From: Erodium maritimum | Taxonomy: Eukaryota > Streptophyta > Magnoliopsida > Geraniales > Geraniaceae | Assembly (NCBI GenBank): GCA_963921825.1 | Contig: OY997591.1 | Coordinates: forward strand, 52,801,031 to 52,865,030 | Length of the DNA stretch: 64,000 bases | Direction of reading: 5' to 3' | Shown: positions 1 through 64,000 of the stretch, piece after piece | Layout: each line of letters begins with the position of its first letter | How positions within the stretch are numbered: the stretch's first letter is position 1 | Translations under genes and position numbers: made by a program | The notes under the pieces: generated by a model | What the model saw: only the letters and a program-made list of their open reading frames with translations | Told to the model about the DNA's origin: nothing | The model's database searches: none

Positions 1-1492
1 GCCATAACTGTATCATTTAAAGTCTCAACCACACAATCTTCCTGATTTAAAGGAGGAATCAAAGATGTAAGATTTAAAGGATCTCCCCCTCTTGAAACAG
101 AAACCAGTAACTGCTCAGTAGGCAAAATTGGCACTTCCTCATCCTCTTCTTTATCAGAAGGAGTGGCAAAGTTGGAGCTTTCAGCACCAGAAGAAGAATT
201 TTGATTAATAATTTCTGGCACCTCTGATTCATTTAAGATTTGAACCCAAATCTTACAAGTAGTTTGACCCAAGAAGATCTCAGTCTCAGCTGAAGTAGGT
301 CTGAGAATTGTTGAATGTATAAGGATATAAGCTACATTTAGTTGCAGGCCAGCAGTGGTAGCTGGGTGAGTGTAAACATAAGTCCCAAAGGAGGATATAG
401 CTGCATCAAACGTTTCATCACACCACCCTTGATATGGTATACCATGCAAAGCCACCCAAAAAAAGAATCCACCCTTTTCACACAAACCCTCTTGACTTGG
501 AATAATTGTCAACCAATTGCTGAGCCAAACACCATCATCCAAAATAATTCTTTATCAAAAAAGGGGTCAGGGCATGTTAGGAGGATCATTCTATTCCCCA
601 AAGATCTAGCTTGAATCTCAAAAGCCCCTTGTCTTGATATTTCAGTCATAATCGATTGTGCTGAAAAGTTCCTATGAGCAACAGCAAGGTGGCTCTTTCT
701 TAGCATTTGAAGTTGTCGAGTGACTATGGATCCTTGAGTTCTGAGGGGCAGTAGAGATGCTTCATTAGACATGTCTTTGAGTGTCTCAGATCTTTCATTC
801 CTCCGATCAGAAAAAACCAACTCCTTCTGAGTAGTCCAAGCCTCCGAGACATACAATTTATAGCCATTGATCACATATCCATGGAAGAGCTTGATGGCAT
901 CCTGCAGTTGTGAGTAGGAATAAAAATAGCAAAAACCATAGCATAAACCTTGTTTATTGAGGTTGGTAGCTATATGCGCCCTTCTGATTCTCCCCACTTC
1001 CGAGAAAAGATCATTCATCCATGGTTCTGTAGCTTTTTCTGGGAGATTTCGTATATAAGCTGCAATGGTGCCATATCTGTTTGTTGAGGGAGGGATTTTT
1101 TGCCAGTGGGAATCATATTTCTTTTTATAGAACACATTGTTTCTATCAAAGAGATTGTATTGTTTCTGGCCCTTCAAGGGATCCCGAGAGGTTTCTTCTT
1201 GTTGATGCTTTGGTTCGGGCGTTGAGTCAGGCCCCGAAAGGATCGGTTGAAAGAACTTGTCGTAGAACTTCTTTTGACCATCAATGAGTTTTGTGTAGCC
1301 CCCAGGGGAATATTGTTGGGTTTTGTCTGAAGAAGAAGATGAGATGAAACTCTTCTTACCCTTGTTCTTCTTTGAGCCTATCTTCAAAGGAAAGCCGGGA
1401 GGAGGACCAGGTGAGGAAGATTCCTGGTGTGGCTCTGTAGCACCTTTTTTCCTCACATCTTCACCACTAAGCTCGGTGAGCGAAAGACCCAT
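1..1492 (-). pseudogene. LINE ORF1 with RRM RNA-binding domain, runs off left edge
   Basis: The frame opens at ATG 1492-1490 and reads 327 codons to 509. A basic, serine/proline-rich N-terminus is followed by an RRM at about residues 120-215, with RNP2-like AAYIRNLP and RNP1-like GLCYGFCYF. Below 509 the reading continues in another frame (WLTIIPSQEG, then GIPYQGWCDETFD and an acidic tail around SDKEEDEEVP), so there is one frameshift near 540-510 and the true ORF1 is longer than 327 residues. Family knowledge: one group of plant L1-type LINEs encodes an ORF1 with an RRM that binds element RNA, followed by ORF2 (endonuclease plus reverse transcriptase). ORF2 would lie beyond the left edge. 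The GIP...W..ETF pattern is usual in plant LINE ORF1 proteins. A host RRM gene is the alternative, but the DUF4283-like continuation argues for a LINE. Confidence 0.8.
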
Positions 1493-1770
1493 GGTGAGGG
1501 AGTTAACAGAAGCAAATGCTTAGCAAGAGAGGTTAACAAGCCTTCATGGGAAGAACAGAGGAAATAGAGAAGGAGAAGAGGAACCACGGTGGTCCGATGG
1601 CCGTCAGGTCGGCGACCATCGTGGACACTACACCGGGCCACAGGTGGGGGAAGAGAGAAAGATCAGTAAGGTGTGGTAGTGATCAGTTGAGGATGGGGAT
1701 GAAGAACTACAGTGGCAGGTTGCAGGTTGAAGATGAAGAACACTGTAGCAGTCCAGAGAGGTTTTTGAGT
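1493..1770 (-). mobile_element. Probable 5' leader of the RRM-type LINE
   Basis: This GC-richer stretch lies directly upstream of the ORF1 start and changes to AT-rich spacer near 1760-1790. Its position fits a LINE 5' UTR. No promoter motif was recognised, and the exact 5' end cannot be set because the matching target duplication lies outside the window. Confidence 0.45.
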
Positions 1771-1790
1771 TTTTTTATTGATTTGTCTAA

Positions 1791-2495
1791 ACTAATATTT
1801 TGATTACCTTGTTTTCGACGTAGGATCCGGCACCCCTCCAAATGAAAATATTCCAAAATGGTAAGGGATAATCAAATGTCAATTAAGTACATCTTTTCAG
1901 TATTAGTTGACGCCATCAAGTTGATTGCTTTCAAATAATTCAATCGAAAATACTCTCTTTCGTTATGTCAGGGTCTGAATGCGGATCGTATTTGTCCACA
2001 CAGATAACGATTGCCTGTGCAACAATTGTACAAATCTCGACTATGGCTATTCACTAAACCCAACACGACGACTTTTGGAAGAGGATTGTGATAGAACTGA
2101 AAACAAACAAAAACATTAAAGAGAACATGGATAATGTATTCGTATTTCTTTCAATTAATTTGAAGATGCAGGACTTTATGCTGTAAAAAAGGACTTAGTG
2201 GAGATTATAAAACACTATGGTATCCTAATCAGCAACGTCTAATTAATTTGTGAGTATAATAGATTGTTTAGTGTCAGAAACCTTAGTGGAGATTATAAAA
2301 CTCTATGGTATCCTAATCAGAAACGTCTAATTAATTTATGATTATAATAGATTGTTTAGTGTCAGAAACCTTAGGTTCAGATTATAGTCTGAGACCCATG
2401 ATATATCGATGCTTTTGGACATGTAAAGGAAATCTACTTTGTATCGTACAAATGAAGAAAATAAAGAAACAATAATAACACGGAATCTAGGGAGC
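1791..2495. other. AT-rich spacer with one tandem duplication
   Basis: No coding frame or element end is recognisable here apart from the 88-bp duplication listed separately. Confidence 0.6.
2195..2370. repeat. 88-bp tandem duplication
   Basis: Two adjacent units (2195-2282 and 2283-2370) both begin TTAGTGGAGATTATAAAAC and end GTGTCAGAAACC, with only a few differences. The third partial start (TTAGG at 2371) diverges. It looks like a fairly recent local duplication. Confidence 0.9.
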
Positions 2496-2880
2496 CTACG
2501 ATGTCAGTTTTTCGGAAACCCATAACTTTTGTAGTGGCATACTGGTACCGTTGACCCGTTGCTTGATTCGGCCGGGTAACCCGACTTGGGGTGTCGTGGA
2601 ATGATACACCATCTTACCGTCCCACCTTGGGATCCCAAACTCATTGGCCGGATAGCCCCAATGCCTTCTTCGGATGTTTCCATCTGGTCGCCATCGCATG
2701 AAAGACGACGGCGGAGAAAGGTGAGACTCGTACTTGGCGTGCACTAGAGAGCCGGCGCTCAAAACCTATCCCTAGACGAATGTCCTTGGTTCTCAGCATG
2801 GGAAAGAAGCACTTGGCGACATCAGAGGTTGGGAGATCACCCATGAAAGAGAGAGAGCTAAAACCAGCGTAGTCTTTGTC
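2496..2880 (-). other. Unrecognised GC-rich coding-like patch
   Basis: A GC-rich island sits between AT-rich DNA and the next retroposon. On the minus strand it holds short frames of 67 and 88 codons, one opening MGDLPTSDVAKCFFPMLRTK at 2844. I do not recognise a family. It could be a gene fragment or the 5' part of another decayed retroposon. Confidence 0.3.
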
Positions 2881-3462
2881 TTAATGTTCAATGTTTAAAT
2901 ATTTTTTTTAGTAAATGGGTATATATTCATTCAAACAAGTAACATGATGCAATACCGAAGTCTAAAGGATAAACCTGATACAAGCCAAGAGGGTAACCGG
3001 ATTCCCTCATTTAGGACCAAATAGGTGATCCGACATGCGTGGTTGAGAAAATAAACATTTCTACACGAGACGGTAGAAGAGAAATGACATCTGGAGATAC
3101 GAACAGTTACACAAGGCCAAAGGACTAAATTAACCAAAAGAAGGTTGCCTTGGGTTGCGGGGGCAAGTTGGATATCGCCCCACAGAACATGACCCCCCCA
3201 TCTCCCATGAAGCAAAAGGCCTATCATATCTCTCGACGAGGCTATTTTCCAGCGTTCGTCGACATGCTCGGGGTATGAACATGTTGGCATCCATCACATT
3301 CTGATCGATGTCCACTAGCCCAAATGCTCGCTTCTTGGAGCTAACTGCAGCATCACTTGGTCGAAGCCCTTTTTTCTTGGCCATGACTTTGAGGGTCTTT
3401 GTTTTCCTTGAGATTCTCATTGTTGGCTTCTTCTTCCGCGGTTACTTCTTCACCCTGTTCAC

Positions 3463-3482
3463 GGGGGGGGGGGGGGGGGGGG
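3463..3482. repeat. 20-bp G homopolymer
   Basis: An uninterrupted run of 20 G lies inside R1, in the region that would encode a proline run on the minus strand. It is one of three long G runs in the window, all inside retroposons. Confidence 0.95.
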
Positions 3483-3571
3483 TGGAGGATAAAGATAATG
3501 TGCTGGAGTATATGTGAATAGGTTGAAATTGGGAATGTTTCCCACCCAGAGACTATGGTCCCCAACCCATT

Positions 3572-4200
3572 CGATGTTTTTTTTGGAGAAAGGGTATGTG
3601 TTTGATTAATTAAGGTGAAACTAAAACATACATCCAGTACAAAGGAAACCAAATAAAATCTAGGGGTATACCCCGAAACACTCCAAGAAGAAAATCGGGA
3701 TCCCCGATGCACATGGATAAGAAACTAAAATTTCTACCACTCGGTGTAGAGCTCGAGAAAAACCAAATATTCGCGCATTAACGCAATGCCAAGAAACTAA
3801 AAGCCGATGAAGGGGGTTGTCCTGGATTGCAGGGGGGTGCATAGACGCTCACCCTAAGGGACATGGTCCGCCCATTTGATACCCGGTCTCCCGTACGGGA
3901 AAGTCGGGGAGACTCGTCTGTTTTTGAGCCCAATGGGTTTCCATCCCCCACTGGGCCCGACCTTCCAAGGTAAAGATCAGGGTCCTTGTCGATGACGCAA
4001 GGAATATGGATTCAATGTGCTCGGTAGTGAAGATAGTTGCAAAGGGGGGATGCTAAGAGCCAAAACCCTTTGAAGAGTGTGGTGGTAGAGCATGATATGG
4101 GCACGACACACCATTGATTTGAAAATCAGAGGCAGGGATGGTCGTTCACTGGGGCCCGGTTGGGAAAAGCCCACACCTCGACCAAACGGGCACCAAGCTT
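3572..4200 (-). mobile_element. Retroposon 3' end nested in R1 (R2)
   Basis: The minus strand ends in an A-run (T-run from about 3572) preceded by CCCTTCTCC. The translated 3' region (frame 3842-3660) resembles that of R1 (frame 3290-2931), for example AIQDNPLHRLLVSWHCV against ATQGNLLLVNLVLWPCV, so R1 and R2 belong to one family. The right end is not resolved: no clear partner was found for the flank CATTCGATG, so the stated end is only a minimum estimate. Confidence 0.55.
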
Positions 4201-4558
4201 ACACGGTCGGATCACGAGATGAGAAACTCGATCACTGGCCGAAATTTGTAAACGCTAGGATTTTTCCTTCCCTAGCTAAGTCTACGCCAGACACACTTGC
4301 GCTAGTAGGTGTTCATATTTCCCCGGTAGAGCCTAGTTCGAGGGGGCTCGGTGAGGCCACAACGTGGGCAGCTGGTCTCAACGGTCGGAGACGAGGAGAG
4401 ACCTGTACTGACAGAGGTATGCCACACACCGACGAAACTTGATCCGGGCTAGCCAGGCCTCAATGGAGGTCGGCCTTACCAATAACAACCTTGCCAAAAA
4501 TGGAATTCATGAGGTTAGATACTGGGGATCTAGTAATGGGAGCATAGATTCGACGATT

Positions 4559-4570
4559 GGGGGGGGGGGG
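4559..4570. repeat. 12-bp G homopolymer
   Basis: A run of 12 G lies inside the R1/R2 retroposon block. Confidence 0.9.
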
Positions 4571-5500
4571 TTCAAAACGGACAAGGCATGGCAACACGGG
4601 CCGAGGCTTAGTCCTATTTTACTAAGTTCGACCACCAGGCTCACCTGTTAGCCTGAGCAGAGGAGGTCCAACCTTCATCTTCACCGGCGAGGTCCTAAGG
4701 CTTCCTGCCAAACCATACCTCGTCCTCTCATGGTCTGGCGATGTTGCTTCGGTATGGTGGGTACGACAAGCATAATGATAGGGGTAGAGAGAGGTGGCGG
4801 CCAACGAGGATGGCCAGAGGCAGAGTAGCTGTGTGAAGAGCGATGGGGGTCGGAGTTGCGAGCGAGATATTCTGACGATGAAAGGCGAGATTTTGAGGGG
4901 GAGAGAAGCTTGTAAAGGGAGGGGGAGGAAGAAAAGGCTTTGGGAAGCCCGTGACAACATGAAGCCATGACAAAGGAGAATGAACCTCCGGTAAATGCAG
5001 AGGGAAAGCTTCCACCGACGTCCCGAGAGGCCACTGACGACGACGGTTCCCGCAAGACTGATACTCCATAGGTTCGGAGGCGAAAAGGACGAGTAAACGA
5101 GCAAAACAGACGATTAAAAAACCAAAGACCTCCACTGGGGGAGGTCGCCAGTGTTAGCAAAAGCCCAAAGGGCGGCAAGGCTATAGAGAGAAAGCTCTAA
5201 GGTTTCAGTTCTTTATCACATACCCGTTCAATGTCTAAATCTTAGTAAGTTGTATGTTTAGATAAATTATAAATTAATTTGGTTTAAATTAGAAATTTTA
5301 TTTTGTTTTACTACTCATAAAATAAAAGAAAGAAGAAGATACAAATTGAATAAGCCATGAGAATGAATTAGACTCAAATTTGGTATACCTCTATTGTTTT
5401 ATAGATCGCACGAGGGTCGTTTTACATGTGATATAATGACATATACATTATTCATGCATGTTGCGTAAGACCTTTAGTAATCGAAAAGAGGTGCTATACA

Positions 5501-8500
5501 TTTTTTTGATCAAAGAGAGCATAGATTAAGCAACCCTCTTTCAAGGTAGAAGAACGGTTACAGACAAAAACTAACACCCAGCTACAGGTGAGAAGGAAGA
5601 AAAAACACAACAAAGCCAAGCCAAAAAGCCCAACAAAGGAAAAACCAAGTAAAGGATGGCCAAAGTTGTTTTTGATTTTGGACTTGAATTAAAGCTATGT
5701 AAATCTTGAGTAGAATTAGTTGAGTGGGTAATTGTAGGGAAACAGATGTGAGAGTTGAGGATGAATTATGATGATGATCCTTGTAAGAGGGTGGGAGATC
5801 AAGAGTTCAGGGAGGATGTGTGTCTTTGATGTTGAGGGGAGGGATGTATGTCTTTGATGTTGAGGGGAGAAGGGTTGCAGTGGGGATGGATAACACTCCA
5901 ACAGTAGCCCTGAAAGGAGAACCTGTAGAGTTGAGTTTTTAGAGAATGCTAATTGCTGTAGAGTTGAGTTTTCAGAGAATGGTTGTAGGGGAGCTACGAT
6001 GGTGGTGGATTTGTGTCAATAAAAGTGAGAGTTGCTGAGAGTCTTGCTGAGAGATTTAGTGGTTTGGATCTTGTGAATTGTGCATAACTTGCTGGTGAGA
6101 GAAGTTCTGAAGAAGTGCTCTAGGATGCTGATTGAAGTAGTTGTGGTTTAGGATCTTCAAATATGTTGCCACTGATTTATCTGTATGTGCAAAGATTAAG
6201 CTATGAGGTAGTTGTGGACTAGTCTCGAATTGTGCTTGTGAATGATGAGCTCGAGCATTGATGATGAGCAAGGCTTGAGCTTTGGAGAGGAACTGATGCA
6301 TCTGTAGTGATTCCATAAGCAATGCAGTCTTAAAAGGCAAGGCATAACGGTAGCTTGAGGTCCAAGCAATGCTAGAGGAACAGAGGTAGCTTGGGTTCCA
6401 AGTAAAGAGACCAGAGAACCTGCAAGAGGAGGAGCCTGCAAGAGAGAAAAAAATAATCGAAACAAGAAAAAACCCACACACCAGAGATAAGGATAAGAGA
6501 AAACCCACACACCAACAAGAAACAAAAACCCAGAGACACTCCTAGCCACACCAAGGGCAAAACAAAACCCTAACCCCAACCCCACCCACCTAGAACCCAA
6601 AAAATGATACTGAGAAGAAAAAAGCAGGAGCTAACACCAGTTGAAGAAGAGCTCAGAAGGAAAGATCAGAGGAGATGGAGACGGAAAGTAATGGTTACTT
6701 TCTAGCACAAGATCTTGGGGTAGAGCTCCACTATTGAATTGTAAAGTGTTGATCCTTGGTGAAAGAAGCCCATTCCCAACTAAAGGTCTTGTTGATAATT
6801 TTAATAAAGATGGTTTCTGAGGTTTCATTGATCCCATTGAAAAGTAGATTGTTTCTAGCTAACCACAGCTGCCAGATTGTGACTTGTAATATGAAGCCCC
6901 ATCACCTTCTCAGTTTAGAGGGGACCATTAGAAAACAGGAGCAGAATTATGCTCTGACAGTAGCAGGACAAACCCAAAATAAGCCCCACCAGTTGCATAT
7001 GAGAGTCCAGGTGTCCCAAGCCTTTTTACAATGTAGGAGGATATGAGATCCATACTTAAGATCCTAGGAGTTGTGGGTGCATACCGGTTGTTGTAGAGAG
7101 AATTCCATGCCCCTTCCTTCTAAGAAACATTTAAATGGAATTGCTTCTAAGCAAGCAAGCCATAAGAAAGCAGAGATTTTTGGAGGGACTCCAGGGATCT
7201 AAACCTTTGTAGTCCAAGTGGTAGCTGTGGTGCCTTGTTGTGCAAGTAAGGCATAGATTTTGCTAACTGAGAAGCCTTTTTCATCCCATTTCCAGATGAG
7301 TTCATCATCATTTTGAGTTAATTGTATAGAGTCAAGAATTGCAGAAAGCACCCCCCATTCCTGAGCTTCCCTTCCTAGAACAACTCTTCTCAGATTTAAA
7401 TTCCAAACCCCATCCTCCCAAATATCTGCAATGAGTTTGTGTTTTGTGTTTGATAGAGAATAGATTATGGGGAAGAGTGTTTTTAGTGTTGCATCCCCCC
7501 ACCAGAGATCTTCCCAAAAAATGAATTTTATTACCTCTTCCAAGCACCCATATCAGTCCCTTGTCTTCAAAGCAGTCAGCAAACCTTGAGTCTCTTAGCA
7601 GTGTCATAAAATGGGAGATAAAACTAGGCCTGCCTAGTTCAGTGAATTTGCTTAGATCCCACTCACTGAAATTCCAACCCATTTTGGCACAGATAGTTTG
7701 TTTCCACATAGAATTCTCCTCAAGAGCAAATCTCCACCACCATTTTGCTAGTAGTGAGATATTCATGAGGTTTAGTTTTCTAATACCAAGACCACCATCA
7801 GATTTAGCTTTACAGACTTCGTTTCATCCCACCTTACAGAAGACCCTAGTAGGAGCATTACCATGCCACATGAACCTCCTTTGCCACCTCTCCATATCCT
7901 TTAACACTGCTTTGGGTGCTTTGAGTAAAGAAAAATAATGTAGAGGTAAAGCACTTAGAGTTGATTTTATGAGAGTGATTCTGCCTCCAAAGGACAACAT
8001 TTTTGCTTGCCAAAGTCCTAGACTTTTTTTGAATTTACCGATGATGGGTTGCCAGGTGGAGATCTTCTTGGGGTTGGCTCCCAGAGAGAAACCAAGGTAA
8101 GAAAGAGGTAGTGTCCCAATGGTACATGTAAGTATGTTTGCAAAGTGATCACCATCTTCTGAGGAGAGGTTGAAAGGTATTAGAGTGGATTTATTGAAGT
8201 TGACCTTGAGTCCAGATGTCAATCTGAATAATTTGAGTACATTTTTCAGGTTCCGTGCTCCGTGTGATGTTGCTTTGATGAAGAATAATGTGTCATATGA
8301 AAATTGAAGGTGTGTGATGTGTGGACTATTTACCCCTATTGAGATTCCATGGAATTGCTCATGCCTTAGACCAGCCTTCATAAATTGATTTAGACCCTCA
8401 ACAATTAGTACAAACAATAGTGGGGATACTGAGCATGCCTCCCTTATTCCTCTGAATACTTTGAACTGTGGTGATGGGGAACCATATATAAGTATGGAGA

Positions 8501-9850
8501 CATGAGCTTTAAAGCAAGAGATCACCCAGAGTCTCCAAAGACAGCTAAAGCCCATTTTAGTAAGAAATTTCATTATATACATCCAATTAACCTTGTCAAA
8601 TGCTTTCTCAAAGTCAGCTTTGAAGAGAAGAGCAGAAATTTTTGCTTTTTTGATCTTGTGAACCACCTCATTAGCCACTAAAACTCCATCTAAAATTTGC
8701 CTCCCAGCTAAGAAGCTTGTCTGCTCAAAACCTACCAAAGGACTGATCACTCCTTTCAATCTTGTAGCCAGTAATTTGGTGAGTATCTTGTATGGACCAC
8801 CCATTAGGCTGATGGGTCTATAATCATCAAAGGTTAGAGGGGTTTCAGTCTTTGGTATCAGGGTTGTAAATGAGGAGTTTAGGGTCTTCCCCAGATGTCC
8901 AGTCATGTGGAAATAGGCTAGAAAATTCATCAGGTCCACCTTAAGGATTGACTAACAGACCTGATAGAACATTACAATAACATCAGGACCTGTTGCCTTA
9001 TCCCCATTACAGCCCATTATTGCTTTAAGTGTTTCTTCTTCAGAAAAGGGCCTCTCTAAATCTTGTGATTGTTTTGATGAGATAGTATTGAAGCTCAAGT
9101 GATCTAGGTTTATATGATTAGAGGTGGACTCAGAGAACCTTGCTTCAAAGTGAGTTGTTGCAGCTTCCTTAATCAGGACATGATCTTGCAATAAAGTGTC
9201 ATGGACTAAGATTTGTGTTATTTTGTTCCTCAACCCTTGAAAATTTGCCACCCTATGAAAGTAACCAGAACCTTTGTCACCCTCATGGAACCATTTTTTT
9301 CTTGCCTTTTGACTCCATAATTTAGCCAGGAGTTTTGTCTTTTGAATTAGTTCTGCTCTCAGGCTCCCTCTCTCATTGCATTCCAATGTAGTTAGAGCTC
9401 TTTCTTCTACTATTGAGTCTATCTTATCCAGGTTGAGTGTGAGTTGGGCTATATCAGTATCAAGATACCCAAATACTTGGGAGTTCCATTCTTTGAGCTT
9501 TTCCTTTAATAATTTCAGTTTCTTCCAGAGAATAAGATGAGGTTGACCAGATATCTGTAGTGTAGCCCAAAAATCTTTAACCATTTTGTAAAACCTCCCA
9601 TCTTCTAACCAGATGTTGAGGAACTTGAAAGGTCTTAGTCCCCGGCCAATCTGTTCATAAAAAAGAATTAAGGCTCTATGATCATAGATGTACCTTGCAG
9701 ACATTGTTGAGTGAGATTGTTGAATTTTGCTAGGAAATAAGAGGAGATTAAGAATCTGTCTAATCTTGAGGCAGTGGATCCAGTACCAAACCAGGTGAAT
9801 CTTCCACCAGATAAAGGAAGATCAATTATTAAACCCGCTTAATTTCCTCC
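5501..9850 (-). mobile_element. 5'-truncated L1-type LINE
   Basis: On the minus strand the order is endonuclease C-terminal remnant (about 9850-9710), reverse transcriptase (about 9700-7820), a zinc-binding C-terminal region (about 7800-6725), a long 3' UTR and an A-tail after TTTGATC (T-run 5501-5507). ORF1 and most of the endonuclease are missing, the usual outcome of incomplete target-primed reverse transcription. No clear target duplication was found at the two ends, so the 5' limit is approximate. Confidence 0.85.
6725..9850 (-). pseudogene. LINE ORF2: endonuclease remnant, reverse transcriptase, zf-RVT region
   Basis: The endonuclease tail reads LIIDLPLSGGRFTWFG. The reverse transcriptase shows the LINE order: a linker with KARKKWFHEGDKGSGYFHRV, PKTETPLTFDDYRPISLMG, FKADFEKAFDKVNW, and LQFSYDTLFF at about 8310-8280. 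The catalytic block is normally F/YADD, so here two of the key positions are changed. The C-terminal region (ILLHCKKAWDTW; IWQLWLARNNLLFNG) matches the zf-RVT zone of plant LINEs. An in-frame stop lies near 8942, where a tryptophan is expected after FYQVC, and frame changes occur near 9710, 7820 and again downstream. ORF2 would cut target DNA and copy element RNA; this copy cannot. Confidence 0.9.
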
Positions 9851-10458
9851 CACTAAACCTGTAGGCTCAGGATGTATGATAAACATTTTAGGACTTCAGG
9901 TTCTTGTACATAATATTTTAATATGCTTGATTTGAACTAAAGGTACAGTATTTTTAAAATATAAAGATTATGCAGATTGCAGACGAAACAAAGTCAAATA
10001 AGCAAAAGGAGGAAGAGACAGCGGTGTGGTTGACCCAAGTCGGATCCATGTCCACATCATTGTTTTATTACATCAAACTTCATATTCTCAATTTCACACC
10101 GTAAGAACGGAGAATAAGAGTAACTCCCAAGTAATAGTAGTTGACCGTTTGAGACTACTAGCTAGTAACTAGTGGGTTTCTTCTTTTATTACTTGTTTAC
10201 TTCACCATTTTATTATTGATTATTGTTCGAGTGGCCGGATTCGAGGCTTTGTTTGTTTGACTATATTATACCACTGCAATAATATTATATCTACACTAAT
10301 GTTCACTTGACTGTTAGTTGTTATTTTATGTTTCAATCACGACTGAAACTAAATATACTCGATATTAAAAATAAATGTTAAGACTTTCCAAAATTAGATA
10401 TCCAAAAATAATCTTCATTTCTTACCATAGATAGTTACTATGCATACGTTAGAGTATG
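9851..10458. other. AT-rich spacer
   Basis: I see no coding frame, repeat or element end in this stretch. Confidence 0.6.
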
Positions 10459-10471
10459 TACATGGATAAGA

Positions 10472-11313
10472 TTTTTTTTTTGAAACGGGAAAGAGTTAGT
10501 TGTATTACGATATCATATCATGCTTACAAGGAGGAACATAACAGTCCCGAATACCAGCTTTTTGTCCCAACCGGCCGTAGCCCGTCGGGCGCACATGGTT
10601 CCATACATATAGTCTGCTTTGATTCGCAGATCCGAACTCAAGAGTTCCTCGATCCAACGTTACAAAAAAATAATAAACCAAAGACCTAAACTTATTGAGC
10701 CAAACGATTATTCGATCTAAACCAGTGAAACCTACTAGAGAATTAGCCTTTAGTGAAGATTCCCCGATACCTCCCTGCTGCAAAAACTTGTTCGGTGTTG
10801 AGAGTCCCGAATTGCCGGTGAAATAGGCCCCAGCCTACTGTCCCTCCTCCCGGATCCAAGATCCATCGAGGGAGCGGAGCCATGCCGGCGAGGGGTGACC
10901 CAGGGGCGGGAGGCCGCTGCAGATGGCCGAGAATGATGGGGCGAGGTCGGAGAGGATCCTCCGGCGACCATGGTGACCTAGGGCTCGCACCACCAAGCTG
11001 ACGGCGTGAAACTGGGGGGACCATCTCTGAGAGCGAAGGATGACTGCAGGCTGCGAAGGAGAGCGACGGTGGGGAAGGCGACGACGATGAAAGGGGCGAC
11101 GACGTGGTTGGTGGCGTGAAGACGGCGGCGGCGACGACGAATCCTGAGTAGGGTAGAAGGAGCCTCACCTGCTTGAACGGCGATGATGGTGAGGGGAAGA
11201 GAGACGGTGGTCGGAGAGAGAGGTAACGACGATGGCGGCAAACCCTAAGTAGGGTAGAGAGGAACCTCACCTGGAGGTGTGTAGAGCGTTTTTATTGTGA
11301 CGTGACCTTTTTT
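10472..11313 (-). mobile_element. 842-bp non-autonomous retroposon (R3)
   Basis: It is flanked by a perfect 13-bp target duplication, TACATGGATAAGA, at 10459-10471 and 11314-11326. The minus strand ends in a 10-base A-run right at the duplication (T-run 10472-10481). The 5' part carries an imperfect ~100-bp internal duplication (GTAGGGTAGA...CCTCACCTG at about 11142-11170 and 11240-11270), as LINE promoter regions often do. Small frames are present, but no reverse transcriptase. The 3' portion aligns with R4 (39,075-40,190), so this is a repeated family. It is much longer than ordinary plant SINEs and shows no tRNA-like head. Confidence 0.85.
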
Positions 11314-11334
11314 TACATGGATAAGACTTAAGGT

Positions 11335-11895
11335 TTGGAACCGTACTAATTAGGTAGAATAATAAATCAGAACCCCACAAAAAATATTGTGTCTCACAAT
11401 GATGGGGTTCACTGTGGGGTTTATGATTCTGAGTGGATGTTAACTAAATGCTAAATTAATATTTTACTTAATTTAATAAATTTTGATTCAAAACAATAAG
11501 TACTAAAGAAAAGTGAAATTAAATTAATTAATAATAATAATAAATATAAATTGAAATTTCAAATTTATTCATCCCCGAATAATACAACCCAAAACACATT
11601 GACAAGACGGTTCTTACAAAGAAAAAGCTTTGTCACTCGTCTGATTCGAAATTCGCTCCAAAGCGATTTCATATGTGCTCAACAAGGTCATCGTGGAGTT
11701 GACGGTGTGTGCCATCGTTCAAGTGGTGTCCAATCAAGTATTTCCGAAGGGACTTCGTAATACAAATCTTCGTCTCCTTGTTTGTACCTGTCGCGCTCAT
11801 CCTCTACAATCATGTTGTGTAGAATGATACATGTGTGCATGATATTAGCCAAAACACTCCTGCTCCAAAGACCCCGGACATCTGTCGGTTGTAGT
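11335..11895 (-). pseudogene. PIF/Harbinger transposase C-terminal fragment (Plant_tran)
   Basis: On the minus strand from about 11885 the frame reads LWSRSVLANIMHTCIILHNM and VEDERDRY, the hallmark C-terminal block of plant Harbinger transposases, followed by LDWTPLERWHTPS. The N-terminal two thirds are absent: the upstream side joins a DUF4283-type ORF1 relic near 11,900. The 3' non-coding part (TTAGTTAACATCCACTCAGAATC on minus, about 11,445-11,420) matches the same region of the second Harbinger copy near 62,735-62,760, which confirms the family. DNA from about 11,370 to 11,422 can fold back (AACCCCACA...TGTGGGGTT) and may be the subterminal region. Confidence 0.8.
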
Positions 11896-12189
11896 CTCGG
11901 ACCCCACAATTGAAGTAGAAATTCGACAGTTTGGTGCAGGTCAAGGAGACTCGCACCGGGTCTGAAATTCTTGGAGCCACAACACTAGAGAGCAACATAG
12001 TGGTCAATATAGGGTCATCCAGAACCTCACCTTTAACGCTCCTCCACGGCGGAACCCCCATTGATCTTATTGGACGTCCACACATTCTCCTAAGGCTGTC
12101 CCGATGGACTCCCCATGACCTTTGTCCGGACTAACGGTGGTAAGCCCTTGGCATGGACCGAAAGTTGTAGTCGGTAAAGCTTGGGAAGA
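11896..12189 (-). pseudogene. DUF4283/zinc-knuckle ORF1 relic, C-terminal part
   Basis: The minus strand encodes LYRLQLSVHAKGLPPLVRT, then DPVRVSLTCTKLSNFYFNCG, a decayed zinc knuckle. The same order (L.LW.HA.GLPPLVR, then DPVRVS.TYTKLHSFCFNYG) is seen in the relic at 51,300-51,650. It is the continuation of the relic at 24,711-25,212, from which it is separated by the Ty3/gypsy insertion. Family knowledge: DUF4283 with a CCHC knuckle is typical of ORF1 in plant LINEs. The frame is broken and joins Harbinger sequence at its 3' side. Confidence 0.7.
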
Positions 12190-13993
12190 TGTAATAACCA
12201 CTTCTGGTCAACGTCAGTCAAACCTGCGAAAAACAGGAAAATTTAAAATTTTTAAGACAGACACTTAACTTAACTTAAATTGACCCCGAGGGTCATGCCG
12301 GACTTAAGTTGACCCCGTTATCGACTAAAATGAGTTACGGGGGACTCAGGGCAACTTTCTGGTCATTTTGGGAAAGATTGATTTTTCGCTGGAAAAGTCA
12401 CCCGAGCGACGTTTTGGTCCATTCGAGGACCGTGTTGGACCCGAAAAGCTTAGCCATCGTCGTAGCGGTCTTAGTTGGGCCGTTTCCTTGAAGCCCGTCC
12501 AGTTTAAATATTTTTGGGAAAAGTGCCCGTTCGGGGCCCGAAACGTCCGTTTTTCGCGAATCTGATTGGAAAATATCAACTAGATATTTTCCAAAAGGTA
12601 TGGGACCCACCTTGACACTTGTCAAGTATATGGTGGTGTATTTTTGGAGGGAAAAGGTGTGGTTGGAGAGGGTTGGCCGAGTATGGGGTTTTAAAAGGGA
12701 AAGTGTTAGTTTTTTATTAGTTTTGTTGTTAGTTTAATTAAATTAGAAATTAGAAGAGAGGTTTTAGAGAGAGAAGGAGAAGGAGAAGAAGAGAGAAGAA
12801 GGGAGGTTGAGCTAGGGTTTGTGATCGAGCCCTTGGATCGAGTCAAAGCAAAGAGCAATCCCGTTCCCCTCGTTCTCCTCTACGGTAATACCCGAACCGA
12901 TTCTCGTTTTGATTATTTTCAAGAGCTAGGGTTTGGTTATAAACTAAGGCTTAGGGTTGTGTAGAGTGTGGGGAGGTGTTGGAGACGTTTTAGAGGTGTT
13001 TGGGGGTTTAATTTCACGTTTTCCGGTGACCGGAGGCTCGGGAGGAGCTCCGGCCACCGTGGGTGATGGCCGGCCGGCCATGTGGTGGCTGGCCGGAGGT
13101 GGCAGCAGCCACCACTTGGTGGCCGAGCCCCTCCCTCAAACCCTAGGGTCTCGGCCAAGCCTCTTGGGTGGGGCCCACGTGCTCGGTTGCTCGGGTTTTA
13201 ATGTTCGGGTGGTTTAAAACGTCCCCCGGACCACTTATTCCTAATCGAATCGAAATTTGGAATTAATTTGGAGAAGTTGTAATTAACGGGTTTTGGGAAA
13301 CTTTAAACGTTAATTAATTGATTTATAAGTCGGAATTCGATTCCGTCAAGTGCGTTGAGTTCCTTGATTTATTCTAAGACCGTAGAAACGAAATTGGGGA
13401 CTTTTGGAGCCCCGGAAGGCAATTAACCAAAACCGGGCAGATTCGCCATGTCGGGCGAATCTGGCCCTTACGGGTCCTTTTTCGGCAATATCGAATAATT
13501 GAGAAGTTTGGGAGTGATCGTCTTTGTCGGGGTTACGTTTGGGCGTTAAGTTTATTAATTTTCGGTTTATTCGTACTAGTTTAAAAGTACTTTGAATTTG
13601 TGTTCTTTTAGATCGTGCTACGGACCGAGGCAAGGGAAAGCTCGGCGAGTGACTAGGTCCACTTCGGGTTTTGTTGGAGCGCTTTTGGATCTATATACGA
13701 GGTAGGGAAAAGTAGCCGGATCTCGGCCCTGACTAGGGAAAGTTAACTGTAGAATTGCATGTGACACCGGGGTGTCGTGGGTTGAGTAGATTTATTTAAT
13801 TATTAGAAAAGCATGATACGGGATTGTAGCGTTCAAGAGAAAAGCATGTGACACTTAGTAGTGTCGTAGGAACAGAGAACTTAGCGATAATTGAATTACT
13901 GGAGGCATATGACCATGCCCGGAGGTTGTTTGTGAAACTAGTGATTTTAGGACCGTTGGAGGCATCGAGTATGCCGGAGGTTGTCGTGCGTTT

Positions 13994-14141
13994 TATTTAA
14001 TTGTTGAGTTTGGGTGGCCTTGAGAGCCTGTATTTAATTGTTGAGTTTGGGTGGCCTTGAGAGCCCGTATTTAATTGTTGAGTTTGGGTGGCCTTGAGAG
14101 CCCGTATTTAATTGTTGAGTCGGGGTGGCCATGAGAGCCGT
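13994..14141 (+). repeat. 37-bp tandem repeat, four units, inside LTR
   Basis: Units begin TATTTAATTGTTGAGTTTGG and continue through GGTGGCCTTGAGAGCC. The fourth unit is more diverged. The same array occurs in the other LTR at about 21,902-22,049. Confidence 0.9.
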
Positions 14142-14285
14142 GTATTTAATTTGGTGTCTTGAGTGGCAGTGAGTGCCCGTGGGGTTGTTGAACCCGAGTC
14201 TTGACTGTTGAGGTGTCTTGAGTGGCCTTGAGTGCCTGTGTGATTGAACTTGCCTGTGATTGTGATTGTGGTTACCTGGGGTGGT

Positions 14286-14525
14286 GAGTTCTAAAGGTCG
14301 ACAGCCTGATCCGACTTAGTGTCGATGAATTGCGAGTTCTAAAGGTCGACAGCCTGATCCGACTTAGTGTCGATGAATTGCGAGTTCTAAAGGTCGACAG
14401 CCTGATCCGACTTAGTGTCGATGAATTGCGAGTTTTAAAGGTCGACAGCCTGATCCGACTTAGTGTCGAGGAATTGCGAGTTTGAAAGGTCGACAGCCTG
14501 ATCCGACTTCGTGTTGAGGAATTGC
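14286..14525 (+). repeat. 48-bp tandem repeat, five units, inside LTR
   Basis: Each unit reads GAGTTCTAAAGGTCGACAGC then CTGATCCGACTTAGTGTCGA and TGAATTGC, with small changes in the last two units. The copy in the other LTR is at 22,194-22,433 with the same unit number, so the array has not changed in length since insertion. Confidence 0.93.
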
Positions 14526-15112
14526 GATAGGTCGAACCCTGACCTGATTGAGATTGGTTACTGAGCAGCTGGTGTGCGATCCTTTGTGATCTTGTTTGGT
14601 GTTGTGTCGTTTCGTTCGAGTCCTTGAGGAGGTCGTCGATAGTTGTATTAGGTCTACACTGTTTTTATCGAGTGTCGAGTCTGTTGAGGAAGGTGACGGG
14701 TTGTGGGTCAGTTGAGTACTTGAGTTGGGGACTGTAGTCCCGGTGTTGGGTTTGGTTTTAGTGTTACTGGCTTTATCTACTAATTATGCCGTAGTCAGTC
14801 TGTTATCCGTGGTGGTGAGCGAACGCTCACCCCTAGCTGCTTTTCCTACAGGTACTGTTCGTGGGACGGACTAGGTGAGCTCGCGAAGCTTGTGGAGCTA
14901 GGAGCGGAGTCCGGGTTTTGTCTTTTTGAGTCTAGTGACGGATACCTTGTACTTTTGTCCACTTGGTGGGACGTGTTTTAAACTGTAATTATTATTTTGA
15001 TGAACTAAATTGGTATTTTAAAGTGTTTCATGAAAACATGTTTCAAGTGCTTTTATGTTTTTAAAATGTTCGCGTCCCGAGTTCGGTTCGCTGAAATTGG
15101 GGCGTGACAGCT

Positions 15113-15124
15113 TGGTATCAGAGC
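15113..15124 (+). other. Primer binding site for initiator-Met tRNA
   Basis: TGGTATCAGAGC lies three bases inside the 5' LTR and is complementary to the 3' end of plant initiator methionine tRNA, the usual primer for minus-strand synthesis in this family. Confidence 0.95.
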
Positions 15125-15473
15125 TCGAGGTTTCACACCTCGGACTGTCCGTCAATTTGGTGGGAGAGTCGAGTCGGTAGAGTCCCGTCGTACGTTGGGT
15201 ACGCAAGTCAGAACTCGTGTGTAGACCCGTTAGGACTTGAGTCCTGTTTTGTTATGTGCTTGTGCAGTACGGGGTTACTGGCACAATGTTTGTGTGTTGC
15301 TGCGTGAAATGTTTTTAACTGTCGCGACTCGACTCAGGGGCGCCCCTGTAGTCGAGCGTGACGGTGTTGATGTCAAGTGGGTACAATGTAGTTCGGGGAC
15401 GCCTGGACCGGGTTGTAACTACCTGATGTCAAGTACGAGACTTTAAAAATAAAGTGGAGAAAGTTTTAAAATT

Positions 15474-16010
15474 TGGTTGGCCCAGTGGACTGGTCTTGAT
15501 TCTGTTTGATGCCGTGGGCGTTTGTGTTTGACTTGGTTGGCCCTGTGGGCGTATGGTTGATTTTGGTTGGCCCGGTGGGCAAGGTTCGTCCTTGGTTGGC
15601 CGGTGAGCGGCGGTCGTGTGATTGTGTTGTTTTTGGCCGTGTTGGCTTGTGTTTGAGGTCGGTCTTGTTTTACCGTAACTGTGTCATGTGTTTGGCAGTC
15701 GTTGTCTGCGACGTACTTGTGTACGGGTCGCTATCAGCCGGGAAGGTTACGAATGCCCTAGGGTAGACATAGTGGGTGTAAGTAGGGTGAAATCATTACC
15801 GCTATATTATCAGGGTCACTAGTTTGGTCCGATAGGTAGAGTGGACCAGTTTGGCTGTTGGCCCGGTAAGGGGGCCCGACAGGTATTGAACGCCGGCCCG
15901 GTGCGGGGCACGGCACGGCCTGGGTGCCGGCCCGGTAAGGGGCACGACCCGGCCAGGTTACCGGCCCGGAGAGTGGCATGGCGGGGGTCGTGTACAGGCC
16001 CGGTACAGTA
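15474..16010 (+). repeat. GC-rich tandem repeats in the gag position
   Basis: Two arrays lie here. From about 15,474 to 15,607 the motif TTGGTTGGCCC.GTGGGC recurs four to five times. From about 15,858 to 16,008 units around GGCCCGGTAAGGGGCACGAC recur about four times. No gag-like frame is visible between the primer site and about 16.7 kb. Confidence 0.8.
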
Positions 16011-16739
16011 AGCCGATTTCAATTGTTTCGTGGTTGTTTCGTTGTACGGTTAGGTTTGTCGTTGCACGTTTTAGTGTGCGTTTATGCGGTTTAATTGAGG
16101 TTTCGCTTACGTATTGTTACATTTGAAGTTTTAATAGTGTGGGCAAGGGTGTTTGCGTAGTTGAGAGCGTGGTCCCCGTCTTAAGGTTTCCATACGTGAT
16201 CGGGTAAATGGGGTTTTGAGGTTGCGAACAATAGTGAATTACTGAATCGAGGATGTGTTTCCAGTGTCGAGGTTTATCTTACTTGAGCGAGTACTAAGTT
16301 GTTGCTAGCGTGAACAGTGTGACGTTTGGCATCCGATTTTGAGGTAGTGGTTTGCCCTGGCTAGATCGGTAAGTCTTTAATGCGTTACTAGTATGCCATA
16401 ATCGAACGGGTGTCCGTGGAGGTGAGCATAACGCTCATACCCTTTACTACTTTTCCCGCAAGGGACGAGTAGCGAACACTGGTTTGGTTGCGGAAAGTTA
16501 CAAGTGATGCCTAGAGAACCGTGTGAGGGTTACACTAGACCTTACCAGGGTGGCTAATGGAGTGGGTGTTCGGTTTCCGTTTGGGGCGTCAGTTTCTTTA
16601 GATGTCGGGTTATCACACTCGTTTGTTCGTTGAGTTGTGCTAAGAGGTTGGGGCTGAGTTTAGAGCCGTTGAGTCCACCCCTGCGTCGTGACACGCCGGT
16701 TAGTGGTGGGGTAGTGTTGACTAGGGTCTGTCATGCCTG

Positions 16740-19700
16740 CGGAGTTAGAGAAGCGAACCAGTACAGGAGGTTCGAGAGAGGGCCCAAGAGCCCTGATGCT
16801 GGATCGAGTCCTCACCCCGAGGATTCGGGCGAGTTCGGAGTTGGTAAGCATGATAACGGTGGAGGAGCGAGGTCTTAGTGAGACCGCGAGGTTCCATGAA
16901 GTTTGGCAGCGACTAAGCTGGTACCTGTGTCCGTGGGAAGGATACCCACGAAATGACCGCCTTGACGTGATCCTGGAAATGGATTGGTGAGCGAAGTACC
17001 AAGTCATTATCGACTGTTACAGGCGACGAGTGACGGTGTCAACAGGAAACACGAAAGGTTCGTGTATTCTGGGCAGTAGGAGCGGAGTTCTCCTGTCGGC
17101 TTGTCTGCAGTAAAGGAAGTATCGGCTGTGCAGAGCCGAGAGTTACCGAGAGTGGTATGCGAGTTCCCCGAGGTCTTTCCTGAGGAGTTGAGCGGGCTGC
17201 CACCGATTCGTGAGGTGGAGTTCGGGATTGACCTAGTGCCGGGAACGGCGGCGATATCGATGGCGCCTTACAGGTTTGCGCCGGCAGAGTTGACTGAGCT
17301 GAAGCGTCAACTGGAGGAGCTTCAGCAGAAGGGGTTTATCCGTCCGAGTGCATCGCCGTGGGGAGCACCAGCACTCTTCGTGAAGAAGAAGAGTGGAGAG
17401 CTACGGATGTGTATAGATTACCGGAAGCTGAACCGGGTTACGGTGAAGAACCGGTACCCGATGCCGAGGATCGATGACTTGTTTGACCAGTTGAGAGGGG
17501 CGACTCACTTCTCGAAGATCGATCTGCGATCCGGTTATTATCAGTTGCGAGTCCGTGAGGGGGACGTCGCAAAGACTGCATTCCGGACACGCTATGGGCA
17601 TTACGAGTTCCTGGTGATGCCATTCGGACTGACGAACGCGCCAGCAGCGTTCATGGACCTGATGAACAGCATCTTCCGGCCGTACCTGGATCAGTTTGTG
17701 GTGGTGTTCGTGGACGACATCCTAATATATTCGCAGAACGAGGCGGCGCATGAGGCACATCTGAGGGCTGTTCTGACCCTACTGCGCGAGCACCAGCTAT
17801 ATGCCAACCGGGAGAAGTGCGAGTTCTGGCTCTCTGAGGTGAGATTCCTCGGCCACATCGTATCCCGTGACGGTATCCTGGTCGATCCGTCGAAGATCGA
17901 TGCGGTCTCGAAGTGGGCACGGCCCACGAGTGTTTTCGAGATCCGCAGCTTTCTGGGATTGGCAGGCTACTATAGGCGATTTGTCCAGGATTTTGCACGA
18001 CTAGCCGCACCGATGACTCTGTTAACGCGCAAGGGTGTTGGGTTCGTGTGGACAGATGACTGTGAGCATGCGTTCGCGGAGTTGAAGACTCGACTGACTA
18101 CAGCTCCAGTGTTAGTGGTGCCCGAACGAGGGTTTGGCTATGATGTTTACTGCGATGCGTCCGAAGAGGGACTGGGTTGCGTGCTGATGCAGTCGGGCAG
18201 AGTTGTGGCTTATGGCTCCAGGCAGTTGAAGATACACGAGCGCAACTATCCTACCCACGACTTGGAGCTAGCAGCAGTCGTGTTTGCGCTAAAGAGCTGG
18301 CGATATTATCTGTACGGCGAGGGGTTTCAGGTGTTCTCGGATCACAAGAGCCTCAAGTACATATTTTCCCAGCGAGACCTGAACATGCGTCAGCGACGGT
18401 GGATGGAACTACTCGAGGAGTACGACTTCGAGCTACACTACCACCCAGGCAAGGCGAACGTTGTCGCCGACGCCTTGAGTAGGAAGTCGGCTCCGAGCCT
18501 CGCCAGCATATCTGTCCGAGAGTGGGACATGATGGGGGAGCTGAGCACATTCGGGCTTGAGCTAGAGGAGGTTACTGGCGGTGTTGCCATGTGCTCCCTA
18601 GTGGCTCAGCCCTCACTGCTTGCCCAAGTGTTGGAGGCGCAGAGGGAGGACGTCGAAGCATCAGAGATCCGCGAGAGAGTCGTCAGGGGTGACGAGGTGG
18701 TGGGCTGGCAGGACAGTACTGATTGGGGACTACGGTACCACGGGGGGCTGTTCGTACCAGTTAACTATAGAGATGTCGTGTTACGAGAGGCACACCATTC
18801 GCGTCTCGCAGTGCATCCGGGGGGCACCAAGATGTACCGTGACCTCAGGAGGCACTACTGGTGGCGCGGCATGAGGAGAGCAGTCGCAGAGTTTGTGTCG
18901 AGATGCCTTGTCTGTCAGCAGGTGAAGGCAGAGCATCAGCGTCCCGCGGGATTGTTACAGCCACTACCGATTGCTCAGTGGAAGTGGGAGCACATTACGA
19001 TGGATTTCGTGTGTGGACTACCGAGATCGCCCAAGGGAAACGACGCCGTGTGGGTGGTAGTCGACCGGTTGACCAAGTCGGCCCACTTTCTGGCTATGAG
19101 GATGACAGACCCGGTCGACAAGTTGAGCAGTCTGTATATCCAGGAGATAGTGCGCCTCCACGGGGTCCCTGTGTCGATAGTGTCTGACAGGGATCCCCGT
19201 TTCACGTCCAGGTTCTGGCCGAGTCTGCAGAAGGCACTGGGGACAGAGGTCCTACTCAGCACAGCACATCATCCTCAGACAGACGGTCAGTTTGAGCGTA
19301 CCATTCAGATCTTGGAGGACATGCTGCGAGCATGTGTGCTGGATTTCAGGGGATCTTGGGAGACCCACCTGCAATTGGCCGAGTTCGCCTACAACAACAG
19401 CTTCCAGGCCAGTATCGGGATGGCGCCATTCGAAGCGTTGTATGGTAGGCCGTGTCGGTCACCAGTATGCTGGGCAGAGGTGGGGGACAAGAGTCTGCTG
19501 GGGCCAGATCTTGTCAGAGAGACGACGGAGAAGGTTGCATTGATCCGCGATCGGTTGAGGACCGCGCAGAGCCGGCAGAAGAGTTATGCAGACAGGCGAC
19601 GTCGACCTCTTTAGTTTGCAGTCGGGGATCACGTGTTCCTGAATGTGAGCCCGAGGAAGGGGCTGGTGCGGTTCAGGCGCAGCGGGGGAAAGTTGGCTCC

Positions 19701-20090
19701 GAGGTACATAGGCCCGTTCCAGATCTTAGACAGAGTGGGAGCCGTGGCTTATCGTCTGGCGTTGCCACCGCAGCTTGGGAGAGTACATAACGTCTTCCAC
19801 GTATCCCAGTTATGGCAGTACAACGCAGACCCATCCCACGTCATCGAGTGGACTGATATCGAGGTGGCTGATGATGTCTCCTATGAGGAGCAGCCGGTTC
19901 GGATCATGGACACACGGCAGCAGATTCTGCGGGGAGGCAAGATTATCCACTTGGTCCGAGTGCAGTGGAAACATCACGGAGCTGAGTCGACGTGGGAACG
20001 CGAGGACGAGGTTCGCGCGAAGTATCCCGGCCTGTTCGACTCCCGAGTTACGTCTGTTTTAAATTTCGCGGACGAAATTCCTTTAAGGGG
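16740..20090 (+). mobile_element. pol region: protease trace, RT, RNase H, integrase, chromodomain
   Basis: A protease-like trace (LDVILEMDW) lies near 16.95 kb. From about 17.1 kb follow the reverse transcriptase ([29 protein letters not shown] near 17.7 kb), RNase H ([13 protein letters not shown] near 18.15 kb; DHKSLKYIF), integrase with HHCC finger (near 18.8-18.9 kb) and catalytic core (to about 19.5 kb), and a C-terminal chromodomain ([20 protein letters not shown] near 19.95 kb). Chromodomains steer integration toward marked chromatin, which fits this element-rich site. The order and the very long LTRs suggest the Tekay lineage. It is a fossil with few breaks. Confidence 0.9.
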
Positions 20091-20097
20091 GGTAGAC
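20084..20097 (+). other. Polypurine tract
   Basis: TAAGGGGGGTAGAC directly precedes the second LTR and is the expected plus-strand primer. The related minus-strand element has the equivalent tract just right of 47,687. Confidence 0.85.
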
Positions 20098-23000
20098 TGT
20101 AATAACCACTTCTGGTCAACGTCAGTCAAACCTGCGAAAAACAGGAAAATTTAAAATTTTTAAGACAGACACTTAACTTAACTTAAATTGACCCCGAGGG
20201 TCATGCCGGACTTAAGTTGACCCCGTTATCGACTAAAATGAGTTACGGGGGACTCAGGGCAACTTTCTGGTCATTTTGGGAAAGATTGATTTTTCGCTGG
20301 AAAAGTCACCCGAGCGACGTTTTGGTCCATTCGAGGACCGTGTTGGACCCGAAAAGCTTAGCCATCGTCGTAGCGGTCTTAGTTGGGCCGTTTCCTTGAA
20401 GCCCGTCCAGTTTAAATATTTTTGGGAAAAGTGCCCGTTCGGGGCCCGAAACGTCCGTTTTTCGCGAATCTGATTGGAAAATATCAACTAGATATTTTCC
20501 AAAAGGTATGGGACCCACCTTGACACTTGTCAAGTATATGGTGGTGTATTTTTGGAGGGAAAAGGTGTGGTTGGAGAGGGTTGGCCGAGTATGGGGTTTT
20601 AAAAGGGAAAGTGTTAGTTTTTTATTAGTTTTGTTGTTAGTTTAATTAAATTAGAAATTAGAAGAGAGGTTTTAGAGAGAGAAGGAGAAGGAGAAGAAGA
20701 GAGAAGAAGGGAGGTTGAGCTAGGGTTTGTGATCGAGCCCTTGGATCGAGTCAAAGCAAAGAGCAATCCCGTTCCCCTCGTTCTCCTCTACGGTAATACC
20801 CGAACCGATTCTCGTTTTGATTATTTTCAAGAGCTAGGGTTTGGTTATAAACTAAGGCTTAGGGTTGTGTAGAGTGTGGGGAGGTGTTGGAGACGTTTTA
20901 GAGGTGTTTGGGGGTTTAATTTCACGTTTTCCGGTGACCGGAGGCTCGGGAGGAGCTCCGGCCACCGTGGGTGATGGCCGGCCGGCCATGTGGTGGCTGG
21001 CCGGAGGTGGCAGCAGCCACCACTTGGTGGCCGAGCCCCTCCCTCAAACCCTAGGGTCTCGGCCAAGCCTCTTGGGTGGGGCCCACGTGCTCGGTTGCTC
21101 GGGTTTTAATGTTCGGGTGGTTTAAAACGTCCCCCGGACCACTTATTCCTAATCGAATCGAAATTTGGAATTAATTTGGAGAAGTTGTAATTAACGGGTT
21201 TTGGGAAACTTTAAACGTTAATTAATTGATTTATAAGTCGGAATTCGATTCCGTCAAGTGCGTTGAGTTCCTTGATTTATTCTAAGACCGTAGAAACGAA
21301 ATTGGGGACTTTTGGAGCCCCGGAAGGCAATTAACCAAAACCGGGCAGATTCGCCATGTCGGGCGAATCTGGCCCTTACGGGTCCTTTTTCGGCAATATC
21401 GAATAATTGAGAAGTTTGGGAGTGATCGTCTTTGTCGGGGTTACGTTTGGGCGTTAAGTTTATTAATTTTCGGTTTATTCGTACTAGTTTAAAAGTACTT
21501 TGAATTTGTGTTCTTTTAGATCGTGCTACGGACCGAGGCAAGGGAAAGCTCGGCGAGTGACTAGGTCCACTTCGGGTTTTGTTGGAGCGCTTTTGGATCT
21601 ATATACGAGGTAGGGAAAAGTAGCCGGATCTCGGCCCTGACTAGGGAAAGTTAACTGTAGAATTGCATGTGACACCGGGGTGTCGTGGGTTGAGTAGATT
21701 TATTTAATTATTAGAAAAGCATGATACGGGATTGTAGCGTTCAAGAGAAAAGCATGTGACACTTAGTAGTGTCGTAGGAACAGAGAACTTAGCGATAATT
21801 GAATTACTGGAGGCATATGACCATGCCCGGAGGTTGTTTGTGAAACTAGTGATTTTAGGACCGTTGGAGGCATCGAGTATGCCGGAGGTTGTCGTGCGTT
21901 TTATTTAATTGTTGAGTTTGGGTGGCCTTGAGAGCCTGTATTTAATTGTTGAGTTTGGGTGGCCTTGAGAGCCCGTATTTAATTGTTGAGTTTGGGTGGC
22001 CTTGAGAGCCCGTATTTAATTGTTGAGTCGGGGTGGCCATGAGAGCCGTGTATTTAATTTGGTGTCTTGAGTGGCAGTGAGTGCCCGTGGGGTTGTTGAA
22101 CCCGAGTCTTGACTGTTGAGGTGTCTTGAGTGGCCTTGAGTGCCTGTGTGATTGAACTTGCCTGTTATTGTGATTGTGGTTACCTGGGGTGGTGAGTTCT
22201 AAAGGTCGACAGCCTGATCCGACTTAGTGTCGATGAATTGCGAGTTCTAAAGGTCGACAGCCTGATCCGACTTAGTGTCGATGAATTGCGAGTTCTAAAG
22301 GTCGACAGCCTGATCCGACTTAGTGTCGATGAATTGCGAGTTTTAAAGGTCGACAGCCTGATCCGACTTAGTGTCGAGGAATTGCGAGTTTGAAAGGTCG
22401 ACAGCCTGATCCGACTTCGTGTTGAGGAATTGCGATAGGTCGAACCCTGACCTGATTGAGATTGGTTACTGAGCAGCTGGTGTGCGATCCTTTGTGATCT
22501 TGTTTGGTGTTGTGTCGTTTCGTTCGAGTCCTTGAGGAGGTCGTCGATAGTTGTATTGGGTCTACACTGTTTTTATCGAGTGTCGAGTCTGTTGAGGAAG
22601 GTGACGGGTTGTGGGTCAGTTGAGTACTTGAGTTGGGGACTGTAGTCCCGGTGTTGGGTTTGGTTTTAGTGTTACTGGCTTTATCTACTAATTATGCCGT
22701 AGTCAGTCTGTTATCCGTGGTGGTGAGCGAACGTGTTGGGTCTCGAGGTAGGGTTGGAGATGAACCAACTCGCAGCGGAAAATCAATGAAAACCAAGAGA
22801 CGATTAAAACCATGAAACAACTAACAAAGAATGGATTCACAAGAGAAAAATTCAGCACTAGTTCTTACCAAAACAAGAACACCGGTTAACGAATGATTGG
22901 CTTGAGTCTCCAAGACGCCTACGTATCCACATGGGAATCAAAGCCACGTAGTTCTTCTCTTTGAGGACTCAAGAACACAAACATGGAGGTGGAAACTTGC

Positions 23001-24710
23001 CAAACCCGAAATGGCCATGGAAGAGGGAGAGAAAATGTGTTTCCTATTCTTGTCTTGTGTTTGTTATGTTGAAAAAAGATGACTTAAACATAACAAAACC
23101 CATACTTGTCCAACTAAAGGCATGGGACAAGTATGGTGTCAAGTAAGGTGTAAATAGGACAAAGTATGGCAAGACAAGATTGGGTTAGGTGGTGAATCAC
23201 CAACACCTTAATCCTTGTCTTGCTTACTTAGTACTAATTAATCAAGACTTGATTAATTAGTTCCATGGGCCTTGGTTGCATGGGCCTTTCATGGGCCTCT
23301 TGGAACATGGCCCGTGGCCATTTCCAACGAGGTCCCGTGATTCGCTCATCGCCTCCATGCCTTCCATACCGGAAATGTCCAACATTATCCGACGCGATCA
23401 ATCCCAAGACTCCAAGCCTTGTCTCGATCCGTAAAGTCCTATTCACTTACGGGCGCATGACCCAAAACCCAGTTTTGGTCATGTCCCGAGACAACTCCCT
23501 TTTTCCCATTCTCCATAAATGTGTCAATGAGTTTCATCCTCCGGTGTGACCCTTAGGTTTATGCATGTCAATAGATCAACGTAAAATCCCATTTTACTTG
23601 ATCCTATTTAAGTGGCAACTAACGAGACTTTAGTATTGCCTGACACTACATAACGAATCGACCCTGTCGATTCTAACCTTTCCGTCGTCCCTGTCATTAT
23701 CCTTTTATCTCCGATATCCTGATTGAGATAAGGCATAGAGCCGTCATCCTTATTATTCTCAATCACCGTTCCTTGATATGTGAGATGACTGAAGATATGA
23801 TACCCAGTATCATGTGCATGGCCATGCTATTCTTTCAGTCACTCTCGATCAAGCGGCCGAGAACCGATATCTTTCCCATACCTCAGTATGAGGGATAAAT
23901 CCCTTAGCCGCCTTTCGTGTCACTCATGTAGCCCGTCCCCAAGCCAATCCTGGCCGTTATGGAAGCCCTGTTACGGACAACGTTAGGCTCAGGTCAAACT
24001 CAGTTGTTGACTACATAGCGATCACAAAGACTCCTTGGTCTAAGGATACATGACAAGCTACAACACTGAATATGTTCATGACTTAATCTATGGCACATAT
24101 TCAGGGCGGGTCGTCCAATATCATGTCCCACATGATATCTATGATCAGACTCCGGAATCCCATTCCAATGACTAACAGAACGTAAGCCATAAAGAGCCAT
24201 CTTTCATACTAGTCGCTTCTAGTGAAGCTTTGTTGACTAGGGACCCATCGAGTGTGATCTATCTCGATCTATGGTTCTATTCGCATGGTGGGCATAGATC
24301 AGAGCACACATCGATATATTACTCGAACACATAAGTAATATAAAGCCGCTTTAATTTTATTGCTAACGATGATATATACATTTGGACATTTAGGATTGAA
24401 CTACGGGCACTAAGACTAACAGAACGCTCACCCCTAGCTGCTTTTCCTACAGGTACTGTTCGTGGGACGGACTAGGTGAGCTCGCGAAGCTTGTGGAGCT
24501 AGGAGCGGAGTCCGGGTTTTGTCTTTTTGAGTCTAGTGACGGATACCTTGTACTTTTGTCCACTTGGTGGGACGTGTTTTAAACTGTAATTATTATTTTG
24601 ATGAACTAAATTGGTATTTTAAAGTGTTTCATGAAAACATGTTTCAAGTGCTTTTATGTTTTTAAAATGTTCGCGTCCCGAGTTCGGTTCGCTGAAATTG
24701 GGGCGTGACA
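20098..24710 (+). repeat. 3' LTR, interrupted by a solo LTR
   Basis: It matches the 5' LTR from TGTAATAACC to GGGGCGTGACA once the 1,688-bp insertion and its 5-bp duplication are removed. It is followed by the target duplication GAAGA. Confidence 0.95.
22734..24421. mobile_element. Solo LTR (1,688 bp) nested in the 3' LTR
   Basis: It begins TGTTGGG and ends CTAACA, so it has the TG...CA ends of an LTR, and is flanked by GAACG at 22729-22733 and 24422-24426. The uninterrupted LTR has a single GAACG at the matching point. No primer site, polypurine tract or pol frame is visible inside, so it is a solo LTR left by recombination between the two LTRs of an element. I cannot assign a family or orientation. 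Confidence 0.88.
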
Positions 24711-25212
24711 GAAGATCTCGTGACAATATGTCAATATCCCCAAGCATCAGAGGGTGACCATCAAAGTACCAGGTTTTGTTCCTTCGAACCCACTCCTGAT
24801 ATACATCTTGATGCCTCCACCCATCAGTTCGAGCTTTTGGTTTAGATATACCTGCTCGGCCCCGAGTGACCACAGGATGGTGTAGCGAGACCAGGACATG
24901 CAATGTCGTTCATCCCCAATTCTTCAAGGAATCAAGATCTTCTTGAAGGGTGGGGGTCATCGCCGGGAAAGGCATGCGTGGGGAAGAAGTTAGGGTTAAA
25001 GCCTTGACGGGACGACCCCTCTTCGATTTGAGAAAATCCGGCGAGGTTCGTCCCGGAGAGAACGTCACTATCACATTGGTCATCGAAGAAGGAGGTTCGA
25101 CCGTGATGACCGGTTGTGGAGACGGAGACGGGGAGGAAGAGGATGACTTTTTTTGCCTCTTCTTCCTTGCTATAAAGGGTCTGACGATCTCAGAGGATGG
25201 GCATGGTGACAT
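24711..25212 (-). pseudogene. DUF4283-type ORF1 relic, N-terminal part
   Basis: On the minus strand a 100-codon frame (25212-24910) is rich in serine, lysine and proline (MSPCPSSEIVRPFIARKKRQ), like the start of an ORF1 protein. After a stop, the reading near 24,770-24,715 is WVRRNKTWYFDGHPLMLGDI, which matches WVRSNEPWCFDGRPLLLGDL in the relic at 57.3 kb and runs on into 12,189. Between the two lies a short copia-like linker (PVVTRGRAGISKPK, about 24,870-24,829), so the relic is itself a patchwork. The Ty3/gypsy element inserted at its GAAGA site. Confidence 0.65.
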
Positions 25213-25284
25213 GACCAGTCCGGCAGACGAGGACCCCTTTATTTTATTGGTGTGAATGGAGGTACGGGAAGCCCTAATGGTGAA

Positions 25285-25770
25285 TGTTGAAGTGTGAGTC
25301 CCATATCAAAAGTGTGTGGATAAATTGACCCATTGATATACATCTTGATGCCTCCACCCATCATTTCGAGCTTTTGGTTTAGATACAAATCTTGGTACTC
25401 CATCTTCACCCGGGCCTTCTCCTGCGCATCTTCCTGTTTCGCCAGCGCCCAGCACCCTGGCCTAGTCCAGTCCGCCAACCTCACCCGACCCAGTTCCCTC
25501 GCCCGGCCCAACGGTCTCACCTGCCCTTGACTCATCCTCTCCGGTCTCGCGAGCTGCCTCGCCAAGCCCGCCCGTCTCTGGCCCAACCATCCCGGCCCAA
25601 TCCTCCTCACCTGATCCCGTACCAGCCCCACCACACCATCCTATGGTCACTCGGGGCCGAGCAGGTATATCTAAACCAAAAGCTCGAACTGATGGGTGGA
25701 GGCATCAAGATGTATATCAATGGGTCAATTTATCCACACACGTTTGATGTGAGACTCACACTTCAACAGT
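25285..25770. repeat. Inverted repeat, ~105-bp arms, ~275-bp loop
   Basis: The left arm (about 25,285-25,386) and the reverse complement of the right arm (about 25,662-25,770) agree apart from about five or six bases. Both share GTGTGTGGATAAATTGACCC and CATCTTGATGCCTCCACCCA. A third, partial copy in left-arm orientation lies at 24,790-24,888 and also matches the DNA just inside the right arm. A transcript through here could form a long hairpin. Confidence 0.88.
25390..25710 (+). mobile_element. Ty1/copia-like linker fragment
   Basis: A proline/serine-rich reading leads into PHHPMVTRGRAGISKPKA. That motif is characteristic of the linker between integrase and reverse transcriptase in Ty1/copia polyproteins. 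Only this fragment is visible, with no LTR or other domain nearby. It is a broken fossil piece. Confidence 0.55.
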
Positions 25771-25774
25771 GAAG

Positions 25775-26795
25775 CTGTCGGTGGCGTGGTAGTAGAGAAA
25801 ATAGGCGCTGACATAACTAAGACTGAGGCTAAGTTGAGACTAATAAACTTCTTAGAGAGGAGATCACACAAAATCGTAAAGTAAAAAATATATATTAATA
25901 GATCATGTATAAGACTCGAGATGAACGAGACAATTTTTCGTTCAATTCTATTTATATTATATAACTTTACAAGTTTAACATGAAAATCATCATGTAGTTT
26001 TGTGTTTGTAGTAAGCTCATATTTACCATTCCTCCAAAAGTCTATCTATTAATGAAGTATGAATACAAGCTGGATCTCCCTTGTTTGTACATTCTCCTTT
26101 GTGGGTTGATGGAGAAATAGTCAAGAAGTGGGATTATATCTGGTGAATGGGAAATTCATGCGAACGAAGTGAACAAATGTGGTTTGACGGTTAATGTTGA
26201 ACAAATGAGCTTAAGTCAACAACTATTATTTTGTCTTGAACACGTGTGATTTGAAACTTAGGATTGATGTAGGTGGTGTTATATTAATTTGAATAATAAT
26301 AATAATTAATTGACCTATAAGAAATTATAATGAGAAGAGAGATGTTTCGTACTTGTCTTGGACAGCAAGCAATGTTGTTGAGATGAGAGTTAAAGAGACG
26401 TGATAGACCCGAGATCGTGCATATATTCGTATCATCATAAGAATTGGTAGCTTTATTGAGTCAAAAGGTTCTTCATGGCATGTATTTCTCCATACCTTCC
26501 CTGGATCAGTTTAGACATTAATCTGGTCCAACATTTCATTAGTTATACATGTTTTCTATAGGTAAACTTGAAATATTGAAACCCTATCCAACAACTGATT
26601 TCATACTACACTAGTATTCGCCCACCCTTGACTTTGTTTTCATATCGTTGGTTATTTTCATATCAATTCTCTCCTATGACCTCTCTCAAGCCATTTTGAA
26701 ATGGAACCTAATATTAAAACCACTTTCAGTCTCTCATGATGGGTTTGCCTTATTAAACTTGCAAAACTAATTACTAACCAAAACAAAACCTAATC
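25775..26795. other. AT-rich spacer
   Basis: There is no reading frame over 60 codons, no recognised element end and no repeat. It is ordinary intergenic DNA as far as can be seen. Confidence 0.6.
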
Positions 26796-26810
26796 AAATG
26801 TATACTACAC

Positions 26811-28191
26811 CCCAAACCCTAGCTTCTGTTCTCGTCGTCGGTGTCTTCTCTGCCTTCGGCCATGGAAGATGCCGGCGGCTCCTTTCCTTTTTCCTCTTTT
26901 TCCGTCTCTTTTGCCTTTTACCTCTGTTTTTTCTTGGAACTTCGGAGTTTACTCGCTCCTCTCCGTTTTGGTTTCCGAACTTTGGAATCAGATCTGGCTT
27001 CCCTGGGTCCTTGGTTGTTGAGAGGAGTTGCTAGAGGTGTCGGTGAGGGGCGGATGGTGCTCCGCCGCTCGTTTCCTTGCCGTCAGAAGCGGATCTGGTC
27101 CTCCGGATTCAGATCTGCTTTCTCTGGCCTCTAGTGGTGCTAACCCCAGTTGGCTTCTCATGGCGGTCATCGATGTGTTGGGGTTGCTGGTCACTGGTGT
27201 CGGAGTTGGGGAGATCTGCGGTGTGGGGTCTCGTCTTTACCTCTTCCTTCCTCAGAGGCGTCCTGTTCGGGGTCGTGTGGGACAATTTCCCCCTTCGGTG
27301 GAGATTTTTGCGTTTTCGTTCTTCGCCTTTGGTTTTGCTTCCAATTTCGGACTCTCTGGTCCAGTAGATCGCTCACTTGCCTCTTCCGGTCCGGGTGCGT
27401 GTCGATTCAGAGCTGGAGTGGGTCTACTTTTCCTGTGGTGGATGGTAGCGGTCCTTCTCGAAGCTCGTTTCCCGGGCGTTTATGGCTGGATCTCGCTTTC
27501 GGCTCACAGTATCAGGTAACTCTCCTTCTCCCCTCTCTCGTTTTGATTTTTCTTCCCCTCCTCAACCACAGTTGGTGGTTGGGGTCTCACGGTTTGCGGT
27601 GTTGGCCGCCGTGAGATGTTCGGCTTTGCCTTGTTGAAGAAAATCATTCTCGAGTTTGGGGAAGGACTTTGCTTGTTTTGTTGTTGGTTGGAGGTGTTGC
27701 TCTACTGGAGGCGATTTAGGGTGTGGAAGTGGCTGCTGTGTCTCTGGCGGAGTTGGGTTTACTTCCGGGTCTCTTCTTACCTGTTCTGTTTTTTTCTACG
27801 CTTATTGGTTGGGACTTGAGTATCCAGACTCATTGTTGTGTATTTTGGTGTTTTAGCCCTTGTTGGCTCTATTTTTGTCTTTGTTGGTTTTTTGAGTTTA
27901 GGTTGTTTTAGACCTGATTTGGTGTTAAGTTGTCCTGTTGCCGGTGTGGCTGGTTGTCCCTCGATGGACGGTTGTATTGGTTTTAGTTTCTGGTTTGGAC
28001 GAGCTGATCTCGATCCCTGGTTGGTTAATGTGTGTAAAATCTGGGGAATAGCCTTTGTTGTACCCATTCATTGGGTTGGTTTCTGTTTTGAGGTGCCGAT
28101 GGCACTCTCAGTGTTGATGGAGGGAGTTCCCTTGGCCATGTTTTCATTTTGAAAACATGGTTTTTATAAAACAAAAAACTTGCTGATAAAA
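26811..28191 (+). mobile_element. Non-autonomous retroposon, copy A
   Basis: It is flanked by an imperfect 15-bp duplication: AAATGTATACTACAC at 26796-26810 and AAATGTAAACTACAA at 28192-28206 (13 of 15 match). It opens with a C-rich start (CCCAAACCCTAGC), has a pyrimidine-rich 5' half, and ends TTTTGAAAACATGGTTTTTA then TTGCTGATAAAAAAA. Open plus-strand frames (up to 163 codons) show no recognisable domain and overlap in all frames, so they look like composition effects. The last ~65 bp match copy B on the other strand. No reverse transcriptase is present. Confidence 0.75.
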
Positions 28192-28267
28192 AAATGTAAA
28201 CTACAAAAATTAGTACTTCTATTAGTACTCCTCTTATTTCTTCTCCTCTTATTCTGGTTTGCTTTGG

Positions 28268-28511
28268 CGATCCTAACAGGGCTTGACCTTTCCTTGCACT
28301 TCCCAACTACGCTTGACCTTTTTTTGCGAAAACTAACAATTTCCGTCTATTTTAACGGATTCCGTTAGGTTTTTGACACATGTTGGTCACGTGCACAGTA
28401 GTATTTTTTTAATGGAATCGTTAAAATAGACGAAAAATGTAAGTTTGCGCAAAAAATAGAAAGGTCACAGTTAGGAAGTGTAAGGAAAGGTGAAGCCCAG
28501 TTAGAATGGCT
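28268..28511. mobile_element. Foldback MITE (~245 bp)
   Basis: The two halves are inverted copies over about 110 bp: CTAACAGGGCTTGACCTTTC at the left and CTAACTGGGCTTCACCTTTC (reverse complement) at the right, and then CGTCTATTTTAACG in both arms. A clear target duplication was not identified, so the superfamily is open. Confidence 0.75.
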
Positions 28512-28556
28512 AATTTCTACAATGCTTTTGAGTATATATTTGTGTAAACTTCAATT

Positions 28557-28942
28557 TAGGTAATGCACATTTAAATGTGCACTTTACATATTGTTTGAAT
28601 CTGTTAATTAACTTGCCCGACGAAAAGAGTAATTTGGGCCCGATTACCACTTCACAAACGGAAAAAATCGTGGCCTAGTTATCACTGCACCCACGAAACA
28701 AACTTTCAACTTAGTTACAACTTCACCGACGTATGTTTGAATGTAGGTAATGCACATTTGGGTGTACAATTTGCAAATATATTATTTGAATCTGTTAATA
28801 ACTTGGTCGATGAGTAGAGTAACTTGGGCGATAGTGCGAAACCGTCGACCTGATTACCACTTCACCAACGAAAAAAAATCATGGCCTAGTTACCACTGCA
28901 CCTATGAAACAAACTGTCGGCCTAGTTACAACTTCACCAACG
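28557..28942. repeat. ~190-bp repeat, two tandem units
   Basis: Both units start AGGTAATGCACATTT and contain GAATCTGTTAAT, GATTACCACTTCAC, TGGCCTAGTTA and AACAAACT...AGTTACAACTTCACC. They differ by many substitutions, so the duplication is old. The closing motif recurs inverted beyond the solo LTR (32,121-32,158), so both sides probably belong to one element with inverted ends. Confidence 0.8.
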
Positions 28943-31900
28943 TGTCACGCCCCAAATCCGGTTTTGATCGGACTCGAGACGTGAACTAAAGAGAATAATA
29001 AAATAATAACAAAATAAATTTAACAACATAAATCTCCGAATAGTTTATAATCAAATTCCAATGCCACGAGTCAAACGCTCAAGTTCAAATCAGAAAAACA
29101 GTGTTTAGTACATAAAAAGAGAGTACGTCGCTACTAAATGATAACCCACGGACTCTCGACGAGCTACCGAGCTCTGAGACGTCCTCTAAACTGACTCACC
29201 AACGAAACCTGTAAAACAGTAAAAACAAAAGGGTGAGCTTATGCTCAGTAGGAAAAAGTAGTAACGGGAATGGTTTTCCACTCCGTCGCCAAGGTTACTC
29301 GATTCATAACACTTATTAATAAACGACACAACAACAGAAACCAACAGGAACACATGGTTAACGATTATAGATCCAAGATAAAGAACCATATAAACAATAA
29401 GACATTCTTCTACGACCTCGACTACAAACGTCACCCAAACCCGACATCATACAGACATAAGAAAAGGACATCGGACGGTTCTCAACACCAACCATGGGGC
29501 ATTATACTGCTAAGATCATTACGAACGTTACTCAGATCCGATATCACACAACATAAGACAAGTACCCATGACAATCCGATCACCACGCACAACACAACAA
29601 ATACATCAAACGGTTCGTTGTCGAACACCCATAACGTTAACACTCAAGTTACACAAGAATCACATAACATGCATAAGTAACCACAGCGTACCAAACTAGT
29701 CAACACACACAGTAAATCATTAGCAACCACGCACACACAGTAAGTGTCCAATAATACCCCGGATCACACAACACGACTCAACCACATCATACCGGAATAC
29801 ACCATCGGTCTAGATGCCTTCCCAAATACACAACATCGGGGTGAAACAAACACATCATACCGGAAACGCACATCGGTCTTCCCGGAAACGCACATTGGGG
29901 TAAACAAACACTACAATATACCGGAATGCACCATCGGTCTTCCCGGAAACACACGTCGGGATAAATCACATAACAACATACCGGACCGGCACACACCTCG
30001 GTCGGGTATCTTCCCATAGCATGGGGTACAGTCATACCACACTATACCATACCAAAAATGTCACACCGAACTTATCATACCGTCGAAACTTACCGCCATA
30101 ACTTACCAATCACACCACATCGGTCTATCATTCACCCGATCATACCACAAGACAACCATTCATATCACATTCATCACATCCATTCATTCAACCATATCAC
30201 GAGATAACAATCCATATCACATTCATCATAATTCATATAGCATACTATGATTCTTAGATTAACCAACGAATATACTATTCATCAAAATCTAAGGACTATT
30301 AACCACAATCAAACACAACCAACACACAATCCTAAGGCCCGACATGGCCACATGTGATTCTACATCACGTCAATTCCCATAATTGAAAGCGGTTATTCTA
30401 GTTAATCACATCCTATATGCAAGCTAAGACTTTACCGATTATTAACGTCCTATATGCATACTATTAACATTCTTTAATTAAAAGCGGTAGTTACTAATCT
30501 TCCCTACCTCGATCACTTTCCAAACGCTTAGTCACTTCAAGATGCCCAAAAGTCTCCTCCGCCGAGCTCGGGTCCAACGTCTAAGATCAAAGGCAACCCG
30601 AGAATTAATGTTAATTCAAAAGCGGTTTTGGAGAGAGAAATACCCAAACTAATCCCAAATGCTCAACTTGGCAAAATGGGCCCGGAAGGCCCATTTTGCA
30701 CGGAATCGGGAAAACGTCCCTCGGGACTCCGAAAATTTCCCTTTTTGTTTCTATCATTCATAATTAAATTACTTGTTCCAACACACTTGACGGAATTAAA
30801 TTCCGAGGTCCGAGCGCTCTAAATTCGTAATTAAAGTTTCTAATCGATTTTCCGGAAATTTCACGAATCACATCCATAATTCGTTCCGGGTGTGAAATTA
30901 ACGTCCCGGGGTTCACCCACAACCGTTCAATTTACGAAACCACCAAAACCCGGCCATGTGGGCCCCACGACCACACATGGCCGTGGGTGGCCGGACCGGA
31001 CCGGCCGGTCATGGTCCAAGTGAGGCCGACCATGGTCGGTCACGGTTCTAAGGGTGGCCGACCATGGTCGGTCATCCCTTCATCCGGTTGCCGGATTCCG
31101 GTGACCGGCCGGAGCTCCGGCGAACCTCCGGTCGCCGGAAAAATAATTCCTTTCTCCCAATAAATTCCTAACTAGTTCTAGGTTCTCCACAACACCAATT
31201 TTTAAGCTCTAGAACTTCAAATTCCACCTCAAACACTCCAAAGTTTCAAGGCCCATGGTGGGTTTCATCAAAAACACAAAACCCCAAATGATTTCTACAT
31301 AAATCATCCATTTTCTTCTCATAAACAAACACCTAACAACAATAACTCAAAACCTAACCATTTCATGCAATTTCTATGGAGACCCATAACCCCAAATTGA
31401 TTGATAGTAGATTGTTAAAGCTTACTTACCTTGGAAATGGATAGATGAAGAGGATTGAGAGGTTTTTGAGAAGGTTTGGTGAAGAAATGGCCCAAAGGAG
31501 CTCTCTTTTCCTCCCTTTCTTCTTCTTCAAGCAATGGAGCTTCAATGGAGGATTTGTTTCTCTCTCTTCTAGCTATGAATTTCGGCCATGGGGAGTAAAA
31601 ATGCTGAATTTGTTGCCCCATGTGGTCTTATCCTCAAGGTGGAAATGTCTCTTTCGTCATTTAGCTCCTCTCTCTGTCTCCTTTGTCCTTAAGTAGGGAC
31701 CAATTGGTCTTTTATCCCACTTTTCTTCCCCTCCAAGCTAACATGGACATGTGTCCATGTAGGGACCATTCCTACCCAAAATATCTCAGCTCATAATATT
31801 TTTATTCGTTAATACTCCAAAATCGACATAGTTTGACCCGGGTTTGACTTTTTCACAAAAGGTGTCATTTGAAAGGAAATGACCCAACTAAGCTAACCGT

Positions 31901-32036
31901 AATGACGGATAAGCTTTTTGGGTCCCGAAAAGGTCCTGAATGGCTCCCGGAGTAATCGGTTGACGTTTCCGACGGAAAGTCAACTTTCGCCAAAAATCAC
32001 AGGTTCGACCATAATCGACCGGGGGCGGTTCTTACA
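28943..32036 (-). mobile_element. Solo LTR (3,094 bp) of a Tekay-like Ty3/gypsy family
   Basis: The plus strand begins TGTCACGCCCCAAATCCGG and ends GGTTCTTACA. Read on minus it starts TGTAAGAACCGCCCCCGGTC and ends GGGGCGTGACA, like the LTRs at 12,190 and 45,106. Flanks CAACG (28938-28942) and CGACG (32037-32041) fit a 5-bp duplication with one change. No pol, primer site or polypurine tract is inside. It holds an irregular tandem array (29,740-30,030) and a palindrome cluster (30,940-31,140). Confidence 0.85.
29740..30030. repeat. Irregular tandem array within the solo LTR
   Basis: Motifs ATACCGGAA.(T/C)(A/G)CAC, ATCGGTCTTCCCGGAAAC and CATCGGGGT recur four to five times at uneven spacing. 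It occupies the same half of the LTR as the 37- and 48-bp arrays of the element at 12,190. Confidence 0.75.
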
Positions 32037-32120
32037 CGACGTATCATGACCATTGCCCAAGTAGTAACTAGGCAAACATTTGTTTTGTCGTTGAATCGGG
32101 ATTTACGCCGATATTTTTTT

Positions 32121-32158
32121 TCATCAGCAAAGTGGCAACTTGGCCGACAGTTTTGTGA
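32121..32158. repeat. Inverted copy of the 28.9-kb motif
   Basis: The reverse complement reads ACAAAACTGTCGGCCAAGTT then GCCACTTTGC, matching ACAAACTGTCGGCCTAGTTA just left of the solo LTR. It marks the other flank of the interrupted element. Confidence 0.65.
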
Positions 32159-33445
32159 TTTTTTATATCAACAATTTTTTTATATAAAAACCAAGTCTTC
32201 AAAATGAAGAACGAGGCCAAAGGGGAACCCTCACAAACAGAACTGATTGTTACAAACAAAGGAACCCAACAAGGAGAACCAAACCAGCACTGAACTATCA
32301 ACACATATCTAGAACCCAGAATAACCACAAATAAGCACAGGGAGGGAAGACACACCAGTCTTAACCCAAGGAAAAAAGGAAAACGACTCTGTAACTCTTA
32401 TTTCACAACCATTAAGCTCAAAAAGCATAAAAAAGAAAAGCAAAAAGCCTAAACCACCGCAACCAGCACAAAGACAAAGACCACCACCGTCAACACTGAG
32501 CCAGCCCTATCCTCCTTCACCTCAGCTACACCAAACCAATCCCCCAGCCCTACCCAACAAATGGGAGGCCATGTATCCTTCCCAAACCCAGCAACAACAG
32601 ACCGACACACCCCAATCTCAATCCGAGAATCTTTAACACGCCGTTAAGCAATACATCAACGGTGGTCAACACCGACCATTGATCCTTGACCATAGGCCGA
32701 GGAGAACAAGATCAAGGAATGAGACAAAGGGAAGAGATCTACAAATTGAAGGGGAGGAAAAGAGGAAGTAAAGTCAGATCTGCTTCTCTCAGATCTCATA
32801 AATGAGATCTCATCGGTGGCCATCACCAGAACGATGAACCCAAGGGGAGAGACCGAGTACACAGACAAGACTGCAGACAGACAAGGGAGGAGGGAGTAGA
32901 GGTGAAAGTAAAGTAAACACAGATAGACCCAAACCTAGTTCCAAAGCGGCGACCAAGACCCCGCAAAACTGACACTTCCTCTTCACCACCAGAGCTTCGA
33001 AGAAGACGTCACGATCCAGAAATCCACGCCCAGTCACCGATTCTTCAGAACGAAGGCCAACCTGACCAAAACTCCTCGCCGAAGTCACTCGCTCCCACCA
33101 GGCCTGGGAACCATCGGGAAACTACTGAAGAGGACGGAGATAGAAGCCGGAGACCACATCGCCACGCCAGTCGGAGATCGAAAAGAAAAGGAAGCATATC
33201 GAAGGCTGTCTCTACCAAATCTGCTTCATCCCTATCGAGAGTGGCGGAGAAAGAGAGTCCCACGCCAGATCGGTAGAAGTTGCTTCGATGGTGTGAGACA
33301 CCGCAAATCCGGAGACGTGGCTCGAGGGGTAGAGAAGGAGGAGGACCTCCGATGTCCTCTCTGGCTCTGGTGGAGTCTAGAGAAGACGCCAAAGTCGACG
33401 GTACAACTTGGCCTGTGATGTGGTTCGTCAGCTCGACTTAGTGGG
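32159..33445 (-). mobile_element. Non-autonomous retroposon, copy B
   Basis: On the minus strand it begins near 33,445 in pyrimidine-rich sequence and ends CATTTTGAAGACTTGGTTTT then TTGTTGATATAAAAAA (32,159-32,220). The final ~65 bp match copy A (28,130-28,196). The 5' regions are similar in composition but hard to align by eye. No target duplication could be fixed. A 115-codon minus frame (33,392-33,045) has no recognisable domain. Confidence 0.65.
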
Positions 33446-33758
33446 TTTTAGGAATAGTGGAGATAAATTTGTAAACCACTTTAAGTGTTTCACATTTGAA
33501 ATATAATACAAGACATATGTTTATATGCAATGTTTGTTTATAGTACACAAAAAAATGTATTACATATTTACATTCCTTGATGTTCAGTCGAACGTATTAA
33601 AATATACTTACATATATTGTTGGGCACTAGTAAATGGTACTTGGACATCAACGAACAGTATCAAATGCTATCAAAAACTAACAAACACAATCATAAACAT
33701 TTTTCGATACTATTTGATGTCTTCCAACTCGAAATATCCTTTGATATTATCTTGGGAA
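33446..33758. other. AT-rich spacer
   Basis: Nothing recognisable; the longest plus frame (33,525-33,830) has no domain and runs into the copia LTR. Confidence 0.5.
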
Positions 33759-34313
33759 TGTAAAATAGAATTGCGGAATCCATACCGTTCTTCAATCACT
33801 AGAACAAAACCATATGAACTTGGATCTTAGACTTGTATTAATTTAACCACAATAAATATCATGAAGCAAAAGAACTTACCTGAATCCATCGTTGAATTCA
33901 TTTGATCTTCAATTTTGTTTCTTCTCCTCAACCCCTTTCTCTGATGTTTCTATTTTGATGCAAACAGAAACTTGTAACACATCATTCATAACCACGTTCT
34001 CTTTCTTCTTTTATAATTAAATGATATAACATAACCACCTTTCAGTTACCAAATTACATCCTTTGGTACAATAGATAAATGAAATAATATTTAATTAATA
34101 ACTATATGAGAAAGTAAATAATGCATATACTATAATGTTGGGTAAGGTAGGAGGGAATCATAATTCCCGACTTTAATTACTTTTATCGAAACCGACCCAT
34201 CACGATGTCGACCATCATATTAAAGACTTATAATTTAATATGAATATGATGTTTACGTTACATGATTAAATCTTATACACGAAGGCCACAATAATAATGT
34301 AAATATTCTTACA
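33759..34313 (-). repeat. Copia LTR (3' copy in element orientation)
   Basis: 555 bp with TG...CA ends (plus strand TGTAAAATAG to ATTCTTACA), matching the LTR at 36,626-37,650 once the MITE is left out. Confidence 0.85.
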
Positions 34314-34639
34314 TTCTCCCACTTGGCCTTTGTGTCGATAATCATCCTTATATCAAGTTCATGAAACTTTAATGATTTTAACTGAATCAAATTTGTCTGG
34401 ATCATGGCAGTCACACATCATTTTGCGATGTGATTCCTTCCATGTATCACAAGTCAAACCCGGTCCTGTTAACTTTAATATTGTGAAGAGCCTTAATTCA
34501 CAAATGAAACATGTTTTTCTAGAACTATAATTGCTCAATTAGACTTTAATGAAAAACATGGTCTAAACCAGAAACATACCATAATTGATCAAAGTTTTGT
34601 ACCCTTATAAGCAAGTAACATTTATATCAAGGACAAATC

Positions 34640-36620
34640 ACATAATTCCCATACGTTCCACGTGGCCATTGAACGCCTTGGGAGGTAAGCCCTTAGTCAA
34701 TGGATATGCGACAATCATGTCGGTCCTTATATGCTCAAAGTACACTGTTTGTTTCTGTACTTCTTCCTTAACGGACAAGAATTTCAACTCCATGTGTTTA
34801 GCACCCTTAGAGTACTTGTCATTCTTTGAGAAGAAGACGGCTGCAGAATTATTACAATAAATGTTTAGCGGTCTATATATACCGTCGACTATACCAATCC
34901 CTGAAATAAAATTACGCATCCACAGTGCATGAATTGTGGCCTCAAACCATGCCACAAATTCGGCCTCTATAGTGGAAGTAGCAATCACATATTGCTTTCT
35001 ACTTCTCCATGATACTGCTCCATTTGCTAATAAGAACGGGTAACCAAAGGTTGATTTTCTACTATCAACAGATCCAGCATAATCTGAATCTGAATATCCA
35101 ATGACCTCAAGATGACTGGATCTACTATACGTGATCATGATCTCCTTGTTGCCTTGCAAGTACCTGAGAACTTTCTTTGCAGCCTTCCAATGGTCCATTC
35201 CGGGATTACTTTGATTTCGACCCAACATACCCACAACAAAGCTAATATCTGGTCGAGTACATGTTTGAACATAGTTCAAACTCCCAACCACGGATGCATA
35301 TGAAATCCTTTTCATTTCATTTTGCTCCAACTCGTTCTGGAGACATTACATTTTACTGAATTTATCCCCTTTCTGTATAGGAACTATCCCTGCAGAGCAA
35401 TTCTCCATTCTATATCTCTCTAATACTTTGTTGATGTAGGACTTTTGAGACAATCCCAAGGTTCTTTGTGATCTATTCCGGATTATTTCTATTCCAATCA
35501 CATAGGAAGCCTCACCCATATCCTTCATCTCAAAGTTCTTAGGGAGATATCTTTTCACGTTATGTAACATACCCATGTCATTTGCAGCAAGCAAAATATC
35601 ATCAACATATAAGACTAAAATGACAAACTTACTCCCACTGATCTTCATGTAAATGCACCGATTAATGATGACCTCTACAAAACCGTATGACGTGATGATA
35701 TCATTGAACTTTAAGTACCACTTTCGAGAAGGTTGTTTTAGTCCATATATTGACTTCTTCAATTTACACACCTTGTCTTCACTACCCAAGGCTAAGAAGC
35801 CTTCAGGTTGATCCATATATACTTCCTCCTCAAGGTCGCCATTGAGAAAGGCGGTTTTAACATCCATTTGGTGAAGCTCTAAATCATAATGAGCCACCAA
35901 AGCCAAAACAATTCTTAAAGAATCCTTCTTAGATACTGGAGAGAAGGTTTCCTTGTAATCAATGCCATCTTTCTGATTGAAACCTTTGGCAACAAGTCAG
36001 GCTTTATATCTTTCAATGTTTCCCTTCGAGTCCCTTTTGGTCTTATAGACCCATTTCGACCCTATGGTCTTGGAACCTTCAGGTAACACAACTAAATATC
36101 ATACTTTGTTGTCTCCCATGGATTTCATCTCCTCTTTCATGGCAATTAACCGATTTTCTGAATTGTCACTTTCCATGGTTTTCCGGAATGAAACTGGATC
36201 CTCACTTATGCTCAAGTCACATTCACTTTCAACAAAACAAATCACATAATCATTTAGAATGGCAGATCTTCTTTCCCTTGTAGATCGGCTTAATTGATCA
36301 TATTGAATAATATTCTCCCCTTGAATTGTGACTTGTTCATCATTGATGTCGCCATTTTGTGGAGTTGTCACAACATTATGTTGTCCTATTGTTTTTTAGG
36401 CACAATTGGTACAACCATTTGAGGTGCAACTTTAGAAGAAACAATTTCTTCCCTGATTTCATGAATATCCACATTTCGTGGTTCATTACTTCCACTAGTT
36501 TGACCATTCTCAATGAATCTAGCATTGCCAGTCTCTACTATTCTTGTACTATGGTTAGGAACATAAAATATGTGCCCCTTTGACTTTTCAGGATAACCAA
36601 TGAAATGTCCACTAACCGCC
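34640..36620 (-). mobile_element. Copia pol region: linker, reverse transcriptase, RNase H
   Basis: Parts from right to left: end of integrase/linker with GHFIGYPEKSKGHIFYVPNH (about 36.6 kb), reverse transcriptase with DVKTAFLNGDLEEEVYM and YVDDILLAAN (about 35.85-35.6 kb), and RNase H with YSDSDYAGSVDSRKSTFGYP and LTKGLPPKAF (about 35.1-34.7 kb). The motifs are those of plant Ty1/copia elements of the TNT1-like type. Gag, protease and most of integrase are not seen. A fossil with several breaks. Confidence 0.88.
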
Positions 36621-36625
36621 CTAGT

Positions 36626-37650
36626 AAACTAGAATTGCGGAATCCATACCGTTCTTCAATCACGAGAACAAAAACATATGAACTTGGATCTTAGACTTGT
36701 ATTAATTTAACCACAATAAATATATTGATGCAAAAGAACTTACCCGAGTCCATCGTTGAATTCATGTGATCTTCAATTTTGTTTCTCCTCCTTAACCCCC
36801 TTCTCTGATGTTTCTGTTTTGATGGAGACAGAAACTTGTAACACATCATCCATAACCACATTTTCTTTCTTCTTTTATAATTAAATGATATAACATAACC
36901 ACCTTTCAGTTACCAAATTACATCCTTTGGTACAGTAGATAAATGAAATAACATTTAATTAATAATTAGGGATAATTCCACCTCAGTACCCTAAATCTTT
37001 CATATTTCATTTAGAGTACCCTAAATATTTTTTGTGTCACCTCGGTACCCTAAACTTTCATTAATTCATTTAAAGTACCCTAAATCTTTGTTGTGTCACC
37101 TCGGTACCCTAAACTTTTATTAATTCATTTCAGTACCCACCGTTAACTTTACATATGATTTTCCATCCAAAACATGTAAAATGACCATACTACCCCTTAC
37201 CAACAACCAAAATTATGGTAAAATTAACTGTGGGTACCAAAATGAAATTAATGAAAGTTTTGGGTACTAAAATGGAATTAATGAAAGTTTAGGGTACCGA
37301 GGTGACACAACAAAGATTTAGGGTACTTTAAATGAATTAATGAAAGTTTAGTGTACTGAGGTGACACAAAAAAGATTTAGGGTACTCTAAATGAAATATG
37401 AAAGATTTAGGGTACTGAGGTGGAATTAACCCTAATAACTATATGAGAAAGTAAATAATGCATATACTATAATGTTGGGTAAGGTAGGAGGGAATCATAA
37501 TTCCCGACTTTAATTACTTTTATCGAAACCGATCCATCAGGATGTCGACCATCATATTAAAGACTTATAATTTAATATGAATATGATATTTACATTACAT
37601 GATTAAATCTTATACACGAAGGCCACAATAATAATGTAAATATTCTTACA
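36626..37650 (-). repeat. Copia LTR (5' copy) carrying a MITE
   Basis: It matches the other LTR on both sides of the MITE. Without the 470-bp MITE and its 3-bp duplication it is about 552 bp long. Confidence 0.85.
36966..37435. mobile_element. Foldback MITE, Tourist-like (470 bp)
   Basis: It begins TTAGGGATAATTCCACC and ends with the inverted form (reverse complement TTAGGGTTAATTCCACC). The arms are inverted over most of the length, with sub-repeats containing GGTACCCTAAAC. The other copia LTR gives the empty site, showing duplication of TAA (36963-36965 and 37436-37438). Up to six bases, TAATAA, are compatible. A 3-bp T/A-rich duplication fits PIF/Harbinger-type MITEs; Harbinger relics are present in the window. 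It inserted after the copia element. Confidence 0.85.
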
Positions 37651-37886
37651 GGTCCATCAGACATGTTTGATGATTTTTATAGAGTTAGATTACTAATCAC
37701 GCGGATCTTCTTTATTGAACTCAGAACACTAAGATTAATATAAGCTTCTTCATTTGCAGATGGTAGTATCCGAAAATGATGTTCTTCATTTGTATACGGT
37801 AGTATCCGATGATGGTATTACTTTGTTGTAGGTTTTGAAAGAATCCCAAAACTGTCGAGAGTGTATGTTAATGTTTATAAAAAAAA
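37651..37886. other. Spacer with a short tandem duplication
   Basis: A ~36-bp unit (CTTCATTTG...GGTAGTATCCGA) occurs twice at about 37,747-37,818. Nothing else is recognised. Confidence 0.6.
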
Positions 37887-38039
37887 GGTTAATTTCATCT
37901 CATTACCATAAAAATTCTTGATTTTCATCTTACTACCCTAGAATGCATTTTATTTGTACTTTAGTACCTACGGTTAAGTTATGTCTATTTTCCATTCATT
38001 TTTTCATCCAAACACTTAAAAAGTCTATAATACCCCTCA

Positions 38040-38510
38040 CTAACAGTATAATTTTCAAACCCATACTATTGATTTTCAAAAATTATTTACATTTATTTAT
38101 TTTATAAAAATCAATTTTTTATTTTAAGAAAATATATTTTATTTTAAAAAAATCTGTTTTTATTTTATTTTAATAAATCAGATTTTATTTTCAAAAAAAT
38201 CATTTTTTATTTAAAAAAATCATTTTCGTTTTATAAAATCAGTTTTTATTTTTAATATCAGTTTTTAAATTATTTTTTTATCTAAAAAATCAGATTTCTT
38301 TTTTTAAAAATCAGATTTTATTTTATAAAAATTATTTTTTATTTTATAAAAATCAATTTTGTTTTATAAAATCATTTTTTATTTTAAAAATCAATTTTTA
38401 TTTTTAATATATTTTAATTATTTACTGTATTTTAAATTGTCAATTATTGAGTTATTTTACATTTTACCAAAATTGAAATAAAAATAATTTTTTAAAAAAG
38501 GAAAAAAAAT
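38040..38510. repeat. AT-rich low-complexity block
   Basis: About 470 bp made of degenerate repeats of TTTTATTTTAAAAATCA, almost free of G and C. Located just inside the left terminal repeat of the foldback element. Confidence 0.85.
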
Positions 38511-39074
38511 TGTCAGATCTTCATCGTCTTCTCCATGTCTACGCGATCGACCTCGCCTCGCCATTGACCTCGCTGGATTTTTTCAGATCTGGAGCCGGCG
38601 ACCTTGTGAGCTCTTAGATCTGTCGCGAACAACTCTAAAGGAGCCCAAGCCTCTATGATGGTTCTTTGGAACTCCTTGAAAACTCTGCTGTTTTTCCATA
38701 GTCTTGGCTTGAGCACTTCCATGTTTCTCCATGAACCCAAAACTTCCCCAAAGGGTCTAATAATTACGAGATACTTCTACCTCTTCAATCTTTGAATCAA
38801 GGTTCCAGACTCTCAAGCCCCAAAATAACCTCTAGAAAGTATACAATCAGACACATAAATTTCAGTAAACCCTAGTAATAAAATCTGGATGAATCTCAGC
38901 AGATACCAACAAAGCCCTAAAACTTCACTTCTAGTTAGCAATACCACACTCAAAACCACATTCTCAAACAATTGCAGATAAACTCTGGCCACTTCAGAAA
39001 CTCGAAAAATTCTTTTAACATGAATCTTAAGAGATTGACTTCAACTCTAACATCAACGTATTTTTAAAAAAAAC

Positions 39075-40190
39075 GAGTAACTAGGGAAGTGCATTACCGC
39101 GAACAAAAAACTATACAAGGTAGGGCGTAAAAGCCCTGGGTTCCAGATATTTGTCCGGGCCGGTCGTAGCAAGCCAATCGCTCATGGACCCGTAGAAATA
39201 GTCTATTTTTGATCGTAGATACTAACTCACAACACCCCCTTACCGACATTTCAACGATACAGAACAGGAAAAGAAAAATCCAAATGTAAACCAAACTAAT
39301 ACAACTCAAATAAAAAAGACCTAATTCATAAAGCAAGCGAAAATAGAGTGCTCTAAGTGCGGTTTTCCCGAGACCTCCCAACACTGGCAGTCCTAGGTCT
39401 GTGGATATAGTCCGTAGACGGACCCTCCCACCCCCGCCGGGCTTCTCATTTTTCAAAGGAGGCTGAATCGCCCCCGTCTATGAATCCTATACTTCCTCCT
39501 TGTCCCTCAGCGACGTCCCTCGCGGGCTCGCCGTGGTTCTCCCCGAACCAACTCTGTGCCGCTCCTTCTTCCCGCGCATAGTCGTGACTGGCGAGGGTTG
39601 CTTCAGATCCAGAGCAGGAGCGGCTGGAGAACGGTCAGCGTTACTCCGGTGTTGGAGGAGCCGACGTCCATCTCGACAAGCGACAGGGAGATAGTCGGGA
39701 TTGACCAGAACGACGACTTGAAGTACATCGTGACCTTTGTGTTGCAGTACTCTGGCGCCCCGAGGACAGCCCCGTCGCCGAAGGTGATGGCGCGAGCTTC
39801 GCACCGTCGTTGACGCATGCCAGATCCGAACTCAGCCATGGATCGTTGGAGGTGACAATCGGGCAGCAACACCTCGCCGACGAGCAGGTCGTCGGTCTTG
39901 ATAGAGTCGGGGTGACATGTTTCCAAATCCCAAGGGTTCGATAGATCAGACCGAGAGATTTCTTGATTGGCGGCGATGATCGGACCGAAGGAGGGCATCG
40001 AGGATCGAGCGAGGAAGGACCAGACGTTGTGAAGCAGGGAGAACGGGGATGAACCGGTGAGATGCTGCCATGGCTATAGTTGGGAAGAAGAAAAGCGAAA
40101 GAAAAACTCTTAGGGTTCGTTGTAGAAACCATTAGAGTTCGAGCTCTCTTGAGAGAGAGAGAGACGGCAATTGAGTGAGTGGTTTCATCA
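39075..40190 (-). mobile_element. Non-autonomous retroposon (R4), same family as R3
   Basis: On the minus strand the 5' part near 40,180 has a CT repeat and GC-rich sequence. The 3' part ends in an A-run (plus T/A-run near 39,060-39,075). The 3' region aligns with R3: ATAGACTATTTCTACGGG..CCATGAGCG..TGCTACGACCGGCC against CAGACTATATGTATGGA..CCATGTGCG..GGCTACGGCCGG. It also shares AAATGTCGGTAAGGGG with R7. Frames of up to 195 codons on minus overlap one another and show no domain. No secure target duplication was found. Confidence 0.65.
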
Positions 40191-40546
40191 TTACTGTTCA
40201 AAATCGAACATTTCTCCATAACAATCAATGATTAATAGTAGTATTTTAATTTGGGGATGGACAACTTTTAAGATTTAGGATTAACAAGAAAAATTTGGGT
40301 TGAAGCAACAAATGGGGTGGAGGCGTAGAGGAGAGAATATGAGAGTAAGAAGATGAGGGGTTAGGGTTATAAGAGAGCAAAGGATAAAACGAAATTTAAA
40401 AAAAATTTAAGGTCAGGTCATGTGTAATGTACATGATCATTTTCCATCAAAAAATAGATAAAACTAACGATGAGCACTAAATGCCAATAAAATGCATTTT
40501 AGAGTAACGAGGAATAACAACATTAGATAGTAAGATAAAATTAACC

Positions 40547-41080
40547 GTAAAAAAATGACTAGACGAAAGAAAGTGAATAGTTAAAAGTTAAATTAAAATA
40601 AAATAACAAGTAGGAGGATAGTTTCGACAGTTTGCCGAAAATTGACATATTTTCTCAATTGAAATACAGTAGACACATTTCAAATTGGAACCATTTTAAA
40701 ACATACCTTTTGTTTAATCGTTTTAAATTTTTATTGCACCCCGTCCTAGAAAAAACTAGTCCACGTCAAATCTTTTCGAGGGCCATTTTTGACAATCATT
40801 GCCAATGCTGTGTAGATTATTGAGTTGAAGCTGAAGTTGAATAGAAGCGAAACATGTGTCCCTCACAAAACATATGATCAGGAAGCAGAGTCTAACAAGT
40901 GGTTTCCATTTCCGAATGGACGGTAAGTACCTTTTCCGAAACTCTTTATCTGCATCAGCATCAATACCCTCTTTATTTGGAAAGTCGCGCTAGGATCTTG
41001 TACTGTATATGTGGGGGCAGGGTTTTATACATCAGAGTATTTTTATTCAAAAAGTTCTAGAATTTTTTTTCAAAAGAAAG
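40547..41080. other. AT-rich spacer
   Basis: No coding frame or element end is recognised. Confidence 0.5.
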
Positions 41081-41159
41081 TAATTGAAATTAATTTTGAA
41101 ACCTATCTTTTATCAAGTATTTAATTACTGCTCTTCACAATACCTTTGTAACCTAGATA

Positions 41160-42590
41160 GCGTTTTCAGAGATTTCATGGCGGCGACACCTTATCCTAAA
41201 TTCGGCTACCCCCATGTGTTGAGCGATAAAAGTTCGGAAGCACGAAATGTGAGTTTCTCTCCTTCTGCGTCTCCATTCTCGCGTTCTCGTGAAGTAAGTC
41301 GGGCAAAGGAGGCCGAGAATGATATTCTCCGTCAGTTGGACGTGGGAAGCAAGATCTCAGATGACCCTCGGAGGAAGAGGAGGTCGGCGAAATCATGGGA
41401 GTATGATAAAGAGGTCGTGTGTTTTTTTGCGGCGAATTCTGATCGTGGGTCCTAGTCCATTTCATCGGAAAAGGCTAGTCTGGTGATGGGCGGCGGGTTG
41501 GGGGCAGTCCTCGCCAGTTCGTGTTAGGGGACCCGGGTTCATCGGGGTCCTTCAGTGGGGAAGAATCAAACCAAAGGAGGTCGGAACGGAGGGGAACGAT
41601 GATGATCTATCGCTGGTCGAATGCGAGGAGAGAATTCACTGGCGGTGATGAGAAGGGACAGACCTGGTTAGGGTTCCGGAGTGGAGGAATGGGGGATGGG
41701 CTTCCATCCTCCTGTAATGGGCCGAGGCCCAGTGGTGGCACTTAACCAGGCCCGTGAACAAGCCCAGACTACAACTGGAACGAACATATGGGTTGATCCG
41801 TAACAACTCGGGTAGGGTTCCTGACCCGAAAAAGATACTCGCGGAGCCAGGCGACCGGACCTGGTCAAGATGGGGATTTGGTGTCTTTGGGACTGTATTG
41901 GATGGGGTTTTACGATCATGTGGGCCTGGTTTGGTTCCAGGGTTGGCCTCAGACCAAAAAAGAGTCTATGACCCGAACCCAAGAGAGACATCATGAATAC
42001 TCAGCCCGGAAGAGCGATTTGGAAGGAAAATGACCTAGACGCTCCGGAGACGATTCACTAGTAACGACAGGGGCTATAAGCAGCCTCGCCTCACCGAATG
42101 AGTCCGAAGAGGTCCAAGGGGGGTCAGTCGGTTATATCATCCCCCTGGATGTAAGGTGGCAGCGGTTCCACCAAAAGCAGACACGGTGCTTCCCTACCAG
42201 CTCGGATGTCAGCAATCCCGCGTTTAGGAGCTCTATCACTATCAGTCAAGGGAGGACGACGCCCGCTGACATCTTGGGGGAGTATTTAGTCCACCAGTAT
42301 CTATATCTGGTAAAGGGTCCGCTCGATCCTAGCTTCCGCCAATCTGGACTCAATGTATCGGTCTCGTTAGACGTTACCGCAGTATCAACCTCCAGGCGCC
42401 TTTAGGGAGTAGTCGGAACCTTGAGTTCTTTATTATTATGCACGAGTATCCTCTTTCACAGGAACTCGTTTCATTTTGGTTATTTATATTCATCCATGTT
42501 TGGTGTTTTAGTGATTTCCTGCTCTATAAACAATCTTTATTATTAATATATCCAATCATTTATCTCAACAAAAAATACAATTTATTTTCA
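41160..42590 (+). mobile_element. Retroposon relic (R5) with a shared 3' module
   Basis: It opens near a short frame starting at about 41,178 (MAATPYPKFGYPHVLSDKSS, charged and arginine-rich). It contains a module at 42,155-42,330 (GGTTCCACCAAAAGCAGACA ... ATCAGTCAAGGGAGGACGAC) that recurs in R6 and, inverted, in R9. The 3' end is T-rich and finishes ATCTCAACAAAAAATAC near 42,580. Frames are interrupted, with no reverse transcriptase. The 5' limit is a guess. Confidence 0.5.
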
Positions 42591-42594
42591 TTAG

Positions 42595-43690
42595 GACATG
42601 GGTTCAGCTAGGGTTGCTTCTTGTCATCGCGACGACGACATACATAGTGTATGTATCATGGAGTATAATAGTCGGAGAGCTGTTGTTCAGATGACTCACG
42701 ATTTTAAAGTCTGGTTCTCTCACAATCAGGGAACGTGGGCTTAGGCATAGATTGGCGGTATACCAATGGTGTGGAGAGACAGTGGACATGAGAGTACCGT
42801 TGACAACCCAGGTCGTGGGGACAATAACAGTAGTATGGTGGGGTTGTAAAGTCAGAGCCTCACCTCATCTGCTCTATCACGATAGTACCAAGGATGCATG
42901 GTGCCTTCGTCACATTGTGCGGCGCGGGTAGTCGGACCGTCACCTGTAATGCTTGGGGTTGTATCAAGTTTGGTCATCGGCCGTGCGGGCTAAGGGTAAA
43001 AGGACCGTATGTAGCGACAATAAATGTGTTTTGATGTTCATGGGAATGCCACGATACTATCTTCGATATGTTTTGAACCCAAGAGGTACGTCGTTAGTTT
43101 TCTCTCAAGGACACGACATTTTCGTGGGAGGGAATGGGACAACGACCTCAGGAATATCAGCGGGGGAAGGAGAAAAACTAAAATGGGGAAGGTGAGAGGT
43201 GGTCGGCACCCTCGCCTCTTCCAATGAGCAGTAGAGGGGTCGGTGAGGGGTCTATGGGTACCACCTTTTCACCAGCCGTAGGATGGGATTGGTTCCACCA
43301 AATTACCGGCACGATACCCTCCTACCATTTTTGGAGCAAGAATTAGTTTTCAAAGGCCTTCATTATCATCAGAGGGGGACGACATCAGTTGAAAGTTTGG
43401 GAGGCTGCATAGTCCAATTGTGCCCTTTTATTACCTTGGTACAAGGTTGGTCAGGTCTTCACTTTCGGGCATCAACAATTGTACCATTGATCTTGACCGC
43501 TGATTTCTTGCTATTTACAGTAGTTATTCTCTTTCAGTCCAACAATGTTTGTATTTTCAAACGTTTATGTTTTCCGTCTTAGTTACGATTTGTGAATCTT
43601 TTCTGATGACCATTTTTGGGTCTTTGCATTCAGACTTTTATTATTAATACATCGTCTCAAGTTCATAAAAACATTTATTTTTATTAAAAA
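42595..43690 (+). mobile_element. Retroposon relic (R6), tandem neighbour of R5
   Basis: It carries the same 3' module at 43,287-43,460 (TTGGTTCCACCAAATTACCG ... TCAGAGGGGGACGAC) and the same 3' UTR type, with TTTATTATTAATACAT near 43,640, as in R5 (TTTATTATTAATATAT near 42,540). The body is strongly decayed. Both copies point the same way, so they may reflect two insertions or an old duplication. Confidence 0.5.
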
Positions 43691-43943
43691 TATAATTGAC
43701 AAATTATGCAGTTATTCATATCGCTTGTAATAATAACACATACATAACAAACAAAACACTATATGCTAAAAAAGTTCATCTAGTACAAACGAATGAATAT
43801 TTCTTTTTAAAAAAACTCTCGGAGAACCCTAAGGGTTATAACTGGAACCCTAAAGGTTGAATTCTTTCGTCGGCGGCGACATACCAGCCACGTCTTGGCT
43901 GCGTCTTTGACACACAGTTTCTCCGATCACCTTCCCCATCATC

Positions 43944-44876
43944 ATGAATCCTGATAAGCTTTGGATCCCTTACCCCTTCGTGCAACCGTCCTTTCCCCTC
44001 TGCCACAATCTACACCACCAGTCAGCGTCTGTCCTTTGGCGAGACCCAATCTGGCACCACTACTCGGCATCATCCTGGCCCACTCACGGGCTTCTTCGTA
44101 CGCCTTTCCGTCCTCCTCATCGAGACTCGACAACCGTCGTTGATAGATCGGGCAAGGATCAGCGCTCGGGCCTGATCGTGACTCACCCTGGCCTCCTGGA
44201 TCTTGGGTTCTGTCATGCAATGCTTCCACAACCCTTTATGGGCACCCCGGGCGTTCCTAACGTCGAACCTAGGGTTTATGATCCTACCGGATCAATACCC
44301 ATGCTCCCGCCAACTATTGATCCTTCGCCGACGTGTATCGCCCCGGATCTGACACCCCAACACACCAATCCAAAGGCTAGTAGTCAACTTGGCCTCGTAT
44401 AATTGAATCAAAACGAGATACCACAATCCCCGACATGGCCGAATCCTCGGGTGCCTCACACTGAGATGGGTGGAGCAACGTCGCGACCCAAAACGGAAAA
44501 AGAATCCCGAAAGAACAATGCTAGGGTTGTAGCTCCCCGTTATAACCAGGATCACGTACCAAGGTACCTCAGGGGTTTGCTGCGGTACAATCCGAAAATA
44601 GGTCCTCGACCTAGACATAAAAGGGGCGAGACGAAACGGGGCCATATTTTGGAGAAGGTCACACCTTTTCCAAGCCACGATGGGGGGGGGGGGGGGTACA
44701 AAAACATGGGGGAGCACATAGAACCAGTGGAGCGGCCTCGACCACACACGATGCAGGCACATGAAGATGGGGTAGATGAAGAAGCAAGCACCCCGAAAAA
44801 GCTGGACAAGAATCCTACATTGAAGCAAGCCCAGGAAGTCCAGATGGAGGGATATGGCCCTCCGCGGGGAGAATGA
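43944..44876 (+). pseudogene. Proline-rich ORF1-like frame of R7
   Basis: A single reading frame of 310 codons from ATG 43,944 is broken by one in-frame stop at 44,400-44,402. The product is rich in proline, histidine and basic residues (for example RPRHKRGETKRGHILEK) and ends in a charged tail (EEASTPKKLDKNPTLKQ). No DUF4283 block or zinc knuckle is seen. A 15-base G run (44,682-44,696) gives a glycine string. It may be the variable basic part of a LINE-type ORF1; function is inferred only from position in a retroposon. Confidence 0.5.
44682..44696. repeat. 15-bp G homopolymer
   Basis: Uninterrupted run of 15 G inside the R7 reading frame. Confidence 0.93.
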
Positions 44877-45105
44877 TAGGACCCAGCGGGGGTGGGAAGG
44901 TCTCCTCGGGACCTATAGCCACAGACCCGAGACTACCAGTGCTGGGGAGTCTCAGGAAAGTCGTACTCAAAGCACGATTTCCAGTCTCTGTTAAGTCTAC
45001 ATTGTTCTGGTTTTTAGGTCGAATAAGTCTTTGGTCAGTTTGGTTTAGGTTTTTGAGGTCTATTATTTTTGAAATGTCGGTAAGGGGAACTCCTTCGTTA
45101 AGATA

Positions 45106-47687
45106 TGTCACGCCCCAAATCCGGTTCTTACCCGAACTCGAGGCATGACTTAGTAAAACATGAATGAAAGAGATAACGATTCAAAAATAGGTTCGTGAAA
45201 ACTCCAATAAGTAACTCAATCCATAAAATTCAGTGTAGAGTAAAGCAACCCTCCAGGGGTGTAATAATAAACCTCCACAAAAACTGTTCTTAAACAAAAA
45301 TAAATAAAAGTGAAGTCTCTACTGACACCCACACCGAGAAGCTCCCGAGCCTCTACTTCTCAATCAAGCCTGTAAACACAACAATGAACTCACAGGGGTG
45401 AGCTTACGCTCAGTAGGGAAAACACATAACAAGGTAAACCTTAAACTCCAAACAATCAACGGCAACGTCAACAAGATCCATAATTCAACAACACATTCAA
45501 CAAAGTAGTTCATAACAATAGGGGAAAAAGTAAACCAGCCAATGCCGTGGCACGTGAAGTCTCCACCCTCCGATCCACATAGGATGTGTCCTCTCGGATT
45601 TTCCCTCAAGTCCTGAGGAGACGCATAACATTGAGGCTACCGGAAACACCCTTCAGGGCCCATATCGTCGGCAGTCTCAGAAACGTCTCCAAAGGACTTT
45701 ATGTCCTCGGGAACCAAGGTATTACTCCCAAAGGAAGCATACACGCGGACCGTTCAATAATAATTAGTTAAATATTGAATAACGCACTCAACTGGAAACA
45801 CGAAACCAACCAATTCCAACAACCACCAATCCATTACCGCACATAGCTCACACATCACCAGTTCACCACAACACACAGTACACGAATCACATAACCATAG
45901 CACACCAAGCACACAATCCCAACTTACCGTTCACTTACCAGTTTCGAACCAACGGGGCATCGATCACCTGATTGCACCGCTCGGTACAACCAGTCATACT
46001 CGATGCTCCAAGCAACCATTTAAGCAAATCAAGTAATCGTTCAAATACAATCAACGATCAAGTACGAGCTTAATCAACCAATCATAAAAGCCTTCTAACG
46101 AGCATTCAAACATGCGATTCCACTAGTTCCATTAGACTCTTTAGCCTATCCACTAAGCAATCAACAACCAAGCATGTGATCCTAACACGCAACTAATCCG
46201 AGGGCTTTGCCAAGGCTCCTCTACCAGACAATCAATTCCCAAGTATTGAAAGCGAATTACACTAGTGATTGGCATCCTAATCGGTCACCACTAGACACTT
46301 CCGGTTATTAGTAATTGAAAGACGATTATGCTAGTTATTCGCATCCTATAGGCATTTCTAGGACCTTTCCAATTTTATTAACCTAGCATGCATACTAAGC
46401 ATCATAAACGAGAGGTTAAGGCTTTCCCTACCTCAAGGTCTTCCTCTCAACACTTTGATGAAGTCCGATGATCACCACTCCGTTCTTCACTCGGGTCCCG
46501 GCGTGATCCTTGCTCCTCTAGCTCGATCCCCAAAGTCTTGGACACAAAGAAACGATAATTAGACTCCACTTAAACAGCAAGAAAGGCTCCCAAAACCCTT
46601 CCAAAGTTCAGCTCAAAACCAAGGTGCAAAACCCTCAAGAAATCCCCAAGAAACCCCCACCCTGGTCTGCCACGGACCTGGTCACGGATCCGTGAGGCTG
46701 ACCATCACGGTTACCATCACGGAGCCGTGACGAGTGCCGTCACGGACTCCCTCACGGAGCCGTGACGTCGCCCGTCACGGGATCCGTCACGGATCCGTGG
46801 CGTACCAGAGCAGTTTCGCCCTTCTTCAACCTCCAGCTCCTTTTTTCCGAAAAACCACCTTCAAACCTAGAATTTTACCCCTTCCAACTCCCAAAACAGT
46901 CCAAATCCTTCAATACTCCTCTACCCATGGTACGAATCAACACACAAACAAGTTTCCAATGATTCATCAAATCAAACCCAACTCAAAAGCTCCAACAAAC
47001 CAATGATTTCTCATCAAAAAATCCAACAAAGCTTCTCATCAACAACATCTCCCACCATTTCTACTCAAACCCAACAACATCTAGCAATTTCACCCAAAAC
47101 CCATGAAAAGAGATGAAGAGAAATGAGGATTAGAGAGTTCCATTACCTCTAGAATGTTGAGATGAAGAAGATGGTAGTGATTTTGAGGAGGAAAGGCTAG
47201 AGGAAGACTTCAAGTGGCCTCTTCTTCCTTGATTTTCCTTCAAGGCTCCATGGGAGCTCTTCTCCCTTGCTCCTCCTCTAATTTTCGGCTACACCAAGAT
47301 AGAAATGAATTGATTTTGCTTCTCCAATCTCATATAATACCTACATGTAGCAATGACCTAAAAGCCCTTGGGCTAGATTCCCTTGTAGTAGCTTTTGGGA
47401 GGGTAAAAGGGACTATGACTATCCCTTTTTCTCTCTTTCAACCAAAAGAAGACAAGTGTCCACCTAGGTCATTTAATTTTCCAAAATAATTTCCAGCATT
47501 TTAAAAATAATGCTTTTAGTCGATAAAAAGTCTCGTTTTGACCAAAATTGACTTTCTTCAATATTATACTCAAACGAAAGGGATTTCTCCCCTGAAGCCA
47601 ACCGTGATGATGGCTAATTCGTTTGGGTTCCGGAAAAGTCCCGAGTGACTTCTTGAGTCATCGGTTTGACCGGAAGCGGGTCTTACA
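45106..47687 (-). repeat. LTR (2,582 bp) of the partial Ty3/gypsy element
   Basis: On plus it starts TGTCACGCCCCAAATCCGG and ends GGTCTTACA. It is related to the 3.1-kb solo LTR and to the 2.9-kb LTRs, but distinct in length and sequence. It contains a palindrome cluster at 46,681-46,803. Confidence 0.88.
46681..46803. repeat. Cluster of CACGGA.CCGTGA palindromes in LTR
   Basis: At least four near-perfect palindromes of the form TCACGGATCCGTGA or TCACGGAGCCGTGA, plus half-sites, lie within 123 bp. They sit about 0.9-1.0 kb from the LTR start in element orientation. Confidence 0.88.
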
Positions 47688-47721
47688 ATCTACCCCCCTT
47701 AAAAAAATTTCGTCCTCGAAA

Positions 47722-50128
47722 TTAAAAACAAGGTACCTCAATGTCGAACAGGTGGGGATACTTCACGCGGATCTCATCTTCGCGCTCCCAAGTGGACCCG
47801 GCTCCCTGATGTCCCCACTGTACTAGTACCAACGGAATCGTCTTGTTCCGCAGGATCTTCTCCTTCGTACCCAAAATCTCGACGGGCTGCTCCTCATAAG
47901 TGACATCATCTGCTATCTCGATGTCTAACCACTCAATGATGTGCGAAGGGTCTGCCATGTACTTCCGCAGTTGGGACACATGGAAAACGTTATGCACGTT
48001 CCCAAGCTGCGGTGGCAAGGCCAAACGATAAGCTACAACTCCAATCTTCTCCAAAACCTCTAATGGTCCAACAAAACGTGGTGCTAGCTTGCCTCCACTG
48101 CATCTAAACCGTACTAGACCCTTCTTTGGGCTCACCTTCAGGAACACATGCTCTCCGACAGTGAACTCAAGGGGTCTGCGACGCCTGTCTGCGTAGCTCT
48201 TCTGCCGACTCTGTGCGGTCTTCAGCCGCTCTCTAATCAAAGTGACCTTCTCGGTCGTCTCCCTGATCATGTCTGGCCCAAGTAAGCTCCTGTCCCCAAC
48301 CTCAGCCCAACATACCGGCGATCTACAGGGTCTGCCATACAAGGCCTCAAATGGTGCCATACCAATGTTGGACTGATAACTGTTGTTGTAGGCAAACTCT
48401 GCCAAAGGCAAATGATCCTCCCATGATCCCTGAAAGTCAAGCACATAAGCTCGAAGCATGTCCTCTAGAATCTGAATGGTGCGCTCTGACTGTCCATCTG
48501 TCTCAGGATGGTAAGCTGTACTCAACATTACCTCAGTGCCCAAGGCCTTCTGTAGACTCTTCCAGAACCTGGATGTGAAACGGGGGTCTCTATGCGATAC
48601 CACTGACACGGGTACACCGTGTAGACGAACAATCTCCCTGACATACAAACGACCCAACATGTCCACAGAATCAGTCATCCTCATACCCAGAAAGTGTGCC
48701 GACTTGGTCAGTCGATCAACCACCACCCAAACAACGTCGTGCCCCTTCGACGACCTGGGCAACCCACACACAAAATCCATAGTCACGTGCTCCCACTTCC
48801 ACTCAGAGATCGGTAAAGGCTGTAGCAAGCCTGCGGGACGCATGTGCTCGGCCTTCACCTGTTGGCAGGTAAGGCATCGAGAAACGAAATCTGCAACTGC
48901 CCCACGCATCCCACTCCACCAAAACTGTCGTCGCATGTCTCTATACATCTTGTTGCCACCGGGGCGCACAACCAGACGGGAGTGGTGGCACTCACGCAAT
49001 ACAGTGTCTCTGTACTCACTGGGTACAAACAGTCGTCCTCTAAAGCGGATACCCTGGTCGGTGCCCAACTCCCAGCCCTCGAGCTCGATACCCTCCATCA
49101 ATCTCTCCCGAATCCCCGCTGCCTCGGCGTCCTCGGTCTGTGCCTCCAGCACTCGAGCAAAAAGTGAGGGTTGAGCCACTAAGGCACACAAGGCCATACC
49201 CTCTGTGACCTCCTCCAACTCCAGTCTGAATAAGCTCAACTGCTCCAGCATGTCCCACTCTCGGACTGCCATGCTGGCAACGCAGTGACTCGACTTCCTG
49301 CTCAAAGCATCGGCGACCACGTTCGCCTTGCCCGGATGATAGAGCAACTCGAAGTCGTACTCCTCAAGTAGCTCCATCCATCGCCTTTGGCACATGTTCA
49401 GATCACGCTGCGAGAAGATATACTTGAGGCTCTTGTGGTCTGAAAACACCCTGAACTGCTCACCGTACATATAATGTCTCCAGCTCTTCAGCGCAAATAC
49501 CACCGCTACTAGCTCAAGATTGTAGGTCGGGTAGTTGCGCTCATGCACCTTCAACTGCCTCGAGCCGTAAGCAACCACCTTCCCTCCCTGCATCAGAACA
49601 CAACCTAGCCCTTCGCCTGAGGCGTCACAATACACGTCATAGCCTACTCCCCGCTCTGGAACAACCAACACTGGAGCGGTAGTCAATTGAGCCTTTAGCT
49701 CGCAGAAAGAGTGTTCACACTCATCAGTCCAAAGGTACTCTGCTCCCTTGCGGGTCAAAGCGGTCATAGGTGCTGCAAGGCGGGAGAACTCCTGAACGAA
49801 GCGCCGATAATAACCTGCCAACCCGAGAAAACTCCGAATCTCAAATACACTGCTGGGCCTCGCCCACTTCGACACTGCCTCAACCTTGGCTGGGTCGACC
49901 AAGATGCCCTCCCGAGATACCACGTTCCCAAGGAACTTCACCTCTATGAGCCAAAATTCGCACTTCTCCAGATTGCCGTACAACTGGTGAGTGCGTAAGA
50001 GTGTCAGAACGGTCCGTATGTGCTCCTCATGCGCCTCCTCACTGGGCGAGTAGATCAAGATGTCATCGACGAAGACTACTACAAACTGGTCTAGATAAGG
50101 TCTGAAGATGACATTCATCAAGTCCATA
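47722..50128 (-). mobile_element. pol region: part of RT, RNase H, integrase, chromodomain
   Basis: Reading leftward from 50,128: reverse transcriptase from FVDDILIYS onward, RNase H ([18 protein letters not shown]), integrase finger and core ([31 protein letters not shown]), and chromodomain ([19 protein letters not shown]). The protein parts closely resemble those of the element at 17-20 kb, so both belong to related chromovirus lineages. It is a partial fossil. Confidence 0.93.
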
Positions 50129-50169
50129 AAGGAAAATGGTCTAATGGAACGTTATCTCTTATGATATTT

Positions 50170-52367
50170 AATACAAACTTAGTTATTAATACTTTTTTTC
50201 TCTCGTTGTGTTCGAGTCTCTCTTCTAAGGAAACCCTAGCCCTTGATATTTTTTAGAGATCTTTGTCATCGTCGCCGACAAGTCTGCATGTAATGTCGAT
50301 TTTGTTCCTTCGCCGCCTGGAATGCATTTCTTGGCACTTGTTCCGCCCCCTCGCCCATCCTCAAACTTGTGCCTCCCTTAAAGCCTCGACGTCGAAGGAG
50401 ACCGAAGTAAACCCTATCTGGGAAAGCTTCTTCGATTACTCTTCCCCCACCGTCCGCCATTATACCGCTACCGCCATCCACGGCTATCATGGGTTTTTCT
50501 CCGGGGTTCTCTACTCCGTTAGTAAGGCCACGAAGAAGCCTTCCGTTCAAAACCACATTTGTTGCTTCCTTTACCAGAAACCTTCTGGACAAGGATCCTT
50601 ATTCCGTTCCACCGCCATCAGTTACCCTTAAAGATGTCTCGACAACCGTGGGTCTCAGCGCCGCTCCTCCGACCATGGTTGTGCCCAACATCACTCTACT
50701 GCCACCAGTTGCTCGTGCCGAGGTCCCGCCGCCTCCATTGTGTCGGGACCCGCTTCGTGGGAAGGCACCCATAATAGAGCCCGAGAGGGAGGAATTGGAG
50801 GAACTCTGTGATGGGGTTGTGATCCCTAATGTGGTGCAGGTTCACTAATCCCGACCTTTCTTACTACGCCTCTGGGCATGGTTCATCGTCGCCGGGAGTT
50901 CAAGCCATGGGAAGCCGATTCTACTTCAGGGATAACGGTTTCGCTGGACTCTCTTGAGTCAAACATGGCCAGTCTCCAAGACGGCTTCTCTTCGTGTTCG
51001 CAAGAAGAGGAGGACGAGTTGGAGGTCCTGGTCCCGTACTCTCTGGTGAGCCCTTCGGTTATGGCCCACCAACAATTTGCCATGATGGGTAAACTTTGGG
51101 TTTCAAAGCCTCCGTAGAAGGAGGTTCTACTCCAAATCATCAACAAAGCATGTTGTAGATCTGCGGAGGGCTTGGTGATCAAGGACATAGGCCCTAGAGT
51201 TTTCGGGTTCTATTTCGAGTTGGAGGAGGCTCGTGATTGGGTCTAGGGTAACGAGCCTTGGTGCTTCGGTTTACGGCTGCTCCTACTAGGAGAATTGGAC
51301 CTGATGCCTAGGGAACCTTCTACTCTGGATTGGCTACAACTATGGGCTCATGCCCATGGCCTCCCTCCATTGGTACGGATCCCGAGCGACTGAAGAAACG
51401 ATTGGCTCACTCTTAGGTTATGTGTCACTGTCTCGTGTGACCAATGAGGTCTCTGCTGGGGAAGAGCGGTGAAAGTGAGGTTCTGGAACCTCGAGAAGTG
51501 TCCCCTATGCCATGACCTGCTGCTATTTTTCAGGGAATTTCCGGATCCGGTAAGGGTCTCGATCACCTACACAAAGTTGCATTCCTTTTGTTTTAACTAT
51601 GGGCTGATCGAACATGTAGTCCAAGAATACGACAGGGAGAGGGTAAGTACCCCATGATTTGATTCGTCTATGATGGATTTCTAGAAGGATAGAAGCGTCA
51701 AGCCGTATGCTACTAACTAGGGGCCTAAAGGGTCCAGGAGCCTACCATCCAAGGACGGACCCGTATCCCTGAAGACTGTACCTCAAGGCACCTTGACTCG
51801 AGGAAGGGGTCCAATTGTATCCTCAAGTCCTCGGGGAGACATCCAGGCCATGAAAGTTGACCCCGACTAGAAAAACTTGGTGGTCGGCCAGCTCTTTACT
51901 AGTTAGAAAACCAAAATTTCAGTTCAACCAGGGCATAGAGAAGGAGCTGGAGCTGGAACTGGAGCTGGAGCTTGTGCTAGGGGATGATCATGCGAGAGCG
52001 GATAAGCAACCCCGTCAAGAAGAATGTTAGGATACTCTAGCTTTAGGGAATGGCTCCAGGAGGGGTCCCAGGTTAAAGCCATGCCTCGTACAACTGATGC
52101 ATTTCAAGTTTGGTCGCTTTGCCCCCTAGTCGCAGCATGTAGGCACTACCTTGAGCAGGACTTCCAATTTCGTTATTCAACCCCTACCTTCCTTCAAGCC
52201 TATGTGGCGTCTCAATACCGTTGTTAACAGTTATATTGTTAAAGGAACTATGGACAATTATGTTTTATGTCTGTTCTTTTTTAGTGGTCAGGAATATTAT
52301 TCATAACGTAATCGTTTGTAGTTGATTTTGAAGTTTAACAAAATTGCACTTTTTAGTCAAAAATAAA
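50170..52367 (+). mobile_element. ORF1-only LINE-type retroposon (copy b)
   Basis: A perfect 16-bp target duplication, ATCTCTTATGATATTT, lies at 50154-50169 and 52368-52383. The 3' end is A-rich (AGTCAAAAATAAA). The body has a decayed ORF1 (DUF4283-type block and zinc knuckle) and a T-rich 3' UTR, and no endonuclease or reverse transcriptase. At 2.2 kb it is far shorter than a LINE. Its 3' UTR aligns with copy d (58,200-58,450), e.g. TTTTATGTCTGTTCTTTTTT against TTCTGTGTCTGTTTTTTCTT, so this deleted structure has multiplied as a family. Confidence 0.85.
50292..51655 (+). pseudogene. ORF1 with DUF4283-type core and zinc knuckle (copy b)
   Basis: The N-terminal part is proline-rich (near 50,640-50,840: PPVARAEVPPPPLCRDPLRG). 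The core, at about 50,960-51,390, reads MASLQDGFSSCSQEEEDELE, then DIGPRVFGFYFELEEARDWV and LDWLQLWAHAHGLPPLVRIP. The zinc knuckle at about 51,585-51,630 is CFNYGLIEHVVQEY, in which a second and a fourth ligand cysteine are tyrosine. Several stops and at least two frame changes break it. Known role of such proteins: binding element RNA in the LINE ribonucleoprotein. Start is uncertain; an ATG at 50,292 follows the GC-rich leader. Confidence 0.7.
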
Positions 52368-52389
52368 ATCTCTTATGATATTTTGTCTT

Positions 52390-54309
52390 TGATGCCAACG
52401 TGAACCATTAATACATCTAATGATGAAAATTCAAGTTCTCGTGTGTCTTACTCCTCCTTTAATGAATATCTCTAGCCATAACTATAGTCACCTACTGATA
52501 TTAACTATTTCGTCGCCCACTCCACTAATGGTGATCACCACGCCTCACTCTCTACCAATGGTGGTCATTAATCCACCTGACCTCATCATGCCCTTCCTCC
52601 GAAGTTGTCCGTCCGGTTAGAGCAACAAGGAAGAGGAACCCAAAACCACTTCCCTTTGCTTTACTTTCGATGTTGGTCAATCCAGTTGAGCCACCGACTA
52701 CGAAAGAATCTGATCTGGTGGTCTTCTCCCCTTGTCATACCTTATCGACGTTTGTGTCAACAAACACAAAACGGGGATGCCTACCTAGGGTTTCCTCCCA
52801 CACGCCACCACAAGCTTTAGCACCAGGGGTTGCGCCTCTACCGAAGGATGAACCTGAATCTTTGATGACAGAGGCCTCTCAGATCAGGGATGACCTTCGA
52901 CCACTATAATAGCCACCCACCTTGTCTTTCACCTCTCCTACCATGAGTGAAACAACTCTTAAACCCGGTTAGGGTTTCAGCTTCTAAGAGACAACGCCTT
53001 CACAGGCTCCGCCATCATCAATGGAGACTCTCTATAAGATGTGTTCTCGGGATTCTCCATCACAGAGGATGAGGAAATTGAGATCATGGTCTTTTCTTTT
53101 CAGTGGACCCAATAGTTTTTGCCCGCAAGTGTTTTCGAAAGGTTGGAAATCTACTTGCAACAACGCTTCCTCAGAAGGATTTCATTCCTAAGATCAGTAC
53201 GAGGGAATGGGGACAATCAGCTTCGTGTCTAATAGTTAAAGACTTGGAACTAAGTGTCTATGCATTCTATTTTATATCCCAGAAGGCTAGAGTTTGGGTT
53301 TGTAAGAATGAACCTCAGTGTTTCAACGACTACCTGTTGCTGGTAGGGGATATTGTGGATCCAATGGAAATGGATCTCTCTAAACTAGATCGCCTCCAAC
53401 TATGGGTGCTTAACAGGGGCCGTCCGTCATTTGTTCGGGCAAAACCTATTAGGGAGGTCATTAGAGCAGTTGTGGGGTAATGCGTGGACGTCTTGTGTGA
53501 CCAGTGGGGATCCTGTTGGGGAGGAACAATGAAGGTTCGATTATGGATGGAGCTCAATCGTCCTCTACGACAGATAATGGTCATGTGATTCTGGAAATTT
53601 TCGGAACCGATTAGAGTTACCGTGACGCATGCCAGACTGCCCATGTTCTGCTATAATTATGACTGCAACAGGCATGTGGCACATGATTGTGATCGGCAGA
53701 TGCCAAGGGTACCCAGATTTGATAAATCCCTCATGGAATTCAAACCGGGCAAGCTGGGTCGACACCATGCCACTAACTAGGGTATAGAGGAAATGGAGTC
53801 GGCATATCATGTAAGATTTGTCCCGTTCACCTCGAACACTATACCTAAGGGCTTTTATCTCAAGGAATGAGGCCAATTGTAACCCTGAATAGTCTACATA
53901 ACATCCGGGTAAGGTTGGAGGGGATCAATGAGCACGGGATTTCTTCATTGCAAGAGGGTCATAACTCAGCGATTGGGTCTGACAGTCCTTCATGGATTGT
54001 CCCATATGAAACGATAGGAAATAAGAGATGGTCTATAGGGGAACCCCATGAAGATTAGGCGATGGCAGGTAAGCAGCCTTGCCAGAAGGACTGTTAGAAA
54101 CCCGAGGCTTCTGGGGCTTTTCTATGGAGGGGTCCTTAGTGCAAGCCCGTCCTCCCATTACTACTATTGAGTCTAGGTTCGATCTCGTTCCTTACGACAA
54201 AAAGAGTCCTCCCCATGGGATCAAATAGCATTAAGGCACCATCTTGAGCGATTCTCTGAAGTTTGTTAGTTCTGTTAGCTTTACATGATATTTCAAAAGT
54301 TGTTTCTGG
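52390..54309 (+). mobile_element. ORF1-bearing retroposon relic (copy c)
   Basis: It directly follows copy b in the same orientation. The body has a DUF4283-type core (53,100-53,480) and a zinc knuckle (53,640-53,690). A later segment near 54,065 (GCAGGTAAGCAGCC) aligns with copy d (CTGGTAAGCAGCA, near 58,110) and copy b (CGGATAAGCAACC, near 51,998). The 3' end is unlike b and d, so it may be truncated by the next element at 54,310. Boundaries are approximate. Confidence 0.6.
53103..53790 (+). pseudogene. ORF1 DUF4283-type core and zinc knuckle (copy c)
   Basis: A 125-codon open stretch (53,103-53,480) contains SASCLIVKDLELSVYAFYFI and VWVCKNEPQCFNDYLLLVGD, then LDRLQLWVLNRGRPSFVRAK, matching copies b and d in order. 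After frame changes a knuckle reads CYNYDCNRHVAHDC (CX2CX4HX4C spacing with the second ligand tyrosine). The longest open core of the four relics is here, but no full-length frame survives. Confidence 0.65.
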
Positions 54310-56095
54310 TTTTTTTGATCGACAAAGCAAATATTATAAATCTCACCCATTTAGATATTGAATTGGACAGACCAATTACTGATTTCTAGCAACAGAAATC
54401 AAAGATATCAAGAAACAAGGATCGTACAAAGGATCCACCAAGTACAACAAATATGTCTAGTTACTAAATTGGTCAAACATGAAGTACAAGGAAGCCAATA
54501 AGGGCTGTAAAAGGTCTAAAACCCTTATTTGTCAACCATGAAACCCAAAAAAGAAAGCCGACCACCACTTAAAACACCATAAACCTTACCATAGTTGAGA
54601 AAACACTATATCTCATCGGAGTCTAAACTCTGAGAGTTGAAGGGCACTGACACGTTGGTGGTCAACACCGCTTAACGGTACAGATAGACCAATGATAAAA
54701 ATCACCGAAACTCAAAACCTAAAGAAACATAAACCCCTTGATTTCCAACAATTGTCCACAGACTAGGAACAACACGTCAAAGGCCATCACCTATATAAAT
54801 TGACGCCCCCACCAACTGTAGTTAAGAAAACAAAAGAAATCGAAACGAATCTAAATCTAGGAAATAAAATGTTCTCAACAAGTAGCAGATAAAGAAAAAT
54901 ATATAACGAGATCCTTACTAACCACGACAGCAAGTGGCGAGACTAGATCCATAACGAATCAAAGACCCAACAGGTCAATAAACGCTTCACACTGTAGATC
55001 GGAAAAGAGTCGCATTTTCTAAAAGCACGGTCAAAGTCGCTGCACCTATGAACCAAACACCACCTCAGCAACGCGAAGACTTGTGAGGTGCGAACATAAG
55101 AGACAAAGCAGGAACCAAAACAAACCCACAAAAGCAGCATGACCAGATCAACAACAATCAACATCCGACAAGATGAAGAAATGCATCCCACGGTCATATC
55201 TGAAAGGAGCCGCCGTTAGAGACTGGAGCTAAGCACCACCATCACTACCCCGAGGAGCAGATCTACAATAAATTAAGCTACACCGATGGACAACACCCTA
55301 AAACCGATGACCAGAGCCATCTCTAGGCCGCAAATATGCCTTCCACTAAGCACCTCCAAAAGCAAGGGCGGACCGACTTTAGCGAGCCAAGAGCACGAAC
55401 TCTAATAGAGGGCAGCCACATCCCCGGACACCGGTAGCAAAGAACTCTATTGGGAAACACCCTACCCGAGATTCCAAAACTAACCTAAAACAACGAAAAT
55501 GACCGATTCACTAGTTGCAACAACCACCATACAACCAAATTACCAACCAACAACCTACTCCATAATACAAAGAACAGGTGAGTAAAGAAAAAAATCGATT
55601 TCAGATTTAGTATAGGACTTCACCGAGATGGCGAGGGAGAAGCACGTACATGCTGCGTTAAGCAACGACTAACACACATATGTACGGCCTGAACTAGTCG
55701 GACCGACCAAATCAAAGCACGATCAAGATCTGAATTGTACTCGACCGGAGAGCTCCACCTGACTAAGGCCAAGAGGCCAGATCTATTGCGGCTGAAAGAA
55801 CAACTGGGCTTGGACGAAGGAGGTAGCGAGATTCGGACCTCAGCCACCACCACCAGAGATCGATAGAGCCATAACTCTAGACATCAGAGCTGATGGGGAC
55901 ACGAGCTCCAGCACACCATGAAGTCGCCGAACTCCAAGCATGGAGATCAATGCATCTTATCGGCGTTAGAGTGACAAGCAGAGGGAAAGCATGGGGAGAA
56001 AAGGGAGGGGAAGCTAAGGTCACAACTGGAGACGTCTATGACCGGAAGTCGTGGCACCGCCGATGGAAGAAGAGCATGAAAAGAGGGGGTTAGGG
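54310..56095 (-). mobile_element. Non-autonomous retroposon (R8)
   Basis: The minus strand ends TTTGTCGATCAAAAAAA (T-run 54,310-54,316 on plus) after a long T-rich 3' UTR, and begins near 56,095 with a GC-rich leader (CCCCCTCTTTTCATGCTC). Short minus frames (55,853-55,620; 55,197-54,943) show no domain. The 3' end resembles the TTTGATCAAAAAAA end of the LINE at 5,501. No secure target duplication was seen. Confidence 0.6.
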
Positions 56096-56344
56096 ATTTC
56101 ACTGTTCACGAAGAGACAAAAAACTGTAGGAAAAGGTTATAAGAGAGATGCAAATTAACTAGATAAAATCGTTTGTGATTACGGTTAATGGTCTCTTTTT
56201 CTTGAATTATTAGTACGTATAGTTTATGTTTCTTTAGACAGGTTATTCTATATGTTTTAGGACGTCACATTATCGTTCATTTCTTTTCGCCAGACATAAA
56301 AGTAAAAAATCGTGTAAAGTGATACGATAAGAAAAGTTATACTG

Positions 56345-58447
56345 AAAAAAATCTCTCTCGCGTCTCGTGAGCATACCCTAGCCCTAGTCTATGCGATTAT
56401 GGTGCTCTCTAGCCTTGTCTCTATCATTGACACCATCACTGACGATGTTGCTGCAACCACTATCGGCTCTGTCATGTCTTCTCCGGTGCAGCTTTCTCAC
56501 TCGAAGACCTCACTCTGTCCTCCTGAGGCGGTTCCACCTTTATAGGCCCAGCGTAGGAGGAAGCCAAAGAAAACCCTAACAGGGCTTCTCTCTGCGCCTC
56601 CTTCTCTTTCGGTGGAACCGCTACTGCTTCCACTCTCGACGGCCTTGGTGCCCTTTGCGATGGGTGCCGCCACACCATCCCCTATAGGGAAACCATGTAG
56701 AGGCGACCGGTAAGGGCTATGATCGTTGCTTCGTCCTTAAGAAACCCCCTTTCGCCTCTTCCTCCACCACTTATGTCCATATGCTCTCCTGTTTCTCCTG
56801 CTCCCCATGTTCCTATTCCTCGCGTTGAGGCCGATCCTCCTTCCATCCCTTTACCGCAACGGGGCCCGGCCCATGGGAAAGCCTCGGTTGTTGATTCCCC
56901 AAGGTTGACCGTGGAAGCTTTGGGTGTGGGTCATTAGATTCCTAACAAGGATCGGATTCCGCTCATCCCCTCCCTTCTCACTGCACCAACTGGAATGATT
57001 CGTGGTCGGAAGGTGGCTCAATCCTCGGAGGCCCCCCCATCGCCCACGACTTTGGTTGTGCCGGATCTGTTGGCCTCAATGGTATCGCTTCAACATTGGC
57101 TCTCGTCTTGTTCTCTCAAGGAGAATGAAGAGGTAGAGGTTGTTATCCCATACCCCCGGGTCAACTCCTCTGTCCTCGTGGCCAGCAGTTCGGGTTGGTG
57201 GGCAGGCTATGCGAACCAAGGCATCCCAAGAAGGATGTTCTTCTCCTTACCATCACCACTGCATGTGGGCGGTCTGCGGAGGGCCTGGTCATCACAGATA
57301 TTGGTCCGAGTACTTTCGACTTCTATTTTAGGACGACAGAGGCTCGAGCCTGGGTCCGGAGTAATGAACCCTGGTGTTTCGACGGACGCCCCCTTTTGCT
57401 CGGAGACCTAGACCGAGAACTTCATATGTTAGAGCGGTTGAAACTATGGGTCCACGCCCGAAAGCGACAGGCAAAACGATCGACGATACGTTCGGGGCTT
57501 GTGTGGAGCTCCCCTGTGACTAATGGAGGATGTGCTGGGGAGATGTTGTGCACGTATGCTACTGAAATCTCGTGGAACGCCCTCTCTGGTGGGGACTTCT
57601 ACTACGGTTCAATGAATTCCCGGACCCCATGACGTATGAATTCACATATACGAATCTCCCAACCTTATGTTTCAACTGTGAGAGGATCAGCCATGTTGTT
57701 TAGGAATGTGAGCTAGAGCTGCAGGTTACCCCGAGGTATGATCCCTCTATTGTGGAGTATCAAAAGTACAAGAAGGTCCAGTCCTATGCAATAGACTAGA
57801 AAGAGAGCTCACTGTCGACCATACCACCAGACTTTGGGACTTTATCCCCGAGGACTGTATCTAAGGGTCCTCGTCTCGTGGGAGGAGCCTGTGTGTTTCC
57901 CCGAGCACTATATCTAAGGATACAGAACCTCGAGTCAACACCCAGGCAGGGGAGGTTGATCCCGATTGGAAAAATTTGTTGATCGGCCAGCTCTCTGCTG
58001 GTAGGGTCACTAAAGTTTCGGCGCCCATTCTGCTTAGGAACAAAGATGTTGAAGGAGATGCTACTAGAGGAGTTAAGAGGACCGTTGTTGGTGCTCCCTG
58101 GGATGATCAGGCGAGAGCTGGTAAGCAGCATCGACATGAGGGATGTTTGGATCCTCAGACTTTAGGGACTGGTTGTGAGATAGGTTCTTGGTGAAAGCCT
58201 TGCCTCCTACTAGTGATGCAGTACATGCCCAGACATTAGAGCAGGACTTCAAGTTTCTTTCTCCTTACCCCACCTTTCCCTCCTGCTTATGTGTCGTCTC
58301 GGTATCGTCTGACGATTATAGTATTACAAGAACTACAAACGATTTTGTTCTGTGTCTGTTTTTTCTTAGTGATCGAAGGAGATATTTCCTGTCATACATT
58401 TATTTAGTTTGAAATCTGATTAATAAAATTATATCTTTCAATAAAAA
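56345..58447 (+). mobile_element. ORF1-only LINE-type retroposon (copy d)
   Basis: It shares its overall order and 3' UTR with copy b: leader with ATACCCTAGCCCTAG, ORF1 relic, then CTCCTACTAGTGATGCAGTA, TCTCGGTATCGTCTG, and a 3' end of TCTTTCAATAAAAAAAG. A weak target duplication may exist (AAGAAAAGTTATACT before, AAGAAAATATATTAT after). No reverse transcriptase. Confidence 0.75.
56719..57740 (+). pseudogene. ORF1 with DUF4283-type core and zinc knuckle (copy d)
   Basis: A proline-rich part (56,719-56,937; QRGPAHGKA near its end aligns with CRDPLRGKA of copy b) is followed by a core at about 57,260-57,470: SAEGLVITDIGPSTFDFYF, WVRSNEPWCFDGRPLLLGDL, LERLKLWVHA. The zinc knuckle at about 57,668-57,710 reads CFNCERISHVV, a stop, then EC; all four zinc ligands (C, C, H, C) are kept. 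In-frame stops (after GVGH near 56,937 and in the knuckle) and a frame change near 57,200 break it. It is the best reference for the family. Confidence 0.75.
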
Positions 58448-58624
58448 AAGAAAATATATTATAATTTAGATTTCTCTTCACATGATACTATGAAAAAATA
58501 AATAGTATTTTTCCAAAACTAATATGTATGTTCCGAATATAATGAGTATTTCAAAGAAAGATACACTCCAAACATTAATGATACCGTTTATAAATACAAA
58601 ATATAGAGATATTTACATGGGGTG

Positions 58625-60099
58625 TTTTTTTTGAGTAGAAATAGAGATATTATAAAATCTTTAAGGCGTTCGAAAAACTGCTAACACCGGAAAACTAAAG
58701 TGAATTACATTAGAAATGAAAAACAAGAACTGAAATGTAAATTTTGCTCTTAGACATAGGGGCAGTCGGAGGGGAGAACTACGGTAGCATCCATAGACAC
58801 CTATACAACATAATCCAACCAAAAGGCACTGATCGAGCAGACCAAGTGTACATTTTGCAGTGGTGGACTGATAACTCCCCAGGGAAGTCAGCGTGCGTCG
58901 TCCTTCCTTGACTGATAATGGTAGGGCTCCTAAACGCGGGTTTGATGACCCCGAACTGGTAGGGCAGAACCTTGTCGACTTTTGGTGGAACCGTTGCCAC
59001 CTTACGTCTAGGGAGGCGGTGCAGCTGACCGAACCCTCCTTAGACCCTGTTGGAATCATTCCACGAGACAAGGGTTCTTGAAGCCCCTCGCCGCTGCTGT
59101 GTATGATGCACCATCCCCCATCGGCTCCACACAGGTGCGAGAGTTCGTCGAGAATTGGGTCGGACGCGAGCCATAACTTGCCCCGAGAACTTTACCCGAC
59201 CCGTTCGGGTCAACTTGGTGAGACTTGCTCCGGCCCGCGGCCTATTGACTTCGCCTCAGGTCACCAGACCCAAGTCCATCTGCCCCCGACCCGTTCCTGG
59301 CCCCACGACCAATACCCGACCCACCCTCACGCGATTCAGTCCAACGCCCAGCCAGACCCGGTCCAGCCCCATCACGCGGCCCCCACGCAGGCCCAGTTCA
59401 ATCCTTACGCGCGTCCACTAGAAGCCCACAACCCACGACCCGTGGCAGTGCCGAGTTCGAAGAAACCCTAGTCGCCGCTGGCTCCTTACCCTTTCTTCGC
59501 TGCCACACCATCTTCTCCGGCGACTCCTCCGTCGCCGGGTTTGAATCCGATGAGATGACGAGGAGTAGTAAATCATCACCCACTTTCACCGGTTCCTCTT
59601 CCGTGTCGGTTACCTCCGATCCCAGCCCCGTGTTCCAGCGAAACACCACCTCACTCGACATCGTCTTTTCGGCACGTGAACACACCAACCACTACATAGC
59701 AACGCCATCGGAAGTAGGGCAACCGATTTGGTTTCCAAGTCGGAATCGAATCGCAACACCGTCGATTGACCCCAAAACCTAGAAAATTTCAGAGATTCAA
59801 CCAACAAAACCAAACCATAAGGACTTAACCGCGCACCACCACACCGATCTGAGACGAGAGGCACCTTCTCGGCCGCGCACGACCGTCACCTCAAAACCGA
59901 GGCCATGGTAAGAGCCATGGTCCTCGCCAAGATTTGCACCACTCTAGGGTTTAGCCGTTGACCCATCTCTTCAGAACTGTACGTTGCCGTCGAACTTTGC
60001 ATGTGGACTTCCATGATCAACACCATGATCAACTCCATGATTACCCATGAAGCCATGAGCAGTGGCGGCATAAGCCCTAGCCGCCGCTCTGTGGAAATT
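58625..60099 (-). mobile_element. Retroposon (R9) sharing the R5/R6 3' module
   Basis: On the minus strand it begins near 60,099 and ends in an A-run (T-run 58,625-58,632). An imperfect target duplication is likely: TTTACATGGGGTG at 58,612-58,624 and TTTATATGGTG at 60,100-60,110. It contains a short ORF1-like N-terminus (59,658-59,398; MSSEVVFRWNTGLGSEV on minus) and, at about 59,000-58,900, the module seen in R5 (AFRS.TIISQGRTTHAD against AFRSSITISQGRTTPAD). It has no reverse transcriptase. Confidence 0.7.
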
Positions 60100-60189
60100 T
60101 TTATATGGTGTTGTGAGTGAAGAGTATGGGTTATTTATTTAGACTACACTGACTAGATCCGTATATTAGAGTATCCAGATCATTAGTAC

Positions 60190-60879
60190 TTTTTTTGAGC
60201 GAAAGTTGTTTTCCTTGATCAAATGTTCAATTACAATAATGTGCGTCAGAGACTCTTTGACCATCAAGAACAGACATAGAGCATGTAAAATACTCGCAAT
60301 TCTTTTCATAAAATAACCGTCCCTAACGGTATTGGATTGATGCCCCATGGGCTAGGACAGAAGGCGGAGGAAGGTAGAAAGTAGACCAGAGGAGCTGATG
60401 GACCTCGACGGTGATAGCGATGACGGGAGGCGGCGGCTGCGGCAACCTCAGATATCCCGATGGGTGCAGGGGCGGTGGTGGAGGCCAAGGAGGAGGCCGG
60501 GCCTGTGGCGGGAGGTATGAGTCGGACATAAGCCGGGAGACACGATGTTGGTGGCGGAGGGGAGCCAACATCGTGGTTCCTTACATAGGCCGCGGGCGAC
60601 GACGACAGTGCGCCTGCGACATTCGAGGTTTCGGCTACAACGACTTCAGGGAAACCGACGGAGAAGACGGCGTTAAGGTTTGATGCCGAGGTGAGTCAGT
60701 CGCCATGCTCCGGAGCCGGAGAAGGGGTGATAGACAATATGCGTGGAAGAGAGGAGCAAGACCATGATAAAGGCATGGCCATAGCCATGGCCGTATTGTT
60801 GTTGCACGAGAGAGAGGGCTATTAGGGGTCTGCGGCTAACCCTAGCAGAGCTTCAAGATATTAAAACTAGTGATTTCCG
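60190..60879 (-). mobile_element. 690-bp non-autonomous retroposon (R10)
   Basis: It is flanked by a duplication of about 18 bp with two differences: GTATCCAGATCATTAGTA (60,171-60,188) and GTATTCCAGATCATTAATA (60,880-60,898). The minus strand ends TTTCGCTCAAAAAAA and starts in GC-rich sequence (CTAGGGTTAGCCGC). Small frames are rich in proline or glycine and show no domain. Confidence 0.8.
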
Positions 60880-61146
60880 TATTCCAGATCATTAATATTA
60901 GAGTATGCGCACCTTTTTGAATCCGTGATTTAACGGTGTGGGATTTGTAGGTCGTGTGTTGGGGAACGCAGAATTTGTGAACCGTGAATAATACATAATG
61001 ATTGCGGTTTATTGGTTTGCGTCTTGCTGTTCGGGCGTCAGCCAATGGTAGATCGACACATGTCCTTGCCGGGATAAAAAATCAACCGTTGGAAACAATC
61101 TGATAACAGTAATTTTTATTAATTAATTAAACCCACAAATTTCATC

Positions 61147-61154
61147 TATAAATA
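61147..61154 (+). promoter_or_regulatory. TATA box of the Harbinger transposase
   Basis: TATAAATA lies 96 bp before the ATG at 61,243, in the context CATCTATAAATACACCCCC, a typical plant core promoter position. Confidence 0.65.
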
Positions 61155-61242
61155 CACCCCCTCATTCTCCAATGCCACCAAAAATATTTTATCAACTTTC
61201 TGTTTCAAAATAAAAAATTTCTCTCCTACATTTCAATACAAA

Positions 61243-62545
61243 ATGTCTGACAAGGAGGGACCATCGTATGAAGAGTTGGCAGCTCAAATGCATTTAGTGG
61301 AAGAACGGCTCTAGCGAAGGGTTGAGAGAGGCATATAGAGAGCAATGCCAAGGATCAACGCACTGTGGCAGATGATCGAACATGGGGAACCTTCTTGATG
61401 ATAGATTCATAGAGGTCGTCTCGAAGCCCACGATCGACTAATGCAAGATTATTTTGTCGATCAGCCCACGTATGGGCCCGATATGTTTAGGCGTCGCTTC
61501 CGTATGTGCCGACCACTTTTTTAACGGATGATGAACAAGATAGCGGAGCATGGGGATTACTTCATTCAGAAGTGGGATGTTGTGGGACGCTTGAGGTTAT
61601 CAACGCACCAAAAATACACCGCCTCGATACGGATGCTTGCGCATGGGTGCTCGACCGATTCGTTGGACGAATCCCTACGAATTGCGGTAATTACCATACT
61701 CGAATGTGTACGACACTTTTGCAAGGACTTTGTTGAGGTGTTCGGGGTTGAGTACGAGCGTACACTCATACTGGATACCTTGACCTGATTACTCGAATCG
61801 GGGTACAACCGAGGGTTCCCCGACCTGGTTGGGAGTCTTAACTACATGCATTGGGAGTGAAATAATTTCCCAACCGCATCGCAAGAGCCCATGGTCGGGG
61901 AGATCACCACGAGGATTCCGCCATTATGCTAGAAGTTGTAGTATCCCGTGATTTATGGATTTGGCATTCCTTTTTTGGGATGGATTGCTCGAACAACGAC
62001 ATCAACGTCCTCAACAACAACCACTTATTCCACGAAAATTTTATGGCCGTGAGCTTTCCGTGGAGTACGAAATCAACGGCCATCGTTACGATCGCCCTTA
62101 TTATTTGGTGGACGACATTTACCCATCATGGAGTCGGTTCGTGAAGTCTATTCACCATGCCTATACTCGCAAAAAAAAATTGTTTGATAAAGTTTAAGAA
62201 GTTTGTCGGAAAGATATTGAACGGGATTTCGGAGTCCTCCAAGCCTGGTAGCACATCATTTCTCGTCCAGCTCGTGTTTGGAGCAAGTATACTTTTGTTG
62301 ATATCATGCACGCTTATATCATTCCGAAGCAGGAGATAACGAGTTGTTGTACGATCCCCCTCCAGAAATGCCAAGTTGGACACTATCAGAACGATGGCAC
62401 TAAAGAGGACCTTGGCCTACCGAGACCGCTTGACTTCTTGACTCTTAGTGTTACGAGTGATCGGACCCACCGGCAACTACAAGATGACCTTATTGAGCAC
62501 ATATGAGGTCGATTTGGAGCGCATTACCATTCTGATGACGAGTAA
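61243..62545 (+). pseudogene. Harbinger (Plant_tran) DDE transposase
   Basis: The ATG opens MSDKEGPSYEELAAQM. Recognisable blocks follow: PYFVDQPTYGPDMFRRRFRM, then LSTHQKYTASIRMLAHG, LIESGYNRGFP-like LLESGYNRGFPDLVGSLNYM (the first catalytic position, normally D in GSIDCMHW, is N), WIWHSFFG with DINVL (second D kept), YPSWSRFVKSIHHAY, RKDIERDFGVLQAW (E kept), VWSKYTFVDIMHAYII and PEMPSWTLSERWH. Stops (for example after EERL near 61,312 and before LLESG near 61,790) and frame changes (near 61,930, 62,040 and 62,190) make it dead. The active enzyme cuts and pastes the element, usually with a separate Myb-like partner, which is not seen here. Confidence 0.88.
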
Positions 62546-62873
62546 AGAAATCTTTTTATATGCAACACTTGTTTACTTGATGTTATTATTTGGGGATGAA
62601 TAAAATTATAAGTTTCAATTTATTTTAATTTATGTTATTATTAATTATTTTAGTCAAATTTATTTAAATTTATATAACATTTACTATTTCAATAAATACT
62701 TTAATAAAATCAGCAAAATATCAATTCAACATTTAGTCAACATCCACTCACAATCCAGTTCCCTACTTGGTTGTCACCAATGTGGAACATAGTTAAATTC
62801 AGAGGCTGGGAACCACTATTTTGCACAATCAGCATACGGTTCCCTTATACAGCTCTTTCAATTGTACATGCTC

Positions 62874-63345
62874 TTAGGGATAATTTCACTTCAGTACGTT
62901 AAATCTTTTATATTTTATTTAGAGTTCCCCAAATCTTTTTTATGTCACCTCAATACCCTAAGCTTTCAATAATTCGTTTAGAGTACCTTAAATCTTTTTT
63001 TGTGTCACCTCAGTACTTTAAACTTTCATTAATTTCATTTTAGTACCTACCGTTGACTTTACCCTAAAATTGGTTGCTAGTGAAGAGTATTATGGTCATT
63101 TCACCTATTTTGGATGCAAACCCAGATGAAAAGTTAACAGTAGGTACTACAATGGAATTAATGAAATTTTAGGGTACTAAGGTGACACAAAAAAGATTTA
63201 GGTTACTCTTAATGAATTAATGAAAATTTAGGGTACTGAGGTGACACAAAAAAGTTTTAGGGTACTCTAAATGAAATATGAAAGATTTAGGACACTCTAA
63301 ATGAATTAATGAAAGATTTAAGGTACTGAGGTGAAATTACCCTTT
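62874..63345. mobile_element. Foldback MITE, same family as 36,966
   Basis: The left end TTAGGGATAATTTCACTTCAG and the inverted right end (reverse complement AAAGGGTAATTTCACCTCAG) enclose repeated blocks with TTTAGGGTACTGAGGTGACA. It is more diverged than the 36,966 copy; the flanking duplication is not clear. Confidence 0.8.
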
Positions 63346-63445
63346 ATTCCGATCAATTTATGTTTGGGGAGAAGCAAATTACTACTTTAAAAAGTGTATT
63401 TTTTTAGTGATGCTTAATTTTTATATATATATACAATGAGATTAT

Positions 63446-64000
63446 GTTTTTTTAATAGAGAGATGTATTTTGTTGATAATGAAAAAGAGTCAATACAATG
63501 TTTGGGGCCCTAAAAGATCTCTTAATAAAAAACTCTGAGACAAGTTGACCATTTAAGACGGTATGTAAAGAGCCATATAGGAGAACAAAAATTAAAATAC
63601 AAAACTGATGAGGACTGCTCAAGGTGGTGCCTTAACGTTGCTTTATCCCAAGGAGATGACTCTTTTCGTCGTGTGGAGTGCGACCGAAGCTGAACTCATC
63701 AATATCACGGGGAGGATAGGCTTTAGCCAGGGACCCCTGCTTAGGTTGGCCCCTGAAGCCACGAGTGTCTATCATTCCTTCTAGCGGGGCTGTTTTTGAG
63801 CCCATGACTATTCTTCACAAGGCTTTCCCATAATGTCCTTCTTCAAGCCCAGCGTCACAGATGGGACAAGTAGCGCCCTAGATGTGACATGCAGCCTCCC
63901 AAATGGGTCAGGACTCCTCCCAAATGGGTCAGGCCCAACAACCCCTCCCATGGACGTCGCACCGTCAAGGTCAGACTCTAGATGGAGATTCACCGACCAC
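63446..64000 (-). mobile_element. Retroposon 3' end running off the right edge (R11)
   Basis: The minus strand ends ACATCTCTCTATTAAAAAAA (T-run 63,446-63,452 on plus) after a T-rich 3' UTR. A 61-codon minus frame (63,993-63,808) includes a short in-tandem duplication (DPFGRSPDPFGR; CCCAAATGGGTCAGG twice on plus). The family is not determined. Confidence 0.5.

What the first reader, a model, noticed from the sequence alone, without database searches (positions are those of the whole stretch)
50170..58447. Family of ORF1-only, reverse-transcriptase-free LINE-type retroposons
Copies b (50,170-52,367) and d (56,345-58,447) share ORF1 blocks and 3' UTR; copy c (52,390-54,309) and the relic at 11,896-12,189 plus 24,711-25,212 share the DUF4283-type core and zinc knuckle. 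None has an endonuclease or reverse transcriptase, yet copy b has a 16-bp target duplication and an A-rich tail. Established: plant LINEs carry DUF4283/CCHC ORF1 upstream of ORF2. Inference: a LINE derivative keeping only its RNA-binding ORF1 spread in trans, possibly using its own ORF1 product to hold its RNA.
Basis: partly seen in the sequence, partly recalled or inferred. Interest (0 to 1): 0.75.

Follow-up and report, generated by a model that had tools for sequence, protein, structure and literature searches.

The report
ORF1-only LINE relatives in a plant
Several decayed plant jumping-gene copies carry only the RNA-binding first gene of a LINE and a shared tail region but no copying enzyme, so they probably spread by borrowing another element's enzymes, much as the 'half-L1' elements of mammals do.

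Summary
The core observation holds. Copies b and d are homologous from ORF1 to the A-rich 3' end, with no endonuclease or reverse transcriptase family in six frames. DUF4283 is detected in b, d and (weakly) c, a CCHC knuckle in d. b has a perfect 16-bp target duplication. New: of 18 stop positions in the aligned ORF1 core, one (b 51718) is shared by b, c and d, so ORF1 ended there and about 650 nt follow. Upstream, b-d differences have a coding signature (codon positions 74, 60 and 134 of 226). Downstream there is none, yet divergence (199 of 599) is far below that of fourfold sites (38 of 55). A further copy, e (minus strand, window end), shares part of that downstream region with c. Corrections: the relic is on the minus strand, meets a PIF/Harbinger piece after the knuckle, and does not support the claimed anatomy; an RT-bearing LINE relic does lie in the window but does not match b-e. 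Best reading: a plant analogue of mammalian HAL1, mobilised in trans. No plant genome was held, so copy number, donor LINE and a single ORF1-only ancestry stay untested.

The parts
50154..50169 (+). left copy of the 16-bp target site duplication of b
   Evidence: exact match to 52368-52383
50170..52367 (+). copy b, 2198 bp: 5' region, ORF1, about 650-nt 3' region, short A-rich tail
   Evidence: bounded by the duplication; homologous to d from ORF1 to the 3' end
50293..51720 (+). b ORF1 (decayed; start ATG inferred, frameshift near 50850); ends at the TAG shared by b, c and d at 51718-51720
   Evidence: shared stop, 65 codon signature in 50863-51720; 50296-50850 does not show it in the core frame
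51127..51369 (+). DUF4283 in b
   Evidence: Pfam PF14111 E 4.6e-5
51721..52367 (+). conserved 3' region and 3' UTR of b without detectable coding signature
52368..52383 (+). right copy of the 16-bp target site duplication of b
52407..54309 (+). copy c; start placed by a weak alignment with the 5' end of b (33 of 1000 shuffles as good, 1 of 1000); breaks off where element g begins
   Evidence: DUF4283 E 0.063 at 53190-53486
63447..64000 (-). copy e (3' end only, runs off the window): part of the region downstream of ORF1, 3' UTR and A-run at 63447-63453
   Evidence: 72.6% to c over 179 nt; tblastx to c E 1.3e-21; A-run
24711..25209 (-). relic a, 5' part: ORF1 N-terminal part and start of the DUF4283 core
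   Evidence: tblastx to b, c and d; Pfam itself found no DUF4283 here
11891..12182 (-). relic a, continuation to the knuckle; split from its 5' part by the LTR element at 12183-24711
   Evidence: Plant_tran follows at 11787-11870

Best explanation
b, c, d and e are decayed members of a group of non-autonomous, LINE-derived retroposons of a plant. The element is a Pol II-type transcript (inferred) with a short 5' region, one ORF (ORF1, DUF4283 plus CCHC, about 475 codons), about 650 nt of non-coding but conserved 3' region, and an A-rich end. Its RNA was copied into new sites by target-primed reverse transcription, using the endonuclease and reverse transcriptase of an L1-clade LINE supplied in trans. 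Shown: ORF1-to-3'-end homology of b and d, with part of the post-ORF1 region also in c and e; no ORF2 domain detected; a shared ORF1 stop; past purifying selection on ORF1; a 3' region far less diverged than ORF1 silent sites; the target duplication of b. Inferred: the trans donor; that the conserved 3' region is what the donor enzyme recognises; that ORF1 protein helped its own RNA; that the common ancestor of these copies already lacked ORF2.
For: Colinear b-d homology from ORF1 to the 3' end. No EN or RT family in six frames, with an RT positive control in the same window. One of 18 stop positions in the core is shared by b, c and d, marking the ORF1 end. b-d upstream of it, 226 codons in gap-free blocks: 74, 60 and 134 differences by codon position, fourfold sites 38 of 55; downstream 199 of 599 differ, last part 47 of 133 (Fisher against fourfold sites 3e-7 and 3e-5); shuffled d sequence under the same aligner gives a mean of 0.505, minimum 0.386 in 40 trials, against 0.353 observed. 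No significant codon periodicity downstream (p 0.21). 16-bp duplication of b. c-e similarity downstream of the ORF1 stop, with e ending in an A-run.
Against: Only b has a proven insertion boundary. Full 3' UTRs of b or d and of e do not align significantly (630 and 90 of 1000 shuffles as good), so one group-wide 3' UTR is not shown; only the last ~58 nt are weakly alike (b-e 18, d-e 3 of 500; ten pairs tested, uncorrected, A-run included). c-e: not significant in a global test (329 of 1000), significant locally over 41 nt (0 of 1000). 5' ends are not clearly homologous: b-d 234 and 151 of 1000, c-d 177 and 102 of 1000. No donor LINE with the same 3' end was found; the LINE relics in the window do not match b-e. 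No stable fold was seen in the 3' region.
Confidence: 0.6

Rival explanations
1. Each copy is a separate by-product of ordinary full-length LINEs that lost ORF2 by splicing, template switching or internal deletion between the ORF1 end and the 3' region; there is no ORF1-only lineage.
For: The selection seen on ORF1 could have acted in ORF2-bearing ancestors. Spliced human L1 insertions (SpIREs) are known (PMC5860796, search listing and start of abstract only). R2-derived internally deleted elements are known (PMC3414825, search listing and start of abstract only).
Against: b and d align across about 650 nt after the ORF1 stop to the end, so they would need the same junction; c and e share part of that region too. 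No ORF2 domain was detected next to b, c or d.
Confidence: 0.22
2. b, c and d are processed pseudogenes of a host gene family with DUF4283 and a zinc knuckle (a domesticated ORF1), retrocopied by LINEs.
For: DUF4283 is over-represented among plant pseudogenes in three of five species in a table passage of PMC7935947 (passages read). A target duplication and an A-tail fit retrocopies equally well.
Against: Core DNA distances of 0.38 to 0.51 between b, c, d and relic a need many diverged source genes. Four or five copies in 64 kb fit a mobile family better than rare retrocopies (inference).
Confidence: 0.12
3. LINE RNAs were prematurely polyadenylated inside ORF2 and retrotransposed, giving ORF1 plus the start of ORF2.
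For: b and d end at equivalent A-rich sites, and AATAAA occurs near the end of d.
Against: The 650 nt after ORF1 show no endonuclease domain in any frame (no positive control for that domain) and no codon periodicity.
Confidence: 0.05

Closest known systems
HAL1 (half-L1) of mammals
   Same: Non-autonomous L1 derivative encoding only ORF1p, arisen independently several times (PMC5753468, passages read; the primary paper, Bao and Jurka 2010, is not held); likely moved by L1 machinery (PMC4161310, passages).
   Different: Mammalian ORF1p is a coiled-coil trimer with RRM and C-terminal domains (recalled); here ORF1 is of the plant DUF4283/CCHC type. A conserved region of about 650 nt without coding signature follows ORF1.
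Plant L1-clade LINEs such as Celine of poplar
   Same: ORF1 with DUF4283; target duplications of 10 to 30 bp, mean 15; short poly(A) tail (PMC11288735, passages).
   Different: Celine is 6.1 kb with a 3.8-kb ORF2; b and d are about 2.1 to 2.2 kb and have no detectable ORF2.
Sadhu retroposons of Arabidopsis
   Same: Non-autonomous plant retroposons with a poly(A) tract and 7-16 bp target duplications, old and diverged (PMC2848041, passages).
   Different: Sadhu is about 900 bp and non-coding; here ORF1 was coding and selected.
EKA family of powdery mildew
   Same: Very many ORF1-derived copies of a LINE (PMC4641428, abstract and outline only).
   Different: Fungal; described in the abstract as truncated LINE copies recruited as effector genes, not as ORF1-only units spreading as a family.

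Membership tests
Plant L1-clade LINE (full element) | ORF1 with DUF4283 and a CCHC knuckle | tested here: met
   DUF4283 in b, d and weakly c; knuckle by Pfam in d only; all below gathering score
Plant L1-clade LINE (full element) | ORF2 with endonuclease and reverse transcriptase | tested here: not met
   no such family in six frames of b, c and d; RT positive control found in the same window
Plant L1-clade LINE (full element) | target duplication and A-rich 3' end | tested here: met
   b: 16-bp exact duplication, tail of about 10 nt. d: tail but no convincing duplication. c and e not testable
ORF1-only LINE derivative (HAL1-like) | ORF1 followed directly by the 3' end, same structure in several copies | tested here: met
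   b and d from ORF1 to the end; c and e for part of the post-ORF1 region only
ORF1-only LINE derivative (HAL1-like) | many genomic copies with the same boundaries | not testable with these tools
   no host genome held; no confirmed relatives in prokaryote, viral or plasmid collections
ORF1-only LINE derivative (HAL1-like) | 3' end shared with a donor LINE | tested here: inconclusive
   no similarity to the two LINE relics in the window; last ~60 nt weakly like the LINE ending near 5500: b 27, d 15, e 184 of 500 shuffles as good
HAL1 proper (mammalian) | descent from mammalian L1 with its coiled-coil ORF1p | tested here: not met
   ORF1 is of the DUF4283/CCHC type
Processed pseudogene of a host gene | intron-bearing parent gene | not testable with these tools
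   no host genome held

The most novel reading that the evidence does not exclude
A long-lived plant lineage of LINE derivatives that dropped ORF2 but kept ORF1 under purifying selection together with a conserved non-coding 3' region: a plant counterpart of mammalian HAL1, evolved independently and with an unrelated ORF1 protein. That would suggest that keeping ORF1 while borrowing ORF2 is a recurrent strategy.
Probability: 0.35. Interest if true: 0.55.

Novelty: new variant of a known kind. Interest (0 to 1): 0.4.

Why it matters
If ORF1-only lineages arose in both mammals and plants with unrelated ORF1 proteins, ORF1 gives an RNA some advantage even when the copying enzyme comes from elsewhere. 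That is testable by dN/dS on ORF1-only clades. It would also help explain why plant annotations hold DUF4283 genes and pseudogenes without a neighbouring reverse transcriptase (the last point is recalled, not tested here).

Tried and rejected
Relatives: alignment A1 was not accepted by the search for related loci as it is not conserved enough. A single 77-aa stretch of d found nothing in genome contigs (328 pattern matches, 0 confirmed) or viral contigs (10 pattern matches, 0 confirmed). The b protein had no match in plasmids. PDB gave one chance-level hit, E 0.61.

RNA structure in the 3' region: six stretches of b, c, d and e gave z-scores from -1.16 to +1.56, no signal. Rfam: 0 matches in the window at gathering score. 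NCBIfam: none in four + strand frames of b, c and d.

A fold of the b DUF4283 core (3 sequences) had mean pLDDT 55.6, so no fold search was made.

Looking for the rest of c beyond element g: not found (583 of 1000 shuffles as good). Target duplication for d, c or g: none convincing. A motif scan for LINE ORF2, using motif patterns recalled from memory, gave 8 hits (3 in the reversed control) and led to the LINE at 7-10 kb. Window-wide tblastx (at most 25 rows printed per query) gave, beside matches among a-e, two short pieces in linked groups, b to 29479-29520 (14 aa) and c to 474-533 (20 aa), which I take as chance; the ORF2 LINE, the RRM LINE and g matched nothing else. Pfam coverage is partial: 1-3000, 5200-11200, 11200-12182, 24711-25800 and 62400-64000 were scanned on the minus strand only; 50170-58602 on both; the rest not at all. 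The tail test of e stopped 18 nt short of its true end and was redone. The codon totals (118, 88 and 175 of 332) mixed in codons after the ORF1 stop; one search gives the upstream part alone.

Papers: nine searches (one search was swamped by mathematics papers) listed no ORF1-only plant LINE family among the titles and abstract starts that I saw, which are a capped part of each result; paywalled work and Repbase were not searchable.
Full report
Setting. The window is plant-type DNA, judged from its repeats: LTR elements, LINE relics, a PIF/Harbinger piece. No host genome is held, so everything below rests on the window, family libraries and papers.

Observation. b (50170-52367) and d (56345-58447) share colinear DNA blocks in the ORF1 core, after the knuckle, and into the 3' end. 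DUF4283 is found in b (E 4.6e-5), d (0.018) and weakly c (0.063), and zf-CCHC_4 in d (0.0012), when stops are read as X. All are under Pfam's gathering scores, but the copies match each other by tblastx far more strongly: b-d 3.9e-85, b-c 1e-41, c-d 3e-35. No endonuclease or reverse transcriptase family appears in six frames of the b-c and d regions or of the stretch between c and d. The same method finds RVT_1 and zf-RVT in another decayed LINE at 7007-8858, minus strand, so it can see such domains when decayed; the endonuclease itself has no positive control here.

Insertion hallmarks. b is flanked by an exact 16-bp duplication, 50154-50169 and 52368-52383. The site reads GTT|ATCT; TT|A at the nick resembles the L1-type preference (recalled; the Sadhu paper mentions a thymine at the nick for Arabidopsis SINEs). 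The tail of b is short, about 10 nt. d ends in an A-rich stretch but has no convincing duplication. c breaks off at 54309 where another element begins, and e runs off the window, so neither can be tested.

Where ORF1 ends. In the columns of b's core frame, 18 codon positions carry a stop in at least one of b, c, d and relic a. Sixteen are in one copy only. One (51391) is a stop in both b and c, with different codons in an ambiguously aligned part. One (51718) is TAG in b, c and d alike; relic a lacks this part. I take it as the ancestral end of ORF1. Downstream of it b has 647 nt and d 648 nt before the end. This region has no significant codon signature between b and d (0.342/0.283/0.401 over 51721-52226, p 0.21), whereas 50863-51720 has 0.333/0.278/0.564. 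In gap-free in-frame blocks upstream of the stop (226 codons) 74, 60 and 134 positions differ, and 38 of 55 fourfold sites, close to saturation. After the stop 199 of 599 aligned sites differ, and 47 of 133 in the last part; Fisher p against fourfold sites 3e-7 and 3e-5. Gapped alignment favours the non-coding part, but shuffled sequence under the same aligner gives 0.505 on average (minimum 0.386 in 40 trials) against 0.353 observed. So ORF1 was under purifying selection, and the 3' region was also constrained or was exchanged more recently between lineages. The N-terminal part (50296-50850) shows no such signature in the core frame (0.585/0.458/0.429, p 0.096); b has a frameshift near 50850, so another frame applies there, which I did not test. 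No stable fold was found in the 3' region.

Other copies. c matches b and d over the ORF1 core and carries the shared stop. Its region after ORF1 matches a further copy, e, at 63617-63795 on the minus strand, 72.6% over 179 nt. e continues to an A-run at 63447-63453. The full 3' UTRs of e and of b or d do not align significantly (630 and 90 of 1000 shuffles as good), though the last ~58 nt of b, d and e are weakly alike (b-e 18, d-e 3, b-d 15 of 500; ten pairs tested). So there may be two 3' UTR types with a similar terminus. Between c and e, a global test of the last part was not significant (329 of 1000), while a local test found 41 nt (0 of 1000). Relic a is on the minus strand, split by an LTR element whose two LTRs are 99.85% alike over 2644 bp. 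Just after the knuckle it meets the C-terminal end of a PIF/Harbinger transposase (Plant_tran), so it says nothing about an ORF1-to-3'-end structure.

Mechanism. The anatomy needs enzymes in trans. Plant L1-clade LINEs encode ORF1 with DUF4283 and an ORF2 with endonuclease and reverse transcriptase; Celine leaves 10-30 bp duplications (PMC11288735, passages). Almost all flowering-plant L1-clade LINEs end in poly(A), and one lineage seems to need a specific 3' end (PMC3747384, passages). A donor of that kind is the natural source, but none sharing the 3' end is in the window: the two LINE relics there give no match to b-e apart from a 15-nt chance-level hit, and only weak similarity of the last ~60 nt. 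b has 5 core stops of its own plus one ambiguous, and a frameshift, while all 32 bases of its duplication are unchanged. With 4.4% of random changes making a stop (recalled figure), six stops imply about 16% decay, for which an unchanged duplication has p about 0.004. So b may have been copied from an already broken source. Methylation-driven decay could explain part of this, since the duplication holds no CG or CHG site.

Comparison. It works like HAL1, the ORF1-only derivative of mammalian L1 that arose several times (PMC5753468, passages), but it cannot be a HAL1 by descent, because ORF1 is of the plant type. It is not a full LINE, since no ORF2 was detected. It is not Sadhu, which is non-coding (PMC2848041, passages). 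I saw no report of an ORF1-only plant LINE family in searches, of which I saw titles and abstract starts of capped lists; DUF4283-rich pseudogene sets are reported (PMC7935947, passages).

Verdict. A real, old and decayed ORF1-only retroposon group is likely. Whether it was one lineage living without ORF2 for a long time, or repeated loss from full LINEs, needs the host genome. Interest is moderate: the kind is known in mammals, and the plant version with a selected ORF1 and a conserved 3' region is the new part.

Noticed in passing
window 7007-8858, minus (3' end near 5500): Decayed LINE ORF2 with RVT_1 and zf-RVT; seemingly 5'-truncated near 9.9 kb; ends in ...CTCTTTGATCAAAAAAA.
   Followed up: partly
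window 318-1057, minus: ORF1 of an RRM-type LINE (RRM_1 E 1.8e-11 followed by a DUF4283 end, E 6e-4) running off the left edge of the window; a different ORF1 type from b, c and d.
   Followed up: partly
window 12183-24711: LTR retrotransposon with nearly identical long LTRs, inserted in relic a; its second LTR copy appears interrupted by about 1.7 kb (22734-24421).
   Followed up: no
window 11787-11870, minus, and 11425-11716/62459-62755: Relic a is joined to the C-terminal end of a PIF/Harbinger transposase; the stretch 11425-11716, just downstream of that piece, also matches 62459-62755 at 71.5%.
   Followed up: partly
window 54310-56110, minus: Element g of about 1.8 kb without Pfam match, ending ...GCTTTGTCGATCAAAAAAA exactly where c breaks off; possibly another non-autonomous retroposon. 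Its last ~59 nt resemble those of the LINE ending near 5500 (5 of 500 shuffles as good).
   Followed up: partly
window 47666-50130, minus: Ty3/gypsy pol open over 809 codons but losing homology at about 50130, some 24 nt before the duplication of b; related to the copy at 17650-20119 (74%).
   Followed up: no
window 36965-37436 and 62874-63291: Inverted-repeat elements built of repeats of AGTACCCTAAA type, about 80% alike between the two sites.
   Followed up: no
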